Shown here: positions 1 to 63,331 of the stretch, one piece after another
How positions within the stretch are numbered: the first letter of the stretch is position 1
Layout: each line of letters starts with the position of its first letter
Source of the DNA: a virus
DNA: 63,331 bases
IMG/VR virus record: IMGVR_UViG_3300021964_000059
Coordinates: 1-63,331 of that record
Strand: one strand, 5' to 3'
Program-made: the position numbers and the translations under genes
Notes under the pieces: generated by a model
What the model was told of the DNA's origin: nothing
What the model saw: the letters and a program-made list of their open reading frames with translations, nothing else
The model's database searches: none

Positions 1-1264
1 CAACAAGCACTTCACCAACAGAATCAATTTGACCTTGAGCATTAACAGTAAAGACTGGTATCTGAGTAGTTGAACCATAAGTTCCAGCGGATACACCTGT
101 GTTAGTAATACTTAAAGTATTTGTGGTAGAGTCATAGGATAATCCGGTACCATTTAATCCTGCTTCATCAAGTCCTACATTAAAGTCGGAATCAAAGTTG
201 ATTCGTTCATATGATTGAACATCAATACTAAATACACCAGTCGCAGAATCATAAGTTAAGTCGCCACCAGCACTAAAGTATCCACGTATTGATGTAATAG
301 AAGTCGCGTCACCAAGGGCCGAGTCAAATCTATTTCTTGTATAAAAAAGATTTGATCCTTCTACAAGATCAGTTGTTGATTTAGTTGCAAGTCTGATATC
401 AAAATCAGAGTCAGATCTAGCCGTTGTATAGTAAAGGTTAGTTCCTTCAGATACATCTGATGTAGATTTAGTTGCTAACCTTATATCAAAATCAGAATCA
501 GCGCGAGCTGTCGTATAATAAAGATTTGATCCTTCTGGCAATTGTCCAGTATTTGCATCCCCAAGGTCAGAATCAAAATTTGCTTTAGTATAAATCTGCT
601 CGACATCAATGGAAAATTCACCAGTAGATGAGTTATATGTCAAGTCACCACCGGCACTCAGTGCATTGCGAATCTCCGCAATACGGTCAGCTGAATCATG
701 GAACGTAGTATCAAAGGAGTTTCCATCCGCAGTATTAATTGTAAAGACACCAGTTGCGGAATCGTAACTAGTTGATAATATTCCTGCAACAGAAATAGTT
801 CCAATTGAATCAATCTGTCCTTGTGCATTAACAGTAATGACAGGAACTTCAGAAGCAGATCCGTATGTGGCAGCAACTACACCAGTTGCTGTAATAGAAA
901 GAGTATTTGTGGCTGAGTCGTAAGATAATCCAACACCATTTAATGCAGCCTCGTCAAGTGCTTGATTAAAATCAGAATCAAAATTTGCTTTTGTATAAAT
1001 TTCTTCAACATTAATTGAGAATTGACCAGTTGACGAATCGTATGTTAAGTCACCATCAGCACTAAAGTATCCACGTATCTGTTGAATTGCTCTCGAGAAC
1101 TTACGAGTACCGTCTGCATCAGATAGAATAAATGAATTATCGGAATTCGGTACACCAAAATTAGGTTCAGCCTGATCAATTGTTAAAAAATCATAGCGAT
1201 TTGAATCTAATTGATCAGCTGTTTTTGTTTTAGTTTTACCTGAAAGTAGTGTACCAAAAGCCAT
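1..1264 (-). CDS. Tail-fibre-like virion protein, 3' part cut by window edge
   Basis: Open reading frame on the minus strand from ATG at 1264 to the window edge (421 codons, no stop), so only the N-terminal part is present. The sequence begins [12 protein letters not shown] and then consists of internal repeats: two copies of a module containing [20 protein letters not shown] (encoded near 40-110 and 800-870) and tandem units with [20 protein letters not shown] (about 340-545). Such low-complexity, Asp-Ser-rich repeats are typical of fibre shafts in marine T4-like phages. The start codon overlaps the stop of the upstream gene (TAATG), so it is translationally coupled to it. Function is inferred from composition and location among other late virion genes; receptor specificity cannot be read. 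Confidence 0.75.
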
Positions 1265-1734
1265 TATTCTACTCCAGTGTGTTCACTAGCCAATTTTTCT
1301 TCTGCTGATACCCAGACATCAAATTTATTAGCTACTTGAGCTTTAATTTGTATTCTATCACCATTTTGTGCTGCAGCGGGCGATCTCTTTACAATACTTC
1401 TACCCTGAAGTGGAACAAATCCTGTATCCCCTGCAGGTACTTCAATTCTACCAAATTCGATCGAATCACCACCCTCTGTAACCAATACAGTATCTAACCA
1501 TAAATCAGAATCAGTTGATTTATTCTTACACGCCATTGGTGTTAAAAAGAAAATCTCACCTGGTCGAATTGCTCGTGTGTTATCTGCAGAATCTCTTTCC
1601 GTAAACTTATTTGACGTATCTGGAATTGAAAAATCAGGAGCTTCAATTAATGTAATAAAAGAATCACTTACATCACTCTGAGTAAGAATAAGTGATTTAC
1701 CAGTTGATGGAGTCCTACATGTAATTCTTGCCAT
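1264..1734 (-). CDS. Virion structural protein, 156 aa
   Basis: A 156-aa protein with no signal peptide, membrane segment or catalytic motif. It is sandwiched between repeat-rich fibre proteins and transcribed with them. Composition (many short beta-prone stretches, such as [18 protein letters not shown]) fits a small beta-sandwich tail or fibre-associated protein. The stop overlaps the start of the downstream fibre gene. I do not recognise a named T4 counterpart; it could be a fibre connector or a baseplate-peripheral protein. The virion role rests on operon context only. Confidence 0.6.
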
Positions 1735-1745
1735 TTTCTATTCTC

Positions 1746-3362
1746 CTAAAAATTCGTAGATAAAGCAGTACGAGTGGCAATTCTTCGTACTGCTGATTCA
1801 AACGGAGGGCCCGAAAGCTCACCTGTGTCAGCATCAATTTTCATACCACCAATAAATAATGCAGTACCTTCATCATCCTGACCCGATGCAATCACAACAC
1901 CACCATCAAGTTCTAAAATACTTTCTTCAATTGTCGTCTTATTTGCCGCCGGCGGTATTTGAGTTAATGCAACACCAGCCATTGTAGAATTAAATGTATG
2001 ACCAATTGCTGTAATTGTCGAAGGTTCTTTAATTAGTGTTGGACTATTTATTGTATTTTTTAGTGTAGTGAACATTTGATGAATATCAGAATCCGCTCCA
2101 GCACCGGTTTCAGTACCAAGAGCAGAATCTATGAAATCCCATGATGCAATATATGCATTTGTTTTGTCAGAGTCGATAATAGTAAGACCGACTCGATCAA
2201 AGAATCCCTCGATAGTATCAATCCATGGCTGCTCGTTCTGTGTTCTTAAAACCCAACTGATTGATTGCACCAATGTTCCTGTATCACGGCGAGTATACAA
2301 TTCATCAGCCTCAGTCCAACCTGTTGTATATCCTTCTGAGTCTAGGTAGTTCCACACATCATCTTTTAAGCCAGCCAGGAAATCTGAATCCATGATTGCA
2401 ACACCTGCAGTAGAATCCCTTGGTACTGTATAGCCTAATTTTTCTGGATCAACTCTATTTCTGGATCCATCAGCGACTAAGGTATAGTCACCAAATTGTG
2501 TTGAACAAGATGAAAGAATAATCTGGCCACCAGATAATGCAGTAAAATGTTTATGAGCCCAGATACTAATTGCGTTAACCGCGTTAATTAATGCGCCATT
2601 CTTTGCAACATACCCCATACCATTTTGAGTTGTTGGAGTTGCACCCCAAGTCATAAAGTTTGGATAGACTGAATACGGTGAAATAACTGCACCGTCTGCT
2701 AAACAAACACCACCACCCCTTGTGACAAACGGGTTAGCATTTTCTCTGTCTAATGGTGGAGCAACATAGAAAGGAAATGTAGATCTTACCGCGATTTTGT
2801 GGGCGTACGGCGTTCTCCTGATAACAGCGCCTGGTCTGAAAGCAACTGCAAATCCTTCGGTTGGGTTGTCAATATCATCGATTTGAAATCCTTCGAAGAC
2901 CGGACCTTGGAGGAAGCAACCCGATCCCATGCGAAAAACATTTCTTTGTTCATATCCTGCCTCTGGTTTAATAACACATGCTCGATAATCTGAATGAATA
3001 ATACAATCATCAGGCATATCAATATGCCCTTGAGTATAATAGGTACCTGGACCAATATGAATTACTGTTAACTCAGCTCTTGTTGTAGCTGCGGTCACAG
3101 CTGCTTCAATTGTTGCAAATGCCCTATCAAAGCTAGTACCATCATTACTATCACTGCCGGCTTTTTGAACATATAATGTATTTTCAACTGGTGCATGTGA
3201 AACAAATTTAAGAATTTCTTCTGCACCAGATTTATTTTGTTTTAAGAATATATTGCCATCATAGGTATTAACGGCCAATTCACCTAAAACAAGATCCCCT
3301 AGACCGGGTTCACTGCCGGTAGTATTTGAATTTTTCGAAATAATTGTTGAAATATCAACCAT
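1746..3362 (-). CDS. Beta-helix tail-fibre / virion protein, 538 aa
   Basis: The N-terminus (residues 1-55) has the short module LGELAVNTYDGNIFLKQ that marks phage fibre attachment regions. Residues ~65-330 read as a right-handed parallel beta-helix of the pectate-lyase type: the repeat start SDSNDGTSFDRAFATIEAAV is followed by IHIGPGTYYTQG and IHSDYRACVIKP-type rungs. The C-terminal third is a different domain. Beta-helix fibre proteins bind or cleave surface polysaccharide, but I see no specific catalytic residues, so depolymerase activity is only a possibility. Start ATG at 3362; three bases separate it from the upstream 720-aa fibre gene, indicating one operon. Confidence 0.7.
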   Translation of the reverse strand: MVDISTIISKNSNTTGSEPGLGDLVLGELAVNTYDGNIFLKQNKSGAEEILKFVSHAPVENTLYVQKAGSDSNDGTSFDRAFATIEAAVTAATTRAELTVIHIGPGTYYTQGHIDMPDDCIIHSDYRACVIKPEAGYEQRNVFRMGSGCFLQGPVFEGFQIDDIDNPTEGFAVAFRPGAVIRRTPYAHKIAVRSTFPFYVAPPLDRENANPFVTRGGGVCLADGAVISPYSVYPNFMTWGATPTTQNGMGYVAKNGALINAVNAISIWAHKHFTALSGGQIILSSCSTQFGDYTLVADGSRNRVDPEKLGYTVPRDSTAGVAIMDSDFLAGLKDDVWNYLDSEGYTTGWTEADELYTRRDTGTLVQSISWVLRTQNEQPWIDTIEGFFDRVGLTIIDSDKTNAYIASWDFIDSALGTETGAGADSDIHQMFTTLKNTINSPTLIKEPSTITAIGHTFNSTMAGVALTQIPPAANKTTIEESILELDGGVVIASGQDDEGTALFIGGMKIDADTGELSGPPFESAVRRIATRTALSTNF

Positions 3363-3364
3363 GA

Positions 3365-5527
3365 CTAGAATGTCCCACCGTTAATTGTTGTTGGTCTACT
3401 AGATAATAGATAATAATCTAAGCCAGTTGCATGGAGTTGAACATAATCTGAATCAACTAATGCACTCACACCATTTGAATCCAGGCCAGAAATGCTTCCT
3501 GCAATCAGCGACACGTCGGCTGAATCAAGGACATTTGGTCTACCTGTTAAAATATTATAACTCAAACCGACTGCATGCAATTGCACGTAGGCTGAGTCAA
3601 CCTCATCCGCAATGATTGCAGCAACGTCAGCTGAATCAATAAGGTCTGTGTTTACAATAATACTTGATACGTTTGCCGAATCCAGTATATTCGGCGTACC
3701 TGTAAAGTTTGCGTAATCTAAATAGTATGTACCATTTTGATTATCAAGGGTATCAGCATCTATATTTAGATTATCAACAAACGTCTTATTAACAAGAGCA
3801 GTAACATCAGAATCGACTCGAGCTGTTGTATAGTAAAGATTAGATCCTTCGGTTAAATCAGAAGTGGATCTAGCGCTGAAATCTGAATCAAATCCTTGGT
3901 AATCACCTACTAGTGTATCACCTTGTAAGTTCGTCGCGTAGATATTACCAACATTAAGATCTGATAACGCAAAGCCAGTACCATTTCTGTCAATTACGTT
4001 AGTTGGTATAGCCGAATCAAGGGCTGAGTCAATTAGTCCAGCAAAGAGATAATACTGTGAGTTGGATGCATCGCGGAAGAAACCAGTGTGTCTCTTTGTA
4101 ACTCCACCATCGGGGGAGTAGTGAGCAACAAAACCAATATCAACCACATCAGAAAATTCGTTACTATCAGCAAGATGGAATAGTGGATCTGTTACTACAT
4201 ATGAAATGGTACTGACACTAGTTGTTCCACCATTAACACTCAAGTCACCATCAACCGTAAGGTTTGTGCCTATAAGGACTGATCCAGTTGTTGTGATTGA
4301 ATCGAATGTTACGCCCGCGTTTGTTGCAACAGATTGTCCGATTGCAATTTCACCGTCTGTGATCGTAACACCAGTTCCACCAGAGAAATGAGCTCTTACT
4401 TCAGTAGCGCTTGGTCCTGTGTAAGTAAATTTACCAGAAGCTGAATCGTAACGGAATGCACCATCACCACCTTGATCTTCTACGCTGTGGCTACTGCGCG
4501 CAAGTTCGATTATACCAGCAGAGTCAATTGCCTGGGCAACACCAACTGTTGAAATATCTGTTACAAGACCTGTAGAGTCAACAGTAACAACAGGAATTGC
4601 ACTTGTTGAACCAAATTGACCTGGAGTAACACCGCTGGCATCCAGAGCATAAGAAACCTCTACTCCGCTGACTGTTGCTGTCAATCCGACACCACTGAAA
4701 GTCATATCTGAGTTTGCAAGTGATATGGATCCTGTTCCCGTATCCCCAGTTGTGCTTAGTGTAATCCCTACACCACCAGTGATCCCGTCAACATAACCTT
4801 TTGTTGCAGCATCATCTGTGTCGGTTGGAGACGAGATGTTTACAATTCTTGAACTATTAACATCAACAGTTCCAGATCCGTTTGGATTAATACTAACATT
4901 ACCATCAGTGTTCGTTGATGCGATTTCATTTCCATCAATTGTAATATTGTCGACAAGTAACTCGTTTAGTTTCTTATTTGAATCAACAATTAGGGCACTT
5001 GATGCAGTAGTAATCCCGGGTGTATGATCTAAGAGAGAATCTCCACTACCACCAGATAATGTGGCAAAGGTAAAGTTTCCTAGTCCGTCTGTGGTTAGGA
5101 CTTGACCATCTGTACCGTCACTAATTCCTAAATCGGTTAAATCTGCAGGGGCATCTGTAATACCGTAGCCGCTTAGGGTTGTAGGTGTGTTTGAAAGACT
5201 GTCAAAATCACCATTGAACGCATCTGTAATTCCGTAGCCCGATAGAGTAGTCGGTGTACTTGTTAGATCTGCAAATGAAACACTGTCAAGAACTGCTGGT
5301 GTATTAGTAAAATTATTATAGTCTAAATAGTAGGTACCTTCAAAACCATCTAATGTGTCTGCATCATCAGCGGTCACGTTGGTAAATGTTAGATTCCCAT
5401 TACCATCAGTAGATAGAACTTGTCCACTTGTTCCATCAGTCGTCGGATATAATAACCCAACAATTGTAGCTGAATCAGTGACAACAAGTCCACCTTCAAT
5501 TTTAAAGGGTTTCCTTATTGCTGCCAC
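3365..5527 (-). CDS. Repeat-rich tail-fibre protein, 720 aa
   Basis: Uses a GTG start at 5527 with AAGGAG seven bases upstream. The N-terminus (AAIRKPFKIEGGLVVTDSATI) resembles an attachment domain. The body contains repeated DAFNGDFDSLSNTPTTLSGYGITD-like units, a module with YTGPSATEVRAHFSGGTG that recurs in the proteins at 15745-16233 and 16245-16727, and a [16 protein letters not shown] unit shared with the fibre cut by the left window edge. The C-terminus has three TPNILDSADV-type units. Modular sharing between neighbours suggests recombination among fibre genes. No enzymatic motif is visible. A near-consensus late promoter lies 42 bases upstream. Confidence 0.75.
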   Translation of the reverse strand: MAAIRKPFKIEGGLVVTDSATIVGLLYPTTDGTSGQVLSTDGNGNLTFTNVTADDADTLDGFEGTYYLDYNNFTNTPAVLDSVSFADLTSTPTTLSGYGITDAFNGDFDSLSNTPTTLSGYGITDAPADLTDLGISDGTDGQVLTTDGLGNFTFATLSGGSGDSLLDHTPGITTASSALIVDSNKKLNELLVDNITIDGNEIASTNTDGNVSINPNGSGTVDVNSSRIVNISSPTDTDDAATKGYVDGITGGVGITLSTTGDTGTGSISLANSDMTFSGVGLTATVSGVEVSYALDASGVTPGQFGSTSAIPVVTVDSTGLVTDISTVGVAQAIDSAGIIELARSSHSVEDQGGDGAFRYDSASGKFTYTGPSATEVRAHFSGGTGVTITDGEIAIGQSVATNAGVTFDSITTTGSVLIGTNLTVDGDLSVNGGTTSVSTISYVVTDPLFHLADSNEFSDVVDIGFVAHYSPDGGVTKRHTGFFRDASNSQYYLFAGLIDSALDSAIPTNVIDRNGTGFALSDLNVGNIYATNLQGDTLVGDYQGFDSDFSARSTSDLTEGSNLYYTTARVDSDVTALVNKTFVDNLNIDADTLDNQNGTYYLDYANFTGTPNILDSANVSSIIVNTDLIDSADVAAIIADEVDSAYVQLHAVGLSYNILTGRPNVLDSADVSLIAGSISGLDSNGVSALVDSDYVQLHATGLDYYLLSSRPTTINGGTF

Positions 5528-5568
5528 AATAAACTCCTTGACTGTTGTAATTTACATTTAGGTAAAAA

Positions 5569-5576
5569 CATTTATA
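5569..5576 (-). promoter_or_regulatory. Candidate late promoter (TATAAATG)
   Basis: The minus strand reads TATAAATG, one mismatch from the T4 late consensus TATAAATA, 42 bases upstream of the GTG start at 5527. It lies over the end of the upstream gene. It is weaker than the exact matches elsewhere in the window. Confidence 0.4.
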
Positions 5577-6525
5577 TCCCGCTAATCAATCTTTTGGCTT
5601 TGACAGAAACATTGGATGCACTAGGTGTAAATAGTAACTTTACCTGATCATTATTAGAGTCTAAGATAGCATCAAAGGAACCCAAATCATCCCCTGTAAA
5701 CATTTTAGCAAATTCTTGCAAATACACATTTGAACTATCATGAATCAATAAAATTTCAGCTGCACCAAATTGATTAGTTGTATTCTGCTCCATTTGAATA
5801 AAATATTTGGCTGAACGCTGTGTAATAGTGGAGAACGTATCAAGAATCTCTTCTGTAATCCCACTAAAATCCTCGTCAACCACACTACTCAGGTTCTGAG
5901 CTGCATCAACGCCGGCCGACGAAATTGAACCAACCTCTTCTTCGACAATACCAAAACGATTGACCCGTTGAAAGGTCAATGTGCCATTAACATCCTTTAA
6001 TGCTATACTACCAATGTAAAGTGTATTTCCTGTCAGCCACAGATCTTTCCATCTGTTAAGTGGACTACCAAGAGATCTAACACTATCGACATCTGGAATC
6101 AGATCTACGTCTATAGAATCAAAATTTCGTCGAGCTTTGATATAATCGGAGTCAATAATATCACTAATTAAGTACTCAGCAGCTGTAATGACACGACCAA
6201 ACGAATCAATTTCAAATGCAGCTATTTCACTAGGACTACCATAACTACCAGCTGTCGCCAACTCTGGAAGATTAATCGAAAGTGTATTAGTAGCACTATC
6301 ATATGTTTCATTAATCTCACCACCGATTGCAAGTCGCGACGAAGTATACTTACCGGTGTTGGAATCATAGACAAAGATGTCAAGATGCTGTTTACCAGTA
6401 GTTTCCAAATCAGTAATCGAAGTAATGCTCTGCTGTGCCCCTGTCACGCTTCTAACAGGAGTACCAACTACAATCTTCTTGACAATAGTTCTAGATTTTA
6501 TGGTGGTTGATATTGTTTCTGACAT
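5572..6525 (-). CDS. Virion structural protein, 317 aa
   Basis: The N-terminal ~50 residues are basic and Thr-rich (TIKSRTIVKKIVVGTPVRSV). Residues ~70-160 contain fibre-type modules ([22 protein letters not shown], then SDYIKARRNFDS). Residues ~165-215 carry a SLGSPLNRWKDLWLTGNTLYIG segment of the kind found in fibre and head-decoration proteins. The C-terminal ~90 residues (SAKYFIQMEQ to the end) form a compact domain that I associate with marine phage virion proteins. No T4 name can be assigned. It is coupled to the upstream 117-aa gene (2-bp gap). Confidence 0.65.
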   Translation of the reverse strand: MSETISTTIKSRTIVKKIVVGTPVRSVTGAQQSITSITDLETTGKQHLDIFVYDSNTGKYTSSRLAIGGEINETYDSATNTLSINLPELATAGSYGSPSEIAAFEIDSFGRVITAAEYLISDIIDSDYIKARRNFDSIDVDLIPDVDSVRSLGSPLNRWKDLWLTGNTLYIGSIALKDVNGTLTFQRVNRFGIVEEEVGSISSAGVDAAQNLSSVVDEDFSGITEEILDTFSTITQRSAKYFIQMEQNTTNQFGAAEILLIHDSSNVYLQEFAKMFTGDDLGSFDAILDSNNDQVKLLFTPSASNVSVKAKRLISGI

Positions 6526-6527
6526 CG

Positions 6528-6881
6528 CTACCTCGTGACAGATGGAGCCACTTGCACTCGGCCCTCTAAAATACGCTCAATGATAGTATTATCGTCACTG
6601 TCTGTATAAGAAATTTCCACGTCGTAAACATATCTTCCTTTGGTTAACGCATCCGTTTGTGTATTTGTTAAAGAAAGTGTGATGACTCCGTTTGTAGGAG
6701 GAGTAGCAACCAAAGTTGAGAAATTAGTTGTGTCGGAGCTATCACTGTTATAATTTTTCTTTAGTTTAGCTGACACGAGATGGTTAGTGAGGTCTTTGAC
6801 AGAGCCATCTACATTTATTAGATGCAATTCGACTGCTAGATCAGCTCCCTGATCTATTGTAAATTCTTCGTAAGCGGCCAT
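6528..6881 (-). CDS. Small beta-sandwich virion protein, 117 aa
   Basis: A 117-aa protein with a predicted Ig-like or BppU-like fold: it opens with FTIDQGADLAVELHLINVDG, followed by alternating strands and a GRYVYDVEISYTDSDD hairpin. Similar small domains occur as baseplate or fibre adaptors in many phages. It is the first gene of the leftmost minus-strand virion operon and follows a late promoter 53 bases upstream. Function as an adaptor is inferred from fold and position. Confidence 0.6.
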   Translation of the reverse strand: MAAYEEFTIDQGADLAVELHLINVDGSVKDLTNHLVSAKLKKNYNSDSSDTTNFSTLVATPPTNGVITLSLTNTQTDALTKGRYVYDVEISYTDSDDNTIIERILEGRVQVAPSVTR

Positions 6882-6914
6882 GAAATACCTCGGTTATTTC
6901 TTTGTCGGACGTTA

Positions 6915-6943
6915 TTGCCCCTGCCTATGGTTTTATTTATAAT
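6915..6943 (+). promoter_or_regulatory. Candidate sigma70-type promoter of the plus-strand cassette
   Basis: TTGCCC (6915-6920), a 17-bp spacer and TATAAT (6938-6943) precede the first cassette gene by 36 bases. The -10 element shares bases with the minus-strand late promoter at 6934-6941, so the two promoters would compete. The -35 matches the consensus at four of six positions. Confidence 0.45.
6934..6941 (-). promoter_or_regulatory. Late promoter TATAAATA (minus strand)
   Basis: Exact match on the minus strand to the T4 late promoter box TATAAATA, 53 bases before the ATG at 6881. It overlaps a sigma70-like -10 element on the opposite strand. Confidence 0.75.
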
Positions 6944-6978
6944 AAATATGTTTGCAAGTTTCCGTAAAAGTAAACATA

Positions 6979-7512
6979 ATGTATAAAATAGTACAGTGGC
7001 GCCAAAATTTAAACTTGAGCACGTTTTATGAAAAGGCTTTAGCTAAACAATACATGAACAACATTAACCAAGAAGTGATGGTCAATCAATTGAAGAATGA
7101 AAATGTATGGAAAGGGTTTGTTCTATATCGTGATTTAGATCCAATTGGGTTTACATCTCTTCATAGCATTTTTGATATTGATCCTAAGGGGTACAGAATA
7201 TTGTGTAGAACTGCTTTGATTGAAAGTCCCGAACGAGTAATCAGTAGAGATTCGGTTAGAAAACATAAGCATCTCACATCCAGGTATCTTGCTCCTGCTT
7301 GTCTTAACTCAGTTGAAGGAAATTGTTACATTTCTACTAATAAAAGTAAAGTAGCCAGTCAACGGTTGGTTCATAATATCTTTATGCCTATATGGAAAGA
7401 GATGGGAATAGCAGAAGATGTATTTAAAACAAACTATCGCGGTCATGAACAAACATTTTGGTTGATAAACAAACAGGCGTTCTTAGAGAGTTTAGATGAA
7501 ACCAGTACATGA
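6979..7512 (+). CDS. Unknown protein, first gene of plus-strand cassette, 177 aa
   Basis: Start chosen at ATG 6979 (MYKIVQWR); an in-frame TTG at 6952 would add nine residues. No motif is diagnostic. The centre (GFVLYRDLDPIGFTSLHSI, then YRILCRTALIES) could be an acyltransferase-type (GNAT-like) beta-sheet, but the acetyl-CoA binding loop is not obvious. The end overlaps the next gene by 17 bases, so it belongs to the coupled cassette and probably modifies a sugar or small molecule handled by the other products. Confidence 0.55.
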   Translation: MYKIVQWRQNLNLSTFYEKALAKQYMNNINQEVMVNQLKNENVWKGFVLYRDLDPIGFTSLHSIFDIDPKGYRILCRTALIESPERVISRDSVRKHKHLTSRYLAPACLNSVEGNCYISTNKSKVASQRLVHNIFMPIWKEMGIAEDVFKTNYRGHEQTFWLINKQAFLESLDETST

Positions 7513-7972
7513 GATAAATTACCTGTTCAACAAACACTTGTTACTGACAGAGATAGAACATCTTAAAGGTCATAGTAAGGCCTATACGGACAATAGATAT
7601 TCTGCGGCCGCAGACAACTGGAGAATAATTAAAGAGACTAATCTGAAAGTAGGAGAAAAGGAAACACAGAGGTTCTTAGATTTCTATAACATTAGTAATA
7701 GCGGTTCCTGCAGATACTATATTCTTAAAAAAAATACAAGTTTGCAAATGCATGTGGATAACCATACAACGTGTTCAGTCAATGTAATTCTAAACAACAA
7801 TTGTGCTCCTGTCACAGTTGAGGACGTAGACTATTTTTACTCAACTGCAATTTTGAATACCCAAAAACGACATGGTGTGATCAATTCTGACACAGATAGG
7901 TTGTTATTTAAAATATCGTTCTTTGATTTGCCCTACGAGGAGTTAGTAAAAATTGTCTCTAGTGTACAGTGA
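7496..7972 (+). CDS. Fe(II)/2-oxoglutarate-type oxygenase-like protein, 158 aa
   Basis: Contains an HxD pair (His86, Asp88 in LQMHVDNH), followed by SVNVILN and a later AILNTQKRHGVIN segment (His126) and Arg135 in TDRLLFKISF. This order, HxD ... H ... R on a double-stranded beta-helix, is that of aspartyl/asparaginyl hydroxylase-like 2-oxoglutarate oxygenases. The protein is short, so it is a minimal fold. It lies next to a second oxygenase-like gene and upstream of glycosyltransferases, suggesting hydroxylation of a sugar, lipid or peptide acceptor. Substrate unknown. Confidence 0.55.
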   Translation: MKPVHEINYLFNKHLLLTEIEHLKGHSKAYTDNRYSAAADNWRIIKETNLKVGEKETQRFLDFYNISNSGSCRYYILKKNTSLQMHVDNHTTCSVNVILNNNCAPVTVEDVDYFYSTAILNTQKRHGVINSDTDRLLFKISFFDLPYEELVKIVSSVQ

Positions 7973-8579
7973 TATCACTCAATTTGGTAGAGTAATTCCT
8001 CTCAAGTTAAAGTTAGACCCAGCTAAACTTTTGAACGAAATATCCTCATTCAAGTGGTCAATCTATAATACAACAAAACAAGTACCCATTCCCAGGCTTG
8101 GGTTATCAATAACTCACAATAAAAAATATCCTTCACTTGATTTAGAATCTTTACTAGAATATAATCAAAAAAATAACACAAACCTCAATGATGAGGATTT
8201 CAATCAATTTACTGATGTGTTTTTTAAATCAAAAGAAATCAGAGATATTTCGAAAGAGTTCCATTCCCATCTTGCAAGGTCTCACATTTTAAAAATGCAA
8301 GAAGGGGGGTATTTTCCTCCACATCGGGATCCTGTTTTACCCTCTCACAATCTTAATTGTTTTAGAATACTTGTGCCAATATATGGTTGTAATCCTCCAA
8401 CAACATACTTCTTTATTGACGAAAAACTACAGCACTGGAATCATGGCCAGGCTTATTTCATTGATACAAATATGATGCATCATTTCTTCTCTTATAATGA
8501 GTCAATGATGATAGTATTCAACATTTCTATTAATGACGAGACAGTAAATACATTAATCCATAATATGGAAAAGATATGA
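7953..8579 (+). CDS. Aspartyl/asparaginyl-hydroxylase-like oxygenase, 208 aa
   Basis: TTG start at 7953, nine bases after GAGGAG; a GTG at 7962 is the alternative. The motif GGYFPPHRDP gives metal ligands His124 and Asp126. Downstream FRILVPIYG and GQAYFIDTNMMHHFFSYNES supply the distal His (176/177), as in Fe(II)/2-oxoglutarate-dependent aspartyl/asparaginyl beta-hydroxylase folds. It overlaps both neighbours. Fused or tandem oxygenases of this type are frequent in marine phages. The substrate cannot be read; the surrounding glycan genes suggest a saccharide or lipid-linked target. Confidence 0.65.
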   Translation: MSLVYSDITQFGRVIPLKLKLDPAKLLNEISSFKWSIYNTTKQVPIPRLGLSITHNKKYPSLDLESLLEYNQKNNTNLNDEDFNQFTDVFFKSKEIRDISKEFHSHLARSHILKMQEGGYFPPHRDPVLPSHNLNCFRILVPIYGCNPPTTYFFIDEKLQHWNHGQAYFIDTNMMHHFFSYNESMMIVFNISINDETVNTLIHNMEKI

Positions 8580-9517
8580 ATATACTGTATTCTGTCTACA
8601 AAGACAATAGTCAAATAAAATTTAAAGAACCATTTAATTTAGAAAGTTCTAACGAGATTGTGTATGGTAATGATTTTCATAAGCTTGGTGAATTTATTAT
8701 TAATATTTCAGAGGTTCTTATAAAACTTAAGCTACTCAACTATACCAAAGAATTTAGAATTGGTATTTGTGTTCCTAGAGAAGTTAAAACAAAGTTCAAC
8801 ACTGATGATAAAGAAACGACTTTACAATCAATGATTGCTTTGGTCCATGAGCTTAAGGTATACAATCCTATACATTATGTGTTCTTTGAGTACAATGATT
8901 TCGAAGATAACCTCACAGACTCATTCAAGCCACTGAGAGCACCTATACACATCTGGCAGACGGAAACAAGATGGAGAGGGGATGGAAACTTCATATGTGT
9001 GAAAGAGAGTAGAAATAAAGATTGGATGTTGCCTGCAGACATGAGTCCGATCATCGATCAAGCTTGTGAATTGGGCTTGCAGGTCAAAACGATAAAATAT
9101 GGGATGACAATAGCAGATCAAATCGATCTTCTTTCTCGATGTAAGTGTCTTGTGACGGAAAGGGGTGGTCAAATATTATTGTCTACGTTGATAGGAACAC
9201 CGTTCATACTATGTTCTGCAGAACCGGAAGCTTTGTTTGAGAGAAACGGCGAATTAGGAACAATGATATTTGAGTCTGACACATTAGGAATGAATCCTGA
9301 CACCAAGACACTGGTTAATGATAAAGTTTGTAATAAGAGATTTGATAATTCAATAACTGTAGCTGACTATTGCAATAATGACAACATATTGAAACAATTT
9401 ATACAGTGTAGACATAAACCAGACTTACAGAAGCAATATGTGTTAAATAATTTTGAAATAGTTGATGTCGCCTCTGATTATTATGTTTCTGAGATAAAGA
9501 AGGTGTTAGGTGTATAG
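8576..9517 (+). CDS. Putative GT-B glycosyltransferase, 313 aa
   Basis: Starts with an ATGA overlap. The C-terminal half shows GT-B features: YGMTIADQIDLLSRCKCLVTERGGQ is followed by TLIGTPFILCSAEP, resembling the donor-binding loop of heptosyltransferase-like (GT9-type) or related enzymes, where a conserved E/S-rich GG turn holds the nucleotide. The N-terminal half is divergent. Context (pyruvyl-transferase-like and GT-A neighbours) supports a sugar-transfer role. It could instead be an epimerase-like Rossmann protein; family assignment is tentative. Confidence 0.5.
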   Translation: MNILYSVYKDNSQIKFKEPFNLESSNEIVYGNDFHKLGEFIINISEVLIKLKLLNYTKEFRIGICVPREVKTKFNTDDKETTLQSMIALVHELKVYNPIHYVFFEYNDFEDNLTDSFKPLRAPIHIWQTETRWRGDGNFICVKESRNKDWMLPADMSPIIDQACELGLQVKTIKYGMTIADQIDLLSRCKCLVTERGGQILLSTLIGTPFILCSAEPEALFERNGELGTMIFESDTLGMNPDTKTLVNDKVCNKRFDNSITVADYCNNDNILKQFIQCRHKPDLQKQYVLNNFEIVDVASDYYVSEIKKVLGV

Positions 9518-10112
9518 TTTTCCTTATAAGGGTGATAGTTATTCAATAATTGTATCTGGTGGTGTAGATAGCGCACTAGTATTATATTATTTGTTATTAA
9601 AAAACAAACCAGTTAACGTATACACAACAGCTTCAGAGAAGACATTGTACAAGAACGCGATAACGAGTGTCAATGTAATACAAAAATGTATGGAGCTGAC
9701 AAATAACTATCAAGTTACCCATCAGGTTTTTTATCAACGTTCTGGGGACATAAAAACTATAATGAGGCCACTGATACAAAAATTCAACAGTGGAGAGATG
9801 CGATACTTATATACAGGTGTTACAGCAAATCCGCCGGCAGGTACAATTGATATGATTTCCGGTCAAGAGTCTCAGAGAGACCCGAACGAAACCAGAAATT
9901 TAGAGATACAACCATTCATCATTCAACCATTCACAAATTATGATAAACGTTGGATTGCAACTAAATACAAAGAACTCGGCCTGTTGGATACACTATTTCC
10001 TGTAACAAGGAGTTGTGAACATCAAGCTGAAGATCATGGTGATCCAGGTTATGGCCATTGTGGCTTATGTTGGTGGTGCAAAGAAAGATTGTGGGCTTTT
10101 GATCAATTATGA
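9510..10112 (+). CDS. QueC-like PP-loop ATPase
   Basis: GTG start overlapping the previous gene. SGGVDS at residues 16-21 is the PP-loop pyrophosphatase motif. The C-terminus holds four cysteines (Cys169, Cys184, Cys187, Cys190, in CGLCWWCKER), matching the zinc site of QueC, which makes 7-cyano-7-deazaguanine (preQ0) from 7-carboxy-7-deazaguanine. QueC-like enzymes can feed queuosine or DNA 7-deazaguanine modification, but no QueD, QueE, FolE or DpdA partner is recognisable in this window. Here it sits among glycan genes with a radical SAM protein, so it may adenylate a carboxylate on a sugar instead. Confidence 0.7.
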   Translation: MYSFPYKGDSYSIIVSGGVDSALVLYYLLLKNKPVNVYTTASEKTLYKNAITSVNVIQKCMELTNNYQVTHQVFYQRSGDIKTIMRPLIQKFNSGEMRYLYTGVTANPPAGTIDMISGQESQRDPNETRNLEIQPFIIQPFTNYDKRWIATKYKELGLLDTLFPVTRSCEHQAEDHGDPGYGHCGLCWWCKERLWAFDQL

Positions 10113-10786
10113 GAGTAGATCCAAGGTCGCCCGGTCTTAATCTTGGAGACGATATTAGTGATCCCCATCTATATTTTAACAACCTAGATAAGTTAAACAT
10201 ATTGGGTGGGGGAAGTTATCCTATTCTGGAATCCTATTCTGAAAATACTATATTGTGGTCAGTTGGGTTATCTATTAAAAGTAAAGTCGAATACACAATC
10301 CACAAACTCCCATTCACTGTTGCTGGAATCAGAGATGAGTGTTTTGTTGATAAGTACCTTTTCCTTCCTTGTGTCAGTTGTATGAACAATGATATCACTA
10401 GTGAACCAGTGGGAAACGAGACTCTTTACTATTTAAATGCTTCACACCCAGTAAACCATCCTCATGCCCTATATAACAATTGTTCCCTAAATACCTTTTT
10501 AGATGCATGGAGACAAAGTGAAACTATTGTTACTAATAGTTATCATGGGATCTATTGGGCTCTGTTATCAAAGAGAAGGGTTATTCCGTTTGGATACTCT
10601 ACTAAATTTATCAGTGTGTTAAGAATGTTTGGACTAGAACTACCTACCAGCAACTTTTACGTTAAAGAAAAATCAGCTGATGTTTTGAATAAAATTGACT
10701 ATACAATTTTAGAATCCTCTGTTGATCGATTACAAGAGTTTAGAGATAGAAACAATGAATTTGCTGAGAAAGTTTTAAATGTATAA
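10109..10786 (+). CDS. Polysaccharide pyruvyl transferase-like protein, 225 aa
   Basis: N-terminal GLNLGDDISDPHLY matches the G(N)xGDxxI opening of the polysaccharide pyruvyl transferase family (PF04230). The C-terminal VTNSYHGIYWALLSKRRVIP matches its signature SxYHGxxxALxxxxPVI. These enzymes are GT-B-like and move pyruvate from phosphoenolpyruvate to sugar hydroxyls, forming ketals in surface polysaccharides. The protein is shorter than typical bacterial members (300 aa or more), so it may be a minimal form or another GT-B-like transferase. ATGA overlap with the QueC-like gene and an overlap with the radical SAM gene indicate co-translation. Confidence 0.65.
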   Translation: MRVDPRSPGLNLGDDISDPHLYFNNLDKLNILGGGSYPILESYSENTILWSVGLSIKSKVEYTIHKLPFTVAGIRDECFVDKYLFLPCVSCMNNDITSEPVGNETLYYLNASHPVNHPHALYNNCSLNTFLDAWRQSETIVTNSYHGIYWALLSKRRVIPFGYSTKFISVLRMFGLELPTSNFYVKEKSADVLNKIDYTILESSVDRLQEFRDRNNEFAEKVLNV

Positions 10787-11822
10787 ACTAAACCGTTTGG
10801 ATATGGGATTAACAACTCGATGTAATGCTGCTTGTCCCCAATGCCCAAGAACAAATGCAGAAACTAATAAAGGATGGGATTGGCTTAAGCTTGAAGAACT
10901 GACCTTAGAAGATATTCAAAAGATTGTTCCCCCACAGTTTTTCAAAGACAACTTAATTTTAACAATTTCTATTTGTGGGGGATATGGAGATCCCCTGCTT
11001 GCATCCGAGTTATTTCCAATACTAGAATACTTTTTCCAATATGCTAACAAGGCTGATATCTTTATTGCAACCAACGGAGCTATGAAGAAACCTGTATCAT
11101 GGTGGCATCGTTTAGGAAAACTATTGGCGAAGGCTCCTCGTCGAGTAGAAGTTACATTTGGTTTAGATGGCATCAATCAAGAAATGCACGCTGCTTATAG
11201 AGTTCACACAGACTTTGATGTCGCATTAAGAAATGCTCAAATATTAAGAATGTACAATGTGGAGGTTTGCTGGCAATATATCATGTTTGATCACAATTAC
11301 GAATATGTCGATCAGGCTAGGGAAATGGCAAAAAAGTACCACTTCACAAGATTCAGTCCAATCACCTCAACCCGAACGCCAATTATGGATATAAGTCCAC
11401 CTAATGAGATCAAAGAGTTGTATACAACCAGAGGTGCTAGCTATAACCTGTTTACAAATAATGAAAATTATGATATAATTAAGTGTATCTCGGAGGAAGC
11501 CAGGGAAGTCCATATTCATTGTGATGGATATATTGTTCCCTGTTGTTTTTTGGATGAGAGATATTTTATGATGAAGTATAAGCGTGAACATATGAAAGTT
11601 CATGGGGTTCAGGAAAAGGATCTCATTGAACTCAAAGGGATTCCAGCTGTAGACGATATCTTTGAGTTATATGGGTCTGTGGATATTGAAATATTCAATG
11701 CAAAGGAAAGAGGCCTTCAAGCCGTCGTAGACGATCCTTGGTGGGACACATTCCTTGAAAAAAGAGATCAATTTAAAATTCACAAATGTAATGATATCTG
11801 CGGAAAATGTTCTACTGCTTAA
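10779..11822 (+). CDS. Radical SAM protein with SPASM-like C-terminus, 347 aa
   Basis: The radical SAM [4Fe-4S] motif CxxxCxxC is at Cys15, Cys19 and Cys22 (LTTRCNAACPQCPRTN). It is followed by an ICGGYGDPLL segment, where GGEP-like SAM binding is expected, and VTFGLDG on a core strand. The C-terminal region has further cysteines (CDGYIVPCC and CNDICGKC), the pattern of SPASM/twitch domains that hold auxiliary clusters in peptide- or sugar-modifying enzymes. Length is typical for this class. Possible roles are sugar dehydration, epimerisation or C-methylation, or peptide modification. Neighbours suggest sugar chemistry. Confidence 0.75.
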   Translation: MYKLNRLDMGLTTRCNAACPQCPRTNAETNKGWDWLKLEELTLEDIQKIVPPQFFKDNLILTISICGGYGDPLLASELFPILEYFFQYANKADIFIATNGAMKKPVSWWHRLGKLLAKAPRRVEVTFGLDGINQEMHAAYRVHTDFDVALRNAQILRMYNVEVCWQYIMFDHNYEYVDQAREMAKKYHFTRFSPITSTRTPIMDISPPNEIKELYTTRGASYNLFTNNENYDIIKCISEEAREVHIHCDGYIVPCCFLDERYFMMKYKREHMKVHGVQEKDLIELKGIPAVDDIFELYGSVDIEIFNAKERGLQAVVDDPWWDTFLEKRDQFKIHKCNDICGKCSTA

Positions 11823-12385
11823 AAGTCGGTGATAAGTATACTGCCAATCATGTTAATCGTCTGAGAGATCATATTCCAGGGATCATGTGCTTAACTGATG
11901 ATCCCACTGGACTGAACGGTAATTATATGACTCTTCCTGATCTGCCTTTGCATGGTGTCTGGTGGAAAATGTATTTATTTCACTATAACTTTCCGCAGGG
12001 GACATTTCTTGATTTGGATATTGATATCAGAAAACCAATAGATGGAATTTTTAAACCGAAGAATGGTATGACCTTGCTTCGTACAGATTGGGAAGACTTG
12101 GATCAGTTGAATAAAAATACAATCGGGGACAGATACAAGTACTGTTCAATTAACTCTTCTGTTATGTCGTGGAGTACATGCACTCACCATATATGGAACG
12201 ATTTTATTAATAATTATGAAAAGATAATGAGTCTATTCAATGGAATTGATACGTACTTAGAACACAGACATATCAAAAGTCTATCATTCTTTGATGTTGG
12301 ACTAGTCGCATCGTATCGATGTAACCCAGATGCTGATGTTTATATTATGTCATATGATGGGGAAGGAAAACATGGATTTAACTAA
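11807..12385 (+). CDS. GT-A-type glycosyltransferase-like protein, 192 aa
   Basis: Contains FLDLDIDI, a DxD metal/nucleotide-sugar motif after a hydrophobic strand. It is preceded by WWKMYLFHY and followed by CSINSSVMSWS, the usual 'NSSVM' acceptor-side strand of this phage-type GT-A family. It shares architecture with the two GT-A genes at 12998 and 13735. Short for a GT-A enzyme. Overlaps the radical SAM gene by 16 bases. Donor and acceptor are not predictable. Confidence 0.6.
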   Translation: MFYCLKVGDKYTANHVNRLRDHIPGIMCLTDDPTGLNGNYMTLPDLPLHGVWWKMYLFHYNFPQGTFLDLDIDIRKPIDGIFKPKNGMTLLRTDWEDLDQLNKNTIGDRYKYCSINSSVMSWSTCTHHIWNDFINNYEKIMSLFNGIDTYLEHRHIKSLSFFDVGLVASYRCNPDADVYIMSYDGEGKHGFN

Positions 12386-13001
12386 TACGATGAAAAGGAT
12401 TCCAATCCCTTTTTGGGAATGGACTCGGATCATTCATTTATTATACCACGATTATCCTCACAGAGTCAAGGATTTTTCTCAATCATTTTCAAAAAACCAA
12501 GTGTATGCCAAATCGTGGTTAGTAGAAAGATTAATGATGCACAGCATCTGCAATGTAAAAGATAAAGAAGTGTGGATTCTTGGATCGTGGTATGGTACAA
12601 TTCTTGTATACCTATTATACAATAAAATTCCAAATATTAAAACAATTCATCTGGTGGATTATGATATGGAAGCTCTGAAGATAGCCAATGATCTTTTCAG
12701 AGATTACAATATTAAAACTCACCATTACGATATCAACTTCGATTGGCCAAAGATCAAAGGTGATATAATCATCAACACCTCTTGTGAACACATGTGGCCA
12801 ATGAAAGATTATAATTTTAATGGTCTGTGTGTATTCCAGTCTAATAATTTTAGAGAAGAACCAGCCCATATCAATTGTGTTGACTCCCTGGAAGAATTTG
12901 TTAAACAAACAGGAATAAGTCAAATAGACTATAAAGGTGAGATAGACTTTCATGAGTACGATAATTATCACAAACGATATATGATAATTGGAAGAAAATG
13001 A
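12372..13001 (+). CDS. Class I SAM-dependent methyltransferase-like protein, 209 aa
   Basis: Start placed at ATG 12372 because GGAAGGA lies just upstream; an upstream in-frame ATG at 12330 lies deep inside the previous gene. VWILGSWYGTILVYLL is motif I of a Rossmann methyltransferase (glycine loop), HLVDYDMEALKIAN gives the acidic ribose-binding residue, and GDIIINTSCEHMW is the catalytic-loop region. I associate this compact family with marine T4-like phages. Likely target is a sugar, lipid or small molecule made by the cassette. Confidence 0.65.
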   Translation: MDLTNTMKRIPIPFWEWTRIIHLLYHDYPHRVKDFSQSFSKNQVYAKSWLVERLMMHSICNVKDKEVWILGSWYGTILVYLLYNKIPNIKTIHLVDYDMEALKIANDLFRDYNIKTHHYDINFDWPKIKGDIIINTSCEHMWPMKDYNFNGLCVFQSNNFREEPAHINCVDSLEEFVKQTGISQIDYKGEIDFHEYDNYHKRYMIIGRK

Positions 13002-13753
13002 TTCATGTAGTGTGTAGCAAGTGGGGAGACAAGTATCCAATCGAGTATGTCAACCGGTTGCATGATATGGTCGACAAATATCTTCCAAGTAGGTTTCAGT
13101 TTTATTGTCAAACCGATAATACGGATGGTATGCTCCCGTGGATTGAACACATCCCCTTCTCCAATGATTTACCAGAGAATGAACCGAAGTACACTAGAGA
13201 TACCTTATGGGATAGACCTAAACTAAACTACTTCAACCCTGATTTCCTTAAGAAGAATGATATTAAAATTGCCTTGGACCTGGATCTGATTATTCATAAT
13301 AGTATGAGACCTCTACTAGATTTGTTCAATGATAAACCAATCACTGGAAGATCATGGTGGCATAATATGGATTGGGAAAGAGAGCCTGAATGGAAAAGAA
13401 GATATGGTGCCAGAAATAATGGTGGTTTTTATATGTGGCAAGGTGAACAAACAAAACCGATATGGGACGATCTAGTGGAGAATTGGCAACGAATCTATTT
13501 TTGTTTTCGGGGTGGATCTGACAACTTTATTACAACCCGACATCTTGATTTATTTGATTTTGTTCCTTCATCGATGTATTATTCTTTTAACAGAGGGTGT
13601 CAGTGGCCACATGATATTAGTAAGCATATAGTAAGAGGAGATAAAATAATCTGCCTATTTAATACAGATCCAGGTGACCCAACCAATCTTGACATTCATG
13701 ATGCTATTAAACTTTATCCTCAGGTAGAGAAGTTGTGGAAATTAGAGCAGTAA
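12998..13753 (+). CDS. GT-A-type glycosyltransferase-like protein, 251 aa
   Basis: Begins in an ATGA overlap. KIALDLDLIIHN supplies the DxD motif. Flanking WDRPKLNYF and a later NNGGFYMWQGEQTKPIW strand (NxGxxM-like) fit GT-A folds with a C-terminal aromatic helix. Pairs with the next gene, which has the same layout. It could transfer successive sugars in one oligosaccharide. Donor unknown. Confidence 0.65.
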   Translation: MIHVVCSKWGDKYPIEYVNRLHDMVDKYLPSRFQFYCQTDNTDGMLPWIEHIPFSNDLPENEPKYTRDTLWDRPKLNYFNPDFLKKNDIKIALDLDLIIHNSMRPLLDLFNDKPITGRSWWHNMDWEREPEWKRRYGARNNGGFYMWQGEQTKPIWDDLVENWQRIYFCFRGGSDNFITTRHLDLFDFVPSSMYYSFNRGCQWPHDISKHIVRGDKIICLFNTDPGDPTNLDIHDAIKLYPQVEKLWKLEQ

Positions 13754-14367
13754 GAATTGGAAACAGGTATGGACCTGAATACGAGGATTACCTTAAAAGC
13801 AAATTGCCTGAGATAAAGTTCTTAAACGAACAACAAAATAATCTGTGGTTGCAGTGGAATAAGTTAAACTTTTTTGCACTGGACTATAATGAACCAATAT
13901 GCGTCATTGACATTGATATCCTTTTGATTAATGATTATATAGAGATTTTCAACTATCCAATAGAGCGCGGTGAGTTTTTGACGGTCAAGCAGTGGTGGGA
14001 TCCTGAAGCAGCAACAGAACTCAATGGGGTGTTCTACAAATTTTATCCAAGCGACACAAAATACATCTTTGATAAACTTATCGAGTCACCAAGATATTGG
14101 ATGGAATATTTTATTAAGAATAAAATCAAACCGGGCCCAATTAATGGGGAGGAGAACTTTGTTGAGATGATGGCTAAGAAGAGATTGAAAATCAAGTACT
14201 TACCGGAAACATGGTGTTGCAGAATGAGTAATAATAAAGAGTTCAAAGCCAAGATTAATGCTTTGTCCCCTTTACCATATGTTCACTTAGACAAGTATCA
14301 TCCTGATATAAAATTAGTCCATTTCAGCGACGTTAACAATCATATCGATCACAGCAGCCAACTCTAA
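13735..14367 (+). CDS. GT-A-type glycosyltransferase-like protein, last gene of cassette, 210 aa
   Basis: GTG start at 13735 inside the previous gene. CVIDIDILLINDY gives the DxD region, ELNGVFYKFYPSDTKY matches the acceptor strand, and VHLDKYHPDIKLVHF is the C-terminal 'VHF' strand that closes these enzymes. The 3' end overlaps the convergent virion gene by 54 bases (14314-14367), so there is no room for an intergenic terminator. Confidence 0.6.
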   Translation: MEIRAVRIGNRYGPEYEDYLKSKLPEIKFLNEQQNNLWLQWNKLNFFALDYNEPICVIDIDILLINDYIEIFNYPIERGEFLTVKQWWDPEAATELNGVFYKFYPSDTKYIFDKLIESPRYWMEYFIKNKIKPGPINGEENFVEMMAKKRLKIKYLPETWCCRMSNNKEFKAKINALSPLPYVHLDKYHPDIKLVHFSDVNNHIDHSSQL

Positions 14368-14805
14368 TGGAGTTTCTGCTAGTCTGACTAATTCTTTATT
14401 GTCATCTGAGGCCTCAGAGATTCTTTCATCCTCAAATGCATTAATTTTTAGACCAAATAAAATTTCCGAGTGCTTATCATTATTCGGGTCATAATCCATG
14501 AATAAAGCAGAGATTTTGTCGACAAGGTCGCTGTAGTCATCTTCTTGAGCTTCTGTGTTCTGTCCGTATTTAGTAAACAGCTTCGAAAGAACATCCTCAT
14601 ACCCCCTGACTCTATCAGTTGTTTGGGCTTCAATGTCATCAATTGTTACAATCTCTAACAGTTGTTGAAACTGGACGTCCTCAGGATTGACCTCGATATA
14701 ATATGGTCTATTGACACCATCATCGCCCGTGTATACAACTTCTACTACATTTCTTTCGTTACCGCTGAATGCAGCACTAACAATATTGTCTTTGTTAAAT
14801 TCCAT
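14314..14805 (-). CDS. Virion-operon protein of unknown function, 163 aa
   Basis: Acidic 163-aa protein without recognisable domains (opens MEFNKDNIVSAAFSGNERNV; the rest is mainly helical). It is the last gene of the minus-strand virion operon and overlaps the end of the plus-strand cassette. In T4-like phages such terminal genes are often assembly chaperones or small structural proteins; neither can be shown. Confidence 0.5.
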   Translation of the reverse strand: MEFNKDNIVSAAFSGNERNVVEVVYTGDDGVNRPYYIEVNPEDVQFQQLLEIVTIDDIEAQTTDRVRGYEDVLSKLFTKYGQNTEAQEDDYSDLVDKISALFMDYDPNNDKHSEILFGLKINAFEDERISEASDDNKELVRLAETPLELAAVIDMIVNVAEMD

Positions 14806-14807
14806 AA

Positions 14808-15743
14808 TTACACCTGATTAATCTTTAAGAAATATGTATCTGCCGTTGAAGGCGTACCCGTTACAAATTGTTGTCTTGCATATGAATTTACATTAGCCTT
14901 GTAGTAATATTCTGTAAATGTTACATCGGTAAGAATGGTATTTGCCATCCCTGTTCCTCTATTATTTCCAGATCCATTAATGTTATATGTAATTTGATAA
15001 CCTGTTTCATTTGTTGTCGCATATCTAATAGCATTCTGCAAAACATTATCAAAATTCGTTCCACCAAACCTTTGAATGTTACCGCTTGATAAAGCAAGCA
15101 TCGGTCTTTCTATTGTTGTTTCCACACCATTAATTCTATGCAAATAATAGTTTGTAATCGTTTCTGGTTGATCGGGTGTCTCTGGAATCCCAGTTCTTGT
15201 AAACGCATCCTGATCAATTCTTGTATCCCTGAATACTGGATTAGCATTAACCAATGTGCTTCCATCGACGGATGTGCTTGTTGAGATAAAATATGTTCCG
15301 CCTTGTTGAGCTCCTGTTGAACCAACTGTTAATGTGGAGACGGCGGGAAAGACAAATGTGTCATAGAAATCAGCAATTGTCATCGCACGGAGATCATTAC
15401 TACCATCTTTATATAAAGGTAGAGAAATATTGTCTGTATTTGTAATCTGACTAACACTGGCACTTGATTGATCAATTTTATCCCATGATATTGATGTCGT
15501 CGTTGGATCAGCCGATGAACCAGCCCCTGGATCTGATGTAGCGGATACATTAGCCACACCAGCCTTATATCTCGTATCACTTATTGCATCCAAACTACCA
15601 GTATCGGAAACATAATCTAATGTTACAGACGGATTAAGAGAATACAAGTAACGAGCTCTGGCCTGAACATTCTCAACATCACTAGTGGACATTTCTCTAA
15701 TTTGTCCACCACTTGTAACATAAACTGGATTTCTTACGGCCAT
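14808..15743 (-). CDS. Virion structural protein, 311 aa
   Basis: Opens AVRNPVYVTSGGQIREMSTSDV, a start style I associate with marine T4-like virion proteins, then a Ser/Thr/Asp-rich middle and a C-terminal beta-rich domain (GYQITYNINGSGNNRGTGMA). No catalytic motif or membrane segment. Two bases separate it from the downstream gene; co-transcribed with the DUF4815 protein. Likely peripheral tail or fibre-associated. Confidence 0.6.
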   Translation of the reverse strand: MAVRNPVYVTSGGQIREMSTSDVENVQARARYLYSLNPSVTLDYVSDTGSLDAISDTRYKAGVANVSATSDPGAGSSADPTTTSISWDKIDQSSASVSQITNTDNISLPLYKDGSNDLRAMTIADFYDTFVFPAVSTLTVGSTGAQQGGTYFISTSTSVDGSTLVNANPVFRDTRIDQDAFTRTGIPETPDQPETITNYYLHRINGVETTIERPMLALSSGNIQRFGGTNFDNVLQNAIRYATTNETGYQITYNINGSGNNRGTGMANTILTDVTFTEYYYKANVNSYARQQFVTGTPSTADTYFLKINQV

Positions 15744-15744
15744 A

Positions 15745-16233
15745 CTATGAACCTGGACTATAAAGAGTTTTCAATACTGAGCCATCAGAGGCTAGAATAT
15801 TTAATGTTACTCTGTTTGCAAATTTGGATGAGGTAAGACTACTGTCCAAAATCATTGCATTTGTTATCACACCATTAGTTACAGAAAACCTTCCTGCAGT
15901 GGAGTCATATGTGACACCAGGGCCACTTACAAAATGAGCTCTGGTTTCAGCTGCAGATGGGCCCGTATACGTTATTACACCTGTATCTGAGTCATAACTA
16001 ACAGATCCATCCCCACTAGCATTAATAATAGAAATTGCACTACGAGCAATACCAACTATGTCAGCGGAATCATCAAAATCAGCAAGTAATGTTTTAAGAG
16101 TATTGATGGCAGATACAACATCAGAGTCACCTGTCAGCAATGTGGATACATCTCCAACATTACCAGATATCTCGTTAATTTTTCTAACATGAGATACAAA
16201 ATTATCAGATAAGTTTATAGTTGTAATTGCCAT
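15745..16233 (-). CDS. Small fibre-like virion protein, 162 aa (paralogue A)
   Basis: Begins MAITTINLSDNFVSHVRKIN and ends DGSVLKTLYSPGS, closely paralleling the next gene upstream (MAITTVSITD ... DGSVIKTINSPKL). The middle carries VITYTGPSAAETRAHFVSG, a module shared with the 720-aa fibre at 3365-5527. Tandem paralogues of this kind may form hetero-oligomeric fibre tips or adaptors. Confidence 0.6.
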   Translation of the reverse strand: MAITTINLSDNFVSHVRKINEISGNVGDVSTLLTGDSDVVSAINTLKTLLADFDDSADIVGIARSAISIINASGDGSVSYDSDTGVITYTGPSAAETRAHFVSGPGVTYDSTAGRFSVTNGVITNAMILDSSLTSSKFANRVTLNILASDGSVLKTLYSPGS

Positions 16234-16244
16234 TTTTATCCTCG

Positions 16245-16727
16245 TTACAGCTTAGGGCTATTGATGGTTTTGATTACCGACCCATCACTATCAAATATCG
16301 TGAAACTTTCCGCGGAGTCTAATTTTACCAACGTGAATGATCCATCTGCAAATCCTGCATTGGCAATAGGATTACTTGAATCTAATAATAAAGCCCCAGC
16401 CGAAAATTCTAAACCAATACCAGTAACTAACTCAGCTCTGACTTCACCAGCACTAGCCCCAGTATATGTTATTGCTCCTGATCCATCAGTATATACAATT
16501 GTTCCATTGTTGCTAGAGGTTGCACTGAAAGCAGATGTTCTAATTAACTCGAACTGTTCAGCTGATTCATTGAATCTAATCAACCTATTATAATAACGAT
16601 TAATAGCATCAACAGTGTTGCTGTCGCCAACGACTAACTCTACGTCTCCTAAATCGGTAGAAATCGAGTTTACGTCCTCGACAACTTTCCCTAAAGAGTC
16701 AGTTATACTAACTGTTGTTATTGCCAT
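16245..16727 (-). CDS. Small fibre-like virion protein, 160 aa (paralogue B)
   Basis: Tandem paralogue of the 162-aa protein downstream: same N-terminal MAITT motif, same AxxFExxR-type region, ITYTGASAGEVRAELVTG instead of GPSAAETRAHF, and the same DGSVIKT C-terminus. The divergence suggests an old duplication followed by specialisation. Overlaps the upstream coiled-coil gene by 20 bases. Confidence 0.6.
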   Translation of the reverse strand: MAITTVSITDSLGKVVEDVNSISTDLGDVELVVGDSNTVDAINRYYNRLIRFNESAEQFELIRTSAFSATSSNNGTIVYTDGSGAITYTGASAGEVRAELVTGIGLEFSAGALLLDSSNPIANAGFADGSFTLVKLDSAESFTIFDSDGSVIKTINSPKL

Positions 16728-16941
16728 TGACTAATTGCACCAACAAATCTTTGATTTCCTTTATCTCACTTTTAAGATCCTCGACCTCATCAGCAAGTAC
16801 CAGCTGTTGTTCTTTTTGCTGCCTCATTAACTGTTTTCTCTTTCGGGCAGCTTCAATTTCAGCTTTATTTGTATTGATAACAACATTTGTTTCAACATCT
16901 CTTACATAACCCGAAAGATTTTCCACTTCCTTATACTGCAA
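16708..16941 (-). CDS. Small coiled-coil virion-operon protein, 77 aa
   Basis: Likely TTG start at 16941 (second of two in-frame TTG codons; GAGGG sits about nine bases upstream), inside the end of the 1747-aa gene. It opens with LQYKEVENLSGYVRD, has NTNKAEIEAARKRKQL and then a heptad-rich helix (LADEVEDLKSEIKEIKDLL). I associate this short 'NTNK...coiled coil' protein with virion operons of marine T4-like phages; function unknown, probably an assembly accessory. Confidence 0.6.
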   Translation of the reverse strand: MQYKEVENLSGYVRDVETNVVINTNKAEIEAARKRKQLMRQQKEQQLVLADEVEDLKSEIKEIKDLLVQLVNGNNNS

Positions 16942-19900
16942 GTGCAATGGCCCTCAAGTCCTTCAATACTGGAATGTATGAAGTACTTGTGGATTCCATT
17001 ACAATCTTAATCTGGAATGATGTGAATGCTGGCAATTGACCACCTTCACCACCAATCAAGTACTCATACTCTCTGAACACTAATACCTCATCAGAAGGTA
17101 CAGTAGTTGTAGCGCTAGCGAGCTGCCAACTAGTATCTCTAATTGTTTCAGCATTAGTTGAAGTTCTATAGTATACCTTGAAGTTACCTGCAGATGGTCT
17201 GTATGCTGCAAAGAACAACTTAATACCAACTGCCTCTTCTGCCAACGTTGCAACTGTTGTAATGTGCTTCGAAGCAGATGAACCATTGTATGGATCGGTT
17301 TCATCGACAATTGAAATTGGCACATTGAAACCAGAAGTTGAAGATGAATCTTGCTTATCAATTGAGTTTTCAATAAATGTCATCGAAGCTCTTTGAAGAT
17401 CCAGAATTGGTGATACTTTAGTATCACTTGTCGACAATGTCAACTTAATTGTAGCCGCATCAGCAACTTGGTTCTTTGAGTTGGGGATTAACTTAGGAGC
17501 CTGCGTTCCATTGACCTCATTGATAATAATAGGGGTGAAAGAAGAGGCCACACTATAAGCAGAATTTGTTGCTTCATTACGATCACTGGCCCAAGAAGCC
17601 CCACTGGTCAACTTAATGTTACCAGAGATACCTGTATTGTTAGGTGTCAAGGTTTGTACTGAAGTGAAGAACTCATTAAACATAAATTGCTGAGTAGCCT
17701 TGACGTTTGTTCCACCTGTCCGAATCGATCCAGTAGCTGCTGAATCAGCTGCAAAGGTGTAACCAGTCCAGTCTGTATTAACAACTGTTCTATCACCAAG
17801 TATCGAAGCGCCAGAGATTCCTGCATATGTTGATCCTGAATCTAAGCCATACAAAGCGACTGTATCATTCTTAACAAATCCGTGACCTTCATGGAACACA
17901 CGAATTGTAGTAGAACCCGAATCAGTTAGAATTGGATCACTACCAAGTAAATACAAAGATGGTTGTGCATTGGTTAGGTAAGCATCACCTGAGCTACTAA
18001 ATTCAGCACGATTAATTCTAAACATCAAATCTCTGTTCTGATCTGGTGTCCAAGTAGTACCGTTTTGCGATCTATACAATGAACCAAGAGTTGGTTGCTT
18101 CGATACTCTCGCGTCTGTTGATCCAAGAACAAAATCATATGTCTTGGCAACATAAACTGTATAGTCTGTTGTCTCTGCTGCTACAACAATTGCATACTCT
18201 TGGCCAGGTGCCAGATAAATTGGCTCGTCAAATGTAAATGTTGTTGGAGCTGCCCTTACGCTAGCGATATCTTCTAAATCCCCTGGAATTGATACTTCTG
18301 AAGGGGATAGATACTTAACTGCACCCGGAATTGGATACGCTAAAGGTGTACCATTCTCCACTCCGCGAATTTGAACCTGTACAGGTTGCCCGCCAGTTTG
18401 AGCTTTCGTTCTAAAGAATATGTCGACACTTGTTACAAAGATGCCCGAAGGATTCTCTGTCTGTGATACAAAGAACGATTGAGCAAGCGGGTCCCAGAAA
18501 CAGAACACTGACTTCTTCTTAACAATAACAGTTTGAACATCAATCTCTCGTGTTACTTTAAGTGTTCTTTCTCTTACTTCAAGAACACCTGTTGAGGTAA
18601 AGATATCTTGACATAACGAGGTTGCGTTGTCCTCATTATCAGCCGTAATATCAAGAAGCTTAAGAATCTTTGATCCAGTCCTAAATTTAATTGCATTAGT
18701 AGAAGGAATGAAGAATGATCCCTCAATTCTGCCTTCAGCATCTGAGATTAAAGAACTCTTGCCTTCAGGATGCTCAGTTGCCTTTTGATAAACATTACCA
18801 AAATCTTCAGTAGTAGAACTGTATCTGACAAAGGATTCCTCGCGAACCCAATCAGCAACACTGACACCATTAAAGAAGGCAAAGTGCTCTGTATTCGGTT
18901 TTAACCCTTGAGCCTTGAAGTAAACTTTCTTCGATCTCATGTAAGGAATGAGGAATGTTTCAAGTACTCTGTTACCAACTTGTTCAATGATAACATCATC
19001 TCTAACTACAGCTTCATTTGAGGCAATCGATACACTTGGTTGATCATCAATCAAAGAGTTCACCGCGCCCGCCGTAGCAGCACCTGCAGCTGCAAGACTG
19101 GCTGCAGTGAGATAGTTACCTGCCATTAACTGACCGATTGCAGTCGTCGAAAGTGAGAATCCGGTTGCTGCAGCACCACCGGTTGCAGCTGCTCCGGCAG
19201 TAGTACCAAGTAGACCAAATCCGCCTGTGGCTGCTCCTACAACTAGTGCAGCTGCAATACCGAACCAACCACCAAATGTTCTTTGAGTAACTGTTCGTGT
19301 ACCTACATTTCTCTTCTTAACACCGCCATCAATTAGAACATCTGGTAAAAATGCTTGTTCAATCCAGTCGTCTGAGGCGGGTGAAAGCTGAAGTGTGCCA
19401 GTGTTAATAATAACTTCAAATGGGTTAACATTAAGAGCCTCATTACACAAATTCTGATATGAGAACTGAGTTTCTGTATACGGAAGAGTAACAAGATCCC
19501 CTGTCTTATTAGTTGTTTGACTGACGTCAGCTGAATCGAAGAACAACCGTACATTACCATAGTAAATGGCTGGTGTAATAACTTTAGCAGATGGATCCAA
19601 AGCAGCTCTGTAGCTGACGTTATCCACATCAGAGAAAACAAAGTCCTTGAAGTTGTCCGCAAAGAATCCAGACTTTGTTCTTTGTAATCCGTTTGAATCG
19701 AGTACCGATAGCGTGGATGTATTTAACTCGAGTAGACTCAACGAGGTAACATCCGCTAATTTGTTTATCCTCTTTTCTAAATTACCAATGTCTTGCATTG
19801 TGTATCTTTTGTTAGGAATAAACGAGAGGCCCACATCAGAATCACTTAATGTATAAGCTGGAAGGGTTATATTGTAAAGTGGCATCGCTCCAGATGGTGT

Positions 19901-22174
19901 CTCCGGAAGAGAGGCCTCTGTTGAAGAAATCCCTTGTGTAACTCTAACTTCACCCACACCCTGATTACCTTCGGCATCCAAGGATGATACGATTAGTTGG
20001 TCTCTTCTTGGAAGATAATACTCTGCATCAAGTGTTACAATATCAGTTGATTGAGGAATATTATTAACATTAGCCTCAGGGTAAGCGCCTGAAGAGTTTT
20101 GAATAGATCTAAAGTCTAGTACATCTCTTAAACTTACACCACCAAAACTCGGTATACTCGTATAGCCTACAACGCCGTTGTAAGAGTTGATAGCAAACAG
20201 ATCCCCGGCCCCGTGAGTAAAGTAATCATACTGGACAAGAATATTACCGGTTGGAATAGATGTCCCAGCTTTTTCAACAAGTCTTCCTAGTCCATAGTAA
20301 TTTGCTCTTTGACCATTATCCACGATAAAGTTATTGGATAAATCTGCTCCATTAGAATCTGCTTGTGTGATGCTTGTTACTCTATAGACGTCAGCTACAC
20401 CAAGATCAATATATCTGAGACCACTTCCATCTGAATCAGCTTCTGAAGGCCAAGCCTTTGTTAAACTATTTCCTGTCGATAAAGATTTTGTACGAATAAC
20501 AGGAGTGTCCACTTGGACATAAGCAATCAACTCGTAATCTGTTGCTGATTCTAATCCAGTGATATCTACTTGAGAACCAACAGGAGACCCGGCCAGAGTA
20601 AATGTGGCACTAGTGTCACTTACTGCCCCATCGGTTTTAGCAATAATCCAATCACCAGTATTTGTAAATGTATCTCCACCACCAGCAGAGAGTGTGTACG
20701 AAGTACCTGTAGTAGTAAATGCATACCGCTTTCTTGTTGTCAATACAATGTCAGAAATACCATCGATCACTGGACGAGATCTTGGAAGTGGGAACACCAT
20801 GGTGTTGATTGAGCTCTGCTTGAGATTAGTAATCCCCGCCTCAACTACTGTATTGACATAATCAGTTGTACCGTTACCAAAACTTCTGACATTACGGAAT
20901 GATTGACCCGAATTCATTTGAATATCAAACAGATAGAATCTTAGGTTACCACCGTCCTCATCAATTCCTCTGACTCTAGCAGTACCAATACTGTCACCAG
21001 TCCATTCTTTAGCACTCATCAAGTCAACTTGCTCGAGAGTGTTAATATTTGGTAGTCCTGAACAACTATCTGGATTTCCTAGTACATAATTACCATATTG
21101 AACGACAATTGGTTCGTTATTTACTGTTTCTGTGTCTCTTGCCTTTGGAACAGTAATTTTAGTAGGGGCAATATCCAAACGATAACCATCGACATATGCA
21201 ACACCACTTGAAACATCCAGAGTCAAGTTGGAATCATTGAGATCGTCAAACTTCGCTCTGAACGCCTTAACCACATAGTCGCCCGACTCTTCTTTCGTTC
21301 TCCGAGCAAGCGCTTTATTAATCTGATTATAGTTATCAGCTCCACCAACTTCTTTTGTGATTAATCCATTTGTTACTTTGGCTACTAGTACGAAGTTCTG
21401 GTCAGAATCAACCTCACTGCGCGTAGTGAGAATTAAACGAATACGGTATCTGTCAGCACCCGGAGCAGCAATGTTTGGTGTTGTCCCTTGATTATCATAC
21501 AAACGATTGTCATCATCCACAGTGACAATATCTTCGACAATTCTGAAACCAATATCGTCTGTTGGTGTAGAGCTATATTTGTCTATGAATGTGGATTGGG
21601 GCGTAGCGTAGATAAAATGGCCCTGAGCAAAGAATTCGCCCTCACCCACGGACGCAAGTGTTCCTCGACCTGTGGCGCTGGCATTTGCTGCCTTAAGAGT
21701 CGCCAATCCCGCCGATGTAAAAATAGCACCGTTCTGTACTCTAATTGGATCCGCAGTTGCTGTACCAGCAGTTGTATCAGTATATCTAACATACAGGGTA
21801 GCTGGATCTGTAGCAGTAGCAGCCTCTACACGAATAATCTTAAACTTGATTGCGGCGTTTGGTGCATTTACCGTATACTCTGCCCCAACAAGAGCTGATG
21901 TGTCAGCTGGTAAAGGAAATGTAATCGTATCGAGTTTAATAAATTCAAATCGATTATTGACTGTCACTCCACCAGGTGTGACTGTGGCACCTTCAGTAAA
22001 GATATTTCTACCAAACCGTGCAATTTCTTCTTGAATAATTGTTTGCATCTGAGTAAGCTCTCTTGCCTGAAGAGCTCTACCAGAATTAAACAGAATACGA
22101 TGGAAGTTATCACTATCGCGATAATCATCCTTATATGTTGAAGAAAATGTGGTATCTTTAACCGTTGTTGCCAT
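16931..22174 (-). CDS. Large DUF4815-type baseplate/tail protein, 1747 aa
   Basis: The N-terminus shows the DUF4815 (PF16075) signature NFHRILFNSGRALQARELTQ followed by QTIIQEEIARFGRNIFTEGA. Across residues ~1-600 it is beta-rich. Around residues ~955-1040 there is a strongly hydrophobic Gly/Ala-rich stretch (from FGGWFGIAAALVVGAATGGF), unusual in a virion protein, then a large C-terminal region with SVDIFFRTKAQTGGQPVQVQ (receptor- or fibre-binding-type beta-sandwich). In this operon it occupies the position of T4 gp10-like wedge/fibre-attachment proteins, directly downstream of gp8. It is probably a baseplate periphery protein that carries fibres. Confidence 0.8.
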   Translation of the reverse strand: MATTVKDTTFSSTYKDDYRDSDNFHRILFNSGRALQARELTQMQTIIQEEIARFGRNIFTEGATVTPGGVTVNNRFEFIKLDTITFPLPADTSALVGAEYTVNAPNAAIKFKIIRVEAATATDPATLYVRYTDTTAGTATADPIRVQNGAIFTSAGLATLKAANASATGRGTLASVGEGEFFAQGHFIYATPQSTFIDKYSSTPTDDIGFRIVEDIVTVDDDNRLYDNQGTTPNIAAPGADRYRIRLILTTRSEVDSDQNFVLVAKVTNGLITKEVGGADNYNQINKALARRTKEESGDYVVKAFRAKFDDLNDSNLTLDVSSGVAYVDGYRLDIAPTKITVPKARDTETVNNEPIVVQYGNYVLGNPDSCSGLPNINTLEQVDLMSAKEWTGDSIGTARVRGIDEDGGNLRFYLFDIQMNSGQSFRNVRSFGNGTTDYVNTVVEAGITNLKQSSINTMVFPLPRSRPVIDGISDIVLTTRKRYAFTTTGTSYTLSAGGGDTFTNTGDWIIAKTDGAVSDTSATFTLAGSPVGSQVDITGLESATDYELIAYVQVDTPVIRTKSLSTGNSLTKAWPSEADSDGSGLRYIDLGVADVYRVTSITQADSNGADLSNNFIVDNGQRANYYGLGRLVEKAGTSIPTGNILVQYDYFTHGAGDLFAINSYNGVVGYTSIPSFGGVSLRDVLDFRSIQNSSGAYPEANVNNIPQSTDIVTLDAEYYLPRRDQLIVSSLDAEGNQGVGEVRVTQGISSTEASLPETPSGAMPLYNITLPAYTLSDSDVGLSFIPNKRYTMQDIGNLEKRINKLADVTSLSLLELNTSTLSVLDSNGLQRTKSGFFADNFKDFVFSDVDNVSYRAALDPSAKVITPAIYYGNVRLFFDSADVSQTTNKTGDLVTLPYTETQFSYQNLCNEALNVNPFEVIINTGTLQLSPASDDWIEQAFLPDVLIDGGVKKRNVGTRTVTQRTFGGWFGIAAALVVGAATGGFGLLGTTAGAAATGGAAATGFSLSTTAIGQLMAGNYLTAASLAAAGAATAGAVNSLIDDQPSVSIASNEAVVRDDVIIEQVGNRVLETFLIPYMRSKKVYFKAQGLKPNTEHFAFFNGVSVADWVREESFVRYSSTTEDFGNVYQKATEHPEGKSSLISDAEGRIEGSFFIPSTNAIKFRTGSKILKLLDITADNEDNATSLCQDIFTSTGVLEVRERTLKVTREIDVQTVIVKKKSVFCFWDPLAQSFFVSQTENPSGIFVTSVDIFFRTKAQTGGQPVQVQIRGVENGTPLAYPIPGAVKYLSPSEVSIPGDLEDIASVRAAPTTFTFDEPIYLAPGQEYAIVVAAETTDYTVYVAKTYDFVLGSTDARVSKQPTLGSLYRSQNGTTWTPDQNRDLMFRINRAEFSSSGDAYLTNAQPSLYLLGSDPILTDSGSTTIRVFHEGHGFVKNDTVALYGLDSGSTYAGISGASILGDRTVVNTDWTGYTFAADSAATGSIRTGGTNVKATQQFMFNEFFTSVQTLTPNNTGISGNIKLTSGASWASDRNEATNSAYSVASSFTPIIINEVNGTQAPKLIPNSKNQVADAATIKLTLSTSDTKVSPILDLQRASMTFIENSIDKQDSSSTSGFNVPISIVDETDPYNGSSASKHITTVATLAEEAVGIKLFFAAYRPSAGNFKVYYRTSTNAETIRDTSWQLASATTTVPSDEVLVFREYEYLIGGEGGQLPAFTSFQIKIVMESTSTSYIPVLKDLRAIALAV

Positions 22175-22184
22175 TTTTAAAACC

Positions 22185-23543
22185 TTAAATTGTAATAACT
22201 ACTTTGATATCTTCTGTTTGAAGAGCATCGCGCACAATTCTTGCTCTATTTTCAATGTACAATACTTCACCTGAGTAAGGATCAAAAGAAGTAGACAGAC
22301 CTGCACTATCAATTGTACCTGATCCAGAACCATCACTTTCACCGAGGGTTTCACCATTCTGGAAGGACTTGAATCCTGTATTTTCATTCTGATGATAGTA
22401 AATGTAATCACTATCTATCTCATCAATAAATGCACCGGCTCCAGAAACAGCACCTCTGATAAATTTGTCGACCGTAAAAGAAGTCGCAGGAGTAGTCATT
22501 CTGTGGTATTTCAATCCTCGAGCTGTGAGAGATGTGAGCAATGTGTCACTATCAGGTAATGTAATATTACGCATTACTGTAATTTGTCTGAAATCATTAC
22601 CAAGAACAAATGCACCGGATTCGGAACCATCTGGCTTTGCATTTAGCATGATTGTGGATGCTTTAAGATCATCCCTAATATCAGCGCCAATACCATCCAA
22701 AGGACCAATAATTGGTCTTGCTGTTGCACCGGTTCCACCACCACCTGAAATAACAATATCGGCGTGGTCATAACCCGATCCAAGACCTGCGGACTCATTA
22801 TTCATTTCGATCTTAACAACAGCACCCCCGGAAACTGTTGCAGTCGCAGCAGCACTAGAACCATTTCCGTTGATTGTCACAGTAGGAGCTGAAGTGTAAC
22901 TAGAACCACCACTTGTTAATGTGACTCCAAGAATCTGGCCAGGTGTTGCTGCCTCTTTAACTAAAGCCTGGTCTCTTTCCAAACCTGTGTAAGCTCCGGA
23001 GGAATCATCTAAAAACTGAACAGGAAGGTAATTAGCTGATAAGAACGAGTTTGCTCTGGCAGCTGAAATCTGAAACAAGAATTTCCACCTGTATCCATCA
23101 GAAGTCTGGAATGCCTGTATTTGATTAACACCAGCTGTAGAATAATTTGGTAGAACTGTTGATGGAACAGCTTGTCCAAGAGCATTCTTTCCTTGCTGTA
23201 GACAAATGTATACATCGTTATTTTCAGTTAAAACATAGTATGGATTTGTGGGTATTCCCACAACATTATCATTGTATCCCGTATAGGTTGTACCTGATGT
23301 CCAATTGTATCTCGGGACAACAAAACTCGAACTGGCTACTTTTTTAACCGACTGAATATTATCCCTAACTTCCCTCTCTGACCGAATAGTTCTCAGAAGT
23401 GAAGTTGGGGTATCAGTCTCATTGTACTCATCAGACTTTCCAATACCAATGTAATATTCATTAGTATCAGAAGTACTTGAAATTTCAGTTAATAATAGAT
23501 TCGTTAAAATTCTCTTTAGTGAATCTGTTACAATTGCAGCCAT
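22185..23543 (-). CDS. 8: Baseplate wedge protein gp8
   Basis: The C-terminus SGEVLYIENRARIVRDALQ aligns with the end of T4 gp8, which carries SGEMIYMENRPPIIMAMDQ, and RQITVMRNI parallels T4 RQISIITNP. The N-terminus matches the gp8 pattern too (SxxxxxxIGxGxxxxWNE-like region, then a conserved RxDW/PRYNW turn). At 452 aa it is longer than T4 gp8 (334 aa), with a Gly-rich insertion in the middle (SAPTVTINGNGSSAAATATV). gp8 forms part of the baseplate wedge with gp6, gp7, gp10, gp25 and gp53. The synteny supports the call. Confidence 0.85.
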   Translation of the reverse strand: MAAIVTDSLKRILTNLLLTEISSTSDTNEYYIGIGKSDEYNETDTPTSLLRTIRSEREVRDNIQSVKKVASSSFVVPRYNWTSGTTYTGYNDNVVGIPTNPYYVLTENNDVYICLQQGKNALGQAVPSTVLPNYSTAGVNQIQAFQTSDGYRWKFLFQISAARANSFLSANYLPVQFLDDSSGAYTGLERDQALVKEAATPGQILGVTLTSGGSSYTSAPTVTINGNGSSAAATATVSGGAVVKIEMNNESAGLGSGYDHADIVISGGGGTGATARPIIGPLDGIGADIRDDLKASTIMLNAKPDGSESGAFVLGNDFRQITVMRNITLPDSDTLLTSLTARGLKYHRMTTPATSFTVDKFIRGAVSGAGAFIDEIDSDYIYYHQNENTGFKSFQNGETLGESDGSGSGTIDSAGLSTSFDPYSGEVLYIENRARIVRDALQTEDIKVVITI

Positions 23544-23559
23544 TTGTATTTCCTATTGA

Positions 23560-24366
23560 TTATACGATGATCAATTCATCTCGGCCGACCAGATACCACT
23601 CTGATCCATCCCAAATACATTGAGCACCAGTACTTACCGGTAATGAGAATGAAGATCCTTGGGCAAAGGCCGACGGTGTTACTACCGCGGTGTTTCCACC
23701 TTTATTAGTGAAGAACTTGAGTTCCCCTACACTTGATCCTGAATCCAATGTTACCAACAATGCCCCTGGTTTATTACATATAACATAAGTAGCAGTTGCT
23801 GGTACAGTACCATCAGCATCCAACTCAATCGAACTAAATGAAATTAAACCAAGTTGAACCGATCCTGATCCCTTACCAACAAGACTCAAGTTTACGTTTG
23901 AGTCCTCACCGGATGCGCTGATAATAGGAGGATTTCCTGTCGCAGCATTTGTCACCGTGATCTCATTAACAGCAGAAGATGCAGCTGTAAATTTAACCAA
24001 CTCATTGGAATTGCTATCAAGAATCTCATTAGTGATTGTTGGTGAGGTGATAGTTGGTGTTGTTAATATTTTATTCGTAAGCGTCTGGTTAGCAGTATCT
24101 ACAACTGCAATACCACCAGAATCAGGTAAAGTGATAGTAATGTTTTCAGCAAGAACATCGGAGGCAATCAACGATGTTGTAAATACTGATCCTGAGAATG
24201 AAACACCACTATCTTGAAATGACACGACATTAGACAAGTTATCGCTGTCACCAAACTTCTGATAGATCTCTAGTAGAGTTTCATTGATCTTCTGGCCTGC
24301 CTGACGAAGAGTATCACCCGTTCCGTCATTTGCTGAAGATCCTAAACTGATATTTTGTCTAGCCAT
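23560..24366 (-). CDS. Virion fibre-like protein, 268 aa
   Basis: Begins MARQNISLGSSANDGTGDTL, a conserved opening of structural proteins in marine T4-like phages (SANDGTGD followed by LRxAxxKIN). The centre has repeated TLTNKILTTPTITSPTITNE, and the C-terminus is a small globular beta-domain (SVGELKFFTNKGGNTAVVTP ... CIWDGSEWYLVG) resembling a fibre tip. A late promoter lies 28 bases upstream. Placed between gp8 and the gp6/gp25 region, it may be a wedge-associated short fibre. Confidence 0.65.
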   Translation of the reverse strand: MARQNISLGSSANDGTGDTLRQAGQKINETLLEIYQKFGDSDNLSNVVSFQDSGVSFSGSVFTTSLIASDVLAENITITLPDSGGIAVVDTANQTLTNKILTTPTITSPTITNEILDSNSNELVKFTAASSAVNEITVTNAATGNPPIISASGEDSNVNLSLVGKGSGSVQLGLISFSSIELDADGTVPATATYVICNKPGALLVTLDSGSSVGELKFFTNKGGNTAVVTPSAFAQGSSFSLPVSTGAQCIWDGSEWYLVGRDELIIV

Positions 24367-24393
24367 TCTTTTACCCGTAAAAGACTTTAGTTT

Positions 24394-24401
24394 TATTTAT
24401 A
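24394..24401 (-). promoter_or_regulatory. Late promoter TATAAATA (minus strand)
   Basis: Exact TATAAATA on the minus strand, 28 bases before the ATG at 24366, overlapping the 3' end of the upstream gene. It would allow the fibre/gp8/DUF4815 genes to be expressed separately from gp25-gp6. Confidence 0.75.
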
Positions 24402-25361
24402 TCAAATTGCCGAGTCACTTAGGTATCTTGTGAACATTGTATTGTCCATTGTCTCGGTATTCAATGACATATCCGGTCTGATTGTAACATCACTATCATC
24501 AAACTTGAAGCTGTTTGGTGACAACAACTCGCTAATATCTTGATAGAAACTATCAAGTTGCGTAGAAGAGATGTCTTCGTACGTGCTGATGATTTGTGAT
24601 AGATCAATTCGCATATCATCTCCCTGCGAGTCGTACAATCCTGTAAGTTGTGTAAATCCAGTAATAGGTGTAGCCGATGGGGCAATATCTGCTGTAAGAA
24701 CTCTTAGGTTCTCAGCAGAATCCAATGGTTCTTCTGAATTTGGCATACTATCAAATCCAATATCAACAATCCCTTCAAGCTGGGCTTGGCCTGCAAAAAA
24801 GAATCCAGCTGGGTGTGCAAACCGCTTGTACAATTCTTCATAATCGGAAACAGAAATACCTGACTTAATCAAAATGGAAAATGTTTGGTACAAAGTATCA
24901 CTAATAATAAACTTTAACGATTCAGCCCCAATTTCCGATTCACTGACAATAAAAATTTGATCCTTTGGATATTCTACTACTACTTCACTATTGAAAAATG
25001 CTCTGAAAAAACCTTCAACTGATACTACAGAACCTTTTGATCTATAAAAACTTGATAGTAGTTTGGTCATCAACCTAGGTTCATCGAAGAAAGAGGCGAC
25101 CTGCAATCCGTTACCAATTTCACTGATCAGGGCATCGAGATACTGTTCTTCTGTAACACTAATATCACGGATAGAAAACAGATTGTTGATTTCTGTGCCA
25201 AAGGATCCTGTAGTACTACTGTCCAGGTAATTGTAATATTTTTCTAAAAACGTGACAAGTGTGGGATACTCACTAAGATAAAACTCAGGAAGAACTTCTC
25301 TAACCTTTCTGTTAGCAAAGTTAATATCTCTTCTGTTGTTGTCATCCAGAATATGTGTCAT
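24402..25361 (-). CDS. Baseplate-region structural protein, 319 aa
   Basis: Lies directly after gp6 with a 4-base overlap, the position of gp7 in T4, but is much shorter than T4 gp7 (1032 aa). The motif LPEFYLSEYPTLVTFLEKYY, then SFYRSKGSVVSVEGFFRAFF, is a helix-rich N-terminal domain I associate with marine T4-like phages. The later part contains FAHPAGFFFAGQAQLEG. It probably belongs to the wedge-to-periphery connection. I do not have enough similarity to call it gp7. Confidence 0.65.
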   Translation of the reverse strand: MTHILDDNNRRDINFANRKVREVLPEFYLSEYPTLVTFLEKYYNYLDSSTTGSFGTEINNLFSIRDISVTEEQYLDALISEIGNGLQVASFFDEPRLMTKLLSSFYRSKGSVVSVEGFFRAFFNSEVVVEYPKDQIFIVSESEIGAESLKFIISDTLYQTFSILIKSGISVSDYEELYKRFAHPAGFFFAGQAQLEGIVDIGFDSMPNSEEPLDSAENLRVLTADIAPSATPITGFTQLTGLYDSQGDDMRIDLSQIISTYEDISSTQLDSFYQDISELLSPNSFKFDDSDVTIRPDMSLNTETMDNTMFTRYLSDSAI

Positions 25362-27187
25362 GTTGTTAACGATACCGCTGTATTCTGATAATCAATTACG
25401 GACTGAGCAAACGACAGGGCTGGATCAAGTGCCAGAATGTAGTTTCTTAATGGTTTAATAGTACTCTGGTTTGCTGGTGTCACCGACACCTTGATTGCCG
25501 TCCCTTCATATGCAGTAGGAAGGAACCCAGCAAGACTAACTGTTCCATTTGTAGCATTAAAAGAACCAACATTATCAAGTTGTACTACCCCGGACAGATT
25601 GACAATCTGTAGTTTTGTCGAACTAAGTTGATTTCTAATAAAACATGATTGATCGTTGTATGTAAATCTGGAGGATGTTACAATGTAGTTGACATCATCC
25701 GCAGCTGCAATTGCGGTTGGGTACGAAAGAGTATAATCACTCACTGTCGTCAACGATGGTGTAATTCTTTGTTGCAACTTAATATTCATCCTTGAGTTTA
25801 GAATAGCAGGTGCTAGTCCGTCAATCTCTGCGAGAAGATTAGATCTTCTAAATGTTTTACCAAACGAATTCAGATTTGCTGTAAAGTAAGATTCCACAGT
25901 GTCCTGCACATCATTCTCAACCGCCTTTGGCGATAAGCCAGTTTGATCCGGATCGAGGTTGAATATTGTTTCAATTTCTATAAATGTATTAGTCGGATCT
26001 GTATACACAGTATCAATCGACATAATGGCCAAGTTATCAGAAAGATTGGTTACAATTTGATCCTTGATGGTTTGTTGTACACTGGCAGAGATATTATCCT
26101 TGAATTTTAATGAAACATACACTCGGCCATACACAGGTGGAACATTATCATTTCCACCCCAAGCAATTACATCTTCCAAATACGAAGAGTAATTCTCGAG
26201 AATCAAAGCTTTATAATCTTCAGCCGTAACCATTCTTTGCTGAGATGCAAAGGATAAAGGAGCATTTCCTTTGATGGAGGCGATTGACTCTTTGGCATCT
26301 CCACCTGACGATTCAGAAACAACCGTCGTTGTCAGAGTATAATCTGTCCCACTAATTGTTACCGACTCATCAGCTAAGAATGTATCAGCTCCATTGCCAG
26401 CCGCACCTGCTGTAGAAAGATAAGTAATTACAATTTTGTTTCCTGCTACTGGTGCCTTTCCGAGAACATTGCCGTTGGAGAATGTTACCTCATAGTATCC
26501 ATTTGGAGCCTCTCTGATAATATAAATTATAGAATCATTGTCAATTCTCACAGCACGATTTACATCAATATAAGTTTCAAATGAAGAAGAGGTGGCAGTG
26601 TCGTATACATTAACGACCATCGTTGAGGTGTCAATTGTTTCATCGGGAATTACATATACTTGATCATCAGTAGTGTCCCCTACTAAAAACGTTTTTGTTT
26701 TCAGCGTACCCTCTGTTATTTCAATACTCGTTGAACCACCTGTTGTTTCGAATGTAAATAACCCACTTCCGTTATTGTATCCAATATATTCCTCTAATGT
26801 CTGAAAGCTGTATGATACATTATCAATCTCAGTAGTAAAGGTTGTGTTAGCCGGTAGCGAAATGAAGGTTGGGGATGAAAGGGCTGTTGAAACACTCAAG
26901 TTGACAGTTGCGGAGGACCCTGTTCTAGATCTAGAATAATAACCAAGAGTCTCAGCGTGAGAAAGAACAGAAGATCTCAACTGGGCAGTTGATAAGAAGG
27001 ATTCATTGATAGCAAGGTTAGCAATCAATCCATTAAGATGAGTGTTGTATGCCAGAACATCCAAAATGTTTGAAAGACCAGAGGCCTCAAAATCATAGTC
27101 AGCGAATTCATCTTGCTGCTGCAAAAATGTTTTTAGATTTTCTTTGATTACATCAAAATCAAGATCGCTCGATCTGATAACCGCCAT
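25358..27187 (-). CDS. 6: Baseplate wedge protein gp6
   Basis: The N-terminus matches gp6/J-like baseplate wedge proteins (SDLDFDVIKENLKTFLQQQ, then LSNILDVLAYNTHLNGLIAN, SFLSTAQLRSSV), the conserved start of T4 gp6 and its bacterial homologues. Length 609 aa compares with 660 aa in T4. The middle has the QRMVTAEDYKALILENY signature of baseplate J-type folds. gp6 forms the inner iris ring around the hub. It overlaps gp25 upstream and the 319-aa gene downstream. Confidence 0.9.
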   Translation of the reverse strand: MAVIRSSDLDFDVIKENLKTFLQQQDEFADYDFEASGLSNILDVLAYNTHLNGLIANLAINESFLSTAQLRSSVLSHAETLGYYSRSRTGSSATVNLSVSTALSSPTFISLPANTTFTTEIDNVSYSFQTLEEYIGYNNGSGLFTFETTGGSTSIEITEGTLKTKTFLVGDTTDDQVYVIPDETIDTSTMVVNVYDTATSSSFETYIDVNRAVRIDNDSIIYIIREAPNGYYEVTFSNGNVLGKAPVAGNKIVITYLSTAGAAGNGADTFLADESVTISGTDYTLTTTVVSESSGGDAKESIASIKGNAPLSFASQQRMVTAEDYKALILENYSSYLEDVIAWGGNDNVPPVYGRVYVSLKFKDNISASVQQTIKDQIVTNLSDNLAIMSIDTVYTDPTNTFIEIETIFNLDPDQTGLSPKAVENDVQDTVESYFTANLNSFGKTFRRSNLLAEIDGLAPAILNSRMNIKLQQRITPSLTTVSDYTLSYPTAIAAADDVNYIVTSSRFTYNDQSCFIRNQLSSTKLQIVNLSGVVQLDNVGSFNATNGTVSLAGFLPTAYEGTAIKVSVTPANQSTIKPLRNYILALDPALSFAQSVIDYQNTAVSLTT

Positions 27188-27627
27188 TATCTCACCCTCG
27201 TTAGTGATACATCTACTTGCACTTGTTCTTCAGTTGAAACCACTTGACAGGTAACTGTTACTCCAATAGAATTGTAATCTGGAGATGGTTCAACATTGAC
27301 TAACTTAACTCTTGCTCTTGGTTCATAGTTATTAATAACATTAGAGACTCTCTCTTGTATATCCAATTCATCAAACTCTTGATCAAGAGAAAATAAAAAA
27401 TCATTCAATCCTCCCCCATAATTAGGATCAAATGGTTTTTCGAATCTGTTAGTAAGAAGAAGATTCTTAATCGCCTGCCTTACAGCAGCACCTTCTGTTT
27501 TCTTATAGATGTCACCTGATGGCCGATTCTGAAAAGTCAGATCGATATCTTTATACGAAACAGACCTACTACTAATGAGAGGAACATTCGATAAGTTTCC
27601 ATCTTCTATTGAAAATCTTCTTGCCAT
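27187..27627 (-). CDS. 25: Baseplate wedge protein gp25
   Basis: A 146-aa protein with the gp25 / type VI secretion TssE signature: SGDIYKKTEGAAVRQAIKNL, NRFEKPFDPNYGG and then the ERVSNVINNYEPRARVKLV region. gp25 (132 aa in T4) anchors the sheath at the wedge. The operon order gp25-gp6 is as in T4-like phages. Start ATG at 27627; a late promoter lies 20 bases upstream. Confidence 0.9.
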   Translation of the reverse strand: MARRFSIEDGNLSNVPLISSRSVSYKDIDLTFQNRPSGDIYKKTEGAAVRQAIKNLLLTNRFEKPFDPNYGGGLNDFLFSLDQEFDELDIQERVSNVINNYEPRARVKLVNVEPSPDYNSIGVTVTCQVVSTEEQVQVDVSLTRVR

Positions 27628-27646
27628 TTTAGAATCTCTTTTCTTT

Positions 27647-27654
27647 TATTTATA
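27647..27654 (-). promoter_or_regulatory. Late promoter TATAAATA (minus strand)
   Basis: Exact TATAAATA on the minus strand, 20 bases upstream of the gp25 ATG at 27627, in the short gap after the FG-GAP protein's stop codon. It is consistent with separate late expression of the gp25-gp6 unit. Confidence 0.75.
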
Positions 27655-27661
27655 TTACAAA

Positions 27662-30283
27662 TTAAGCTGAATCAGGTACAACATAAATAAATGCTGTTCC
27701 TGAATTCACAGGTGCACCGTCCTTCGGGGCCCCGATAATAGCTCTATTGCCACTTATAGCAACTGAATGACCAAATTGATCACCAGCAGCTGGCTGTGGA
27801 TTAGAAATATTTATCGACTGTGACCAGATGCTATCAGATCTTGTAAAGATGTAAGCTGATCCAGCATCAGTCGCACTTGAATCTTCTAGGGGAGCCCCAA
27901 CAATAATCGTATCGCCTTCTAGGTCAATACTGTAGCCTACATATCCATTAGAAGATGCTGGAGACCGAGTTAATTTCGCCTGTTGGGACCACGTAGAATC
28001 TGATCTCGTAAATACATAAATTGCGCCTTCATTACTACCAGATGAATCATCTAAGGTAGCAGTAATAGCTATTGTATTACTGTTACTATCTACAGCAACA
28101 CTATAGCCAAACCTATCATTAACGCCAATATCACCAAGTGGGGCAGTTAGTTTCGCAGTCTGAGACCAACTATCGTTGTTCCTTGTAAATACGTAGGCGG
28201 CCCCAGCACTAAACACACCATTTGTCTGCTTTGAATGAGCACCTACAACAATAGTGTCCCCCGATATGTCAACAGAATTATTCTCTTGGCCAAGCAGATC
28301 TTGCCCCGATGCATCGGAAGCAACTAATTTTTGTTGTTCTGTCCAATTACTTTGTGATCCTGTAAATACATATACGGCTCCTTCGTTACCAGAACCGAGA
28401 TCATGAAATGGTGCACTCGCGACGATTGTATTCCCATCAATTGCAACAGCGCGACCGAATTGATCAGTCTGTGCAACATCTGATGCAGTGAAGGATGTAC
28501 GGTAATTCCAACTATCATACAATCTCGTATATACATTAACTTCTCCTGCTGTTAATATCGAAGGAGCTCCCCCTGTGCCGACCTTTGTTGCTAAGGGTGC
28601 ACTAGCAACAATGGTATCCCCATCTATATCGACTGACCAACCAAAATTGGTATTCGAAGCAGGGTTTTTACCCTTTTGAAGAATTTGTTGTGTTGACCAA
28701 GTACTTGAAGGTCCCACCGAGTCTTTAACAAAGTCGTAAAAATTTGATAATTGAATTGTACCAGATGTGGGTGGGGGGGATCCTTGATCTGCTGCCCCTG
28801 GAAATGTGAGTACATAAACAGCTCCGTAATTAGCTCCGATGGGCCCCGTCGGCTCATCGAGCCGGGATCCGATAATCGCTGTATTACCTGACATACCCAC
28901 ACTATAACCAAAATCTTCGGCCGAGTCCAAAATTGTAGGCCTAAAACTATCCTCTAATTCAACATTAGACCAATCTACTATTTGTGGACTACTAACAACG
29001 CTATCACTATAATATTCCGACAACGATATTGGATTAGTTCCTCCCTGGTAATCTTGCACTTCTGATAAACTGATTGAGGGAAATGACCAACCAAATCCCC
29101 AATTCAATGGCCCAAGATAAATTGTACCTGTTGGTCCTTCTATCGAATCTAGTGACCGTACTAAACTACCATCATAATTATAAAAGTTAACACCTTCATT
29201 GTTATTGACAACAGCAAATTGATTTTTGATTGGGGCAATAGCATTTCCAAATTTAACAACATGTATTCCAACACCATGATTGTATTCTGTAGCTGAATCC
29301 CCCTCTATTATTATTTCATTGGAACCATCAGAGTCGTAAATGTATATTCCACCAAAATCAGAATCATAACCTCTATAAGGTGATCCCACTATTAACTTAC
29401 CTACGTCATCCTGATAGTGTACGCTGATACCAAAGTAATTCCAATTACTATCATCACTTGGATTAATAGTATTCAAATGGGTCCCAGAGTCAGCAGTGTA
29501 GACATAAACACTTCCGGAAGTGAGTTCACTGAAAGACTTGACACCTCCAACATACACCTTATTATTGGAACTTATGGCAATCATCCTCGATAAACCATCT
29601 CCTGTTCCACTCTGTACTACGCCACCAAATCCAATTCCAGATCCAGCTGCAGCTGGTATAGAACATGTTCTAGTGTTAGTGAATCCAGAATCAAACAATC
29701 TAACTCTTCCTTGCCCCTCGACTGTATCAGTTTCCTGTGCAGCAATTATGCCGTGAGATATTTCAACATTTCTTCCGAGGAAGGTTCCAGGAACAAGGCC
29801 TCTATAAGTATAATCGTAGGAGGAATCAGCACTTGGATTAGATACAATACCTTCAATACTATACTGATAAAGTCTTCCATAATCATTAATGCTGCTGCCG
29901 GTTGCACTTACTATTAAGGTATCGCCCTCAATCGAAATAGCGCTCCCAAAGCCATCACCATTAGCATCGGCGACTTCTGTGATATGGGCGATGGGTTGTT
30001 GTCTCCGAGCTATGTACTCGAAAGTGGTTGCATCAAATACATGTATGAGTCCAGAGTTATTATAAACATCATTCCACAGCGGTTCAGATATAACAATATA
30101 TTCGTCATTGAAATCAATAGAACTTCCAAAATTAGCACCTGAACCATATACAGGAGAAATCAGCTGTCTAATTTGCTCACCTGTTTCATAATTTATAACA
30201 CTAACTATTCCTGCCCCATTGTTTCCATCAACAGCATCTTTTGGGTTATTCCCTATGAGGAAACGATATTTGGGTAAAGCCAT
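27662..30283 (-). CDS. FG-GAP repeat beta-propeller protein, 873 aa
   Basis: Carries many repeats of the form FGxSVAIDGNTIVASAPxxD followed by GAVYVFTxxxxxWxxQxKL, the FG-GAP / integrin-alpha-like repeat that builds a seven-bladed beta-propeller. I can make out at least eight units, densest from residue ~430 to the end; the N-terminal half has more diverged units (VFDATTFEYI, GVYIYDSDGSN). There is no signal peptide. The gene lies between the gp5 spike gene and gp25, so the product is probably a baseplate- or tail-tip-associated adhesin. The Ca-binding DxDxDG loops seen in some FG-GAP proteins are mostly absent. The start overlaps the stop upstream (TAATG). Confidence 0.75.
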   Translation of the reverse strand: MALPKYRFLIGNNPKDAVDGNNGAGIVSVINYETGEQIRQLISPVYGSGANFGSSIDFNDEYIVISEPLWNDVYNNSGLIHVFDATTFEYIARRQQPIAHITEVADANGDGFGSAISIEGDTLIVSATGSSINDYGRLYQYSIEGIVSNPSADSSYDYTYRGLVPGTFLGRNVEISHGIIAAQETDTVEGQGRVRLFDSGFTNTRTCSIPAAAGSGIGFGGVVQSGTGDGLSRMIAISSNNKVYVGGVKSFSELTSGSVYVYTADSGTHLNTINPSDDSNWNYFGISVHYQDDVGKLIVGSPYRGYDSDFGGIYIYDSDGSNEIIIEGDSATEYNHGVGIHVVKFGNAIAPIKNQFAVVNNNEGVNFYNYDGSLVRSLDSIEGPTGTIYLGPLNWGFGWSFPSISLSEVQDYQGGTNPISLSEYYSDSVVSSPQIVDWSNVELEDSFRPTILDSAEDFGYSVGMSGNTAIIGSRLDEPTGPIGANYGAVYVLTFPGAADQGSPPPTSGTIQLSNFYDFVKDSVGPSSTWSTQQILQKGKNPASNTNFGWSVDIDGDTIVASAPLATKVGTGGAPSILTAGEVNVYTRLYDSWNYRTSFTASDVAQTDQFGRAVAIDGNTIVASAPFHDLGSGNEGAVYVFTGSQSNWTEQQKLVASDASGQDLLGQENNSVDISGDTIVVGAHSKQTNGVFSAGAAYVFTRNNDSWSQTAKLTAPLGDIGVNDRFGYSVAVDSNSNTIAITATLDDSSGSNEGAIYVFTRSDSTWSQQAKLTRSPASSNGYVGYSIDLEGDTIIVGAPLEDSSATDAGSAYIFTRSDSIWSQSINISNPQPAAGDQFGHSVAISGNRAIIGAPKDGAPVNSGTAFIYVVPDSA

Positions 30284-30897
30284 TAGGGAGCTCCAAATGC
30301 CGTAACGTCGTCTGCAGAAACAATTTCACCCGTAGAACTAATCGAAGCTTTAACAACATCGTTGTAAGAGAATGAAAGCTTGTCACTAACAACGGATATT
30401 TTCCAATTTCCAATAGTTAATGCAGTCGCATCCCCAAAAGCATTACTAATTCTATCATCTGCAATTAGAACAACTTGAGCAGAGTCTGTTCCAACTACAC
30501 CTAGGGATGTAACATAATCGGCATCGATTAGGGATAATACATTAGACGAATCTAAAATATTAGGGGTGTTTAATAAGGAACTGTATCTAAAATCCTGTCT
30601 CGCCGCCACATAATCAGAGTCGATAACAACTTCTCCAACAGATAAATCAACAGCAACATACTTCGTACCATCAAATGACAAAACTTGGCCTGCGGTTGCA
30701 CTATCAACTGAGCTATCGACGTTTGCCAGCTGGCCAATATTTGCTCCAGCGACTCCATCAGAAAAGAATAAATTCCCACTGGCGTCGATAGTAATGACCT
30801 GATTATTTGTACCAGCTTCGGTCGGAAGGGTGTACAACGTATTCCCGTTGTCATCAATATAAATTACTGTACTTCCCGACTGTCTTAAATCTGCCAT
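30283..30897 (-). CDS. Short fibre-like virion protein, 204 aa
   Basis: A 204-aa protein with the fibre modules of this phage (YIDDNGNTLYTLPTEAG, GAVQ-type spacer, LNTPNILDSSNVLSLIDADY) and a C-terminal SVVSDKLSFSYNDVVKASIS beta-domain. The TPNILDSxNV unit is shared with the 720-aa fibre. It is placed between gp5 and the FG-GAP protein, with translational coupling on both sides, so it may link the propeller protein to the tail tip. Confidence 0.6.
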   Translation of the reverse strand: MADLRQSGSTVIYIDDNGNTLYTLPTEAGTNNQVITIDASGNLFFSDGVAGANIGQLANVDSSVDSATAGQVLSFDGTKYVAVDLSVGEVVIDSDYVAARQDFRYSSLLNTPNILDSSNVLSLIDADYVTSLGVVGTDSAQVVLIADDRISNAFGDATALTIGNWKISVVSDKLSFSYNDVVKASISSTGEIVSADDVTAFGAP

Positions 30898-30899
30898 CT

Positions 30900-31691
30900 C
30901 TACACCTTATTCGGTTTTTGTGTCGTGCCAACCGTAGCTGCCAAGCCTGGACCATCTATATGCTGATGAGTATGGTTAACAAGCGACACACCATCCACCA
31001 CGACATCTCCACTGGTACCCGTAACATTCACTGTATCACTTGTTACTGTTGAAGTGGTAGAAGTTACTGTCACATCAGTCGCTTCAACGTTGACATTAGT
31101 TGCCTTTATGTTAGCATTTGTTCCGGCATCAATGTATGTGTTTGTTGTTTTAATGACCAACGATCCGTCTGGATGAAATTCAATAAACGATCCTGATTTA
31201 TGACGTATGTGAATTCTCTCGCCCTCTGGGGTGTCATCAATTTCAATAACATGGCCAGAAGTCGTTTGTGTTACCTTATTGTGAGGATATTCCGCAGCAT
31301 ATGGATCGCTAGGTGCTCCTGTTACGGTAACAGTTTTATCAAGGGATGATTCACCTCTAATTAATGGATTGACGTCTCCTTCCTTTGGCATCGAACCAAC
31401 AACCAATGGGAGCTGAGAGTGGGTCCCATCAAGAAAGATACCAAAGACATTCGAACCAACTTGAACACCAAGATTGTTTCCGAGACCATCTGTTCCACCT
31501 TCTGTAATTGGAGCAACAACCTGAGCCCAAGGTAAATCACTGTCGGGAATGTCAATTGTATTTTCACTATGAACACCAAAGATCCTGACCTTTATTCGCC
31601 CAAGATAAAGAGGGTCGGTGATACTAACAACGCGTCCAATGAACCACCTTGTTTGATCTCCATAAAAGTCAATGTACGGTTTTGGTATCAT
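30900..31691 (-). CDS. 5: Baseplate spike gp5, without lysozyme domain
   Basis: N-terminal OB-fold (residues ~10-110: FIGRVVSITDPLYLGRIKVR, then LPWAQVVAPITEGG) followed by a GDVNPLIRGE linker. The C-terminal Val/Thr-rich repeats (NVNVEATDVTVTSTTSTV) form the triple-stranded beta-helix needle, as in T4 gp5 and VgrG/gpV spikes. The tip has NHTHQHIDG, a histidine cluster like the metal-binding tips of gpV-type spikes. At 263 aa it lacks the lysozyme domain found in T4 gp5 (575 aa); I associate this with marine T4-like phages, and peptidoglycan cutting must then come from elsewhere. ATGA overlap with the hub gene upstream. Confidence 0.85.
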   Translation of the reverse strand: MIPKPYIDFYGDQTRWFIGRVVSITDPLYLGRIKVRIFGVHSENTIDIPDSDLPWAQVVAPITEGGTDGLGNNLGVQVGSNVFGIFLDGTHSQLPLVVGSMPKEGDVNPLIRGESSLDKTVTVTGAPSDPYAAEYPHNKVTQTTSGHVIEIDDTPEGERIHIRHKSGSFIEFHPDGSLVIKTTNTYIDAGTNANIKATNVNVEATDVTVTSTTSTVTSDTVNVTGTSGDVVVDGVSLVNHTHQHIDGPGLAATVGTTQKPNKV

Positions 31692-33037
31692 ACAATATCC
31701 GTATAGTTCGCAAGTTTAGATCCAGTCATCTTTACATAATGTTTAAAAGTATCTGTATCCTTTTTGAATGTATGGTGTGTAGCAAATATCAAATAGTCAC
31801 CAGACTTTTTCTGATCCAGTAATTGATCAGCAAGAGTAGGATCAGGATTTGGGAATGTAAAATGAATTCTCAGATTGTTCCCAACAGTGGAGTGTTCCTC
31901 CCCACCAATAAAATCTAGACCCTTTACAGCAAATGTGATTGGAGCATTGGCGAGAAGCTCTTTCATTGCCTGACTTGTTACATTGTTTTTATAGTCAGAT
32001 AACAACTCACTTTCTTTGTAACTATTAAAAGACGTTTGATCGACATACGCAGAGCTTCCGCCTATCCGTGTAATCTTTCTACTACTAAGTTGATTATATG
32101 GCTTCTCATTTAACTTATATCTTGGACCATACATGATGTTGTTTTGATTTCTTGGTAGTACACTGTTCTTAACAAGAGGGTCTAATAGATCTTTAGTCAC
32201 ATCAAATTGAAATGTGTTTCTTCTATTCTTGACAGTATCAATGTATTCATATTGAGCCCCGATCAATCCCCTTTGAATATATCTGTAGAGATTATTAATT
32301 TCATTTTGATCAAAACCAAGAAGGATTCTTCGCTTGGCTGTTTCATCATCTGAAAAAAATGGTGTACTCGAATATCGATAAGGTACATCTGGGTTGATTA
32401 CTGGTGTATTAATAAGTGTTCCTAAATCAACATACTTCAGAGTGTCTGTTATCAATGTTGAAAATAAATAAAACGGATACCCATTAATGGTTGTTGCTCT
32501 ATCACGAATCCACATCATAGCTTCGATTGGGCTGAGGTTAGGAACAATCAGTTTTACACTTTGAGTATCAACACCAAATTTAGTAATATCTTTGTTCAAG
32601 AAATTTGATGCTATTTTTTCAATGATTGTCCCGCATTTGCCATTGTACGACTTATTTAAATTTTGAAGATTGGATTCAAACCCAATGTCCTCAATCAGAT
32701 TAAAAATATGACCTTCCGATATCTCATTGACCTTTGATGTGGAAAGAATCTCGCTAATGTAAAATGTTTTACTAAAAGGTTTTGCATCTTTACTGCTACA
32801 GGTAATTTTGATGAATATTGTCTCACCGCCGATCACATCAGCATTGGTGAGAAATCCTGAATCATCCACCAGCATAATCCTTCCTGTGAGGTATGGAAAA
32901 TTCAGGTCTTCAAAAATCTCAAGATCCGTTACATTATTTTTCAATTCAATGGAACGATCTAAAAATGGCGATGTGAACAATACCGTATCAAATACAAAAT
33001 CAGAGATCGTCTCTGGTGCACCCGTAAAACTACTCAA
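31688..33037 (-). CDS. Baseplate hub protein, gp27-like, 449 aa
   Basis: Located directly upstream of the gp5 spike and downstream of gp53, as expected for a hub protein. The N-terminus (DFVFDTVLFTSPFLDRSIEL) and the domain around YLTGRIMLVDDSGFLTNADV fit the tail-tube-like domains of gp27/gpD hubs that trimerise and bind gp5. Length (449 aa) is a little over T4 gp27 (391 aa). The C-terminus carries GEEHSTVGNNLRIHFTFPNP and SGDYLIFATHHTFKKDTDTF, the gpD-like tube end. Naming as gp27 relies on structure and synteny rather than clear sequence identity. Confidence 0.7.
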   Translation of the reverse strand: MSSFTGAPETISDFVFDTVLFTSPFLDRSIELKNNVTDLEIFEDLNFPYLTGRIMLVDDSGFLTNADVIGGETIFIKITCSSKDAKPFSKTFYISEILSTSKVNEISEGHIFNLIEDIGFESNLQNLNKSYNGKCGTIIEKIASNFLNKDITKFGVDTQSVKLIVPNLSPIEAMMWIRDRATTINGYPFYLFSTLITDTLKYVDLGTLINTPVINPDVPYRYSSTPFFSDDETAKRRILLGFDQNEINNLYRYIQRGLIGAQYEYIDTVKNRRNTFQFDVTKDLLDPLVKNSVLPRNQNNIMYGPRYKLNEKPYNQLSSRKITRIGGSSAYVDQTSFNSYKESELLSDYKNNVTSQAMKELLANAPITFAVKGLDFIGGEEHSTVGNNLRIHFTFPNPDPTLADQLLDQKKSGDYLIFATHHTFKKDTDTFKHYVKMTGSKLANYTDIV

Positions 33038-33762
33038 CTTCCAACCGCCTCTCTAAAGGATGCAACGACCGTAGGCATAGCTGAAGGTTTGATAATTCGA
33101 ATCTGTTTTAGATCATCATTTTGAGTAAACATCCTATCAAGATAAGTTATCTCAGTAAGCAAAGCCCCGGGTCCAACTTCAGGATCAATATCAATAGTTT
33201 CTCCCGATGCATTTTCATAGTGATGGGCAGATAGGTATTCGAGACCGGTGCTAACTAGTACGATCGATTCCAACTCTTCATCTGAATTTGTGGATGTAAT
33301 CGTTTCACCCGCAGTAAACTGATTCGTCAGCTGACCGACGACAAGCTGACCAAGGTCTAGGTGTCTGTGATTGATAACAGCTGTTGCACCAGACGTAGAC
33401 CCTTGAATTGTCTGACCAACCTTAAACTTATCAGTTAGCCTTGTCCTTGTTGTGAGTGTGGTTAAACTGTAATCCTTTTGAGCTTTTGCAATTAACTCCT
33501 GATTGGTCACAGGCCATCCACGACCTCTAATTTTGTCGTTTATCAAATAAAATGTCCAATGCAATGTTGGGGTATCATATAAGAAGTAAGACAGACGATC
33601 AGGTCTTTGTCCTTCTTCAATATAATAATCCTGGTAAAAGGCAACATTGTTTTTGATTTCATCAAAGATGCTAGAATATACTGAGATGTTTTGAAAGACA
33701 TCAGGTGTAGTTTCATCCCCAAAGAAATATTCTACATATGGAAAATATCTAAAATAACTCAT
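33034..33762 (-). CDS. 53: Baseplate wedge protein gp53
   Basis: N-terminal SYFRYFPYVEYFFGDETTPD, then VAFYQDYYIEEGQRPDRLSY and TPTLHWTFYLIND, match the gp53 family (phage baseplate wedge, LysM-containing in T4), where the W/Y-rich 'Y..D..P...W.....N' motif is conserved. Length 242 aa compares with 196 aa in T4. gp53 is a wedge protein that joins adjacent wedges. It overlaps gp48 upstream and the hub gene downstream. Confidence 0.8.
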   Translation of the reverse strand: MSYFRYFPYVEYFFGDETTPDVFQNISVYSSIFDEIKNNVAFYQDYYIEEGQRPDRLSYFLYDTPTLHWTFYLINDKIRGRGWPVTNQELIAKAQKDYSLTTLTTRTRLTDKFKVGQTIQGSTSGATAVINHRHLDLGQLVVGQLTNQFTAGETITSTNSDEELESIVLVSTGLEYLSAHHYENASGETIDIDPEVGPGALLTEITYLDRMFTQNDDLKQIRIIKPSAMPTVVASFREAVGS

Positions 33763-34763
33763 TAGAATGACCCGGATTGTTGCTGTGCTTGTTCATTGGT
33801 TGCAAACCCCAGTGTCTTCTCAATATCACTTCTGGCCAATGGTCTGTGTTCCATAAAGTTCAAGGTTAGATCAGTTTCAATTGGCTCACCGTCATAATGG
33901 TAGACACCAGCTGTAGGATTGGTTGTTACTGTAATAGAGTTTAGGAAGCAGTCCAATAATTTACTACCGATTGGAACATATCTCAAATTACCGTCCTCAA
34001 ATACTCGGGAGAACAATTTAATCCTAAACATGTCTGGATACTTATACGCAATTGGAATAGCTCCACCAATAGGTAGTTCCTCTGGATATGCATGGAATCT
34101 AAAATAATTAATTATCTGTTTGACAACTACAGCCTCATCCCGAGACCTTGGGATAAATTTAAATTGAAAAGTAAATTGTCTTATACCAACGTTGGAAAAT
34201 GTTGTTCTCAAATTAGGGTGAATACTAGCCTGAGCAATCAGTCCCACAGCATCTCTCACACCCTGAGGAATAGGAGCAAAAGAAGCTGCCCTTACAGCTG
34301 CGGCCTGAGTCAGAGCCTGACCACCAAAAGCTTTTAAAACATCATCCACCCCTTTAATAAATCCTTCTTTCATCGCAGTTGATGCTGCTTGAGCAACTGA
34401 TCCACCTTGCTGCATTGTATTGAGAAAACCAGCTCCCGCAATACCCAATGAGGCTGCGTTATTATAACTAAACACATCTGTAACCGTATGCGCCTGAGGA
34501 ACATACAGATCGACCTTTTTTCCAGTTGCATCAACTTGATAGCCCGAGGCCTTGAGAGACTTAGTTTCTGGAGGATCTACTCGATTTCCAGTGGCATCAA
34601 TATCCTGATCCCCTTCTCTTTTCCATTTCAATAAGGATTTGAAGTCACCCCGAATTGTGGGAGGATTAGTTTTGATGATCTCAAATTGGATCTTTGCATT
34701 GTACCTGTCTCTGTCGTCAATCGGATACTCATATCGACCAGGCTTATAATCTTCAACGGCCAT
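33762..34763 (-). CDS. 48: Baseplate tail-tube cap protein gp48
   Basis: A 333-aa protein with YEYPIDDRDRYNAKIQFEII near the N-terminus, an Ala-rich middle (GIAGAGFLNTMQQGGSVAQA) and the C-terminal region FQFKFIPRSRDEAVVVKQII followed by YFRFHAYPEEL, which I associate with gp48, the protein capping the baseplate and starting the tube. It is the first gene of the gp48-gp53-hub-gp5 operon and follows a late promoter 34 bases upstream. Confidence 0.8.
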   Translation of the reverse strand: MAVEDYKPGRYEYPIDDRDRYNAKIQFEIIKTNPPTIRGDFKSLLKWKREGDQDIDATGNRVDPPETKSLKASGYQVDATGKKVDLYVPQAHTVTDVFSYNNAASLGIAGAGFLNTMQQGGSVAQAASTAMKEGFIKGVDDVLKAFGGQALTQAAAVRAASFAPIPQGVRDAVGLIAQASIHPNLRTTFSNVGIRQFTFQFKFIPRSRDEAVVVKQIINYFRFHAYPEELPIGGAIPIAYKYPDMFRIKLFSRVFEDGNLRYVPIGSKLLDCFLNSITVTTNPTAGVYHYDGEPIETDLTLNFMEHRPLARSDIEKTLGFATNEQAQQQSGSF

Positions 34764-34773
34764 GTAGAAAACC

Positions 34774-34781
34774 TATAGATA
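34774..34781 (+). promoter_or_regulatory. Candidate late promoter TATAGATA (plus strand)
   Basis: TATAGATA differs from the T4 late box by one base and lies 30 bases upstream of the gp4 start at 34812, similar spacing to the minus-strand late promoters here. It sits in the divergent spacer shared with gp48. Confidence 0.4.
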
Positions 34782-34796
34782 GAATTAGTTTAGTTT

Positions 34797-34804
34797 TATT
34801 TATA
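34797..34804 (-). promoter_or_regulatory. Late promoter TATAAATA (minus strand)
   Basis: Exact TATAAATA on the minus strand, 34 bases upstream of the gp48 ATG at 34763. It lies only eight bases before the divergent gp4 start. Confidence 0.75.
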
Positions 34805-34811
34805 ATCAAAT

Positions 34812-35315
34812 ATGGCATATTCAGGTAAATACCAAGTTATCAATCGAGACAAGTATAAAGGCGATCCTGATAAGATCGTCTACAGATCCCTGTGGGAAAA
34901 ATATTGTTTCATCTGGTGTGACACGAATCCAAAGGTCAAGGCTTGGAGCTCTGAAGAAATCATCATCCCATACTATTATGATGTAGACAAAAAATACCAT
35001 CGGTATTTTCCTGATTTAAAAATTGTGACAGAAGAGAAAACACTTCTTATTGAAATCAAGCCAGACAAAGAAACCAAACCTCCAACAGGAGAGAGACGGA
35101 CGAAAAGATACATCAATGAAGGTTTGACATATATTAAGAATATGAACAAGTGGGAAGCTGCCGAAGAATTTTGCAACGATCGCAATTGGGAGTTTCAGAT
35201 CTGGACTGAAGATACGTTGATTGAGATGGGATTGCTTCCTAAGAAAATGCCTGGTAAAATTAAAAAGCCTCTAAAAAGAATGCAGCCATACCGTAAGAAA
35301 AAATCTAAAAAATAA
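34812..35315 (+). CDS. 4: Head completion protein gp4
   Basis: A 167-aa protein. The sequence YRSLWEKYCFIWCDTNPKVK, then a PYYYDVDKKYHRYFPDL strand and LLIEIKPDKE, is the T4 gp4 (head completion, sometimes called gp50) signature with a nuclease-like PD...ExK arrangement (Asp in RYFPDL, then Glu and Lys in LIEIKP). T4 gp4 is 150 aa. It acts at the portal/neck to finish filled heads. The C-terminus is Lys/Arg-rich, fitting DNA contact. It is divergent from gp48. Confidence 0.85.
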   Translation: MAYSGKYQVINRDKYKGDPDKIVYRSLWEKYCFIWCDTNPKVKAWSSEEIIIPYYYDVDKKYHRYFPDLKIVTEEKTLLIEIKPDKETKPPTGERRTKRYINEGLTYIKNMNKWEAAEEFCNDRNWEFQIWTEDTLIEMGLLPKKMPGKIKKPLKRMQPYRKKKSKK

Positions 35316-35316
35316 C

Positions 35317-35324
35317 TATAAATA
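35317..35324 (+). promoter_or_regulatory. Late promoter TATAAATA placed for a leaderless mRNA (plus strand)
   Basis: Exact TATAAATA only five bases before the ATG at 35330. If the box spans -13 to -6 as in T4 late promoters, transcription would begin at the A of that ATG, giving a leaderless message. It may also serve the downstream tail genes. Confidence 0.6.
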
Positions 35325-35329
35325 CTTTC

Positions 35330-35881
35330 ATGAGCAACCTATTTCAAAAGCTAGAAATCGAGGCATTCCGAGCTGGTATTCAGCCTCGTACAAAAGAATC
35401 TATGGATTGGTTTCGAAGGAAAGCAACTCAGCTAGGCCGCGTCGGTAAATCTGTTATGAATGATGAGGCTGTTAAGCTCCAAAGCAGCATGAGGGATCCA
35501 GTTGGAAATATGTACATGTTCTTCTATGATCCCAAACATAAGAAGACATTGCCATACTATGATAAATTTCCCTTGATCCTTATGATTGGTCCAGCTGACG
35601 GAGGATTCTATGGATTGAATCTTCATTATCTTCCTCCCGTGCTCAGGGCAAAGGTTCTAGATGCTGTATTGGCGGAAGATAATAAAGGGGTTGCTGTCAA
35701 AAGAATTCCTAAGAAGTATATTCAACCAATGATTAAGCATTATCTTAACAGTCATGTAAAAAGTAGATTTGCCTTGGTTGATAAACCTGAATGGGAAATT
35801 GCAACATTTTTACCAACTGCACAGTTTGAGAAACTAACAGCGTCTCAGGTGTACACTAGATCGAAGAGAATGATAAAGTAA
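35330..35881 (+). CDS. Putative DNA end protector gp2-like protein, 183 aa
   Basis: The central motif LPYYDKFPLILMIGPADGGF is followed by YGLNLHYLPPVLRAKVLDAV, a conserved block I associate with gp2-type DNA end protectors; T4 gp2 is larger (274 aa). The adjacency to gp4 repeats the T4 neighbourhood. T4 gp2 binds packaged DNA ends and protects them from RecBCD. No Shine-Dalgarno site precedes the ATG. Assignment rests on synteny and partial memory of the motif, so it could be another head or neck protein. Confidence 0.5.
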   Translation: MSNLFQKLEIEAFRAGIQPRTKESMDWFRRKATQLGRVGKSVMNDEAVKLQSSMRDPVGNMYMFFYDPKHKKTLPYYDKFPLILMIGPADGGFYGLNLHYLPPVLRAKVLDAVLAEDNKGVAVKRIPKKYIQPMIKHYLNSHVKSRFALVDKPEWEIATFLPTAQFEKLTASQVYTRSKRMIK

Positions 35882-35882
35882 T

Positions 35883-36530
35883 ATGGCAAACATAAGCGAA
35901 CTCAAATCACTTGCTTCCGTTACATTTGGTTTTGCCAGAAGCAATAACTTTCTCGTTGAACTTCCGTCAATCGGAGGTGCTGGAGGATCAAGTTCTAGTC
36001 AAAAAAGAGAACTCAATCTTCTTTGTAAAAATGCCCAGCTTCCAGGTAAGCAAATTTTAACTGTTGATCGTGTTATTGGTATGCAGGCAGAAAAAATTGC
36101 ATATGGATATGCTGTTGCTCCTGTTAGTTTCTCATTCTATGCCATGAATGATTATTTCATTCGCAAATATTTTGACAGATGGCTTGACCTAATGATGAAT
36201 GAGGATAATGGATTAGTGGGATATAAGAAGCCATCTGGGTATGGTGGATACAGAAGTACAGGATATGCTGCCGCAATAAAAATTCATCAATTAAGAAAAC
36301 CTCAGATTGGTATCAATGCTAATGTTGGACCAATCCAGATTAACGTTGGGGCAGGTGGAGGTTCAGTATACAGTATTGAGCTCGAAGATGCATTTCCGAC
36401 TCAAATCCAATCAGTAGAATTTTCAAATGACTTGGACGGTCTTGTTGAAGTGTTTGTTGAATTTTCATATACGAAGTGGAAGGCAATTAAGCCTTCACAA
36501 AACTTTATCAATGTAAACGTGGGTGTATAA
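35883..36530 (+). CDS. Tail-tube / baseplate tube-initiator-type protein (gp54- or gp19-like), 215 aa
   Basis: N-terminus ATVRFGFARSNNFLVELP-like (SVTFGFARSNNFLVELP) and the segment ELNLLCKNAQLPGKQILTVD followed by YAVAPVSFSFYAMNDYFIRK are characteristic of the gp19/gp54 tube-fold family, which binds the hub and starts the tail tube. Size (215 aa) lies between T4 gp19 (163 aa) and gp54 (320 aa). Because it is followed by gp26, gp51 and the tape measure and the gp19-sheath pair is absent here, gp54 is the more likely equivalent. The central Gly-rich insertion (YKKPSGYGGYRSTGYA) is unusual. Confidence 0.7.
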   Translation: MANISELKSLASVTFGFARSNNFLVELPSIGGAGGSSSSQKRELNLLCKNAQLPGKQILTVDRVIGMQAEKIAYGYAVAPVSFSFYAMNDYFIRKYFDRWLDLMMNEDNGLVGYKKPSGYGGYRSTGYAAAIKIHQLRKPQIGINANVGPIQINVGAGGGSVYSIELEDAFPTQIQSVEFSNDLDGLVEVFVEFSYTKWKAIKPSQNFINVNVGV

Positions 36531-36540
36531 TGGAGAAATT

Positions 36541-37251
36541 ATGGCTATACCATCACTAAATTCGTCACCAAAGTATACGGTACAAATTCCGTCTACTGGT
36601 GAAACAGTAAGGTTTCGACCTTTCCTTGTGAAAGAACAAAAGGTCTTGTTGTTGGCCTATGAGTCACAAGACAAGAAACAAATTATTGGAGCAATCCTTG
36701 ATACGATTAAATCATGTGTTGAGGGTGATATTGATGTTTATCAATTGGCTACCTTTGATGTTGATTATCTGTTTACTCAGATCAGAGCAAAGTCGGTTGG
36801 AGAAAAAGTAGATATTGGATTAAAGTGTAGTCATTGCGAGACTCAAAATAATCAAGAGATCAATCTTGAGGATGTAAAGATTGATGGTAAGAAAGAGTCT
36901 AGTGTGATCAAACTTACTGACGAAATTTCAATTAAAATGAAATATCCTAACTACGAGAAGTTCATGAAGAACAATGATATCTTTGAATCGAAGACATCAA
37001 CTGACATCATTATGAACATCATCATCGCAAGCATTGAATCGATTATGACAGAAGAAGAGAATGTTCTTGCTGCAGATGAAAGTAGTGAAGACCTGATGAA
37101 CTTTGTTGAGTCGATGACTGCAGCTCAGTTCCAATTGGTATCTGACTTTATGGAAGAGATGCCAACAATGAAGTTGGATGTAAACTTTAAGTGTGTAAAC
37201 TGCAGCAAAGACAATACAGTAACATTACAAGGAATTGACGATTTTTTTTAA
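36541..37251 (+). CDS. 26: Baseplate hub assembly protein gp26
   Basis: Start moved to ATG 36541, which follows GGAGAAATT; the in-frame codon 18 bases upstream is not preceded by a ribosome site. The protein (236 aa) has two CxxC pairs (LKCSHCETQ and FKCVNCSKD), a zinc ribbon typical of gp26-like baseplate hub assembly proteins; T4 gp26 is 208 aa. It is followed by gp51 in the -1 frame and then the tape measure, the arrangement of tail assembly chaperones G/GT. The stop codon follows a run of eight T residues. Confidence 0.8.
   Translation: MAIPSLNSSPKYTVQIPSTGETVRFRPFLVKEQKVLLLAYESQDKKQIIGAILDTIKSCVEGDIDVYQLATFDVDYLFTQIRAKSVGEKVDIGLKCSHCETQNNQEINLEDVKIDGKKESSVIKLTDEISIKMKYPNYEKFMKNNDIFESKTSTDIIMNIIIASIESIMTEEENVLAADESSEDLMNFVESMTAAQFQLVSDFMEEMPTMKLDVNFKCVNCSKDNTVTLQGIDDFF
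37242..37251 (+). promoter_or_regulatory. Slippery T8-TAA site: putative -1 frameshift between gp26 and gp51
   Basis: In the gp26 frame the sequence reads GAT TTT TTT TAA. Slippage by -1 on the eight T residues continues into the gp51 frame for 61 codons without a stop. This frame lacks any upstream ATG, GTG or TTG with a ribosome site. Confidence 0.7.
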
Positions 37252-37433
37252 TAAGTCTCTCTCATGAATCGCTGGAAAACTATTTTAAAACAAACTTCCA
37301 GCTGTTGCAGAATTTTCATTATTCTCTACATGAGATCGAAGATATGATCCCTTGGGAGAGAGAAATTTACTTAACAATGTTAATTACAGACATTCAAGAA
37401 AAGAACGAAAGAGCACAACAAGGAATGCAATAA
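37248..37433 (+). CDS. 51: gp51, baseplate hub assembly catalyst, read by -1 frameshift
   Basis: 61 codons in the -1 frame relative to gp26: FKTNFQLLQNFHYSLHEIED, then MIPWEREIYLTMLITDIQEK and ERAQQGMQ. The 'FxNFHYSxxEIxxMIPWEREIY' block is the conserved heart of gp51, which T4 needs for hub assembly (T4 gp51 is 249 aa). No start codon with a Shine-Dalgarno site exists in this frame, so a -1 shift on the preceding T8 run would make a gp26-gp51 fusion, as the lambda G-GT tail chaperone does. It ends TAATG, overlapping the tape measure start. Confidence 0.75.
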   Translation, partial: LISLSHESLENYFKTNFQLLQNFHYSLHEIEDMIPWEREIYLTMLITDIQEKNERAQQGMQ

Positions 37434-39169
37434 TGGCAATAACTCTTGCTGATGTAAACGCACAGCTAGTCAAGCAGAACGAGCTCCAGGAAGAACAGAA
37501 CAATCTTTCTGCCGCACAGGTCGGCGCTATTGCTGGGATGGCCAGTGGACTATCCTCTTTAATTGATACGTTTAAATCTGATCAAATGGATCAGCTTGAG
37601 GCTGATCGGGAAAAACGAGCAGAAGAACGTAGGGTAGTGAAAAGTACTACTCCTAAGGCCGATAACAAGAAAGGACTTTTTGACTTCTTACCCGAGGGTG
37701 GCTTATTTGGTTTAGGTGCAGGGCTTGCCAAATTCTTACCGAAGTTTCTTTTGGGCAGAGCTCTGCCAGCGTTATTGGCAAAAATGTTTGCAGATGAAAT
37801 TGCTGACTATGTTGAGTCAGCCACAGGCAGTAAAGATTTAGGCGATGCAATCTATAGAGGATTGAATCTTGGAGCATTGGGTCTTCTTGTAAGTAGAAAA
37901 TTAGGAATAGTAGGGTTTTTTGCCGGTGCCTTGCTCACAAGTGAAAACAGACAAAAGTTAGAAACTCTGGGTGGGTCTCTCACAGAATTAGGTACTAAGA
38001 TAGGACAGTTTTTTGATCCTGAATTTGGATTACCATCATTTGATCAAGCTTTTAAATTTGTAACTGAAACATTTGGTAGAGCATTAGATTTCTTGATATC
38101 TGGTACCTCATACATAACAAATTTAATGAAGGATGACAAGACAGAAGAAGATCTAAAAAAGATGGATCAAGATCTGGATATCTTGGGTGACAATTGGGAT
38201 GACTTTGGAATTGCTATTGCTGGCCTTGCTGTAATGTTTAAACCGTTTGGTACCGTAAGCTTAATATTAAAAGCAATAGCCGCTCCATTTAAGATGGCAT
38301 ATAAAGGACTTAAAGGATTAGCTGGTCTAGTTCTTGGTGGTACGGCTATCAAAGAATTTGGTAAAACACAAATGGGTGAGATGAGCAAAGGTGAATTGCA
38401 AAAGATGAATACCAAGCAGATTCAAGGAATGTCTGCAGATGATATTAAAAAATTGGAAGGTGAAGGCTATAAGGTCAATCAAAAGACCGGCGCTGTAACA
38501 AATCTCAAAGGACAAGCCGTATCGGCTGATCAGGTTCGTGGCTCCATGTCCCGACTGGGTATGGAAAATCCATTAAACCAAGCCGCAGCTAAAAAATATA
38601 GCAGATTCGGAAAACTCCTCAAGGTTGGGAAGAGTATACCATTCCTTGGCAGTCTGTTATCAGCAGGATATCTTGGTGCAATCTTACTGAGTGATGCATC
38701 CGACGAAGAAAAAATAAAAACCATCGGTGGATTATTTGGTGGTGTTGCTGGTTCATTAGCCCTTGCCGGAATAGGTTCTTTAGCAGGTCCATTCGGTACA
38801 ATTGCTGGAGCGATTGGTGGTGGATTGGCAGGTGATCAATTGGGTCAATGGTTTGCTGGATGGTTAATGAATAATAATGGCAAGCAAGCTGGTACTGAAA
38901 GTGTTGGGGACTATGGTGAGTTTGGTAATTTAGGTAACGACCTTAGTGCACCCACTTCCCAAGCATCCGCTCCATATGCACCAATGTCAGGAACAATACT
39001 AAGAGATGTTGCAGATCAAAGTGTGGCAATGCAGAATACATCCGGTGGAGTTAATATGCTTGACACTAGTGATAAGAGTATTACAGTTAACAACAGTAGT
39101 GGGGTAACCATGGCAGGACCAATGGGTACCCCATTTGATACTTACAACAAGTATGTACTGTACGCTTAG
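37433..39169 (+). CDS. 29: Tail tape measure / hub protein gp29
   Basis: ATG at 37433 overlaps the gp51 stop (TAATG); an upstream in-frame ATG inside gp51 was rejected. The 578-aa length agrees with T4 gp29 (590 aa). The N-terminus is a coiled coil (ELQEEQNNLSAAQVGAIAGM ... EADREKRAEERR). Then come hydrophobic, Gly/Ala-rich helices (KFLPKFLLGRALPALLAKMF; GSLALAGIGSLAGPFGTIAG), which tape-measure proteins use for tube-length setting and membrane penetration. A repeat-like KMNTKQIQGMSADDIKKLEG lies in the middle. The end converges with gp32 with overlapping stop codons. Confidence 0.8.
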   Translation: MAITLADVNAQLVKQNELQEEQNNLSAAQVGAIAGMASGLSSLIDTFKSDQMDQLEADREKRAEERRVVKSTTPKADNKKGLFDFLPEGGLFGLGAGLAKFLPKFLLGRALPALLAKMFADEIADYVESATGSKDLGDAIYRGLNLGALGLLVSRKLGIVGFFAGALLTSENRQKLETLGGSLTELGTKIGQFFDPEFGLPSFDQAFKFVTETFGRALDFLISGTSYITNLMKDDKTEEDLKKMDQDLDILGDNWDDFGIAIAGLAVMFKPFGTVSLILKAIAAPFKMAYKGLKGLAGLVLGGTAIKEFGKTQMGEMSKGELQKMNTKQIQGMSADDIKKLEGEGYKVNQKTGAVTNLKGQAVSADQVRGSMSRLGMENPLNQAAAKKYSRFGKLLKVGKSIPFLGSLLSAGYLGAILLSDASDEEKIKTIGGLFGGVAGSLALAGIGSLAGPFGTIAGAIGGGLAGDQLGQWFAGWLMNNNGKQAGTESVGDYGEFGNLGNDLSAPTSQASAPYAPMSGTILRDVADQSVAMQNTSGGVNMLDTSDKSITVNNSSGVTMAGPMGTPFDTYNKYVLYA

Positions 39170-40056
39170 TCGTCGTTAGCCAATTTGGCGAAGTACGACA
39201 TAGTGTCGTCTTCATCAGTGTCAAACGGAATATCATCCGCTGTGACAGGTTCTAACTTAGCCGGAACAGGTTCATTCATTTGAGCCTCTTGCTTCATAGT
39301 AAGAGTGCCAGCTTCTGCCTCTTCACCAAGAACCTTCATTAACTTAGCCTTCAACTCATCATAAGTCTTGTAGTTAGTAGGATCATTGAACTCCTGTAGA
39401 GGATTCAGTTGACTATAGATTGCTTCCAATTCTTCATCAGATGCAAGCTGTGATGGAGACTCAAACTCAGACTTATCATAGTTGCGATAGCCTTCTACGT
39501 TACGAATCTTCAACTTAAAGTTTGCACCTTGCCAAAAGTCAAATGGATTGATTGGATCTTCATCTTGGAATGAAGGCTGCATAACATCCATAATCATGTC
39601 AAAGATTTTCTTACCAAACTGATAGAGGAATACCTTACCCTCATTCTCAGGATTAGATGGATCACTAATAACCTGGATATTGGTTACGTAATGAAGACGG
39701 CGCTTCTGATCACGAGCCTTCTCTTTGTTAGCCTCAATACCTGAGTTCCACAGACGTGAATTCAACTCACCGACGGGATCTGGTTGACCGACAGAAGTCA
39801 AAGACTTCTCAATGTACCACATTCCTGTAGGACCCTTGAATCCATGATCCCAGTAACGTACCCATGGAAGGTCTTCACCTTCTGGTGCAGGTAGGAAACG
39901 GAAGACTGCATATCCATTACCAGCCTTGTCAACTGTAGGCTTCCAGAATCGGTCATCCCCATAGGATTTCTTTTCTTGGGTTCCACCGACTGCATCGGCT
40001 GCTTGAACAAGCTTAGAGATTTGATCGCGATTACGCTTTAGATTTTCGAATGACAT
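39166..40056 (-). CDS. 32: Single-stranded DNA-binding protein gp32
   Basis: A 296-aa gp32 family member. The N-terminus has the basic LAST-type motif (NLKRNRDQISKL) used for cooperative binding. The core contains YAVFRFLPAPEGEDLPWVRY and WDHGFKGPTGMWYIE, and the C-terminus is acidic (DDIPFDTDEDD) for partner contacts. T4 gp32 has a His-Cys3 zinc site after the WYIE element; this protein contains no cysteine at all, so the zinc ribbon is missing. gp33 lies upstream in the same orientation, near the order in T4. Confidence 0.9.
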   Translation of the reverse strand: MSFENLKRNRDQISKLVQAADAVGGTQEKKSYGDDRFWKPTVDKAGNGYAVFRFLPAPEGEDLPWVRYWDHGFKGPTGMWYIEKSLTSVGQPDPVGELNSRLWNSGIEANKEKARDQKRRLHYVTNIQVISDPSNPENEGKVFLYQFGKKIFDMIMDVMQPSFQDEDPINPFDFWQGANFKLKIRNVEGYRNYDKSEFESPSQLASDEELEAIYSQLNPLQEFNDPTNYKTYDELKAKLMKVLGEEAEAGTLTMKQEAQMNEPVPAKLEPVTADDIPFDTDEDDTMSYFAKLANDD

Positions 40057-40134
40057 CGTATTGTCCTTATATTGCTGAAATATGTTACTGTATTATACAC
40101 TATATTTGTACCGATGGGTACACTATTATATAGA
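40057..40134 (-). promoter_or_regulatory. Upstream region of gp32: two -10-like elements and an inverted repeat
   Basis: On the minus strand: TATAAT near 40117-40122, the inverted repeat GTACC-CATC-GGTAC near 40103-40116, and a second TATAAT near 40090-40095. AAGGA precedes the ATG at 40056. Strong -35 and MotA-box matches are absent. The inverted repeat could be an operator or RNA hairpin; T4 gp32 autoregulates its own mRNA. Confidence 0.35.
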
Positions 40135-40368
40135 CTAGTCGAACCTAAGTTCATTAGTTCTTGGCAAGAAATTTAATCGTCTTGCCTCCGCTTCAAGTTT
40201 ATCCTTAATAATTGGATTAATAAACTTTTTGCAGTCTTCAATCTCAATGGAGTTCTGTTCACATAACCATACTATTGCATCCATGTAAGAGAGTTTTTTT
40301 TCAATCACCGTTCTTTCGACAAGCTTTGAAAATTTTGCTCTGGTTAAGAAGTTTTCCTCTACACTCAT
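40135..40368 (-). CDS. 33: Late transcription coactivator gp33
   Basis: A 77-aa protein with FSKLVERTVIEKKLSYMDAI, then WLCEQNSIEIEDCKKFINP and IIKDKLEAEARRLNFLP, closely matching the marine gp33 family (T4 gp33, 112 aa). gp33 bridges RNA polymerase core with the sliding clamp and, with gp55, drives late transcription from TATAAATA promoters such as those in this window. It overlaps the upstream 241-aa gene (ATGA). Confidence 0.8.
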   Translation of the reverse strand: MSVEENFLTRAKFSKLVERTVIEKKLSYMDAIVWLCEQNSIEIEDCKKFINPIIKDKLEAEARRLNFLPRTNELRFD

Positions 40369-41090
40369 TTTGTTCTCTTCTTCCTCTTCGCTTTTTGATT
40401 GTCCTTAAATTGCTCAAGGTCTGTAATCATTTTATTGACACACTTGATTCTCCGAGACAACTCTCGCTTACCAAGGTGTCCGTAGGCAGCCTTTGCATCC
40501 TTACATGCTCCATTATGAGCATCTTGATACTCAGGTAATAGACGTTTGAGATATTCAATAACAGGTCCAACAGCCATACCTTTCAGCTCATGGATACGGA
40601 AGGCTGCAACAATATCAAGACATGTACCTTCATCATTAATCCACTCCTCTTCCAGCTGATCAATATCCCGCATTATCGTATTATTGATCTTCATCGCAAG
40701 CCGTTGTTGTGGGGTATATACTTTTTTATTCTTTTCCTCACTAAGAGCAGCTTTTGTGCGTTGAATACCCTTGCCTTTTGCTACCAATGTGTCAATATAT
40801 TCTTTGACCTTATCGCCCAGGTCCTTATATTTTTCCGGAAATTCATATCCATTATTCATCCAATAACAAGCAGCGACAATGCTACCGTACGCAGAGAAAT
40901 TCCACTCGGCATTTAACATAGCAGCACTATAATCTTCTTTTGAATAATTATTTTTGATATAGTTTTTGAGAAGCTTTGATCTGTCCTTCTCATCCAAGCT
41001 GTAGTGAAAATAATAATCAACTTTATTCCAATCACCATCAGTGGGAATATTACGGATACCTGTTTTCAATACACCTTTGTTAGTAGCCAT
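40365..41090 (-). CDS. Conserved marine T4-like protein, possibly helicase-loader region, 241 aa
   Basis: A helical, basic 241-aa protein beginning MATNKGVLKTGIRNIPTDGD, with WNKVDYYFHYSLDEKDRSKL, then NYSKEDYSAAMLNAEWNF and a Lys/Arg-rich C-terminus. T4 has gp59 (helicase loader) between gp33 and gp32, but I see no gp59 sequence signature here, so I do not assign that name. The neighbourhood (gp32, gp33) suggests a replication or transcription accessory. Confidence 0.6.
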   Translation of the reverse strand: MATNKGVLKTGIRNIPTDGDWNKVDYYFHYSLDEKDRSKLLKNYIKNNYSKEDYSAAMLNAEWNFSAYGSIVAACYWMNNGYEFPEKYKDLGDKVKEYIDTLVAKGKGIQRTKAALSEEKNKKVYTPQQRLAMKINNTIMRDIDQLEEEWINDEGTCLDIVAAFRIHELKGMAVGPVIEYLKRLLPEYQDAHNGACKDAKAAYGHLGKRELSRRIKCVNKMITDLEQFKDNQKAKRKKRTK

Positions 41091-41419
41091 CAGTTACGTC
41101 TCATCGTTGCATAATCTACTGGATCATCATCCTTTCCTACTGGGACGATATTGCTTTTGTGGAGGGTGGCGAGACCGATAATGTAGTCCCCTGAATATTG
41201 TTTTCTTTCTCTTTTTGCGGTGCTTTGTGAGTAGAGTTGGTATTGGGTGAGGGACGGAGTGTGCTCAGGTGTGCGTACATATTTCCTGCTCGGAACATAT
41301 TCTTTGAATTCCTCGATCTTTGAAGTTGGAGCTTCGAACTTCTTAGCTCGTTTTAGCTCACTACTATATATACGTAACGCATTTTCACGCGCAAGCTTTT
41401 TCCGTCTGCTTACTGCCAT
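41090..41419 (-). CDS. Small conserved protein, 109 aa
   Basis: Highly basic N-terminus (SRRKKLARENALRIYSSELK) and a C-terminal stretch with YSGDYIIGLATLHKSNIVPV followed by DDPVDYATMRR. I associate a similar 'Y(S/T)G...G(I/L)xT(L/M)HKSNxVP' small protein with T4-like marine phages. Function unknown; lies between the 241-aa protein and the RNA-rich region. Confidence 0.6.
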   Translation of the reverse strand: MAVSRRKKLARENALRIYSSELKRAKKFEAPTSKIEEFKEYVPSRKYVRTPEHTPSLTQYQLYSQSTAKRERKQYSGDYIIGLATLHKSNIVPVGKDDDPVDYATMRRN

Positions 41420-41601
41420 TCATCATATCCTTTCATTGCCTGGTAGGTATCTATAACACCTGATCCTTCCAAAGCATTATACACTTCCTTTTCGTCCATG
41501 TAAACAGAATTTTCAATAGCTAGGCGAGCGGCCACTTTGCGCTCACGGTCAACTTTCTTAGCAACCCTCTTGATTAGCTGGAGCCGTTGTGATTTTGTCA
41601 T
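41410..41601 (-). CDS. Small conserved protein, 63 aa
   Basis: Start placed at ATG 41601 (MTKSQRLQLIKRVAKKVDRE), preceded by GAGAGGA; an in-frame ATG at 41625 has no ribosome site. Basic, helical, no recognised domain. Overlaps the next gene (41558-41749) by 44 bases, within the range seen here. Confidence 0.5.
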   Translation of the reverse strand: MTKSQRLQLIKRVAKKVDRERKVAARLAIENSVYMDEKEVYNALEGSGVIDTYQAMKGYDEWQ

Positions 41602-41749
41602 AATGTAATTTCCTCTCATATTCATGTCTAAGTTCTCTGAGGTTTTTGATCATCTCTTCCACCTCAGATGTTTTATTACTAACCTCTTCTAGGAATCCAA
41701 GTTCCTCGTCAACTTGATCTATTTTTTTAATAATTTCTTCATGCGTCAT
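41558..41749 (-). CDS. Small coiled-coil protein, 63 aa
   Basis: Acidic helical protein with heptads (MTHEEIIKKIDQVDEELGFL, then VEEMIKNLRELRHEYERK). Overlaps neighbours at both ends (start overlaps the stop of the 88-aa gene). Function unknown. Confidence 0.5.
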   Translation of the reverse strand: MTHEEIIKKIDQVDEELGFLEEVSNKTSEVEEMIKNLRELRHEYERKLHYDKITTAPANQEGC

Positions 41750-42012
41750 ATTACCAGACCAGTTACAGCTTGAACATAAGCCTTCTGGAATTCCTCATTT
41801 GTTGGAGTGATAAACACATAGTTGCTGATTGTGATCTTTCGAGTCTGTAATTGACCAGAAACACAAACACCTTTTGCAAAACCTAGCCCTTGCTCGTTCT
41901 GCATCAATACACGTGGATCTTCAAGAGAGATCTCCCCGTCCTTTCCATTAATGTATTTACCTACAATTTCTCCTGCTAGAGAAAAAACTGTTACAATATC
42001 ACCTTTTTGCAT
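41746..42012 (-). CDS. Possible Sm-like small beta-barrel protein, 88 aa
   Basis: MQKGDIVTVFSLAGEIVGKY opens a short beta-rich protein with LEDPRVLMQNEQGLGFAKGV and TRKITISNYVFITP. The strand order and 'G-E-I-V-G-K' turn look like an LSm/Hfq-type barrel or another small RNA- or DNA-binding fold, similar to small proteins I associate with marine T4-like phages. RNA binding would suit the adjacent tRNA and structured-RNA cluster, but this is inferred from shape only. Confidence 0.5.
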   Translation of the reverse strand: MQKGDIVTVFSLAGEIVGKYINGKDGEISLEDPRVLMQNEQGLGFAKGVCVSGQLQTRKITISNYVFITPTNEEFQKAYVQAVTGLVI

Positions 42013-42033
42013 TACTCATTCCTTCTTACATAT

Positions 42034-42107
42034 TGGCCCCGGTGGAGGGAATCGAACCCCCATTAAGGGTTTTGGAGACCCCTGTGTTGCCATTACACCA
42101 CACCGGA
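42034..42107 (-). tRNA. tRNA-Trp (CCA)
   Basis: Minus strand. Acceptor TCCGGTG pairs with CACCGGG, discriminator G, and the CCA end is encoded. Anticodon loop CTCCAAA between GGGGT and ACCCT gives anticodon CCA (Trp). The T-loop region reads GGGTTCGATTCCC. Confidence 0.9.
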
Positions 42108-42329
42108 AATGGGACTGTCTTTATGGCGCAGTCATTCCAAAAATAAAAGCGGAACGGGTGGATTAGGGTAACCACCAAGGGGGTACGATCAGATGTACCT
42201 TTCTACATAGACCCCCAACAACTCGCAACCCCGCTAAGGGTGTGGACGCTATCCCTTTGAGTCTACCTTACCCGCCATCTGCGACAGGCATTCGGTCACG
42301 TTCCTATCGGTGTTGCAATCACCGAACTC
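42108..42329 (-). ncRNA. Putative structured RNA A between tRNA-Pro and tRNA-Trp (222 nt)
   Basis: No start-to-stop reading frame of note covers this spacer, yet it contains strong complementary segments on the minus strand: CGGTG-ATTGCAA-CACCG, GGTGG-TTACCCTAAT-CCACC, a GGGGGT ... ACCCCC stem with inner TGTA-GAAAGG-TACA, AAGGG ... CCCTT, and GACTG-CGCCATAAAGA-CAGTC near the 3' end. T4 has stable RNAs of unknown role (RNA C and RNA D) inside its tRNA cluster, a precedent. Function is unknown; folding was judged by eye. Confidence 0.5.
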
Positions 42330-42406
42330 TGGTCGGAGTAGATGGATTCGAACCACCGACATCTGCCTCCCAAAGGCAGCGGTCTACCAGACTGACCTAT
42401 ACTCCG
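42330..42406 (-). tRNA. tRNA-Pro (UGG)
   Basis: Minus strand. Acceptor CGGAGTA pairs with TACTCCG; discriminator A and CCA are encoded. Anticodon loop TTTGGGA in stem CTGCC/GGCAG gives TGG (UGG, Pro). T-arm GGTTCGAATCC is intact. Confidence 0.9.
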
Positions 42407-42606
42407 TAAAAAGTGAACAGTTTGTATGCACATGTTCAGGTGCAGCCTGTTGTCAGGTCTTCAAGCCTGATGCCTAAGCAGCGCAGGAACATAGAATTAG
42501 TGAAGGTTCCGATATCACCCATCGTCACCTACAACCGTTGAGAGAGGTACGAGGTCCCACCTTACGATCGGTGGGTTCGTGGTCCAAAGACCTCTCTGAT
42601 TTGCTC
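42407..42606 (-). ncRNA. Putative structured RNA B between tRNA-Cys and tRNA-Pro (200 nt)
   Basis: Non-coding spacer with dense pairing potential on the minus strand: AGAGAGGT ... ACCTCTCT closing CCCACC-GATCGTAA-GGTGGG, a GGAAC ... GTTCC stem, TCAGG-CTTGAAGA-CCTGA, and a final TGAACA ... TGTTCA stem followed by CTTTTTA, which resembles a terminator. It is flanked immediately by tRNA-Cys and tRNA-Pro and would be released by tRNA processing. No homologous named RNA is recognised. Confidence 0.5.
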
Positions 42607-42681
42607 TGGAGTGGACGACAGGAATCGAACCTGCCTAAAACTGATTTGCAGTCAGTCGCCTAACCTATCAGCCACGTCCAC
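42607..42681 (-). tRNA. tRNA-Cys (GCA)
   Basis: Minus strand. Acceptor GTGGACG pairs with CGTCCAC; discriminator T and CCA are encoded. Anticodon loop CTGCAAA in stem ACTGA/TCAGT gives GCA (Cys). T-arm GGTTCGATTCC. Confidence 0.9.
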
Positions 42682-42691
42682 GAAAATGTTT

Positions 42692-42767
42692 TGGCTGGCA
42701 TGACAGGGTTCGAACCTGTGACCGGACGGTTAACAGCCGTCTACTCTACCAACTGAGCTACATGCCA
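42692..42767 (-). tRNA. tRNA-Asn (GUU)
   Basis: Minus strand. Acceptor TGGCATG pairs with CATGCCA; discriminator G and CCA are encoded. Anticodon loop CTGTTAA in stem GACGG/CCGTC gives GTT (Asn). T-arm GGTTCGAACC. Confidence 0.9.
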
Positions 42768-42786
42768 CCAAAACACTCTAAACTAC

Positions 42787-42832
42787 CAAATGAGGATGAG
42801 GACTTATTTTGGCTGCCTCGTTTCCTCATTTG
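42787..42832 (-). promoter_or_regulatory. 10-bp inverted repeat in the leader of the tRNA transcript
   Basis: CAAATGAGGA (42787-42796) is perfectly repeated in inverse at 42823-42832, just downstream of the promoter at 42841-42869. The same CAAATGAGGA is used as a Shine-Dalgarno leader at other early promoters of this phage; here it forms a hairpin with itself upstream of a tRNA and is not followed by a gene. Confidence 0.6.
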
Positions 42833-42840
42833 ATGTAAAC

Positions 42841-42869
42841 ATTATAATGTAGTTCAATACAAAAGTAAA
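42841..42869 (-). promoter_or_regulatory. Early sigma70-like promoter for the tRNA cluster
   Basis: Minus strand: TTTACT, exact 17-bp spacer, TATAAT (the wider -35 context is GTTTACTTT). The start would lie near 42834, upstream of the inverted repeat and tRNA-Asn. T4 early promoters have the similar GTTTAC...TATAAT layout. Confidence 0.75.
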
Positions 42870-42929
42870 CAATTATTTTTAAGTATTTTATTTATTATTT
42901 TTCAATGGTTTACAACATATTATTAAATA

Positions 42930-43006
42930 TGGTGCCCTCACCCCGATTCGAACGGGGAACCCCAAACTTAGAAGGTTTGTGCTCTGTCCAATTGAGCTAT
43001 GAGGAC
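42930..43006 (-). tRNA. tRNA-Arg (UCU)
   Basis: Minus strand. Acceptor GTCCTCA pairs with TGAGGGC (one G-U), discriminator A and CCA are encoded. Anticodon loop CTTCTAA in stem CAAAC/GTTTG gives TCT (Arg). It lies upstream of the promoter, beside the membrane-protein gene, and may be transcribed separately from the other four. Confidence 0.9.
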
Positions 43007-43008
43007 AA

Positions 43009-43242
43009 TTATCGTTCGAACCGAGTTACTTCTGTAATGATCATATCTATAATATCATTAACCCAAGTAACATCAACCCCGGCTCCCTTAAACATAAAAT
43101 AAGCTGCTGCTAAAAGTACAATAAACAAACCATATTGAGCAACAAATTTAACAACAGCTGAAAATAGACCAATTAGGACTGCTACCACCACTACGAGAGA
43201 GGAGAGAGATATTAGCAGTGATAACAGTTCTGATTGATCCAT
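43009..43242 (-). CDS. Small membrane protein, 77 aa
   Basis: Two hydrophobic helices (residues ~11-35, LISLSSLVVVVAVLIGLFSA; and ~38-52, YGLFIVLLAAAYFMF) followed by an acidic tail. No known family. It starts TAATG after the next upstream gene, and its stop is two bases from the tRNA-Arg. Could affect lysis or the envelope; function unknown. Confidence 0.6.
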   Translation of the reverse strand: MDQSELLSLLISLSSLVVVVAVLIGLFSAVVKFVAQYGLFIVLLAAAYFMFKGAGVDVTWVNDIIDMIITEVTRFER

Positions 43243-43436
43243 TACACAGGCTCTGTATTCAAATAAGTATCAACAATTTCTTTAAAATCTTCGAGAGATA
43301 TTTCTCCGTACATATCCAGATCTATCTGCTCTCCCGAATCCCTAAAACGCATCTGACGCTTCACAATTTGCCCAGTATTGTTGGACACAACCTCATACGT
43401 CAAACCTTTATATGCATATATTGGATTACCCTTCAT
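43242..43436 (-). CDS. Small soluble protein, 64 aa
   Basis: Start chosen at ATG 43436 (MKGNPIYAYKGLTYEVVSNN), overlapping the stop of the 21-aa gene (ATGA); a longer reading frame to 43568 would run through the preceding genes. Beta-rich start, acidic helical end (EISLEDFKEIVDTYLNTEP). No domain recognised. Confidence 0.5.
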   Translation of the reverse strand: MKGNPIYAYKGLTYEVVSNNTGQIVKRQMRFRDSGEQIDLDMYGEISLEDFKEIVDTYLNTEPV

Positions 43437-43498
43437 AATGCTGACACTACAACATATTCTACAACGGCAACCACAATCATCAAACCTAAAAATTCCAT
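43433..43498 (-). CDS. Micro-membrane protein, 21 aa
   Basis: An ATG at 43498 overlaps the upstream stop (TAATG) and has GGAGGGAGTGTA just before it, an excellent ribosome site. It encodes MEFLGLMIVVAVVEYVVVSAL, one hydrophobic helix, and stops TGA overlapping the next start (ATGA). The tight coupling on both sides supports translation. Very short phage membrane peptides can act on holins, leader translation or membranes; no specific role is claimed. Confidence 0.55.
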   Translation of the reverse strand: MEFLGLMIVVAVVEYVVVSAL

Positions 43499-43692
43499 TA
43501 CACTCCCTCCAAAAGTTCATAATATTTTTTAACAACTTCATCATACTCGATGTTGAAGTTAAGGGCAACCTTATTAAAAGCCTCTACTGGCTCACCGAGG
43601 TCTTCATAATTCTCTGTTTGAGAAATGATTGCTTCCCTGATCGCATCTTCGCGAATAGATTGTACAAGATCCATAAATTCGTTACCTCTCAT
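43498..43692 (-). CDS. Small acidic helical protein, 64 aa
   Basis: Start ATG 43692 follows GGAGGAAGTGTA and overlaps the upstream stop (TAATG). Acidic protein (MRGNEFMDLVQSIREDAIRE, then NYEDLGEPVEAFNKVALNF). An internal ATG with GAGAGG exists at 43674. No family recognised; belongs to the early operon behind the promoter at 44114-44142. Confidence 0.55.
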   Translation of the reverse strand: MRGNEFMDLVQSIREDAIREAIISQTENYEDLGEPVEAFNKVALNFNIEYDEVVKKYYELLEGV

Positions 43693-44087
43693 TACACTTC
43701 CTCCAAATATGCATACTCTTCGTAAGGAAGAGGCTCACAATCATCAGGCAAGCCCTTCTTACACTCAGCCATGAAAGCCTCTGCGGCCTTCTCCTCTTCG
43801 TACTGAAGACGAAGCTGGTAACAGATATTCTCGTAGGTCTGTTCCAGATCTTCAATATCCATCTCGTCCCAAGCAAGACGCATGCGGCAACCGTACAAGT
43901 CCTTTGACGCGTCGCTGATACCATTGATCAGCTCGTTACGCTTGAAATCTTCGGCCGTAAAGACACCGATATCAGCCCAATAGCTCATGTCGTCTGTATA
44001 GTGCGACATCCACAGCCCAGGCTCCTGAGCCATCATCAGGTCCGCTTTAGCGTTCAAGGATTCGATGTGCTGAAGTAATGTAGTCAT
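43692..44087 (-). CDS. Small early protein, 131 aa
   Basis: Start corrected to ATG 44087 (MTTLLQHIESLNAKADLMMA) because the apparent upstream ATG at 44102 is part of ATG-AGGAG, which supplies the Shine-Dalgarno. Helical, with acidic C-terminal residues (MAECKKGLPDDCEPLPYEEY). First gene downstream of the GATAAT-type early promoter, so likely an early regulator or host-takeover protein. No recognised domain. Confidence 0.6.
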   Translation of the reverse strand: MTTLLQHIESLNAKADLMMAQEPGLWMSHYTDDMSYWADIGVFTAEDFKRNELINGISDASKDLYGCRMRLAWDEMDIEDLEQTYENICYQLRLQYEEEKAAEAFMAECKKGLPDDCEPLPYEEYAYLEEV

Positions 44088-44113
44088 AATTGCTCTCCTC
44101 ATTTGATGTAACC

Positions 44114-44142
44114 ATTATCTTACCACTCAAAGAAAATGTCTA
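44114..44142 (-). promoter_or_regulatory. Early promoter (TAGACA-17-GATAAT)
   Basis: Minus strand TAGACA, exactly 17 bp, GATAAT, then a GGTTACATCAAATGAGGAG leader, common to the other early promoters in the window. The Shine-Dalgarno is inside the leader. Confidence 0.7.
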
Positions 44143-44149
44143 CAACTTT

Positions 44150-44608
44150 TTAACTTTTTTTGCTGAAAACTTTTTTGTTAGATTTCAACAGTTTATATTC
44201 ATCTCGAAGAATAGTTTCAAGTTCATAAGCTTCTTTTTCCCATGGAAGATTCATGTACTCATCTAATGTAGTGTACATGGCAATATGTTCTTCACCTTTC
44301 CATTTTTTTAATGCTATGAACTTTGTATCTTTGAGCTCATTTCTGGCATGCTGCTTGACATGAACCATTTCATGACAAACAGTCTCAATCATGTCGTCTG
44401 TACTTTCTTTTGCATCAATCTCAATGACAAACTCTCTGTTTGTGACAGAGAGACAGAAACCACTATGATATTCTAAATCATTTGATAATTGGATACAAAT
44501 GTCAAGTGTCTTCATTCGAGGCATCAGTCGTTCAATACAAAAATTGACTACATCTTCTGCTAATGCTCGTTTCTTTTTTGTGGAACCCCAAGCGATAATT
44601 TGATTCAT
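44150..44608 (-). CDS. Zinc metallopeptidase-like (HExxH) protein, 152 aa
   Basis: Start set at ATG 44608, following AGGAGAGAAT; the longer frame would run through the upstream gene. Has the zincin motif HEMVH (His79, Glu80, His83; VCHEMVHVKQHA) with a downstream acidic WEKEAYELE segment that can supply the third ligand. Similar in layout to SprT-like/Wss1-type or gpI-like metalloproteins. Phage zincins may cleave DNA-protein crosslinks, host proteins or regulators. It lies downstream of, and is coupled to, a second zincin. Confidence 0.65.
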   Translation of the reverse strand: MNQIIAWGSTKKKRALAEDVVNFCIERLMPRMKTLDICIQLSNDLEYHSGFCLSVTNREFVIEIDAKESTDDMIETVCHEMVHVKQHARNELKDTKFIALKKWKGEEHIAMYTTLDEYMNLPWEKEAYELETILRDEYKLLKSNKKVFSKKS

Positions 44609-44781
44609 ATTCTCTCTCCTTTTATAGGAGTATAAACGATCGTATCCTGAATTACAACCCCTTGCTTGTATTTTTTCAAAGTTTTTTTGATTGCATCTTC
44701 CGGTGAAGTGTTCATCCACTTCAAGTGATGCCAGTCATCACATCCCGGCATTGTGAAGAATACTTTACAGACTGTATTCAT
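44605..44781 (-). CDS. Small protein, 58 aa
   Basis: Read from ATG 44781 (MNTVCKVFFTMPGCDDWHHL, then WMNTSPEDAIKKTLKKYKQG), overlapping neighbours by ATGA at both ends. Two cysteines and an early WHH-type motif but no clear zinc site. No family recognised. Confidence 0.5.
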   Translation of the reverse strand: MNTVCKVFFTMPGCDDWHHLKWMNTSPEDAIKKTLKKYKQGVVIQDTIVYTPIKGERI

Positions 44782-44945
44782 ACAATCAGTTCTTCTGCAT
44801 TGAGCTTGAGAACCATCAGGTTGGCATAGATCTCTTTGATAAGAGGAGCCACATCTTCCTTTTCCAGGATGTCGGTCAAAGGCCATTCGACTCGACGCTC
44901 TAACATTGATTCAATTTCTTCGATTGTGTTTATCACTTCATTCAT
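44778..44945 (-). CDS. Small helical protein, 55 aa
   Basis: Below the usual length cutoff but well supported: ATG 44945 and the TGA overlap at each end (ATGA with both neighbours). Acidic helix, opening MNEVINTIEEIESMLERRVE and later DVAPLIKEIYANLMVL. Function unknown. Confidence 0.55.
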   Translation of the reverse strand: MNEVINTIEEIESMLERRVEWPLTDILEKEDVAPLIKEIYANLMVLKLNAEELIV

Positions 44946-45427
44946 GCTACATTCTCCAAACGCTTTTGTTCAATCATAGGGTTAACTAGGTCGCGGCGAA
45001 GGTATCGATAGATTGTCTGAAAACATTCACCATGGCCTCGATCTGAGTTCTGCTTGTTCTTTATGTACTCAGGGAACCAGCAGTAGTACGTGTACTGAAT
45101 AAAATGGGATACCTCATGCGCTACAAGACAAAGAAGAATGTCATGATTGTCCTTTACTTCAATACGACCAATGACAGGATCTTTATTGAATCGAGCATAC
45201 TCTGACCATGCAGAGTTACCAAACTGCCAGCACAATGCATTGATCTTGATCATATTCTGACCAGCCCATGAACGTCCATCGCGACGAGCATAGACTTTGA
45301 GACACTTGACAGCATTTTTTACTGCTGTCTTAGGAAGATTCAATTCATACTGTTTCTTCGAAAGATGACGAACACAAAGCTTGACAATGTCCTCGACGAT
45401 CTTTTCTTTTTCGCGTGCAATGCTCAT
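44942..45427 (-). CDS. SprT-like zinc metallopeptidase-like protein, 161 aa
   Basis: HEVSH (His104, Glu105, His108) in LVAHEVSHFIQY is the zincin motif, and GHGECFQTIYRYLR (His132) downstream resembles the SprT family's third-ligand region. SprT-like proteins are DNA-protein-crosslink proteases in eukaryotes and are frequent, uncharacterised genes in phages. It lies in the same coupled operon as the 152-aa zincin, but the two are not obviously close paralogues (different sequence around the motif). Confidence 0.7.
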   Translation of the reverse strand: MSIAREKEKIVEDIVKLCVRHLSKKQYELNLPKTAVKNAVKCLKVYARRDGRSWAGQNMIKINALCWQFGNSAWSEYARFNKDPVIGRIEVKDNHDILLCLVAHEVSHFIQYTYYCWFPEYIKNKQNSDRGHGECFQTIYRYLRRDLVNPMIEQKRLENVA

Positions 45428-45594
45428 TAGCGAACCACCTTAGCAGTTGCATGAATTTCACCAGCAACATTATCACACAAACGAGCTAGTCGAATACCTT
45501 TCTTCATCGCTTCCAGCTTAGTACGGGCAAAGAGAATAAACGACTCACAGTACATTGCATCTTTACCATTCACTCGAACATCAAACTTACTCAT
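45427..45594 (-). CDS. Small early protein, 55 aa
   Basis: Start corrected to ATG 45594: the earlier in-frame ATG at 45609 belongs to the leader, where ATGAAGGAG is the Shine-Dalgarno. Opens MSKFDVRVNGKDAMYCESF; a helix with Lys and a Cys. First gene after the early promoter at 45621. Function unknown. Confidence 0.5.
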   Translation of the reverse strand: MSKFDVRVNGKDAMYCESFILFARTKLEAMKKGIRLARLCDNVAGEIHATAKVVR

Positions 45595-45620
45595 ATATCT
45601 CTCCTTCATTTGATGTAGCC

Positions 45621-45649
45621 ATTATCCTACATTATAAAAAAAAGAAAAC
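45621..45649 (-). promoter_or_regulatory. Early promoter (GTTTTC-17-GATAAT) with palindrome at -35
   Basis: Minus strand GATAAT (45621-45626) with GTTTTC exactly 17 bp upstream. The palindrome AAAACATGTTTT (45645-45656) overlaps the -35, so a repressor site is possible. The shared TACATCAAATGAAGGAG leader follows. Confidence 0.6.
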
Positions 45650-45688
45650 ATGTTTTTAATAAAAACAAATGATAAAGAAATCAAGTGG

Positions 45689-46309
45689 TTATGAAGCTTT
45701 CTTACCTTTGCTGTGAAGTTCTACTCTAACATTGTCGGAAACAGGGAACTTAATATTATTATGATTATGGTGCAAAACAAATTCCACCTGGTTAAATTCT
45801 TTGAACATATTTGTCCAGATCGGTCTCCAGTTGTTGGCCAACCGGTTTGTGTTCATGTCATCGCGAGGAGAAGGAAGATAAAAATCTGTGCACGATCTCA
45901 AATTGAAATCAAACATCGAATCAAATCCCCACATATGAACAATATCTGGTTTGAACTTTGTGCAGCCAAAGTGAGTACACATGTGGCCACAGTTGAAATC
46001 AGTATAGTTTGCAACATACTTAGGAAGTGTTAGATAAAATTCTTTGATCCTAGGTGCAACCTTCATGTAAAACCCAGGATTCTTTTCCATCCAAATCTTT
46101 GGTCTCATCCCAAGAATCCAGTTACCTGGAGCTTCAATCTCCCCTTCTGTAATTGCTTTCATCATCTTAAAATCAACAATTATGGTTCCATAAGCATTCT
46201 CTACAGGAAATGGTGGAATGTTACAGGTCAGGTTTAGCCCTTTGCGAGGTGCCTCGTTATAAAAATGTGCATTGTCACCATTGCCAACAATGTGTACAAC
46301 CCTAGGCAT
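45689..46309 (-). CDS. Glycan-cassette protein, possibly GT29/MptE-like, 206 aa
   Basis: Last gene of the large minus-strand glycan cassette. The opening VVHIVGNGDNAHFYNEAPRK has the 'V(V/I)GNG' nucleotide-sugar turn typical of DUF115/MptE-like and sialyltransferase-like (GT29/GT42-type) proteins. Further aromatic-rich strands (WILGMRPKIWMEKNPGFYMK, then DIVHMWGFDSMFDFN). It overlaps the upstream GT gene by eight bases. Catalytic residues cannot be confirmed; role as a transferase is inferred. Confidence 0.5.
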   Translation of the reverse strand: MPRVVHIVGNGDNAHFYNEAPRKGLNLTCNIPPFPVENAYGTIIVDFKMMKAITEGEIEAPGNWILGMRPKIWMEKNPGFYMKVAPRIKEFYLTLPKYVANYTDFNCGHMCTHFGCTKFKPDIVHMWGFDSMFDFNLRSCTDFYLPSPRDDMNTNRLANNWRPIWTNMFKEFNQVEFVLHHNHNNIKFPVSDNVRVELHSKGKKAS

Positions 46310-46943
46310 TCATTTGTCTCCTAATTTCATCTTTGCCTTTCTGACCTGTCCAGTGAGTTATTAGTTCACCTTTTGGCCTTCGGCCATCAATAATATCTAA
46401 TCTGAGCACATTATATTTGTGCGGAAGGTCTTTTATATATGACATCTTTGTAATTGGATTTAACATTGTGTGGAGGACTTCTTGGTCTCCCCGAACAGTT
46501 GTTTCTTCCACCTGTTGGTCCCACAGTTTAAGAATCTGTGGCTTACCTTGAAAGGCGACAATTCCTGAATTATGCCAAATCTCTTGTCGGCGCTTTGTCC
46601 AAGGATGGTCGATAACCATAGACAACTTCTCCGGCTCAACCTCTTCGAAGATGCTACTGATATCCCCGTGGACCTGACAGTCTGTATCAATCCAACAGGT
46701 TTTATCTGCTGGACAATGAACCATTGATTTTGGTTTGAGGAACCATCCCTTGCCTTTGAACTTCGATAAGTCTAAGACACCGACTGCTTTGGTTTGAATG
46801 TATTTTAGCATATCGGAGGAGATGCCAAAGTTTGCAAAGACCAACGGAGTATTATTATGTTTTTCGTAGTTCTCTACAAACCATGGCAACATCCATTCTG
46901 TATTCTCATCACATCCTGTTAAAAAGGCTTCAGAGTATCTCAT
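46302..46943 (-). CDS. GT-A glycosyltransferase-like protein, 213 aa
   Basis: Start set at ATG 46943 (MRYSEAFLTGCDENTEWMLP), overlapping the end of the preceding gene by 14 bases; longer frames run through it. ADKTCWIDTDCQVHGD carries the DTD (DxD-type) motif, followed by RRQEIWHNSGIVAFQGKPQI, the NSGIV acceptor strand of GT-A enzymes, and DQEVLHTML, the partner strand. Donor unknown. Related in layout to the GT8-like gene at 48840. Confidence 0.65.
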   Translation of the reverse strand: MRYSEAFLTGCDENTEWMLPWFVENYEKHNNTPLVFANFGISSDMLKYIQTKAVGVLDLSKFKGKGWFLKPKSMVHCPADKTCWIDTDCQVHGDISSIFEEVEPEKLSMVIDHPWTKRRQEIWHNSGIVAFQGKPQILKLWDQQVEETTVRGDQEVLHTMLNPITKMSYIKDLPHKYNVLRLDIIDGRRPKGELITHWTGQKGKDEIRRQMNA

Positions 46944-47571
46944 ATGTTTCACCATAATTATGTTTTGCCTGGCAGCCCACTTCATTCTGAATAGTTGTGA
47001 ATGTATCACGAGCTTCCACCGGCCATGGATAAAATTCTTTCAGGTTAGGAAAGTTATCAAGATTGATAAAAACATCTGTCGGTCCAGCATTTCTCAACGC
47101 CTTCTCGATCAGCTGCCGAGCTCCGGCCGGTTCAATATAATATCCATGAGCTCCTGGAAAGTATCTCTTGGAAACAAGAGGACCTTCTCCTAATACTTGA
47201 GGAGTATTAAACCGACCATAAGAAGGCTTACCAAGATTGACAATTGGACTTTGAAATAGAGAGGGCAATGAGTTAACAAAAATTGCATCGTGTTCAAGAA
47301 TTACAAATGGTTCTTTACTCTCAGCACATTTTTCCCATAAGGCAAAATGAGAAAGAAATGCAGCCAAACAATTATTGAACCGAGAATACTTTTCTTCAAA
47401 ATTGTCGATTGGTATTTGTTTTTCTGATGAAATCTTTACGGGACTATCACTCGGGGTGAATGCCCTATACTTGATTACATCGATACCAAATAACTTTCCG
47501 GACTGAATACAACGATCGGCCGACTTTACAGATTTATCATTATCAAAGATTGTAATTACATATGCTTTCAT
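46930..47571 (-). CDS. Glycosyltransferase family 25-like protein, 213 aa
   Basis: Contains the GT25 (LPS glycosyltransferase) signatures NNCLAAFLSHFALWEKC, then EPFVILEHDAIFVNSL with the EhDxxF acidic motif, and later PGAHGYYIEPAGARQLIE. Length (213 aa) is typical of short phage GT25 enzymes. GT25 members add galactose or glucose to LPS or glycoproteins. It is adjacent to a second GT25-like gene, suggesting sequential sugars. Confidence 0.75.
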   Translation of the reverse strand: MKAYVITIFDNDKSVKSADRCIQSGKLFGIDVIKYRAFTPSDSPVKISSEKQIPIDNFEEKYSRFNNCLAAFLSHFALWEKCAESKEPFVILEHDAIFVNSLPSLFQSPIVNLGKPSYGRFNTPQVLGEGPLVSKRYFPGAHGYYIEPAGARQLIEKALRNAGPTDVFINLDNFPNLKEFYPWPVEARDTFTTIQNEVGCQAKHNYGETYEIL

Positions 47572-48248
47572 GATGTTGTTGAGGGTGTTCCCTGCACCTT
47601 TGTATAAAATGTCTTTGTTACACCAAGCATGCTACCAACAAGTTGTTTGCACATTAATGCATCATTTGGCCACGCTCCATACTCATCCACGAGCTCGAGC
47701 ATCTTTCTAGCACCTTTTGGTTTAATTATATATGCACTATTTCCAGCCAGACCTTGAGGAACTGTAACCTCATCAATTACTGGAACTTGTTGAATAAAGT
47801 CATTATTTCTTCGAATAACGTCATAGTATTGCTGTGATCTTCTCGTTGCACCAAGAGGATTGTTGATTCCAACAATTTGATACTTGTTATCCAATATTCT
47901 AAGAAGATCGAGGTCTCTGACGAAAATAGCATCATGCTCAAGAATCATATACGGATCCTTACCTTGGGAACATTCCTTCCAAAGAATATAATGACTAAGG
48001 AAGCATGCAATCCGTGTCTTTGGGTTGGGTGTTTGGTATGGATTGAGCTTCAAGCCTGAAGCAAAGTCGATTGTAGGACTGTCCCAAGGATACGTCCATT
48101 TGATTCCATACTCTTCCATCAGATCGTCAACTTGATCTGGAGTGATAGCATCAAATGTTTCAATGAAGATCTTTGTAGACTTCATACATTTCTCAGCAGC
48201 TGCTTCAGAAACTTTATTATCTTTAATTACGATAATACTTGACTTCAC
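47568..48248 (-). CDS. Glycosyltransferase family 25-like protein, 226 aa
   Basis: GT25 features TRIACFLSHYILWKECSQGK, DPYMILEHDAIFVRDLDLLR and GLAGNSAYIIKPKGARKMLE, in the same order as its neighbour at 46930. The two are paralogous but diverged (different N-termini). Starts with an ATGA overlap with the methyltransferase upstream. Likely LPS- or glycan-directed transferase. Confidence 0.75.
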   Translation of the reverse strand: MKSSIIVIKDNKVSEAAAEKCMKSTKIFIETFDAITPDQVDDLMEEYGIKWTYPWDSPTIDFASGLKLNPYQTPNPKTRIACFLSHYILWKECSQGKDPYMILEHDAIFVRDLDLLRILDNKYQIVGINNPLGATRRSQQYYDVIRRNNDFIQQVPVIDEVTVPQGLAGNSAYIIKPKGARKMLELVDEYGAWPNDALMCKQLVGSMLGVTKTFYTKVQGTPSTTS

Positions 48249-48838
48249 TTTGTACCTTCGACAACAATCGATTCGTATTCACGCAGACCGTCAACCAGAT
48301 CAACCCCGTCTAGTTCTTTGTGTTCACTCTTTGCATACCAACATTGTTTGACATCTTGGAATCCTACTTTTTCATGTTGGTTAATAAGCATCTCAAGTGT
48401 GGGTACCCAATAGTGACCCTGTTCTGTTAGACTACGTTGAGAGATTCGATTTGCGGCACCAAGGAATGTATCGCGATTCCAGATCTTACGGCAATAGTTC
48501 TTTGTAAACTCACTATGATCATCGCGATGGTTTTCATAGAAAGTTCTACTCGGTGCAACAGTACGAATAATACCACCGGGCTTTAATACACGAAGACACT
48601 CGGTTAAACAATGGATCCCTTGTTTCTCATATACATGTTCAATCATATGTTCACTAAAGATGTAATCGATTGAGTTATCTTCGAATGGAAATGTTTCTGT
48701 AACATTGAGCTCAATGATCTCATATCCCTCTGCTCTCATCTCTTCAAACCAGTCGAGTGTCTTTTGTTTCTTTGTATGGTCAGAATTAATCCAACCTTTC
48801 TTTGGTTCTCTGCCACAACCAAGGACAAGCTTTTTCAT
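48245..48838 (-). CDS. Class I SAM-dependent methyltransferase, 197 aa
   Basis: Start at ATG 48838 (MKKLVLGCGREPKKGWINSD), a few bases after the stop of the upstream gene. LVLGCG is methyltransferase motif I, NVTETFPFEDNSIDYIFSEH is the catalytic-loop region, and CLTECLRVLKPGGIIRTVAP is the post-motif strand of the Methyltransf_11 fold. Embedded among sugar genes, it likely O-methylates a sugar or the growing glycan. Confidence 0.75.
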   Translation of the reverse strand: MKKLVLGCGREPKKGWINSDHTKKQKTLDWFEEMRAEGYEIIELNVTETFPFEDNSIDYIFSEHMIEHVYEKQGIHCLTECLRVLKPGGIIRTVAPSRTFYENHRDDHSEFTKNYCRKIWNRDTFLGAANRISQRSLTEQGHYWVPTLEMLINQHEKVGFQDVKQCWYAKSEHKELDGVDLVDGLREYESIVVEGTK

Positions 48839-48839
48839 T

Positions 48840-49493
48840 TTAAACTCCAAAATGTCTATCAAAAAGTGGAATGTTACTGTTATATATTTGCCTGCATCGA
48901 CCAGCAACATGTACTACAGGCGTATGTTGAGAATATTCATTCTCTCTTAGAAAGCACGCATCTCGGCGATCAATCATTTGATAATCTCCTAATACCTTCT
49001 CAGTCATTAGATTAAGAGCATATTGATCTCTACCTGGGATCGTATTTCTATATTGTTTACGATAAGCCTGTGGATCAATCTCACGAAGTTTTTCAATTGA
49101 TTCGCGTGTAAATATTATGATTCCACTGTTAAAGTAGGTATTCCCCCATTTCTGGTACTCCGGCCGGGACTTTGGAAGTGGATCATCTACTTCTTTACAT
49201 GCTGAAAATGTATTATATTTTTCGAATACATTTACCTTGACGTCTTGGATAAAAACATCAGCGTCAAGAAATACAATACGATCATAGTCGTCATATTCAT
49301 TTGTTTCAAGTACGCGAAAGACTTCCCACTGAGGATCAAATCCCTTGAAGTAGTTTTGCGTTTCGCGCTGGTAATCCCATTGAATATTGGATGCATACCT
49401 TTGAACTGTACCAACCGCTTTTTCATATAATGATGCTTTTGATTCGTGTAGATTTTTTTCAACACTAAAATGCTGTAGAATTAAATTTTTCAT
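48840..49493 (-). CDS. GT8-like glycosyltransferase, 217 aa
   Basis: DYDRIVFLDADVFIQD supplies the DAD (DxD) motif of GT8/glycogenin-like enzymes, followed by WGNTYFNSGIIIFTRESIEK, the conserved NSGI acceptor strand, and GRDQYALNLM. Length is typical. GT8 enzymes transfer glucose or galactose retaining the anomer. Downstream of the sulfoquinovose synthase gene with a one-base gap, so it may use or accept the sulfosugar. Confidence 0.7.
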   Translation of the reverse strand: MKNLILQHFSVEKNLHESKASLYEKAVGTVQRYASNIQWDYQRETQNYFKGFDPQWEVFRVLETNEYDDYDRIVFLDADVFIQDVKVNVFEKYNTFSACKEVDDPLPKSRPEYQKWGNTYFNSGIIIFTRESIEKLREIDPQAYRKQYRNTIPGRDQYALNLMTEKVLGDYQMIDRRDACFLRENEYSQHTPVVHVAGRCRQIYNSNIPLFDRHFGV

Positions 49494-49494
49494 A

Positions 49495-50640
49495 TTACCA
49501 TTTAGGTGAGTTTGTTACATTGTCAAACAACAGGTAGTCCTTACACTGCTCAGCAATGAACTTAACATCATCAATCAATCCTTCATTTAAAGTGATTGGT
49601 TCAAAACCAAGGGACTTCAAACCTTCGTTGACAACACTAAGGTCGTTAACAGGAGCCTCCTTACGAGGGTTGTCCAAATACTGAATTGCTGCCCCATACC
49701 TAGTTGCAATCATGTCAGCCAACTCATTGACCTCTTGGACTTCAGAAACCTGGTTAAAGATTCTCACTCTTGATGTATCTTCAGGTGGTGTCTGGCAAGC
49801 CAACATTACACAGTTTGCTGTATCTTCTATGTGGATAAATGCTCTCTTCTGTCCACCGACACCATAAACAGTCAACGGATGATCAACTGCAGCCTGAGAA
49901 ATAAATCTATTCAATACTGTACCGTAAAGACCATCGTAATCAAATCTGTTAACAAGTTGCGGATCAAGACGCGTCTCTTCAGTCTGTGTTCCCCAAACAA
50001 TTCCTTGATGGAGATCTGTAATCTTCAACTTCCAATTTTTGTTATAGAACTGAAAAAGAATCTGGTCGAGAGACTTCGTCATATGATAGACACTACCAGG
50101 ATTTGTTGGATATAAAATATCTACCTGTTCATTGGTCTGGTTGATAGTGATATCCAAATATCCTTCCGGAATATCCCCAAACTCTTTTGAATAACCATAG
50201 ACACCCATCGTTCCTAAATGGACGAGGTGAATATCTTGATCAACATCGACAATAGCATTTAATACATTATGTGTAGCAACAACATTATTATCAACTGTGT
50301 ATCGTCTCTCTTTGTTCGAGATCATTGAATAGGGAGCTGCCCGTTGTTCAGCAAAATGAACAATTGTGTCTGGTTTATGCTTCTCTACATGGCTAACGAA
50401 CATCTCGTAGTCTGTAACATCAACATTAATAAATTCAATATTGGCGTTGAGTATTTGATTAGCTACCTCGACTCGAGTGGTGATTGAGGAGATATTTGTT
50501 AACGAATTACTTTTTGTTTCAACATCAATCTGTCGTCGGGATAAGTTGTCAAGAATGAATACCTTATGGCCATTCTTGGCCAGTTTTAATGCTGTTGGCC
50601 ACCCACAGAATCCATCTCCGCCAAGAATAAATAATTTCAT
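49495..50640 (-). CDS. sqdB: UDP-sulfoquinovose synthase (SQD1/SqdB-like)
   Basis: A short-chain dehydrogenase/epimerase fold with unmistakable SQD1-type signatures. The N-terminus GGDGFCGWPTA (7-17) is the NAD-binding loop (SQD1: GGDGYCGWPTA). HFAEQRAAPYSMI, DNNVVATHNVLNAI, LGTMGVYG (Thr144), SVYHMTK (Tyr185, Lys189; active-site YxxxK), HQGIVWGTQT and NRFISQAAVDHPLTVYGVGG all follow the plant and cyanobacterial enzyme in order. It converts UDP-glucose plus sulfite into UDP-sulfoquinovose, the donor for sulfolipid SQDG. Length 381 aa is usual. No SqdX/SQD2-type sulfolipid transferase is obvious nearby, so the sulfosugar may go to a glycan rather than lipid. Confidence 0.85.
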   Translation of the reverse strand: MKLFILGGDGFCGWPTALKLAKNGHKVFILDNLSRRQIDVETKSNSLTNISSITTRVEVANQILNANIEFINVDVTDYEMFVSHVEKHKPDTIVHFAEQRAAPYSMISNKERRYTVDNNVVATHNVLNAIVDVDQDIHLVHLGTMGVYGYSKEFGDIPEGYLDITINQTNEQVDILYPTNPGSVYHMTKSLDQILFQFYNKNWKLKITDLHQGIVWGTQTEETRLDPQLVNRFDYDGLYGTVLNRFISQAAVDHPLTVYGVGGQKRAFIHIEDTANCVMLACQTPPEDTSRVRIFNQVSEVQEVNELADMIATRYGAAIQYLDNPRKEAPVNDLSVVNEGLKSLGFEPITLNEGLIDDVKFIAEQCKDYLLFDNVTNSPKW

Positions 50641-51332
50641 GTGTATAATTCCTTAATGTATTGCTTTTTTCCACCAGTATAATGTACAAAATTTATTTCT
50701 TCTGGTATGAATCCTTCATTGAATCTCATTCGAGGAAAGCAGTTCCATTTCAATGGTAGTTCCTTATAGTTCAGGTGTTTGATGATCTGTCCGTTGAAAT
50801 ATGGTTGATCAAGAGAAAAATGATCAACGTTCTTTATCCACTCGGTGCACGGCAAGAATTTTTCTTTTGCTTTATTCAGTCCTTCTCTCGACCAAAGCAT
50901 TACACCACTATTGAACATTAAATATTCAGCTTTCACTGTCTGAGGTTGAATAAATGGTATATTATATACCTTTGTGATAAGCTCCCAGGTATTAACATAT
51001 TCTGGTTTCATGAATAGAGGTTCAACCTTCATTCCATTTGCTCGATGCTCTGGGACTAGAGCAGCGTCCTCAATCTCTATATCAAAAATGTTTTCAATAA
51101 AGTTTTCAACAATAACATCGGTGTCAACATATAATACTCGATCATAATATTTAAATGTATCGAGGTAGATCATCTTGAGCTTTTCGAAGTAGTGGTTATT
51201 GCAGAATTCATATTTTTCGAAGAAGAAATAATCTGCGCCAGTTACTTCTGCATACTTTTTAAATTTTTGTTGACTGATACCTACCCACTCTGGTTTTGGG
51301 CCCATATGATATTGAAATATAGCTTTCTTCAT
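50637..51332 (-). CDS. GT-A glycosyltransferase-like protein, 231 aa
   Basis: Start ATG 51332 overlaps the stop of the previous gene (ATGA). YYDRVLYVDTDVIVENFI holds the DTD (DxD) motif, MFNSGVMLWSREG is the acceptor strand, and SLDQPYFNG completes the GT-A active-site layout. The N-terminus KKAIFQYHMGPKPEWVGISQ resembles the 257-aa neighbour at 52051, its paralogue. The ATGA stop also couples it to the sulfoquinovose synthase. Confidence 0.7.
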   Translation of the reverse strand: MKKAIFQYHMGPKPEWVGISQQKFKKYAEVTGADYFFFEKYEFCNNHYFEKLKMIYLDTFKYYDRVLYVDTDVIVENFIENIFDIEIEDAALVPEHRANGMKVEPLFMKPEYVNTWELITKVYNIPFIQPQTVKAEYLMFNSGVMLWSREGLNKAKEKFLPCTEWIKNVDHFSLDQPYFNGQIIKHLNYKELPLKWNCFPRMRFNEGFIPEEINFVHYTGGKKQYIKELYT

Positions 51333-52054
51333 CGAAAAGTTGATACCACAGACTTGTCTGGGTTTGCCCACCCAGAAATGCATCGATGGTTATTATCTCC
51401 ACTGAGTATTTGCCACCAACCATATTCAGCAGCAATTAATTTCTTTTCTTCGTGCAGCTTATATACCCGATCAATATCTAATAGATCGTTATGATGGATA
51501 ATCAATTGATCAAATAGAAAATGATTATGGTAGTTATTACCACGCTGCTCCTGTATCTTTGTAAATCCTGAATCACTAATCGAAAGACAGGCAAACCCTA
51601 TTGCTCTTTTATTTTGATAACTATCCTTGACATATTGTCCGAACATAGCCTGTCTATAGGTAAGAGTATCATATCTACACCTGACTATTATATCATACTT
51701 TTGTGGTAAAGTGCTAACTAATTTACAATGGGCAAGTATTTGTTTTGTTTGGTGAGAAGAAGTTTCCTTGAATTTTGGATTTATTTTTGCCTGACGAACT
51801 GCTTTAGCAAGTTTACCGGATTCCTTTGCAACTTCTATATCAATAAAGGGGTGGTAATGCATCTTCGGTTCGTCAAAGAATTCAACAGCAAAGTCTCGGA
51901 AGTACTTTTCAATAATGGACTCATATCCTTTCCATGATCCATAGTAAAAATCAGCATCAGGAAAGTTAATTTTGAGGTTGTCATAATTTCTTCTTAGGTC
52001 TCTGTTGTTTACTCCTGATCTGGGAGCACCAGAGACACATACTGCTACTTTCAT
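51329..52054 (-). CDS. Unknown glycan-cassette protein, 241 aa
   Basis: VAVCVSGAPRSGVNNRDLRR opens a fold seen in other phage proteins with FPDADFYYGSWKGYESI and later YDIIVRCRYDTLTYRQAMFG, perhaps a GT-like or sulfotransferase-like protein (a loop with Ser-Gly near a nucleotide). No catalytic residues can be assigned. It overlaps both neighbours and belongs to the cassette. Confidence 0.45.
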   Translation of the reverse strand: MKVAVCVSGAPRSGVNNRDLRRNYDNLKINFPDADFYYGSWKGYESIIEKYFRDFAVEFFDEPKMHYHPFIDIEVAKESGKLAKAVRQAKINPKFKETSSHQTKQILAHCKLVSTLPQKYDIIVRCRYDTLTYRQAMFGQYVKDSYQNKRAIGFACLSISDSGFTKIQEQRGNNYHNHFLFDQLIIHHNDLLDIDRVYKLHEEKKLIAAEYGWWQILSGDNNHRCISGWANPDKSVVSTFR

Positions 52055-52824
52055 CGTAAGTCTTTAAAGATCTTTGGTATTTGGTATCTACTGTCATTGA
52101 CATAATGTGCAAAGTTACAAGGATAATCCTCGTTTCTTGTTGGGAATCTATTCCATTCAATTCCAAGCTCAAGGACATCAAAATTGTGTCTACTCCACAT
52201 TGCGTTCATGTATGGCTGATCCAAACAATGTGAACTGTGGCCACCAACATTAACCCACTTCTTATCTAACCACGCATTTCTAAACTCGAACCATTCTTCA
52301 TGATCGACAAACAGTTCTCTTGCTTTTAGTCTAGCCTGCTTTGACCATAACATTACACCCGAGTTGATCATCCTCAAAGGAGCATTTGTACTCTTTGCTG
52401 GAATGATCGGAGCTCCAAAATGAGCAAATCTTTGAGTCAGTGGTCCTGATGGCTGCCAATTAATCTGAGCTGTAATGTCCGGGTGTCTATACTCAGGCCA
52501 ACCAGCAACATCGATTACAGGCAAGTTGAACACGTTTGCGTCCATGTTTTTTGGCATGACATCTACATCACAATACAGTACATTCTCATATTGATCAAAG
52601 ATAGGATCTTTAAATATTCTTGTCACTTCAAAATAATTGGAACGAGACTCAACAAATCTATCTGTCATGAAGTGATGATCAGCATCATGTTTCTTAGCAT
52701 ATTCTTTGAAGTGTGCAACTGAATATTCAGCCCACTCAGGCATTCCCTCTGTAGGATAATGTCTACTCTGCTTACCTATCCCATTATAGTTTAGATAATA
52801 TTGGAAGATTGCATTCTTAGCCAT
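52051..52824 (-). CDS. GT-A glycosyltransferase-like protein, 257 aa
   Basis: NVLYCDVDVMPKNMDANVFN supplies the DVD motif (DxD). INSGVMLWSKQARLKARE is the acceptor strand and DQPYMNAMW the distal motif, as in the paralogue at 50637. The N-terminus AIFQYYLNYNGIGKQSRHYP matches KKAIFQYHM there, so both arose by duplication. Start ATG 52824 overlaps the methyltransferase upstream. Confidence 0.7.
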   Translation of the reverse strand: MAKNAIFQYYLNYNGIGKQSRHYPTEGMPEWAEYSVAHFKEYAKKHDADHHFMTDRFVESRSNYFEVTRIFKDPIFDQYENVLYCDVDVMPKNMDANVFNLPVIDVAGWPEYRHPDITAQINWQPSGPLTQRFAHFGAPIIPAKSTNAPLRMINSGVMLWSKQARLKARELFVDHEEWFEFRNAWLDKKWVNVGGHSSHCLDQPYMNAMWSRHNFDVLELGIEWNRFPTRNEDYPCNFAHYVNDSRYQIPKIFKDLR

Positions 52825-53461
52825 TCTTTTTCAACTCTATAATAAAACTATCTGGCTCTCCAGTCTTTGATCTAAAGTCGTGTTCCGTCATTTCCAGATT
52901 ATATTGTTCTTTGAGATTGTTCAACGAGTTGATAAACATATCCTGTTGAAATTGATTATACCTCTCAGGATATTTTTGAATCCAGGCGTGCTTCATCTCA
53001 CCCATCGTCATTTTGTCAATCGGCCAAACATCTTCGATGACATACGTACCCCCGGCTGCAAGAAATGAAATAAAGTTTTCTAGTGTTTTCTTGTTTGCTT
53101 CTGGAAAATGAGCTCCGTCATCAATAATAATATCAAATTTGACATTGCCAAATAATTTCATTGCTTTAGCAACGGACTGACTATCCATAGAATTACATTG
53201 CGCAAATGCAACAGGATCATTAGCGGCAAACTTACTCTGACATTCTTCAATTGAGGCGCGTTGAAACAAATCAACTCCATACAAAGAAGCCTCTGGAATA
53301 CCCTCAAGAAATGCTTTGGTAGAATCTGCCCTGAACACACCAATCTCAAGAATATTGATTGGTTGACCACTATATACATCAATCAATGGTTGATAGAATA
53401 TATCGTAGCGATGCTTTCTACTTTTATCACAACCGTACTTATTAAATAATTCTTTAATCAT
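52817..53461 (-). CDS. Class I methyltransferase of the Methyltransf_24/TylF-like type, 214 aa
   Basis: NILEIGVFRADSTKAFLEG is motif I, followed by ASLYGVDLFQRASIEECQSK and FDIIIDDGAHFPEANKKTLE with the IIDDGAH signature typical of TylF / cephalosporin hydroxylase-like macrocin O-methyltransferases (a metal-dependent type). Such enzymes methylate sugars. Length is usual. Overlaps the downstream GT gene. Confidence 0.75.
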   Translation of the reverse strand: MIKELFNKYGCDKSRKHRYDIFYQPLIDVYSGQPINILEIGVFRADSTKAFLEGIPEASLYGVDLFQRASIEECQSKFAANDPVAFAQCNSMDSQSVAKAMKLFGNVKFDIIIDDGAHFPEANKKTLENFISFLAAGGTYVIEDVWPIDKMTMGEMKHAWIQKYPERYNQFQQDMFINSLNNLKEQYNLEMTEHDFRSKTGEPDSFIIELKKNG

Positions 53462-53464
53462 ATT

Positions 53465-54301
53465 TCATTTCCTATCTGTGTGCATTAACATGAACACGTT
53501 ATCCATCAAGTCTTGGTCAATTAATTTTTTAATCCACATTGGCTTATATTTAGCAAACGCTTTCTTAAAGAAAACAGGATCAATTCTCGTCTGAGATTCT
53601 AAAAAGCTTCCTCTGTCACCCTGAGGAGCATGAGTATTGTCTACGTTAATGATCTCAATCCTACAGTCGTCCTGAGTAATTAAATAGTAGAAAAATAAAA
53701 TGAAATCAAATGATTCGTATGTTAGTTTGGATCTGACATTTGGGTTGTCATAATCAATGTATTCCAGAAAGGCATAAAATCTATCGCGGTCATACACTGG
53801 AACATCATTGAACCAAATGTAGCTGTGGAAGTTATCAGTTATCCGTTTAATCTTCTCATAATCCTCTTGAATGAAAAATTCTCTAGCGGTCCGGTTGCCA
53901 ATCATGTCATTGATTCCTCGGTTAACTACCTTGCTTGCAGTATAGACCTTTTCATTGACTTGTTGTTTAAACAAAGCATCATAATCTTTATTCATAATAA
54001 ATTTTGAGTCAACATCAATAACGGCGGCATAATCAAAGTCAGTGTTATTGAATACCCATCGGGCTCCAAACAACTTCTTCTGGGTAATTGGTTTTGAACC
54101 AAGAAGCTTTTCTGTGCAGACAATAGACTGATATTTTAGGTGTTCTGTCTTAGATTCAAACAGATCCTTCTCATCTTTATTGGTGAATACAATAAACAGG
54201 TCTCTATCATCAAAGTGATTATTATATGATTGTATAAATTCAATCCCTCGATCCATGTGTTTTCCAACATGAATTGGTGCTACAAAACAAGAATTTTTCA
54301 T
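53465..54301 (-). CDS. GT-A-like glycosyltransferase, 278 aa
   Basis: FDYAAVIDVDSKFIMNKDYD contains DVD in a GT-A-type context. Pre-motif strand LFGARWVFNNT and later SKVVNRGINDMIGNRTAREF support a nucleotide-sugar fold. The C-terminal half (YDNPNVRSKLTYESFDFILF) differs from the other GT-A genes. Acceptor and donor unknown; the DxD is less convincing than in the neighbours. Confidence 0.5.
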   Translation of the reverse strand: MKNSCFVAPIHVGKHMDRGIEFIQSYNNHFDDRDLFIVFTNKDEKDLFESKTEHLKYQSIVCTEKLLGSKPITQKKLFGARWVFNNTDFDYAAVIDVDSKFIMNKDYDALFKQQVNEKVYTASKVVNRGINDMIGNRTAREFFIQEDYEKIKRITDNFHSYIWFNDVPVYDRDRFYAFLEYIDYDNPNVRSKLTYESFDFILFFYYLITQDDCRIEIINVDNTHAPQGDRGSFLESQTRIDPVFFKKAFAKYKPMWIKKLIDQDLMDNVFMLMHTDRK

Positions 54302-55644
54302 GTGTTATGCTTCAAATAAGTCTCTAAATCTTCTGGTGTTCCTAGACCCCACATACCAGATGCTGTGTATGTTCGAATCTCTTTACTATCTTCAATTGCC
54401 TCATTGAACACTGGACAAACGTAGAATTCGTTATTAACCCGAATATCTTTCTCAATCATCTGTTCAGCATACTTGACGAAGTCAGAGCCCTTCTTCCAAT
54501 AGTAGTATCCTACCGTAGCATTATCCGATATTGGTTTCTTTTCGGCAACCTCTGTTACACAACCTTTTTCATTTATTTTTGCAAATGACCATTTAGGATG
54601 TGTTGCCTTGAATGTAACAATACCACCATCAGCACTCTTTTCTTGCATGTTGTACATAAATTCAATTGGATCCCACTCGACATACTGATCGGAGTTGGCA
54701 AAAAATAATGGTCGGTCATTATTAATAAACTCTTTTGCAAGCAACGCTGTACATGCAGCTCCTTCAGTGATTCCATCAGTCTCTACTACTTTACAATCGG
54801 GTGCAATTAAGTTTAGCATTGTATCAAGCTGATATTTTTCTCTGTGCTCTTTTTGTACTACAAAGATATAATTAGCATCCAAGCCAAGATTGTCAACCAC
54901 AACCTGAATCATCGGTTTGCCATTTACATCAATTAGAGGTTTAGGGAATGTGTATCCGGCCTGAGCGAATCTACTTCCAGCTCCTGCCATCGGAATCAAA
55001 ACATTTAATTTATCATCAGACCATTTCTTTTGCATTGGTTCACCTTTCAAATGAGGAAATATTTTATTACAATTCACTTCATATGGATTTGCCACTCTGA
55101 TGTACTTAGCCCTTGACCTAGAGGCAGCTAATAGTCCCGGAGGAGAATCTTCTACAATCAAGGTTTCTTCGGGTAAGACACCCATCATAGACATTGCCTT
55201 CCAATAGATCTCAGGGTGTGGTTTGGAATTCTTGACGTCATCATTTGACAAAATAATCGAACAATGTTCAATCAAATCAGTCTTCGCTAAAGCTGTCAAA
55301 GCAGTACGACGAATAGAATTTGTACAAACACCAATCTTATAGTCGTTGATCTCAAGCTCTTCAAATAAGAACTTAATATCTCGGATTGGTTTAAGTTCAC
55401 TGAGCTTATCAATTGTCAGGGCTTGTTTCTTTTCAAAGATTGTTTGATGAAGATCGAGTGGAAGTCCTTTTGCATCAGAAAGCATGTCGAGCTTTTCGCG
55501 AGTCTTTCTACCATCGTAGATATTATGATGCTCATCATCTGTAATTGCATACTGAGGTCCAAGAGCCTCGTTGAGAGCTTCATAATGAATTTGTTTGGCA
55601 TCAATCAGTACACCATCCAAATCAAACAATACCAACTTGATCAC
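54298..55644 (-). CDS. HAD phosphatase/phosphomutase - nucleotidyltransferase fusion, 448 aa
   Basis: Residues 1-~205 are a HAD-superfamily domain with FDLDGVLIDA (Asp8, Asp10) and IVEDSPPGLLAAS (motif IV), of the beta-phosphoglucomutase/phosphatase type. Residues ~210-448 are a nucleotidyltransferase with LIPMAGAGSRFAQAGYTFPK, the KPLIDVNGKPMI core and WGLGTPEDLETY C-terminal element, as in glucose-1-phosphate uridylyl/thymidylyl transferases. This domain order in one chain could make sugar-1-phosphate and then an NDP-sugar. It would supply donors (for example UDP-glucose for the sulfoquinovose synthase), but the nucleotide specificity is not readable. Confidence 0.75.
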   Translation of the reverse strand: MIKLVLFDLDGVLIDAKQIHYEALNEALGPQYAITDDEHHNIYDGRKTREKLDMLSDAKGLPLDLHQTIFEKKQALTIDKLSELKPIRDIKFLFEELEINDYKIGVCTNSIRRTALTALAKTDLIEHCSIILSNDDVKNSKPHPEIYWKAMSMMGVLPEETLIVEDSPPGLLAASRSRAKYIRVANPYEVNCNKIFPHLKGEPMQKKWSDDKLNVLIPMAGAGSRFAQAGYTFPKPLIDVNGKPMIQVVVDNLGLDANYIFVVQKEHREKYQLDTMLNLIAPDCKVVETDGITEGAACTALLAKEFINNDRPLFFANSDQYVEWDPIEFMYNMQEKSADGGIVTFKATHPKWSFAKINEKGCVTEVAEKKPISDNATVGYYYWKKGSDFVKYAEQMIEKDIRVNNEFYVCPVFNEAIEDSKEIRTYTASGMWGLGTPEDLETYLKHNT

Positions 55645-56420
55645 ATCACGTCCTTCATTAGCTGAGTAACATTTTCTCCAGCACTTGGCAATTTATCTTT
55701 TAAGAAGAAATGTACAAAATGAGCCGAGGCTGGATCTTTAACTGCCGTATATAAGGCATTCCATCTCCAGTTCAGATGCTGCTGTTTCATTTTTTCTTTA
55801 CGGACCCAATAGTTCAAAAGTGTTTGATCTGTTGACCATTTCCATGGTCCTTGGCCATCCACAAAGTCTTTAAACTCGGGTCTTGTAATAAAGTCCTTTG
55901 CTGATTGATTGATATACTTATAGATTGATTTATTCATCATCATCAGACCCATGTTATAGAACTCAAATCCATGCTTACCCGGACTGAAGTCAACCTTACT
56001 GTGAAGGGATTGGTATTGCATTCTGGAATAGTTATCAATCTTTTGAGCATACCAAGGTTGGATAGGCATGTCGCGCTCGATTACTCCAGCAAAGTCTACA
56101 CTGGGATCAACGCTATCAAAAATATTAGGAGAATTAGGTCGAATCCAAATATCAGCGTCCACAATGCATATTTGATCATATCTGTCGAAGTAATCAAACG
56201 CATTTTCTTTTTCGTAGATTGGTAGGAACCCACCATGTTTTTCATAAGACTCTTTTGATCTATTTGTTGCAAAAACGTCTGGTTTGATTTTTAAGATCGG
56301 AGTTGTTTGAACTATATGATCAATACCGTGTTCTTGACAATACATTGCAACAGATGCTGTACAATGGTCATATAATCTAGAGGGTTTACCGACGTAAACC
56401 TGATATATCATTCGCTTCAT
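55641..56420 (-). CDS. GT-A glycosyltransferase-like protein, 259 aa
   Basis: First glycosyltransferase of the cassette. DQICIVDADIWIRPNSPNIF supplies DAD (DxD), with KHGFEFYNMGLMMMNKSIYK as acceptor strand and WSTDQTLLNYWVRK as the distal element. Start is ATG 56420 (MKRMIYQVYVGKPSRLYDHC), the ATG at 56411 being an alternative. Ends overlapping the HAD fusion gene (ATGA). Confidence 0.7.
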   Translation of the reverse strand: MKRMIYQVYVGKPSRLYDHCTASVAMYCQEHGIDHIVQTTPILKIKPDVFATNRSKESYEKHGGFLPIYEKENAFDYFDRYDQICIVDADIWIRPNSPNIFDSVDPSVDFAGVIERDMPIQPWYAQKIDNYSRMQYQSLHSKVDFSPGKHGFEFYNMGLMMMNKSIYKYINQSAKDFITRPEFKDFVDGQGPWKWSTDQTLLNYWVRKEKMKQQHLNWRWNALYTAVKDPASAHFVHFFLKDKLPSAGENVTQLMKDVM

Positions 56421-56424
56421 TCAA

Positions 56425-56595
56425 TTATCGCTTTTTCCATTCAACACATGTATATGTATAGTTGCCGTCAAGTTCACTTGTCATCATCTTACCGACTTCA
56501 CGACATTCATTCCAGCTTGTGTACCATCCTTGGTCATAAGCTATGACCTCCGGATTAGACCCGGAAGTCATTATCATAACCAAAAGTACCCACAC
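56425..56595 (-). CDS. Small exported-type protein with two cysteines, 56 aa
   Basis: Below the usual length cutoff. A GTG start at 56595 overlaps the stop of the EF-hand gene (TAGTG); a shorter start at ATG 56577 is possible. It begins with a short hydrophobic stretch (WVLLVMIM) and continues YDQGWYTSWNECREVGKMMT and CVEWKKR. It looks like a tiny exported or membrane-anchored protein with one disulfide. The reading frame is codon-sensible and fills an otherwise empty gap. It may be a spanin- or holin-associated peptide, but this is speculative. Confidence 0.5.
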   Translation of the reverse strand: MWVLLVMIMTSGSNPEVIAYDQGWYTSWNECREVGKMMTSELDGNYTYTCVEWKKR

Positions 56596-56927
56596 TATTT
56601 ACTTGCCTTTTTTCCTAATGCATCAGCACCAAAGAAAGCAGAAACTAAAACTGCGATTGACGCAAAGTAAGTTGGCGCAATATCAGCAATTAATTGTGCT
56701 GCTGTATCTAAACCAAATGCGGAAGTCAAGAAGATCCCGATTGGGTAAAGCAACAACCCAAATAATGCGAACCATGCCATTTTCCGAATAGCATCTCTTT
56801 GATTATCTGCATCTTCAAGTTCTTTACGTTTGAACTCAAGATACATCTGATGTTCTTCTGGTGTGACAATACCGTCACCATTACTATCAGCAGGATGGAA
56901 ACCTGCCTTTTCAATTTCTTCTGACAT
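56595..56927 (-). CDS. EF-hand membrane protein, holin-like, 110 aa
   Basis: Start ATG 56927 follows GAGAGGAGATGGAT; an ATG at 56933 is inside the ribosome site. N-terminal EF-hand loop ADSNGDGIVTPEE (residues ~13-25, Ca-binding DxNxDG...E) is followed by two predicted membrane helices (AWFALFGLLLYPIGIFLTSA and YFASIAVLVSAFFGADAL). A two-helix, late-expressed membrane protein fits a holin or pump-like role; calcium control would be unusual. First gene behind the late promoter at 56956, upstream of the glycan cassette. Confidence 0.6.
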   Translation of the reverse strand: MSEEIEKAGFHPADSNGDGIVTPEEHQMYLEFKRKELEDADNQRDAIRKMAWFALFGLLLYPIGIFLTSAFGLDTAAQLIADIAPTYFASIAVLVSAFFGADALGKKASK

Positions 56928-56954
56928 ATCCATCTCCTCTCATAGTGGATATGA

Positions 56955-57461
56955 CTATTTATACTTTAAGGCCTCTTCGAGCTGAACAAATAGGTACTCT
57001 TCCAAATCATCTTCATTAGCTTGATAGCGAATACCAATACCACCAGCATCGTTCCAACGCTTGATGTTGTCTGGTTTATCATCAATCAAAATGTTTGGAA
57101 GACCAGTAATACTTGAAGTTGCATACTTATGTTTGTTACTAGTAAAAATGCATTTTGAAACAGCTGGCATATACCCATTCTTTTCTAACCAGCGCCGCTT
57201 GTGGTAAGTTGAGTTTGCATAATCGTTACGAATCGGGGATGAACAAATACCCCAGTCTCCGTTGGACAACTCCCGAACAAAAGCAATCAATTGATCAGAC
57301 GTTTCGAATTTTTCTAAATTCTGAAAGAAGTCTGTATTACGAAGATCGATGATTCGCTCATCCACATCAAAAATATCTTTCCAGTGAAATGCCTTGAACT
57401 TCCGCTCTAAGCCACCAAAGAAGTCAGCGATGACTCCATCCATATCCACATATATTGTCAT
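56955..57461 (-). CDS. HAD-family 5'(3')-deoxyribonucleotidase-like protein, 168 aa
   Basis: Start ATG 57461 overlaps the upstream stop (TAATG) and follows AGAGGAAT. IYVDMDGVIADFF is HAD motif I (Asp nucleophile and DxD), GDWGICSSPIRNDYANS is the mid region, and LPNILIDDKPDNIKRW holds motif IV (IDD). This arrangement is that of the 5'(3')-deoxyribonucleotidase (NT5C) family. It could hydrolyse host dNMPs or recycle nucleotides. Confidence 0.7.
   Translation of the reverse strand: MTIYVDMDGVIADFFGGLERKFKAFHWKDIFDVDERIIDLRNTDFFQNLEKFETSDQLIAFVRELSNGDWGICSSPIRNDYANSTYHKRRWLEKNGYMPAVSKCIFTSNKHKYATSSITGLPNILIDDKPDNIKRWNDAGGIGIRYQANEDDLEEYLFVQLEEALKYK
56956..56963 (-). promoter_or_regulatory. Late promoter TATAAATA driving the glycan cassette
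   Basis: Exact TATAAATA on the minus strand, 29 bases upstream of the ATG at 56927 and inside the 3' end of the upstream gene. Same spacing as late promoters before virion genes. All genes from 56927 to 45689 follow in the same orientation with small gaps or overlaps. Confidence 0.75.
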
Positions 57462-57847
57462 TATTCCTCTCTTATCCATACTGAATCGGTAGCCAATCGA
57501 AAGCTACCGAGAAATTCAAAATTGTAACTTGGGCCCCATTCATCGGGCCCGACCATACTTACCCACGTCTCTCCATCATCTTTCTGATATAGATGATATG
57601 TCCTACCAACAATAGGACTAAATCGAATCGATGCACTATAGATTAATTCATTGTCAGCCGCAGTCACAACAAGTTTTTTAAACTCAGCTTCCAGCTCTTC
57701 GTACTTAGACTTAAGCTTGTTCTGTGCTTCTTTGACCTTGACTTCGCGATAGTCTTTTGTATCCGGAAGAGTGATAGCCGGAGCGGCAACATTATCTCCG
57801 TACGGCATTGTCATTTTATTATCTGCTACGCGATCAGGTTTTCTCAA
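57461..57847 (-). CDS. DUF2452-type conserved phage protein, 128 aa
   Basis: Matches the DUF2452 (PF10504) pattern: N-terminal TMPYGDNVAAPAITLPDTKD, the KxKYEELEAEFKKL helix and RFSPIVGRTYHLYQKDDGET ... GSFRLATDSVWI. The family occurs in phages and some bacteria and has no established function. Downstream neighbour is the HAD nucleotidase with TAATG overlap. Confidence 0.75.
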   Translation of the reverse strand: MRKPDRVADNKMTMPYGDNVAAPAITLPDTKDYREVKVKEAQNKLKSKYEELEAEFKKLVVTAADNELIYSASIRFSPIVGRTYHLYQKDDGETWVSMVGPDEWGPSYNFEFLGSFRLATDSVWIREE

Positions 57848-58110
57848 AATACATACCTCAATAGTGCCGTGAATAACATGAAACCCATTACTGAGTTAAG
57901 AAGAATCAAGGCTCGATCTTTCCAAGCAAGTGAAACATATAACCAACCCGTAGTCCCGATCCAGGAGAATAAGACATCATAGATTCGGGGAATCTCTTCA
58001 ACGGATCGACATGATACTGCAATCAAAACAAATACGGTTGAGATCCACTTAATATAGTAGACCCAACCTGTTGTCTTAATTAGTGTTATATCATCAGACA
58101 GCTTTTTCAA
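57844..58110 (-). CDS. Small membrane protein, 88 aa
   Basis: TTG start at 58110 with GAGGGG just before it; the longer frame to 58152 would run deep into the upstream gene. Three hydrophobic segments (VYYIKWISTVFVLIAVS; WIGTTGWLYVSLAW; LLNSVMGFMLFTALL). Similar small membrane proteins are scattered in T4-like phages. Function unknown. Confidence 0.55.
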   Translation of the reverse strand: MKKLSDDITLIKTTGWVYYIKWISTVFVLIAVSCRSVEEIPRIYDVLFSWIGTTGWLYVSLAWKDRALILLNSVMGFMLFTALLRYVF

Positions 58111-58318
58111 GGACTGACCCCTCAAGCTCTTTGATCCGCTTTGTAACCTCAATCTCTGAAATAATACTCATCTGACGAATAAAATCCATCTTTGCTGAGT
58201 GATAAGAATCCATGAACTGCTCAAGACGCTCTTTATCGGCAGTCGACAAATAACGTGAACGCTGAAGATACAAAAACTTGTTTACCATATTGTCTTCATC
58301 AAATCCAAAATTACTCAT
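58094..58318 (-). CDS. Small helical protein, 74 aa
   Basis: ATG 58318 preceded by GAGGAGATAGATT. Charged helix (LQRSRYLSTADKERLEQFMD and SEIEVTKRIKELEGSVLEKA). It overlaps the downstream membrane protein by 17 bases. No family recognised. Confidence 0.55.
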   Translation of the reverse strand: MSNFGFDEDNMVNKFLYLQRSRYLSTADKERLEQFMDSYHSAKMDFIRQMSIISEIEVTKRIKELEGSVLEKAV

Positions 58319-58329
58319 AATCTATCTCC

Positions 58330-58524
58330 TCAATCATACTGAGCCATGTACATTTCACCGTAGGCTTCCTCAGCCAAAGCGCGCTGCTCCAAGCGATCTT
58401 CAAACTCTGTGATTTCATCACAAACTGCGGAAAGCAGAGCTCGGACTGTAGAACGATCTACAACCTCATTGGCCAAGATCTTTGATAGTTCACCGCGAAG
58501 TGCATAAATATCGTTAATGTGCAT
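58330..58524 (-). CDS. Small early protein, 64 aa
   Basis: Start corrected to ATG 58524 (MHINDIYALRGELSKILANE): the first in-frame ATG lies in the leader, where GAATGAGGAG provides the Shine-Dalgarno. Helical, acidic, with EFEDRLEQRALAEEAYGEMY near the end. Early operon member; function unknown. Confidence 0.5.
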   Translation of the reverse strand: MHINDIYALRGELSKILANEVVDRSTVRALLSAVCDEITEFEDRLEQRALAEEAYGEMYMAQYD

Positions 58525-58549
58525 ATCAATCTCCTCATTCAATATAGAC

Positions 58550-58578
58550 ATTATCCTTTATTCTGAGGGAAAGTAAAC
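58550..58578 (-). promoter_or_regulatory. Early promoter (GTTTAC-17-GATAAT)
   Basis: Minus strand GATAAT (58550-58555) with GTTTAC (58573-58578) exactly 17 bp upstream. The shared leader follows, with a GAATGAGGAG ribosome site. Confidence 0.65.
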
Positions 58579-58623
58579 ACCTTTTTGGATAAAAAATAAT
58601 TTAATTATATGAAGAGGTTATTA

Positions 58624-58893
58624 CTAACTTCTATAAATTTTCTGCAGGTGTGTCTCAAACTGCTCAACCTTTTCGATTCGGTTAGGCCAGTAGATGTATT
58701 CCTTCTCTGGGTTTGCCTTGAGATTATTGAGGAGTGGAGTGATTGCATTATAGAGATTATTTAATTTTTCTTGGGTAGCTTCAATTCCTGAACCAAGCCG
58801 TTCAGCCTGTGTTTGAGCTTGTTGTACTGCCTCGAGCTCGGTCTCGTCAACAGCTGTGAAACCAAAGTCAAAGTCTGGGTCTAAGTTGGCCAA
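58624..58893 (-). CDS. Conserved phage protein, 89 aa
   Basis: Opens MANLDPDFDFGFTAVDETEL, followed by the coiled region SGIEATQEKLNNLYNAITPL and ANPEKEYIYWPNRIEKVEQF. I associate this small protein, placed directly after the exonuclease, with marine T4-like phages; its role is unknown. It overlaps the exonuclease by 13 bases and the gap to the early promoter is short. Confidence 0.6.
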   Translation of the reverse strand: MANLDPDFDFGFTAVDETELEAVQQAQTQAERLGSGIEATQEKLNNLYNAITPLLNNLKANPEKEYIYWPNRIEKVEQFETHLQKIYRS

Positions 58894-59552
58894 AACTGCC
58901 TCCTTTTATATTCATTAATTGTGTCATGTAACATGGTCGTCCAGTTATCCCTGTGTTCTTTAAACACCAGAGGCTCGTGACCATCGACATCCATGACAAC
59001 AACAAGGTTAGTTATAGCCTTGCCTGTACGTTCTTCGAACATAATTGCATAAGCTGCCATCTGACAGAAATAGTTTGTAATCTTTTCTTTCTGCTTAGGG
59101 TATTTACTTGTCTTCCAGTCAACGATTGATGTTACACCATCGAATTCAGCAATACAATCGCAACGCCCAGCCAGACCCAAGTACTCACTATATAAAGGAA
59201 CTTCAATCCCAAAGATACGTCCAATCCTGGAGTCCAGGATCGGCTCAACATTGGCCAAACTTTGTCTGATATGCGGTAGATATTCTGACGTATCTTTTCC
59301 ATTCAAATAATCCTCAATGATTGAATGTACTAATGTCCCTCTCTGAGAGGCACGACCACTTACCCGATTCGCTTCTTCATCACCAACTCGCTTACGCCAG
59401 GCCTGAATGACATCTTCGGTTAATATACTCAGGACAGTAGTGACACTAGGAAAACTACCGCCAGGAGTCCTATATAGTCGACCAGAGGAGGTAGTCTCAG
59501 CATCCAAGTCGCTATATCCGAGCTCAATTGTTTCATGAATAAACTCCTTCAT
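58881..59552 (-). CDS. MGME1-like PD-(D/E)XK exonuclease, 223 aa
   Basis: Has the MGME1/RecB-type nuclease layout: SFPSVTTVLSILTE, the RGTLVHSIIEDYL helix, then GLAGRCDCIAEFDGVTSIVD with WKTSKYPKQKEKI (catalytic DWKTS) and QMAAYAIMFEERTGKAI. MGME1-like exonucleases process single-strand DNA ends; phages of this group carry homologues near replication genes. Likely works with gp32 and RNase H in replication or repair. Confidence 0.75.
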   Translation of the reverse strand: MKEFIHETIELGYSDLDAETTSSGRLYRTPGGSFPSVTTVLSILTEDVIQAWRKRVGDEEANRVSGRASQRGTLVHSIIEDYLNGKDTSEYLPHIRQSLANVEPILDSRIGRIFGIEVPLYSEYLGLAGRCDCIAEFDGVTSIVDWKTSKYPKQKEKITNYFCQMAAYAIMFEERTGKAITNLVVVMDVDGHEPLVFKEHRDNWTTMLHDTINEYKRRQFWPT

Positions 59553-59554
59553 AT

Positions 59555-59788
59555 TTATACCTTGATCGTGTTTCCTCGACCACTTCCTTTCTTAATATTT
59601 TTTAAATGATCTTGCCAATCCCCACCAGCCCTTGTCAAGGTGCTTTTTGTGTCTGAGATTGGATTTAATGGTTGCAGTTGAATTTTCAGCTGAGGATTAT
59701 CTTTCTTAAATTGATCAAGTTCAGCTATCTTCATAATATGCTCTTCCATCTGATCAGTCACTGTATCTCTAAAAACGTATGTCGGCAT
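59555..59788 (-). CDS. FmdB-like small protein lacking zinc cysteines, 77 aa
   Basis: Begins MPTYVFRDTVTDQMEEHIMK, similar to the FmdB/zinc-ribbon opening MPxYEF, but has no cysteines, so no zinc site. The C-terminus (LTRAGGDWQDHLKNIKKGSG) resembles the RGN(T) end common to phage homologues. Function unknown; in some bacteria FmdB is thought to be regulatory. Confidence 0.5.
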   Translation of the reverse strand: MPTYVFRDTVTDQMEEHIMKIAELDQFKKDNPQLKIQLQPLNPISDTKSTLTRAGGDWQDHLKNIKKGSGRGNTIKV

Positions 59789-60003
59789 TATTTCTTCTCA
59801 GGGAGCTCCCATCTTATTTGTTCTTCCAGTGCATATCGTGACCCATCGATATAATCTTTATCTTCGTCACTCAACACTGACCAAAATTTACTGACAGAAT
59901 ATATATGTTCTGCAACTTCAGCTGGGCGCTCAAGGTGTACATTACTCTCCATCATTTCCTGAAGTTTGTCCATACGTTGATTAATCTTATCTTTGATAGC
60001 CAT
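59788..60003 (-). CDS. Small conserved protein, 71 aa
   Basis: Helical protein (MAIKDKINQRMDKLQEMMES and ERPAEVAEHIYSVSKFWSVL). Ends TAATG-type coupling to the FmdB-like gene. No family recognised, but located in the conserved rnh-DUF6433 replication neighbourhood. Confidence 0.55.
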   Translation of the reverse strand: MAIKDKINQRMDKLQEMMESNVHLERPAEVAEHIYSVSKFWSVLSDEDKDYIDGSRYALEEQIRWELPEKK

Positions 60004-60006
60004 AAT

Positions 60007-60423
60007 CTATTCCGGGAGCAATCCAGGAAAAGCTTCATTAACAATTGGCTTTGTCAATCCTTTTGGTGTCTTTTTATTGATCATGTCAATCACAAGTCTG
60101 GCATCATCCGGATGAATTGATTCCAACATCCCAATGAAAATATTTTCTCTTTTATACGAGGGCAAATCTTTTCCTTTACCACCTTTAACAAAATATGCAA
60201 ATTTTGTATTTTCTCGCATCAGATTAGTTGGTGTTGATTCAATCGGACAGGCTGTATAAGGTGGTTCACCTCCCGGGAGTAACCAAACAACCCTCGAGTC
60301 CATTGAACCACGAATAATATCTTTTAGTGCCCACGACTCATTATTCTTCAAGATTTCAACTTTATCTTTCTTTGACTTCTTTTTGGCTACCTCTTCCAGT
60401 ACCTCAAACACAAATTTAGCCAT
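60007..60423 (-). CDS. DUF6433-type conserved protein, 138 aa
   Basis: Matches the DUF6433 phage family: KDIIRGSMDSRVVWLLPGGE, PPYTACPIESTPTNLM, then FVKGGKGKDLPSYKRENIFI and GMLESIHPDDARLVIDMINK. The family lies next to RNase H and the replication genes in marine T4-like phages. Function is unknown; replication involvement is inferred from context. Confidence 0.7.
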   Translation of the reverse strand: MAKFVFEVLEEVAKKKSKKDKVEILKNNESWALKDIIRGSMDSRVVWLLPGGEPPYTACPIESTPTNLMRENTKFAYFVKGGKGKDLPSYKRENIFIGMLESIHPDDARLVIDMINKKTPKGLTKPIVNEAFPGLLPE

Positions 60424-61271
60424 TAAATAAACTCCTCAATGCATTCAATTAACATTTTACACTTTTTACTTATTAAGTAGGGAAGGACCTTGCCCCTATT
60501 TCCCCATGGATCCTGAGCCTGATACGACTCGAGAATTTTCTCTTTCAAATGCTGTGGTGTCTTTGTAAGATCAATCAGCATTTCATTTCGTTGCCAGTTT
60601 CTGTACCATGGTGGTAATTCTGAACTGGGGGAGTCGAAATAATTAAGTACTTCGACGACCTTTTTCTTTGATGCCGGTGTTTGTCTAAGTCCCTCGACAA
60701 ATACGTTATCATCGGAAAAGATATTAGGAACTCCATCTCCTGTATCACCTTTGATAATTTTTTCAGCAAGATGCAATCGAGGATGGTTTTCAACAACAAA
60801 CTTTTTCAATAAAGGAGAGAATTGTTTAACATTCTCATATCGTTGCAGTTGTTTGAAGTCCCCGTCCGCTGATACAATCATTACTGGTTCAAAGTTACCA
60901 AACTCCTGTGTGTTCTGTACCAATGTTCCAATAATATCATCCGCCTCACAGCCTTCTTCGTGGATCACTTTATATGGAAAGTTTTCGAGCAGCTCATCTC
61001 TCATCAAGTTGAGAATGCGGAAAGCCTCATTCCAATCAAAGTCGGATTTATCACGAGTTTTACGACGATTGGCCTTGTATTGTGGAAATGCACCTCGGCG
61101 CCAGTTATTAGCACCATCTGCAGTAATAATAACTTCTCCATATTCTTTATGGAACTTTGATCTATACATACGTATAGAGTTTAGAATCATATGACGAATC
61201 ATATCTTCATCTAGTGTTTTCTGTGCTACGATTGATCCTAACGCGATACCGGAATAGTCAATCAAAATCAT
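60423..61271 (-). CDS. rnh: RNase H / 5'-3' flap exonuclease (T4 rnh-like)
   Basis: Opens ILIDYSGIALGSIVAQKTLD (the metal-binding Asp), then ITADGANNWRRGAFPQYKAN, with EEGCEADDIIGTLVQ and IVSADGDFKQLQRY, the acidic clusters of the FEN1/T4 RNase H fold, and IIKGDTGDGVPNIFSDDN (the helix-hairpin-helix GDxGDxVPN signature). Removes RNA primers from lagging-strand fragments. Length 282 aa compares with 305 aa in T4. Its own early promoter lies upstream. Confidence 0.85.
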   Translation of the reverse strand: MILIDYSGIALGSIVAQKTLDEDMIRHMILNSIRMYRSKFHKEYGEVIITADGANNWRRGAFPQYKANRRKTRDKSDFDWNEAFRILNLMRDELLENFPYKVIHEEGCEADDIIGTLVQNTQEFGNFEPVMIVSADGDFKQLQRYENVKQFSPLLKKFVVENHPRLHLAEKIIKGDTGDGVPNIFSDDNVFVEGLRQTPASKKKVVEVLNYFDSPSSELPPWYRNWQRNEMLIDLTKTPQHLKEKILESYQAQDPWGNRGKVLPYLISKKCKMLIECIEEFI

Positions 61272-61301
61272 AATATTATCCTTTCCCCGAATGGCTCATC
61301 T

Positions 61302-61330
61302 ATTATACATCATTAAATCGGAATAGTAAA
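61302..61330 (-). promoter_or_regulatory. Early promoter for rnh (TTTACT-17-TATAAT)
   Basis: Minus strand TTTACT (61325-61330), 17 bp, TATAAT (61302-61307), preceding the rnh start at 61271 by 31 bases. Same -35 motif as the promoter in front of tRNA-Asn. Confidence 0.7.
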
Positions 61331-61331
61331 C

Positions 61332-61733
61332 TTATTTCTTCAAATGGGACGCATGGATTTTACAACCGATAAATGCATTGTAGTATTGATCAGAAAGTAA
61401 GACATCGTGTTCGAATTGAAGCTTGGCTTCATAGTAAGAGCACTCACCTTTGGTACGACAAAGCTTTAAGATTTCACGTTTATAGTTAGATTGACCCTTG
61501 GATTCAACTAGTCGTTGTACTTCAATATTGGATCCAAAGTAGTCGCGCCAATCAGACTCTGTACGAGTCTTTACTCTGCGTCTGCGGGATTTTGTGACAG
61601 GTAAGGTCTTGGGCCGCCAGAAGAATTTCTTGCCAATATATTTCTTACCAGTATCAAGTTCTGTAATTTGATACACAAACCCCTGATATTCATCAGGGGT
61701 CTCTGTAAACGGTTCATTGTTGTATGTCCACAT
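61332..61733 (-). CDS. Putative endonuclease-like protein (GIY-YIG-related), 133 aa
   Basis: Start ATG 61733 (MWTYNNEPFTETPDEYQGFV), just after the stop of the zinc-ribbon gene. The opening YQITELDTGKKYIGKKFFWR resembles the GIY-YIG-like strand of putative phage endonucleases (GVYxITxxxxGKxYIG). SRRRRVKTRTESDWRDYFGS, a basic loop plus DWxDYFGS, and a Cys/Lys-rich C-terminus follow. Probably a nuclease, substrate unknown. Confidence 0.6.
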   Translation of the reverse strand: MWTYNNEPFTETPDEYQGFVYQITELDTGKKYIGKKFFWRPKTLPVTKSRRRRVKTRTESDWRDYFGSNIEVQRLVESKGQSNYKREILKLCRTKGECSYYEAKLQFEHDVLLSDQYYNAFIGCKIHASHLKK

Positions 61734-61737
61734 ACAT

Positions 61738-61878
61738 TTATATATCATCCCCTTCGGATACGTCCTCTGGTTCCGCACGTCGCCCACAACACGGACAAAA
61801 CTCGACCACAACATACTCCTCAACGACAAGATGTGTTTCCATATCACATTCTTCACACATAATCCTCAATTGCTTCAT
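61738..61878 (-). CDS. Small zinc-ribbon protein, 46 aa
   Basis: Below the usual length cutoff but supported: ATG 61878 overlaps the nrdB stop (ATGA). Cys8-x2-Cys11 (RIMCEECD) and Cys28-x2-Cys31 (FCPCCGR) form a four-cysteine zinc ribbon. Acidic tail. Such tiny proteins often bind RNA polymerase or DNA; role unknown. It couples to the endonuclease-like gene. Confidence 0.6.
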   Translation of the reverse strand: MKQLRIMCEECDMETHLVVEEYVVVEFCPCCGRRAEPEDVSEGDDI

Positions 61879-62834
61879 GCAGCTTCCCAGCCCCAGTCGC
61901 CTTCCATACCGACGACAGAGTATTCGGTGACACGCTTTTCAAAGAAGTTATCATGGGATGCACCGTTGAGTACCCAATCTAACCAAGGGAGTGGATTATC
62001 CTTCTGCTTGAACTTTGGCTTCATACCGAGTTGAAGTAAACGTCGATCAGCAATGTGACGGATGTAAAGCTTGACCTCGTCTTTAGTTAATCCTTGGACC
62101 TCATTAAATCCATTGAATGCTAGATCAATAAACTTATCTTCAAGTCTAACCGAATCCTTTGCCATCTGATAGATTTTAGATTTTAACTCATCATTGACAA
62201 TCCGCGGGTGTTCTTCTACAAATGTACGGAATAACTTTGCGTTACCTTGTACATGTAATGTCTCATCACGAATTGACCATTCAACAATTGTACCCATGCC
62301 TTTCATCTTACCGAAACGTTGGAAATTCAACAACATTACAAATGATGCAAACAACGACATCCCTTCATTAAACACAGACTGCGCTAGAGCGAGAGCAAGC
62401 CCTGTATGAGAGCTAGTATCCCCAGTAGACATAAAATCGATTTTATCAGCCATAGCTTTGTATTCCAGGAACGCATGGTATTCCTCGTCCGGTAACCCAA
62501 GTGTATCGTTAAGTAACGCATAGGCCCTTTGATGAACTCCCTCTCTGTTTGCAAACGATGATAACATATTACGGATTTCATTATTCTTAAATTTAGGAAT
62601 CAATAACTCATGATAATTCTCACCGACTTGAACATCCGATTGAGTAAATAGACGAAGAATCTGAGTAATAAACTCCTTCTCCCCATCGTTTAATTTTGTT
62701 CTCCAGTCTTGAACATCATCTGATAATTCAGCTTCATCCTCAATCCAATGAATCTCTTCGTGCTTCTTGGTCAGTTCAACAGCCCAAGGATATACGAATG
62801 GTTTATACGTTTTTGAAATATTTAATAGTGACAT
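61875..62834 (-). CDS. nrdB: Ribonucleotide reductase small subunit NrdB
   Basis: Class I R2 protein, 319 aa. Iron ligand regions are present: EDEAELSDDVQDW, REGVHQRAY (Glu, His and the tyrosine in the radical-site position), QSVFNEGMSLF, and IRDETLHVQG (Glu, His). Makes the tyrosyl radical for NrdA and so dNTPs for phage DNA. nrdA lies just upstream on the same strand, in the usual T4-like order. Confidence 0.9.
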   Translation of the reverse strand: MSLLNISKTYKPFVYPWAVELTKKHEEIHWIEDEAELSDDVQDWRTKLNDGEKEFITQILRLFTQSDVQVGENYHELLIPKFKNNEIRNMLSSFANREGVHQRAYALLNDTLGLPDEEYHAFLEYKAMADKIDFMSTGDTSSHTGLALALAQSVFNEGMSLFASFVMLLNFQRFGKMKGMGTIVEWSIRDETLHVQGNAKLFRTFVEEHPRIVNDELKSKIYQMAKDSVRLEDKFIDLAFNGFNEVQGLTKDEVKLYIRHIADRRLLQLGMKPKFKQKDNPLPWLDWVLNGASHDNFFEKRVTEYSVVGMEGDWGWEAA

Positions 62835-62835
62835 G

Positions 62836-63331
62836 TTATCCCTCGCAACTTCTGCATTCTTCTGTTTCTGTCGTAATTGGTTGGTTTAGAAAGGCCATTA
62901 ACTCGTCGTATCCACCAACATAGGTTCCCTCAATATAGATCTGTGGAACTGTCTTGACTTTACGACCCGTCACTTCAGCGGCTGTCTTTCCTATTTCTTC
63001 TAAATCAATATACTCATAATGTACGCCACGCATATCTAGTTCATCTTTTGCTTGAGCACAGAAAGGACAGTTAGCCTTACCATACACCAATGTTCTCATG
63101 TCGTCCTGGAGAGCAACACGTTCAACCTTCTCTGAAACATTCTCTGCTCGAGATTTTGCTTCCGTACGAAGGTAATATAATCCCTTAAGCTTTTCCTTCC
63201 ATGCTTTAAGGTGTACCTTATTAACGTAAGATTTTTCTGCACCCGACGGGAAGAAGAGATTAACCGACTGGCCCTGGCAGATAAACGGTTGTCGATCTGC
63301 TGCATGTTGCACAACCCAGTTTTGATCCAGC
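62836..63331 (-). CDS. nrdA: Ribonucleotide reductase large subunit NrdA with fused glutaredoxin, C-terminal part
   Basis: Runs off the right edge; only the C-terminal ~165 codons are seen. ADRQPFICQGQSVNLFFPSG and KLKGLYYLRTEAKSRAENVS are the NrdA end. The same frame continues into a glutaredoxin-like domain: MRTLVYGKANCPFCAQAKDE (active-site CPFC) and GRKVKTVPQIYIEGTYVGGY. The chain then ends TEECRSCEG, a CxxC redox tail like that of NrdA proteins, moved to after the glutaredoxin. NrdA reduces ribonucleotides, and the fused glutaredoxin could re-reduce its disulfide directly. No stop or frameshift separates the parts. Immediately upstream of nrdB. Confidence 0.85.
   Translation of the reverse strand, partial: LDQNWVVQHAADRQPFICQGQSVNLFFPSGAEKSYVNKVHLKAWKEKLKGLYYLRTEAKSRAENVSEKVERVALQDDMRTLVYGKANCPFCAQAKDELDMRGVHYEYIDLEEIGKTAAEVTGRKVKTVPQIYIEGTYVGGYDELMAFLNQPITTETEECRSCEG

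Follow-up and report, generated by a model that had tools for sequence, protein, structure and literature searches.

The window analysed here, meaning the whole 63,331-nt stretch of DNA, is a fragment of a T4-like, Kyanoviridae-like and pelagimyophage-like phage, and its minus-strand baseplate and fibre block is broken by a cassette of eleven ORFs on the plus strand (positions 6979-14367; Table 1). All cassette junctions overlap, by 4-56 bases each, and the minus-strand neighbours are tail-fibre, fibre-assembly and baseplate genes, which bears out the original prediction of eleven plus-strand genes interrupting the virion block as one operon-like module beside fibre genes. For the first gene, TTG 6952 and ATG 6979 are both candidate starts, and the latter was preferred because the starts of its homologues align with it. 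The compositional check proposed with the prediction gave a divided answer: GC is lower in the cassette than in the other genes (35.4% vs a mean of 39.2%, sd 2.7; Mann-Whitney p 4e-5), yet GC3 does not differ, so composition lends little weight to a foreign origin. A nucleotide search against named phages gave no matches, and IMG/VR scans with single proteins (the radical SAM enzyme and the products of 8576 and 10109) returned solely a further contig belonging to this virus.

Table 1. Genes of the plus-strand cassette and of its borders, with the evidence for each assignment.
Feature	Position	Strand	Evidence
L-shaped-fibre assembly-like gene, other border	6528..6881	-	phrog_3304 E 2e-17
GNAT-fold acyltransferase-like protein	6979..7512	+	AlphaFold2 model; PDB fold matches
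2OG/Fe(II) oxygenase-like protein	7496..7972	+	motif HxD...H...R; homologue L048
Aspartyl/asparaginyl-hydroxylase-like 2OG oxygenase	7953..8579	+	PF05118 (Asp_Arg_Hydrox) E 0.0016, below cut-off
313-aa protein	8576..9517	+	without family assignment
QueC-like PP-loop ATPase with Cys4 zinc module	9510..10112	+	PF06508 E 1.9e-6; family alignment; structure model
Polysaccharide-pyruvyltransferase-like protein	10109..10786	+	PF04230 (PS_pyruv_trans) E 0.015
Radical SAM/SPASM enzyme	10779..11822	+	PF04055 E 2.8e-10; PF13186 2.8e-4
Glycosyltransferase 1 (DxD)	11807..12385	+	phrog_1962 E 8.7e-6
Methyltransferase-like protein	12330..13001	+	PF05175 E 0.0072
Glycosyltransferase 2 (DxD)	12998..13753	+	phrog_1962 E 0.005 (weak)
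Glycosyltransferase 3 (DxD), border-proximal cassette gene	13735..14367	+	Mosig_00092 family profile E 1.7e-33
Border gene b163, convergent with cassette	14314..14805	-	54-base overlap; conserved in relatives
Conserved border gene	14808..15743	-	46% identity to Mosig homologue at same site

The enzyme families originally proposed mostly stood up to profile searches and the inspection of homologues, those of the oxygenases and the methyltransferase weakly so, whereas the QueC-like protein, judged from its catalytic residues, is not QueC. The GNAT-like protein has no match in Pfam or PHROG and none in the protein search of phage records; its AlphaFold2 model (7 homologues) has a pLDDT of 82.6, and the PDB matches listed for it are GNAT/N-acyltransferases, with a best E of 4.9e-6. 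Its gene occurs together with an Asp/Arg-hydroxylase-like gene in 5/5 non-redundant loci (p 2.7e-5). The oxygenase-like protein at 7496 gave no meaningful match in its own Pfam search; it carries the residues HVD86...H...R, and its homologue L048 matches PF05118 at E 0.007. The second oxygenase is 46% identical to Mosig_00081, annotated as the same family, and its homologue L039 exceeds the Pfam cut-off; it has HRD at 124, and the 2OG-binding Arg was not found by motif inspection. No usable match in Pfam, PHROGs, NCBIfam, the PDB or phage records was obtained for the 313-aa protein, which has a single local match (E 0.007), in a phage bearing a QueC-like gene, and which might, at a guess, be a GT-B-type transferase. 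The pyruvyltransferase-like protein scores 15.7 bits against PF04230, under the Pfam cut-off of 25.3, and aligns at 25% identity (E 5e-14) with an L109 ORF that clears it. The radical SAM enzyme displays CxxxCxxC at 15-22 and a C-terminal Cys cluster, as in radical SAM/SPASM enzymes, and the methyltransferase-like protein is 34% identical to Mosig_00090, annotated as a methyltransferase. The pyruvyltransferase, 7496 and methyltransferase assignments are by weak or transitive homology. Among the matches listed in the PDB fold tables, no family alters these readings, and no nucleotide-sugar synthase was identified among the cassette genes.

Three glycosyltransferases complete the cassette. The first scores 4e-10 with the profile of the Mosig_00094 family; the second, 26.5% identical to the first, scores 2e-12 with that of the Mosig_00092 family and had no matches in the protein search of phage records; and the third gave none in searches of profile libraries. 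The gene nearest the border is a glycosyltransferase homologue in 36/36 antisense cassettes, and mean gene ranks in these cassettes run, from the border inwards, from glycosyltransferase through methyltransferase to the variable enzymes. The glycosyltransferases are the most constant part across cassettes.

The borders themselves are conserved. The fibre-assembly-like gene has homologues in C48C1, Mosig, HTVC008M and Melnitz; beyond the opposite border lies a VrlC-like gene (16931-22174), and fibre genes stand on both sides of the cassette. The gene at 14808, for which the best 80 of 94 matches in IMG/VR were kept as relatives, probably encodes a virion or fibre protein, judging from its position. 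The non-redundant border loci number 33, and 24 of them have the gene b163; cassette glycosyltransferases occur in 23 of these 24 and are lacking in 8 of the 9 loci without b163. This linkage is confounded by lineage, as most loci without b163 come from another group of phages, in which other genes lie beside the border. In C48C1, HTVC008M and Melnitz the cassette is missing between the VrlC-like and fibre genes. Mosig and numerous IMG/VR contigs have the border genes found here, but with other cassettes between them, containing a carbamoyltransferase, a DegT aminotransferase or other radical SAMs. The locus is an allele-swap site with fixed borders: the predicted island is indeed missing from the closest named relative, but it is not a simple insertion into a core block, since alternative cassettes share its conserved borders.

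In one relative, Pelagibacter phage Mosig EXVC030M, genes 81-95 occupy the orthologous site between the same border genes. Common to both cassettes are a 2OG oxygenase (46%), a radical SAM enzyme (28%), a methyltransferase (34%) and two glycosyltransferase families, whereas the QueC-like, pyruvyltransferase-like and 8576 genes are replaced in Mosig, where a DegT aminotransferase (E 1e-74), a carbamoyltransferase (E 5e-66) and a GT8 (E 3.5e-5) have been swapped in. Mosig also contains nitroreductase-annotated proteins, extra radical SAMs and an NAD epimerase at the border, and its 2OG gene lies on the opposite strand compared with the arrangement described here. The conserved glycosyltransferase end, together with the DegT aminotransferase, carbamoyltransferase and epimerase of sister versions, strengthens the sugar-module logic of the original prediction, and the reading as a sugar or glycan module, whose product would be a glycan, is well supported irrespective of whether the acceptor is a fibre or the host surface. 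In pelagimyophages this site has been described as the host recognition cluster (HRC), a highly variable cluster with glycosyltransferases and radical SAM cassettes (PMC7029224); here, too, the variable island begins after VrlC within the fibre region and holds such genes. The window ends among fibre genes, the far end of the HRC in pelagimyophages being the neck gene gp14, beyond this fragment. What the present comparison adds to that description (PMC7029224) is the resolution of borders that stay fixed, of an order in which glycosyltransferases come first and of enzyme blocks that alternate, along with the QueC-like/pyruvyltransferase-like/GNAT allele.

We consider it probable that the eleven genes are one allele at a site of the host recognition cluster where glycan cassettes are exchanged. 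They are arranged as a single transcription unit running against the fibre genes. The three DxD glycosyltransferases near the border, which are soluble, would assemble a short glycan, and the GNAT, oxygenases, QueC-like ATPase, pyruvyltransferase-like, radical SAM/SPASM and methyltransferase proteins would synthesize an unusual sugar of this glycan or decorate it. In relatives other enzymes (a carbamoyltransferase, a DegT aminotransferase, a nitroreductase-like protein) take the place of this block, and the glycosyltransferase end is retained. Bacterial O-antigen loci likewise combine a fixed site, exchanged sugar-enzyme blocks and glycosyltransferases that lie together; the phage cassette has these traits but differs in having no flippase, polymerase or initiating transferase and in sitting in the phage adhesion region. 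With its fixed borders, constant glycosyltransferase end and exchanged enzyme blocks, the locus resembles a phage counterpart of the O-antigen locus, a reading that can be tested in the cultured phage Mosig. That SAR11-type phages have glycosyltransferases in their fibre region had been noticed before, without explanation.

As for the acceptor, multi-pass membrane proteins are missing both from this cassette and from the 326 antisense genes of related cassettes. This speaks slightly for an acceptor located in the cytosol, perhaps a part of the virion, and a virion protein still in the cytosol, for instance one of the fibre or border proteins, appears somewhat likelier than the host O-chain. 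The less probable but serious alternative is that the LPS core or O-chain of the host is remodelled during infection, blocking superinfection or re-adsorption, in line with the way the glycosyltransferases of the HRC have been interpreted in print (PMC7029224). The cassette runs opposite to the late genes and no TATAAATA, the late-promoter octamer, occurs on the plus strand upstream of it, so late, virion-directed expression is not favoured; a sigma70-like site (TTGCCC-17-TATAAT) is found at 6915, but such matches are frequent in the region (69 found vs 48 expected). The octamer is present on the minus strand at 6934-6941, upstream of the fibre-assembly-like gene, its 7 occurrences against 5.1 expected being weak evidence overall. 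A point against remodelling is that it would depend on host machinery for the export of the product, as flippase, polymerase and lipid-carrier transferase are all missing from the cassette and from the related antisense genes.

A module modifying proteins or peptides, in which the radical SAM/SPASM, Asp/Arg-hydroxylase-like and QueC-like enzymes would modify a virion protein at its side chains or N-terminus, with sugars in a secondary role, seems unlikely. SPASM enzymes frequently modify peptides, and the modelled QueC-like protein (pLDDT 94.7) has as its nearest solved fold the protein-modifying ligase Cap9 (Z 14.4, rmsd 2.7, 157 aligned), with Z 12.9 for QueC and 11.6 for QatC; Cap9's SCE zinc motif is found in 66 of 69 family members. 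Against this stand the constancy of the glycosyltransferases and the overlaps between genes, which leave no room for a small precursor-peptide gene. A Met-Gly start occurs in a single listed ORF of the window, 37352-39169, which leaves the neighbourhood of the cassette without an obvious gene for an N-terminal glycine substrate of the Cap9/QatB type. A RiPP-type cluster was set aside, there being no space for a precursor gene between the ORFs.

The QueC-like proteins form a family with at least 465 viral matches and 3 in 84,980 cellular genomes; the cassette member has no named-phage match at 1e-5. With QueC, Cap9, QatC and WbpG of the PF06508 superfamily the family has in common the fold (as compared with Cap9, QueC and QatC), the ATP-binding SGGxDS loop (exact in 66/69 members, S[GC]GxDS in 69/69) and the C-terminal Cys4 zinc module (68/69), these counts being independent of any E. 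coli QueC guide sequence. Unlike QueC, it is nearly confined to viruses and lacks YPDC and YxQxHxxE (both 0/69) and, one member excepted, VPxRN, motifs whose residues are essential in E. coli QueC (PMC13329287). Cap9's deazaguanine-binding YxDC is likewise found in 0/69, and the family has a signature of its own (GxTxNP, TRSCE and CGxCWWCxERxWAFG). Judged from these motifs, the protein is probably not a preQ0 synthase, and a 7-deazaguanine pathway that would serve to modify DNA or tRNA, the QueC-like gene acting as QueC and the radical SAM gene as QueE, is highly improbable: PF06508 and radical SAM homology and a weak QueE-like PHROG match (E 0.0099) speak for it, but the essential QueC motifs are missing, the radical SAM enzyme is of the SPASM type, and QueD, which a Pfam search did not find in the cassette, accompanies the QueC-like gene in just 6 of 31 IMG/VR records, at least 13 kb away. 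More tentatively, these genes may constitute a large viral family, not separated before, in which the QueC/Cap9 fold would catalyse a novel kind of ligation that depends on ATP. The bond, an amide or one like it, would be made on a sugar or on a virion protein, frequently with radical SAM enzymes as partners, and in viral metagenomes the family would be mistaken for queC and so for preQ0 synthesis. The family suggests that some of the 'queC' genes, which are counted with the most frequent auxiliary metabolic genes of viruses, may be unrelated to 7-deazaguanine. In other phages QueC-like genes adjoin terminase genes, and the family is therefore not tied to glycan cassettes.

The window phage is T4-like, and its record of 63,331 bases is placed near the Kyanoviridae on account of its baseplate, tail-tube-cap, gp32-like, RNR and VrlC-like genes; Phage C48C1 is the closest named record (baseplate wedge protein 46.7% identical). 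The plus-strand cassette predicted amid minus-strand fibre genes is borne out, with eleven ORFs overlapping by 4 to 56 bases at 10/10 junctions, and an identical cassette (100% protein identity) occurs on a 46-kb IMG/VR contig. The window cassette sits in a region already described as the host recognition cluster, following VrlC, where glycosyltransferases and radical SAM cassettes have been reported (PMC7029224). Pelagibacter phage Mosig shares the border genes and has a related cassette, but with different enzymes: a DegT aminotransferase, a carbamoyltransferase, GT8, additional radical SAMs and proteins annotated as nitroreductases. No comparable cassette follows VrlC in C48C1, HTVC008M or Melnitz; further along, the variable region of HTVC008M itself includes an antisense island (L016, 19403-22682) that encodes four 2OG oxygenases and a ferrochelatase.

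Features of the window (octamers are exact, T4 late-promoter-like and just 5' of gene starts)
Feature	Position	Strand
TATAAATA octamer	6934-6941	minus
Cassette	6979-14367	plus
QueC-like gene	9510-10112	plus
Border gene b163	14314-14805	minus
Border protein gene	14808-15743	minus
TATAAATA octamer	24394-24401	minus
TATAAATA octamer	27647-27654	minus
TATAAATA octamer	34797-34804	minus
TATAAATA octamer	35317-35324	plus
Four clustered tRNA genes	42037-42767	minus
phrog_540-matching gene	49495-50640	minus

An IMG/VR scan with the border protein as query matched 94 relatives, and the best 80 of these yielded 33 non-redundant border loci, each with at least 3 kb downstream. The convergent gene b163 is present in 24 of the 33, 23 of which have cassette glycosyltransferases; these are absent from 8/9 border loci without b163. 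In cassettes antisense to the fibre genes, the gene adjoining b163 is a glycosyltransferase homologue in 36/36, and mean rank is lowest for glycosyltransferases, followed by the methyltransferase and then the exchanged enzymes. Near-identical contigs are among the 36, which therefore number sequences rather than independent events. Cassette and fibre genes have the same sense in L128, L132, L186 and L177. Together, the Mosig comparison, border-locus counts and gene order show the cassette to be one allele of several exchanged at a fixed site, while the glycosyltransferase end stays constant. Loci of this kind were already known; what is new is the resolved allele-swap architecture and a non-QueC family. 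Midway along seven sister cassettes (L131, L143, L144, L146, L150, L158, L159) lies another PP-loop variant, marked by a CxxCWPCREKYWAYG-type motif; its rank resembles that of the carbamoyltransferase in other alleles.

The predicted module is real and its general chemistry was well guessed, the sugar reading being accepted mainly because the exchanged allele keeps its glycosyltransferase end. The products of 11807, 12998 and 13735 show matches (4e-10, 2e-12 and 2e-33) to families that occupy glycosyltransferase positions in sister cassettes; the 12998 and 13735 products are 29% and 20% identical to that of 11807, and all three have DxD. The QueC-like (PF06508, E 1.9e-6) and radical SAM/SPASM assignments are solid, and 12330 encodes a methyltransferase-like protein. 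AlphaFold2 models the first gene product with a GNAT fold (pLDDT 82.6), and the PDB matches listed for it are acyltransferases. An HxD...H...R motif is present in the 7496 product, one homologue of which weakly matches PF05118. The 7953 product resembles Asp/Arg hydroxylases (E 0.0016) and shares 46% identity with a Mosig protein that carries this annotation; the 10109 product matches PF04230 weakly, and a phage homologue (5e-14) exceeds the cut-off. Distant from the cassette, a gene matching phrog_540 (nucleotide-sugar-epimerase, E 4e-37) could supply a sugar precursor.

A self-contained O-antigen pathway would require multi-pass membrane proteins, and Kyte-Doolittle scans predicted membrane segments in 0/11 cassette proteins and two or more in 0/326 antisense cassette genes of related loci; this slightly favours an acceptor that is soluble, which may be a fibre or border protein. 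Against it, however, the cassette is oriented opposite to late genes and has no late-promoter octamer upstream, whereas the divergent fibre-assembly gene has one, although octamers in the window show no excess over chance.

The QueC-like family comprises at least 465 viral relatives in an alignment scan. The 69 distinct members compared retain the ATP loop and Cys4 zinc motif and have a distinctive signature (GxTxNP, TRSCE, CGxCWWCxERxWAFG), but the substrate motifs YPDC (0/69), YxQxHxxE (0/69) and VPxRN (1/69), which contain residues essential in E. coli QueC (PMC13329287), are absent or nearly so. The model (pLDDT 94.7) is closer to Cap9 (Z 14.4) than to QueC (12.9) or QatC (11.6). Since Cap9 targets a protein N-terminus (PMC13279940) and WbpG, assigned to the same superfamily, works in the synthesis of O-antigen sugars (PMC13329287), the substrate may, by analogy, be protein or sugar. 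A radical SAM gene lies within 6 kb in 32/58 non-redundant loci, as immediate neighbour in 25/58; such genes occur in 26/29 IMG/VR records searched, up to 20 per record, whereas four named relatives have between 0 and 2 each. In a separate group of T4-like contigs (L051, L054, L059, L064, L066, L073, L075, L076, L082, L088), mostly without nearby radical SAM genes, the QueC-like gene lies just upstream of a terminase-large-subunit-like gene, so its role is not confined to the window's cassette. In virome surveys queC ranks with the commonest auxiliary genes of viruses (PMC9301287); some of those counted may belong to this family. Among 84,980 cellular species genomes there were three matches, all metagenome-assembled (L098, L099, L100), which may be mis-binned phage contigs; radical SAM genes lie near all three.

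Follow-up and report, generated by a model that had tools for sequence, protein, structure and literature searches.

A -1 frameshift probably joins gp26 and gp51, putative tail assembly chaperones, in T4-like phages outside the T4-type clade

Introduction

How is gp51 made in a phage whose gp51 frame offers no usable start codon? The question is raised by a marine T4-like phage, IMG/VR virus record IMGVR_UViG_3300021964_000059, whose whole stretch of 63,331 nucleotides is referred to here as the window. An earlier reading of its letters (the sequence-only reading) had proposed that gp26 and gp51 form a frameshifted tail-chaperone pair. We find it very probable that the two constitute a single gene giving two tail assembly chaperones (TACs) through a -1 slip, while T4-type phages have two duplicated genes in its place.

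In a 2016 review T4 was named as the exception to tail-chaperone frameshifting, and the TAC ORFs of different phages were noted to share low similarity (PMC5009743). T4 needs gp51 for assembly, yet the particle does not contain it; the presence of gp26 in the hub is disputed (PMC3004832). According to papers that cite their work, the TACs of T4-like phages were identified by Vladimirov, Gautam and Davidson (2022, Virology 566:9-15); going by PF12322 and phrog matches, the T4 genes meant there would be 26 and 51. The PRFect paper (PMC10885494) states that some T4-like phages dispense with frameshifting and carry the short gene alongside a fused long one. The Adele paper (PMC12846349) credits the poly-T slippery sites of T4-like TAC-N genes to Vladimirov et al. 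2022, so the sequence-only reading, which knew of no established frameshift for T4-like gp26/gp51, needs correction on this point. The core idea is not new. What the present analysis may add is the breadth of the survey, the codon-level test and the internal Shine-Dalgarno (SD) element.

Results

Gene order and frame junction in the window

The features of the locus are listed in Table 1. The PF12322 match spans the whole of the short form, which contains CxxC pairs and ends in GIDDFF. The gp26 frame was found to close with GAC GAT TTT TTT TAA and gp51 to lie in the -1 frame, both as the sequence-only reading had described. The heptamer is contained in a T8 run (37242-37249). The -1 frame is an open stop-to-stop ORF from 37239 to 37433, closed upstream by a TGA at 37236-37238. 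Because it is open only from 37239, a slip must fall within 37239-37251, the region that holds the T-run. After such a slip the first new codon would be that at 37248 and the added product LISLSHESLENYF...QQGMQ (61 aa), giving a fusion of 297 aa. Besides phrog_634, which carries the label 'baseplate hub assembly catalyst', the -1 product matched the C-terminal end of the gp26 family, phrog_150. The first canonical start in the gp51 frame is a TTG at 37305, which lies inside the conserved domain; the gp51 frame holds no ATG, GTG or TTG ahead of that domain.

The gp51 stop codon TAA (37431-37433) overlaps the ATG of the next ORF (37433-37435), which is preceded by AAGGA at 37420-37424. The overlap and the gene order, compared earlier with lambda G/GT upstream of the tape measure, were both recovered. 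The other part of that comparison is less firm, the downstream ORF being a probable tape measure from its position and weak profile matches.

Table 1. Features of the gp26-gp51 locus (window coordinates)
Feature	Position	Strand	Basis
Tail tube protein homologue, upstream neighbour, in the place of lambda V	35883-36530	+	phrog_45, E=3.6e-33
gp26 homologue of 236 aa, putative short form of the tail assembly chaperone (TAC-N)	36541-37251	+	PF12322, E=2e-60; phrog_150, E=2.4e-66
AAGGA, internal Shine-Dalgarno-like element 8 nt 5' of the heptamer, proposed stimulator	37229-37233	+	Sequence; family-wide enrichment
Slippery heptamer U UUU UUU, proposed -1 frameshift site	37242-37248	+	T TTT TT(T/C) in 251/251 split loci
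0-frame stop TAA, end of short form	37249-37251	+	Sequence
gp51 domain, -1 frame, 61 codons and stop, proposed to extend the long form (TAC-NC) at its C-terminus	37248-37433	+	phrog_634, E=6e-23; shares a single ORF with the gp26-like part in T4-type phages
Downstream ORF, 578 aa, probable tape measure protein	37433-39169	+	phrog_23574 (tape measure), 7e-7; phrog_1047 ('tail associated lysin'), 1e-10; position

The frame relation and the slippery codons are conserved

We assembled 271 loci, counting that of the window, through a related-locus search and from annotated phage records, and searched all of their ORFs with iterated profiles. Both domains were present in 262 loci, split between frames in 251 and fused in 11. 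In every one of the 251 split loci, window included, gp51 was in the -1 frame and the overlap contained T TTT TTT or T TTT TTC, so that aligning the junctions for conserved slippery T-runs, as had been suggested, gave a uniform result. Two further split cases, Moby and Aeh1, were judged by eye. The -1 frame was free of stops over 50 codons in all 213 distinct sequences, and gp51 was conserved among relatives at the protein level.

The constraint extends to the choice of codons. The first Phe codon was TTT in every split locus and the second was TTT or TTC, while the codon before them always ended in T, whether it encoded D, N, S, A, T, G, H or F. As the loci are related, we clustered them by gp26 identity, a 50% threshold giving 41 clusters. 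The first Phe was TTT in 41/41 clusters against a background of 0.645 (log10 P -7.8) and the preceding codon ended in T in all 41 (log10 P -8.2), these P values being a guide only, since clusters at 50% are still partly dependent. The second Phe codon was TTT in 17 clusters and TTC in 24. X XXY YYZ slippage would be expected to leave such a pattern, which is unlike a protein constraint; the codon usage supports conservation of the nucleotides at the junction beyond what the protein alone would ask. The heptamer's presence throughout the split loci and this codon-level constraint together lend support to the frameshifted-chaperone reading.

A Shine-Dalgarno-like element precedes the heptamer

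Across the family, predicted pairing with the 16S rRNA tail was strongest for the 8-mer ending 7-8 nt short of the heptamer. Best pairing energies averaged -6.76, as compared with -5.52 in synonymous shuffles (z=-8.1), and the Glu codon at position -5 was GAG in 27/37 clusters against a 25% background (p=1.6e-9). The element is enriched beyond what the protein sequence explains. T4-type gene 26 ends, which lack the heptamer, still gave SD-like pairing of -3.3 to -6.5, weaker than in the split loci, suggesting that part of the signal is either a by-product of the protein sequence or a relic. An internal SD 5' of the slip site is also found in bacterial -1 cassettes of dnaX-like anatomy, and the window has AAGGA in the corresponding place; its pairing with the 16S rRNA tail probably acts as a frameshift stimulator.

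The downstream RNA structure that the sequence-only reading had suggested seeking at the junction, and which in dnaX-like cassettes is a stem-loop or pseudoknot, was not recovered as a conserved fold: RNAalifold gave no consensus on the 213 distinct junctions or on three subgroups of them. In the window, the region after the slip site (37255-37345) folded at -19 kcal/mol (z=-2.49 versus shuffles), in a fold not common to relatives. In a 63-locus sample the mean folding z was -1.74 at +12. What signal there is downstream is modest and lineage-specific.

T4-type phages carry the long form as a second gene

T4 gp26 (208 aa) and T4 gp51 (249 aa) both matched PF12322 (8.8e-64 and 3.9e-52, respectively). 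T4 gp51 covered positions 13-280 of the 282 in phrog_150 (2.6e-84), that is, the whole gp26+gp51 profile. Alignment placed the join in T4-type gp51 at GLxDFF of gp26, which is the frameshift site of the split loci. Judged by these matches, T4 gp26 and gp51 are paralogues, the former being the short form and the latter the short form fused in frame to a gp51 domain. Genes 26 and 51 of T4 are on opposite strands. The heptamer was found in 0/10 T4-type gene 26 loci examined, where EFF was mostly kept but written TTC TTT. In a PF12322 tree T4 gp26 and T4 gp51 each fell to one side of a branch; long branches meet there, and the duplication is left undated. In one T4-type locus (L096, 2482-3255) the fused gp51 is split mid-gene into two overlapping frames, away from the junction, through either a sequencing error or a real lesion.

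Aeromonas phage Aeh1 (L275, 119007-119723 on the minus strand and beyond) has a single PF12322 gene, and its gp26 has a -1 extension, FFRLTLVNDSVYDLF..., behind T TTT TTC. A 2010 study listed Aeh1 gp51 as missing and described cyanophage gp51 as being without its first ~200 residues, at ~20% of full length (PMC3037559). The ~200 absent residues are the gp26 frame. The frameshift form would account both for the cyanophage gp51 that looked 'truncated' and for the Aeh1 gp51 that seemed 'missing'; these accounts, like the internal SD stimulator, may not have been described before.

Other explanations of the frame break

Could gp51 instead be a small protein in its own right, its translation either reinitiating after gp26 terminates or beginning at a non-canonical start shortly past the gp26 stop? 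Several records annotate a separate gp51, and an in-frame ATG occurs within the region scanned in 74/251 loci, sometimes right at the gp26 stop (Vibrio ValKK3, as TAATG; S-PM2; phiM7), so that in this minority of relatives a separate gp51 could also arise. However, in 146/251 split loci no ATG, GTG or TTG is present in the gp51 frame 5' of the domain. In loci that do have an ATG, it mostly lies 18-22 nt from the SD-like element, which is too far for ordinary initiation, indicating that the element is not positioned as a start signal. The survey thus did not turn up the relatives that had been named as fatal to frameshifting, in which gp51 would have its own start codon and SD site. Reinitiation also leaves the codon constraint on the heptamer unexplained, and T4 gp51 bears the domain fused to a gp26-like part. 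We consider separate synthesis of gp51 very improbable.

Transcriptional slippage, in which a U inserted at the T-run of some mRNAs would give the same fusion by standard decoding, we rate a shade lower still. The T8 run of the window, like the runs of 8-9 Ts that occur in 76/251 loci, could permit some slippage by RNA polymerase, but in 159/251 the run is just 6 Ts, ended by C. A run of 6 Ts is too short for efficient transcriptional slippage, which favours slippage of the ribosome, and what is conserved is the register of the X XXY YYZ codons, not the length of the run. The frame break might also be an error of sequencing or assembly, since homopolymer runs are generally error-prone and the T-run is one of them, or gp51 might be decaying. 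The break recurs identically in 251 loci, drawn from isolate genomes as well as many samples, which refutes this reading, and the conservation of gp51 as a protein argues against decay; its chances are negligible.

Discussion

On the ribosomal frameshift reading that we favour, most ribosomes would translate 36541-37251 and stop there, producing the short form of 236 aa (gp26, TAC-N). A minority, holding tRNA-Phe in the P site and in the A site, would slip back one base on U UUU UUU, probably aided by pairing of AAGGA with the 16S rRNA tail, and would read on to 37433 to give the long form of 297 aa (TAC-NC). If the pair works as lambda gpG/gpGT does, the tape measure protein from the next gene would be coated by many short and few long molecules, another tail part (the tube subunit or hub) would be recruited through the added C-terminal domain, and both forms would leave before the virion matures. 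In T4-type phages, gene 26 would supply the short form and gene 51 the short form plus extension in one frame. The chances are about even that, in T4-like phages outside the T4-type clade, an internal-SD-assisted U UUU UUY slip sets the ratio of two hub/tail chaperones, and that T4-type phages swapped this fixed ratio for a gene duplication with the copies on opposite strands.

The closest known system, going by the papers that cite Vladimirov et al. 2022, is the TAC-N/TAC-NC pair of T4-like phages, which is the same type of pair in the same phage group with a shared N-terminal part; T4 uses two genes where the window has one gene and a probable frameshift for the same job. Lambda G/GT shows the same order of major tail protein, short chaperone, -1 extension and tape measure, but its heptamer is G GGA AAG, and the gp26 family differs in having CxxC pairs. 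P2, a contractile-tail phage, has the same layout in E and E+E' with T TTT TTG as heptamer, though E is only 91 aa. With hhalign, neither lambda gpG (E 0.24, probability <1%) nor P2 gpE (E 0.16, probability <1%) showed similarity to the gp26 family. A Pfam profile search with window gp26 matched no TAC family, and solved structures gave no meaningful sequence match. Given no similarity to lambda gpG, P2 gpE or Pfam TAC families, the lambda-like role proposed here follows from the layout and the cited work. In Bacillus phage 0305phi8-36, two genes with a shared domain (gp143 and gp144) replace the frameshift, as in T4 (PMC2147016); this phage belongs to a different lineage and has no frameshift there.

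With the frameshift cassette, the ratio of short to long form in T4-like phages can be tested directly. The cassette also bears on annotation, several public records of such phages listing gp51 as a separate or absent gene. In Aeromonas ZPAH1 (L100), Syn30 (L082) and ACG-2014d (L084), gp51 is unannotated yet the -1 frame is present; the ORF 3' of gp51 in Syn30 carries the label endolysin. An extra small ORF was seen between gp51 and the long downstream ORF in four loci (L103, 2182-2547; L104, 2911-3240; L086, 1690-2109; L102, 2168-2416), the relatives concerned being Rhizobium IC12, Methylophilales Melnitz, phiM7 and Cr30.

Follow-up and report, generated by a model that had tools for sequence, protein, structure and literature searches.

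A conserved RNA family and a probable divergent manA RNA in the tRNA cluster of a T4-like phage

The tRNA cluster and its two long spacers

The DNA analysed here, hereafter the window, is a 63,331-nucleotide stretch of a marine T4-like phage (IMG/VR record IMGVR_UViG_3300021964_000059, positions 1 to 63,331), with genes for ribonucleotide reductase and for a single-strand binding protein of the gp32 type. Its minus strand encodes five tRNAs in the order Arg-Asn-Cys-Pro-Trp, located by ARAGORN at 42930..43006 (tRNA-Arg(tct)), 42692..42767 (tRNA-Asn(gtt)), 42607..42681 (tRNA-Cys(gca)), 42330..42406 (tRNA-Pro(tgg)) and 42034..42107 (tRNA-Trp(cca)), and an 88-aa gene follows tRNA-Trp on the same strand (41746..42012). 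A promoter-like site on the minus strand (TTTACT-17-TATAAT; 42841..42869; 10 of 12 matches) lies upstream of the succession tRNA-Asn, tRNA-Cys, a new RNA, tRNA-Pro, a probable manA RNA and tRNA-Trp, and the number of such sites in the window is not above that in shuffled sequence. Directly after this site, preceding tRNA-Asn, stands one of three minus-strand copies of the motif TAATGNTTACATCAAATGAGGA (42823-42844, 44096-44117 and 45603-45624; two exact, one with three mismatches; 0.01 expected), a candidate leader or promoter-proximal motif. Between 44100 and 57000, the minus strand holds a long run of open reading frames that resemble, by eye, glycosyltransferases, methyltransferases and sugar-nucleotide enzymes.

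Two gaps in the cluster are long, namely 222 nt between tRNA-Pro and tRNA-Trp (42108-42329) and 200 nt between tRNA-Cys and tRNA-Pro (42407-42606), both read here on the minus strand. ARAGORN confirmed their coordinates as given in a first-pass annotation, and the proposal made there that both hold structured RNA is borne out by an Rfam match to manA in the 222-nt spacer and by covariation across dozens of phage sequences in the 200-nt spacer. The grounds offered for it fared less well. The coincidence of both spacers' ends with tRNA ends is real, but it follows from the definition of a spacer. That they are too long to be ordinary does not hold: in the loci of the 84 elements described below, 314 of the 662 adjacent tRNA pairs within 400 nt of each other are less than 20 nt apart, and long gaps are also common in these related arrays, so spacer length alone is unremarkable. 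Thermodynamic excess over shuffled sequence was found for the 200-nt spacer (z -2.27; 5 of 200 shuffles equally stable) but not for the 222-nt spacer (z -0.92; 33 of 200). Fold energy is a weak witness for either spacer, and it is the comparison of sequences that establishes both predicted RNAs.

A probable manA RNA between tRNA-Pro and tRNA-Trp

The two spacers had been taken for a pair of one class, a grouping that has to be given up: the 222-nt spacer probably contains a divergent member of the already described manA family, whereas the RNA in the 200-nt spacer belongs to a separate one. The literature describes manA as a candidate regulator acting in cis, with occurrences in marine sequences and in T4-like cyanophages (PMC2864571; also PMC9964418). 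In a permissive Rfam scan, positions 42147..42325 (minus strand) aligned with all 192 positions of the manA model (RF01745; 45.6 bits, E 2.7e-10). The copy differs from the typical family in lying between two tRNAs and in scoring under the Rfam gathering score of 55.2, for which reason it was missed by a default scan and is called here a divergent, probable member; for comparison, the manA RNA of Prochlorococcus phage P-SSM2, 16 nt upstream of purL, reaches 181.6 bits.

A related contig, L002, contains a homologous manA RNA, likewise under the gathering score (48.3 bits, E 3.2e-11), and encodes an 88-aa protein 99% identical to that of the window. At least three manA stems show compensatory pairs between the two copies, judged by inspection, changing from window to L002 as CCUGUC/GGCGGG to CCUCUC/GGGGGG, GGUGG/CCACC to GGGGG/CCCCC and GGGGGU/ACCCCC to GGAGGU/ACCUCC. 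The L002 copy adjoins a tRNA-Pro that corresponds to the window's but is truncated to its 5' half, and it ends 26 nt before the 88-aa gene, directly 5' of it in what may be its 5' UTR. No tRNA-Trp lies in this interval in L002; in the window, tRNA-Trp stands between. For the window copy, itself a candidate cis-regulator, the 88-aa gene downstream is the probable target, and the copy is unusual in that a tRNA separates the RNA from this gene.

The remaining 3' tail of the spacer (42108..42146, minus strand; fold z -1.43) forms a small GACUG/CAGUC hairpin before tRNA-Trp. A group I intron was considered here, as a AAGACAGUCC stretch near 42118 resembled the group I S element; it is read as a plain hairpin because its strands are only 11 nt apart. 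In L002, tRNA-Cys is followed by a different spacer (5720-5780), with the hairpins CCAG...CUGG and CCUUUUG...CAAAAGG, and then by the truncated tRNA-Pro fused to manA, the new RNA being absent.

A conserved RNA family in the tRNA clusters of many phages

The RNA of the 200-nt spacer, termed class A, spans ~104 nt directly 3' of tRNA-Cys (42501..42604, minus strand) and consists of a GCAAAU box, a hairpin P1, a CAACGGUUGU linker and a hairpin P2 with tandem G.A pairs. The box (42599..42604) is followed by P1 (42541..42597), whose arms 42590-42597 and 42541-42548 (AGAGAGGU/ACCUCUCU) enclose an inner hairpin. The conserved core (42501..42540) reads CAACGGUUGU-AGGU-GA-CGAU-gggugau-AUCG-GA-ACCU-UCA, and its columns are invariant or covarying in alignment A1. 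The A1 family consensus is GCAAAY, a P1 variable in sequence and length, CAAYGGUUGU and P2, the last of the form NNGU-GA-CGAU-loop-AUCG-GA-ACN'N' followed by UCA. The covariance model R1 matches the window copy at 42499-42567 with 59.4 bits (E 5.8e-12), skipping its long P1 insert.

Covariation, which the first-pass annotation had named as a check, is pronounced. The covariation score of A1 is 0.385, compared with 0.123 +/- 0.010 for shuffled alignments (0 of 500 as high) and at most 0.081 in slid-partner controls. In A1, changes on both sides occur at each of the five modelled P1 pairs and at the two variable pairs of P2a (NN/N'N'), while the tandem G.A of P2 is invariant. Across 63 distinct natural sequences the score is 0.406, in an alignment made to the model and thus fitted to the structure. 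Unsupervised mutual information, gap-column artefacts aside, likewise ranks the P1 and P2a pairs at the top, followed by columns 24-51 (C/C or U/A), which possibly form a tertiary contact, a signal that shared ancestry could also explain. The CAA of the box may pair with the UUG of GGUUGU to form a pseudoknot, P0; these pairs are kept in 43 of 43 sequences, with changes only to G-U, and because the columns hardly vary the evidence for pairing is only suggestive.

BLAST of the spacer sequence against 50,697 phage records recovered a 42-nt core with 95% identity to Pseudomonas phage HU1, where the element (AP019415.2, 22722-22783, minus strand) lies 22 nt after tRNA-Asn, and 86% identity to Xanthomonas phage XAJ2, where it stands directly before an intrinsic terminator and then endolysin. 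The core pattern matched 55 IMG/VR stretches and further patterns added more, giving 84 distinct instances, nearly all in IMG/VR phage contigs. The genomes that carry the element range from 42.5 kb (HU1) up to a 364-kb contig, and include many unrelated phages. Among 84,980 bacterial and archaeal species of GTDB, the pattern occurred in only four contigs and the model in one. The model match lies on a short, tRNA-rich MAG contig and is therefore likely to be phage contamination. No R1 match at E<=0.5 was found in 219 kb of relative, cyanophage and E. coli DNA. Second weak R1 matches in XAJ2 (3195) and in the L002 contig (98259) lack the core, and a match in Mycobacterium phage prophi86-1, inside a head-to-tail stopper gene, was treated as chance. 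The element is accessory, given that L002 lacks it despite a nearly identical neighbouring gene.

Its placement is closely tied to tRNAs. A same-strand tRNA lies within 400 nt of 75 of the 84 distinct instances, compared with 21% of random positions in the same loci, and an opposite-strand tRNA in none. A CCA occurs 0-6 nt 5' of the box in 57 of 84 (commonest distance 2), and a following tRNA usually starts 10-16 nt after GGAAC. The 5' neighbour varies (Thr, Asp, Glu, Asn, Trp, Tyr, Cys and others), so the new RNA is not part of one particular tRNA, a pattern that fits an independent gene better. The class A elements in L073 and L077 have no adjacent tRNAs; upstream of both stands the same long inverted repeat (ATTGGTTTGGTGTTT / ACACCAAARCCAAT), so that the element may there constitute the 3' domain within a larger RNA.

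These observations bear on the reading of the spacer as ordinary, a decayed tRNA or chance structure. Fold energy alone is modestly unusual, and 42432-42492 could be a tRNA remnant, but the covariation, the specificity of the model and the position across dozens of phages refute this reading for 42501-42604 and leave it a very small probability overall. It may still apply to the rest of the spacer (42407..42500, minus strand), whose fold is not beyond chance (z -0.6) and within which 42432-42492 is drawable as a degenerate tRNA-like fold. A degenerate tRNA in 42407-42498 was nevertheless rejected as a candidate: it can be drawn, but with that z of -0.6, and relaxed ARAGORN calls were only low-scoring.

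The existence of the 42501-42604 RNA family is secure, and it is apparently a family of its own that was previously undescribed. Searches with cmscan against Rfam 15 gave no match to the new RNA in the window at E<=10, nor, at E<=2, to the class A elements of nine further loci, and no description of the family was found in the open-access full-text literature. The likeness that the first-pass annotation had drawn to the stable RNAs of T4 is apt in kind for this spacer: T4 RNAC and RNAD (species 1 and 2), also structured and not tRNAs, come from a phage tRNA cluster and have no known function (PMC3014915, PMC9697503). No homology to them was found, however: the T4 RNAs are 139 and 119 nt long and lack the conserved core; R1 found no match in the T4 genome, and with filters off its best hit in the T4 tRNA region (7.6 bits, E 0.38) fell outside rnaC and rnaD. 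GOLLD and ROOL are also phage or prophage RNAs of unknown function that often occur near tRNA islands (PMC12286853), but GOLLD members are often >800 nt, and both families are in Rfam without being matched by the new element. The new RNA is akin to the structured RNAs of phage tRNA islands, with a new and unrelated structure.

Candidate roles of the new RNA and of its P2 hairpin

The most probable reading, given about even odds (roughly 0.5), is that the 200-nt spacer contains a small-RNA gene whose product would be excised together with the tRNAs and act in trans, most likely via protein binding, the function being inferred. The RNA would be co-transcribed with the tRNAs and cut out of the transcript by the nucleases that mature them, and the released RNA of ~70-105 nt would persist and act in trans, most likely with the P2 hairpin, including its UUGU bulge and tandem G.A, presented to a host or phage protein. 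This reading is favoured because the element is single-copy, sits mid-array, takes its neighbouring tRNA freely and also occurs in 3' UTRs. Whole-record searches (n = 20) gave one match in 18 records, two in one and none in one, where one of the 18 single matches is weak (E 0.0015) and the counts derive partly from incomplete contigs. The conserved loops showed no complementarity to rRNA above that of shuffled segments.

Copy number and placement also weigh on two further proposals. A self-cleaving ribozyme that helps cut the tRNA precursor would suit a small, highly conserved core with a possible pseudoknot between tRNAs, yet no Rfam ribozyme matched, and there is one element per array despite many junctions, most tRNA-tRNA gaps having none; this is improbable. 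Still less probable is a hairpin that works as single-stranded DNA in mobility or recombination, in the manner of REP or attC elements, for although a compensatory hairpin recurs in many phages and several contexts, it keeps one orientation relative to the tRNAs and one copy per genome, and a conserved G-U pair is frequent (57 of 63).

The principal competitor to the trans-acting RNA, less probable but substantial, is a cis element whose nascent hairpins act on their own transcript, either as an antiterminator that binds RNA polymerase or as a signal for tRNA-precursor processing or stability. The single strand relation to neighbouring tRNAs and the leader-like sites keep such a role open. The tRNA arrays are untranslated, and a reduced form of the P2 hairpin precedes unrelated genes, lying just upstream of ribosome-binding sites in some loci (e.g. 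L101, L107, L173). The most concrete version is antitermination resembling that of the put RNA of phage HK022, which is likewise ~70 nt long and folds into two stem-loops, stem II containing non-canonical pairs (PMC9378689); the position of the XAJ2 element just ahead of an intrinsic terminator would suit it. The resemblance to put is structural only, as the two have no conserved nucleotides in common and put lies downstream of early promoters; in HK022 positions 24000-40000, neither the core pattern nor an R1 match was found. Against a cis role, the element is usually single, often mid-array and without an adjoining promoter, and in other loci (L106, L109, L114) the reduced hairpin occupies a 3' UTR, followed by a terminator and a convergent gene, which leaves it no gene to control. 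Terminators within 130 nt follow only 5 of 99 elements (control 1.8%), and P2 as the switch stem of an intrinsic terminator was accordingly rejected.

A relaxed P2-only pattern extended the search beyond class A. Among the matches listed that are not class A, all 19 distinct sites close to tRNAs and 34 of 49 elsewhere have complementary letters at both variable pairs, with a chance expectation of 14%, and the non-tRNA sites are intergenic in 31 of 42 of those listed. Some P2-only sites must be chance matches because the pattern is short. It is tentatively proposed that the previously undescribed module GGUUGU-NNGU-GAC...GGAAC-N'N'-UC is widespread in unrelated phages, where 5' domains of several kinds would precede it in tRNA arrays, in 5' leaders and in 3' UTRs, and that it might govern the transcription of the phage or the fate of its RNA by binding one common host factor such as RNA polymerase or a ribonuclease.

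Several hairpin-only loci had no Rfam match at E<=2 except L159, where the hairpin-only match falls inside a tmRNA: this phage-contig tmRNA (3465-3813; 100.7 bits) contains a perfect P2-like match at 3719-3746 that may be chance. Concatenated hairpin-only queries against named phages matched only the wcaG RNA of cyanophage S-RIM4, through the 5' part of L152 and not its hairpin; in L152 (7107-7210), a tRNA spacer has a wcaG-like 5' hairpin and then a P2 hairpin. In L121 (1056-1085) and L161 (minus strand, 2453-2482), a P2-like hairpin directly precedes an apparent tRNA half carrying the T-arm (GGTTCGAATCC), which suggests a tRNA that is split or interrupted. L107 has a Pistol ribozyme (2652-2712) 1.5 kb upstream of its P2-like hairpin.

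Non-tRNA RNAs of phage tRNA clusters have been without an assigned function since the discovery of T4 RNAC and RNAD, and to these the new family adds an RNA that sequence comparison supports strongly and whose conserved core is defined. Because bacterial hosts are on record for two named phages that carry it, HU1 (Pseudomonas lactis) and XAJ2 (Xanthomonas arboricola), the family is open to experiments by deletion, expression and pull-down. The probable manA copy illustrates a way in which candidate cis-regulators can come to lie inside tRNA arrays, and long spacers in phage tRNA arrays deserve reading as possible RNA genes.

Follow-up and report, generated by a model that had tools for sequence, protein, structure and literature searches.

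A fragment of a marine T4-like phage genome encodes a homologue of UDP-sulfoquinovose synthase (SqdB) within a cassette of glycosyltransferase genes. The reading that we prefer, with a probability of about 0.65, is that the phage supplies UDP-sulfoquinovose for a glycan which it builds itself, most likely on a virion protein and otherwise on a host surface glycan. Sulfoquinovose is known mainly as the head group of a sulfolipid, and in Sulfolobus it is also part of a glycoprotein glycan. The homology, residues, fold, purifying selection, phage clade and cassette linkage reported here were all computed in this analysis.

The window, that is, the whole stretch of DNA that was analysed, is a complete IMG/VR record of 63,331 bases. 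The record is classed as linear, so the phage genome is incomplete. Structural and replication genes of T4 type, including gp32, baseplate wedge subunits, T4 RNase H and ribonucleotide reductase, place the phage among the T4-like phages. For its gp32 and baseplate proteins the closest records are phage C48C1 (Kyanoviridae, with no host given in its record), Pelagibacter phage HTVC008M and Methylophilales phage Melnitz. A row of five tRNA genes (Trp, Pro, Cys, Asn and Arg) is located at 42034-43006 on the minus strand. A second block is located at 6952-14367 on the plus strand, opposite to the cassette and between tail-fibre/baseplate genes. It encodes weak Asp/Arg hydroxylase-like, QueC/PP-loop-like, radical SAM-SPASM and glycosyltransferase-like proteins and a protein with a weak methyltransferase match, and it could modify the tail fibres.

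An earlier note on this DNA had placed the sqdB open reading frame at 49495-50640 without naming a strand; these coordinates are exact and the gene is on the minus strand. The full-length SQD1/SqdB signatures described there were recovered, with the protein aligning to SQD1 over residues 2-377 of 381 and to the NCBIfam model NF041015 (UDP-sulfoquinovose synthase) over residues 1-368. Its best match in the PDB is SQD1 of Arabidopsis (E 4.5e-88, with the next solved family at 6e-11), and NF041015 assigns it 364 bits vs 59 for GalE. The window protein falls short of the curated cut-off of this model (575 bits) but, since the SqdB of S. meliloti scores just 332 bits, this cut-off appears to exclude the proteobacterial SqdB type. 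The window and S. meliloti proteins are 57% identical over 369 residues and have the motif GTMGVYG in common. The S. meliloti gene order is sqdB - GT8 glycosyltransferase - SDR epimerase, beside tolQR and ruvAB. This is the sqdBDC arrangement and, from this order and from general knowledge, we take the locus to be the genetically studied sqdB. Genes of the sqdBDC type have been named in S. meliloti (PMC10315480), and sqdBDC has been described in R. sphaeroides, where sqdB was deleted in order to abolish SQDG (PMC11346425).

An AlphaFold2 model of the window SqdB (mean pLDDT 81, pTM 0.88) was closest in Foldseek to three SQD1 structures (E about 1e-37, TM 0.90-0.91, 41% identity), 1qrr matching with an E-value of 1.4e-37 (TM 0.90) vs 2.8e-20 for GalE. 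The active-site loops of the model have low confidence, so we make no claim from docking. By sequence and fold, SQD1/SqdB outscores GalE, RmlB and other epimerases, and we observed none of the sequence features that, according to the earlier note, would count against a UDP-sulfoquinovose synthase. The protein almost certainly belongs to this family and, judging from its sequence, its product is very probably UDP-sulfoquinovose. T4-like genes on the same contig, the repeated finding of sqdB together with this cassette in viral contigs, and a low dN/dS rule out an artefact, a chance open reading frame and host contamination.

The NAD loop (GGDGFCGWPT, with GGDGFCG as the GxxGxxG element) and the Thr/Tyr/Lys triad noted previously are both present, with Thr145, Tyr182 and Lys186 of SQD1 corresponding to Thr144, Tyr185 and Lys189 of the window SqdB. 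The active-site fingerprint [ST]MG...YxxxK (PMC8987622) occurs as GTMG at 143-146 and Y185HMTK189. Agl3 is inactivated by alanine at His95, Arg101, Met145, Tyr182 or Lys186 (PMC4388408), and all of the equivalent residues are conserved in the window protein (His95, Arg100, Met145, Tyr185 and Lys189). We found one departure, which is that Glu148 of SQD1 (Glu147 of Agl3) is replaced by Val147. The E147A variant of Agl3 retains 12.4% of its 5,6-ene-forming activity (PMC4388408). S. meliloti SqdB likewise has a valine at this position, as do 43 of 43 aligned T4-like phage proteins and 80 of 80 fetched bacterial relatives. Because the S. meliloti enzyme lacks the glutamate, Glu147/148 would seem to characterise the plant and archaeal enzymes without defining the SqdB/SQD1 family as a whole.

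This substitution would fit an enzyme that shares the fold and first chemical steps of SQD1 but releases another product, such as UDP-glucose-5,6-ene or a 6-modified sugar made from another nucleophile or nucleotide sugar. Such a product would also agree with the distance between the bacterial SqdB type and SQD1 in the tree, and with the halting of SQD1 and Agl3 at the 5,6-ene when sulfite is absent (PMC8987622). However, S. meliloti SqdB has the same valine in an sqdBDC locus, genes of the same type in Rhodovulum, Roseivivax and Marinovum are adjacent to SqdD, and a PAPS-reductase-domain gene is next door in two bacterial relatives, which is consistent with sulfite use. We therefore regard a different product as very unlikely.

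The gene had been described as lying in an operon with glycosyltransferases, methyltransferases and a HAD-nucleotidyltransferase fusion. This cassette is real; it runs from 56420 down to 45689 on the minus strand and contains GT8-like, GT25 and glycosyltransferase-like genes, two SAM methyltransferases and the fusion gene. The features of the region are as follows:

56956-56963, minus strand: TATAAATA, a T4-type late promoter motif, 23 nt upstream of the start at 56933
56595-56933, minus strand: small protein before the cassette, with an EF-hand-like motif and hydrophobic stretches (from sequence and hydropathy)
55641-56420, minus strand: first cassette gene, a GT-A glycosyltransferase (51-72% identity across sqdB phages)
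54298-55644, minus strand: HAD hydrolase - sugar-phosphate nucleotidyltransferase fusion (PF13419 at residues 5-184, PF00483 at residues 219-440)
53465-54301, minus strand: cassette protein of no family (no Pfam match; 96% in the 141-kb contig L003)
52817-53461, minus strand: SAM-dependent methyltransferase (PF13578, E 1e-6; phrog_21658, E 2e-12)
52051-52824, minus strand: glycosyltransferase-like protein, weak GT8 (PF01501, E 0.018; 31% to the frame called at 50637-51383)
51329-52054, minus strand: cassette protein without an assigned family (phrog_13607, E 1e-7; 86% in L003)
50637-51332, minus strand: GT8-family glycosyltransferase directly upstream of sqdB (PF01501, E 5e-12)
49495-50640, minus strand: UDP-sulfoquinovose synthase homologue (SqdB), 381 aa (PDB, NCBIfam, Foldseek, residues, dN/dS)
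48840-49493, minus strand: GT8-like glycosyltransferase directly downstream of sqdB (weak PF01501; 71% in L003, 23-44% in others)
48245-48838, minus strand: SAM-dependent methyltransferase (PF08241, E 4e-11; likely start MKKLVLGCG near 48838)
47568-48248, minus strand: GT25-type glycosyltransferase (PF01755, E 2e-16; 40-54% across sqdB phages)
46930-47571, minus strand: GT25-type glycosyltransferase, second copy (PF01755, E 5e-11; 47-61% across sqdB phages)
46302-47009, minus strand: conserved protein of no family with a DTD motif (46-57% across sqdB phages; no Pfam match)
45689-46309, minus strand: last cassette protein, conserved, of no family (48-69% across sqdB phages)

The GT8 frame beginning at 50637 was called to 51383; an MKKAIF start and an ATGA overlap with its neighbour place its end near 51332.

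Across sqdB phages the recurrent members of the cassette are its first gene, the two GT25 genes and the final two genes. The GT8-like genes flanking sqdB are variable (23-35% identity in most sqdB phages), and homologues of the upstream GT8 gene are found near sqdB in many phage loci with 26-34% identity. In fold, the first transferase is nearest to UGGT, the PBCV-1 capsid glycosyltransferase and LgtC, all with low or modest TM-scores, and these matches suggest its class only. It is present in 41 of the sqdB phage loci, and its family extends to at least 180 viral contigs. In a similarity-ranked sample of 79 contigs anchored on this transferase, bounded by the search patterns, sqdB was within the fetched DNA of four, and it was present in two of the 40 anchored contigs having at least 6 kb downstream. 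These counts led us to reject the transferase as a dedicated partner of sqdB, and it is better described as a general cassette gene. Because sqdB is found in just these four contigs, it would be an optional extra in a broader cassette, and sulfoquinovose would be an optional decoration. None of 50,697 phage records matched the first transferase, and the family appears to mark an unsampled marine phage group. In some loci (L026, L031, L032, L033, L035, L125-L127 and L134) sqdB is immediately preceded by a gene for a second, generic NDP-sugar epimerase (about 300-320 aa, 22-28% identity).

The operon had also been called late-type, which the placement of TATAAATA supports modestly and its number does not. 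The motif occurs seven times in the window, a count reached in 26 of 100 shuffles and so at chance level. Five of the seven fall in the 45 nt ahead of a start on the same strand; such intervals account for 2.3% of all strand positions. No copy is found inside the cassette, and one precedes the gene ahead of it. From this arrangement, it is plausible that the cassette is a single late unit.

Scans of viral contigs for sqdB returned 39 loci and then 74, while the isolate phages of INPHARED contained no close SqdB homologue, the best matches (~25% identity) being to ordinary epimerases. Between the window and L003, sqdB has a dN of 0.021 and a dS of 0.52 (dN/dS about 0.04) and is under strong purifying selection. 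The SqdB proteins of T4-like phages form a single clade with a support of 100, separate from bacterial SqdBs (100/100). Copies from three Amylibacter genomes (L239, L240 and L241; L041 in A. kogurei) are nested within the phage clade. This nesting points to a transfer of sqdB from phage to Amylibacter bacteria, and these copies are a hint at the host range of the sqdB phages. In A. kogurei the phage-type sqdB adjoins a polysaccharide and sulfotransferase-like locus. Separate, less similar SqdB copies are found outside the T4-like clade on viral contigs of 92-266 kb (L131, L132, L140, L141, L150 and others); a terminase is present in some of these records only, and we do not lean on them. Besides proteobacteria, sqdB of the GTMGVYG type is also found in Bacillota, Actinomycetota, Deinococcota and Cyanobacteriota (L042-L120), in many cases in polysaccharide loci, and polysaccharides containing sulfoquinovose may be more common than has been assumed.

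The nearest characterised-type relative of the phage enzyme is S. meliloti SqdB, whose gene serves sulfolipid synthesis and adjoins that of SqdD; SqdD itself belongs to GT8, the broad family of the phage gene adjoining sqdB. The phage SqdB could accordingly be proposed to boost host SQDG synthesis by feeding host SqdD or SqdX, for example sparing phospholipid phosphate. We consider this quite unlikely on several grounds. No SqdD homologue was detected by BLAST in the phage loci, and the phage GT8 was rejected as an SqdD orthologue as BLAST and profile comparison align the two just around the DxD. A check for an SqdX-like transferase found no GT4/SqdX-type gene in the window, which is a fragment, or in seven relatives. 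An SqdC partner was likewise not found. SqdD adjoins sqdB in 5 of the 80 fetched bacterial relatives, with Rhodovulum, Roseivivax and Marinovum, named above, carrying the window type of SqdB. Other downstream neighbours in the bacterial relatives include GT4 transferases, cellulose-synthase-like BcsB and sugar dehydratases; together with the PAPS-reductase-domain genes, these show that this SqdB type appears in polysaccharide loci too. In the phages sqdB is linked to a glycosyltransferase cassette and not to lipid or phosphate-stress genes. It is probable that UDP-sulfoquinovose is used for a glycan rather than a lipid.

In our preferred reading, a phage-built glycan, the SqdB-type enzyme would take NAD+, host UDP-glucose and host sulfite in the infected cell and form UDP-sulfoquinovose, through oxidation at C4, dehydration to the 5,6-ene, addition of sulfite and reduction. 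A phage-encoded PAPS reductase was rejected as the source of sulfite, with none present in 12 phage records, and sulfite would therefore be host-derived. One soluble phage glycosyltransferase would then move sulfoquinovose into a short glycan built by the late-expressed cassette, the acceptor most likely being a virion protein and otherwise a host surface glycan. We infer the catalytic activity, sulfite source, choice of transferase, acceptor, linkage and chemistry.

The cassette and its relatives yielded neither an initiating sugar transferase nor a Wzx-type flippase, and hydropathy indicates that the cassette enzymes are without membrane segments, which leaves direct cytoplasmic transfer, to a virion protein or a host precursor. 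Soluble enzymes would suit a virion glycoprotein, but host lipid-linked or LPS precursors are equally conceivable substrates for them. In marine T4-like phages, glycosyltransferase cassettes are commonly interpreted as modifying LPS. This usual reading, the phage-type gene in Amylibacter genomes and the polysaccharide locus beside the A. kogurei copy would all agree with sulfoquinovose being placed on a host envelope glycan (LPS/capsule), blocking superinfection or progeny re-adsorption. We regard this as unlikely, given that neither the cassette nor its relatives were found to encode a flippase, an initiating transferase or a glycosyltransferase of the membrane, and that a late-type position is at least as compatible with modification of the virion. 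The virion as acceptor is itself tentative, with less than an even chance. Thus, for the sulfonated surface sugar proposed in the earlier note, the glycan context is upheld by the conserved cassette, the lack of SqdD/SqdX-like genes in the phages searched and the soluble enzymes, and the surface location stays conjectural. The fullest version, in which a widespread marine T4-like lineage decorates virion proteins with sulfoquinovose on a phage-built glycan and has passed the gene to Amylibacter, is doubtful, its odds falling well short of even.

If the preferred reading is true, viruses would be producers of a sulfonated sugar through their own UDP-sulfoquinovose synthase, virions or infected cells would bear a negatively charged decoration, and marine organosulfur cycling would gain an extra route. 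To our knowledge, sulfoquinovose on virions would, if true, be the first sulfonated-sugar decoration of any virus. Our searches of the open-licence literature turned up no article devoted to phage C48C1 and none treating sqdB as an auxiliary metabolic gene, and the T4-like sqdB clade, its cassette and the Amylibacter transfer appear to be new in the searchable literature and data.

Like the glycosyltransferase/LPS cassettes of marine T4-like phages, the region described here is a variable block of sugar genes in a T4-like genome; unlike them, it carries sqdB and begins with the transferase that is unmatched in the phage records. The enzyme resembles the sqdBDC-type SqdB of S. meliloti and R. 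sphaeroides in its identity to the S. meliloti protein, GTMGVYG motif and key residues. However, the phage gene has no adjacent sqdD, its proteins form a separate clade and a glycosyltransferase cassette replaces the lipid operon. Arabidopsis SQD1 (1qrr/1i24) has the same fold, NAD loop and Thr/Tyr/Lys triad, but it is about 40% identical, has Glu148 in place of Val147 and serves plant sulfolipid. A putative UDP-sulfoquinovose synthase of a Mu-like phage from the Cariaco Basin (900 m) is discussed under glycosylation (PMC7785012); going by that section, it is likewise viral with the same annotated function, whereas the phage studied here is T4-like and has the clade and glycosyltransferase cassette described above. 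Agl3 of Sulfolobus acidocaldarius differs in belonging to archaeal N-glycosylation and in having Glu147, but it has the same essential residues and its UDP-sulfoquinovose serves a glycoprotein glycan (PMC4388408), as proposed here for the phage.
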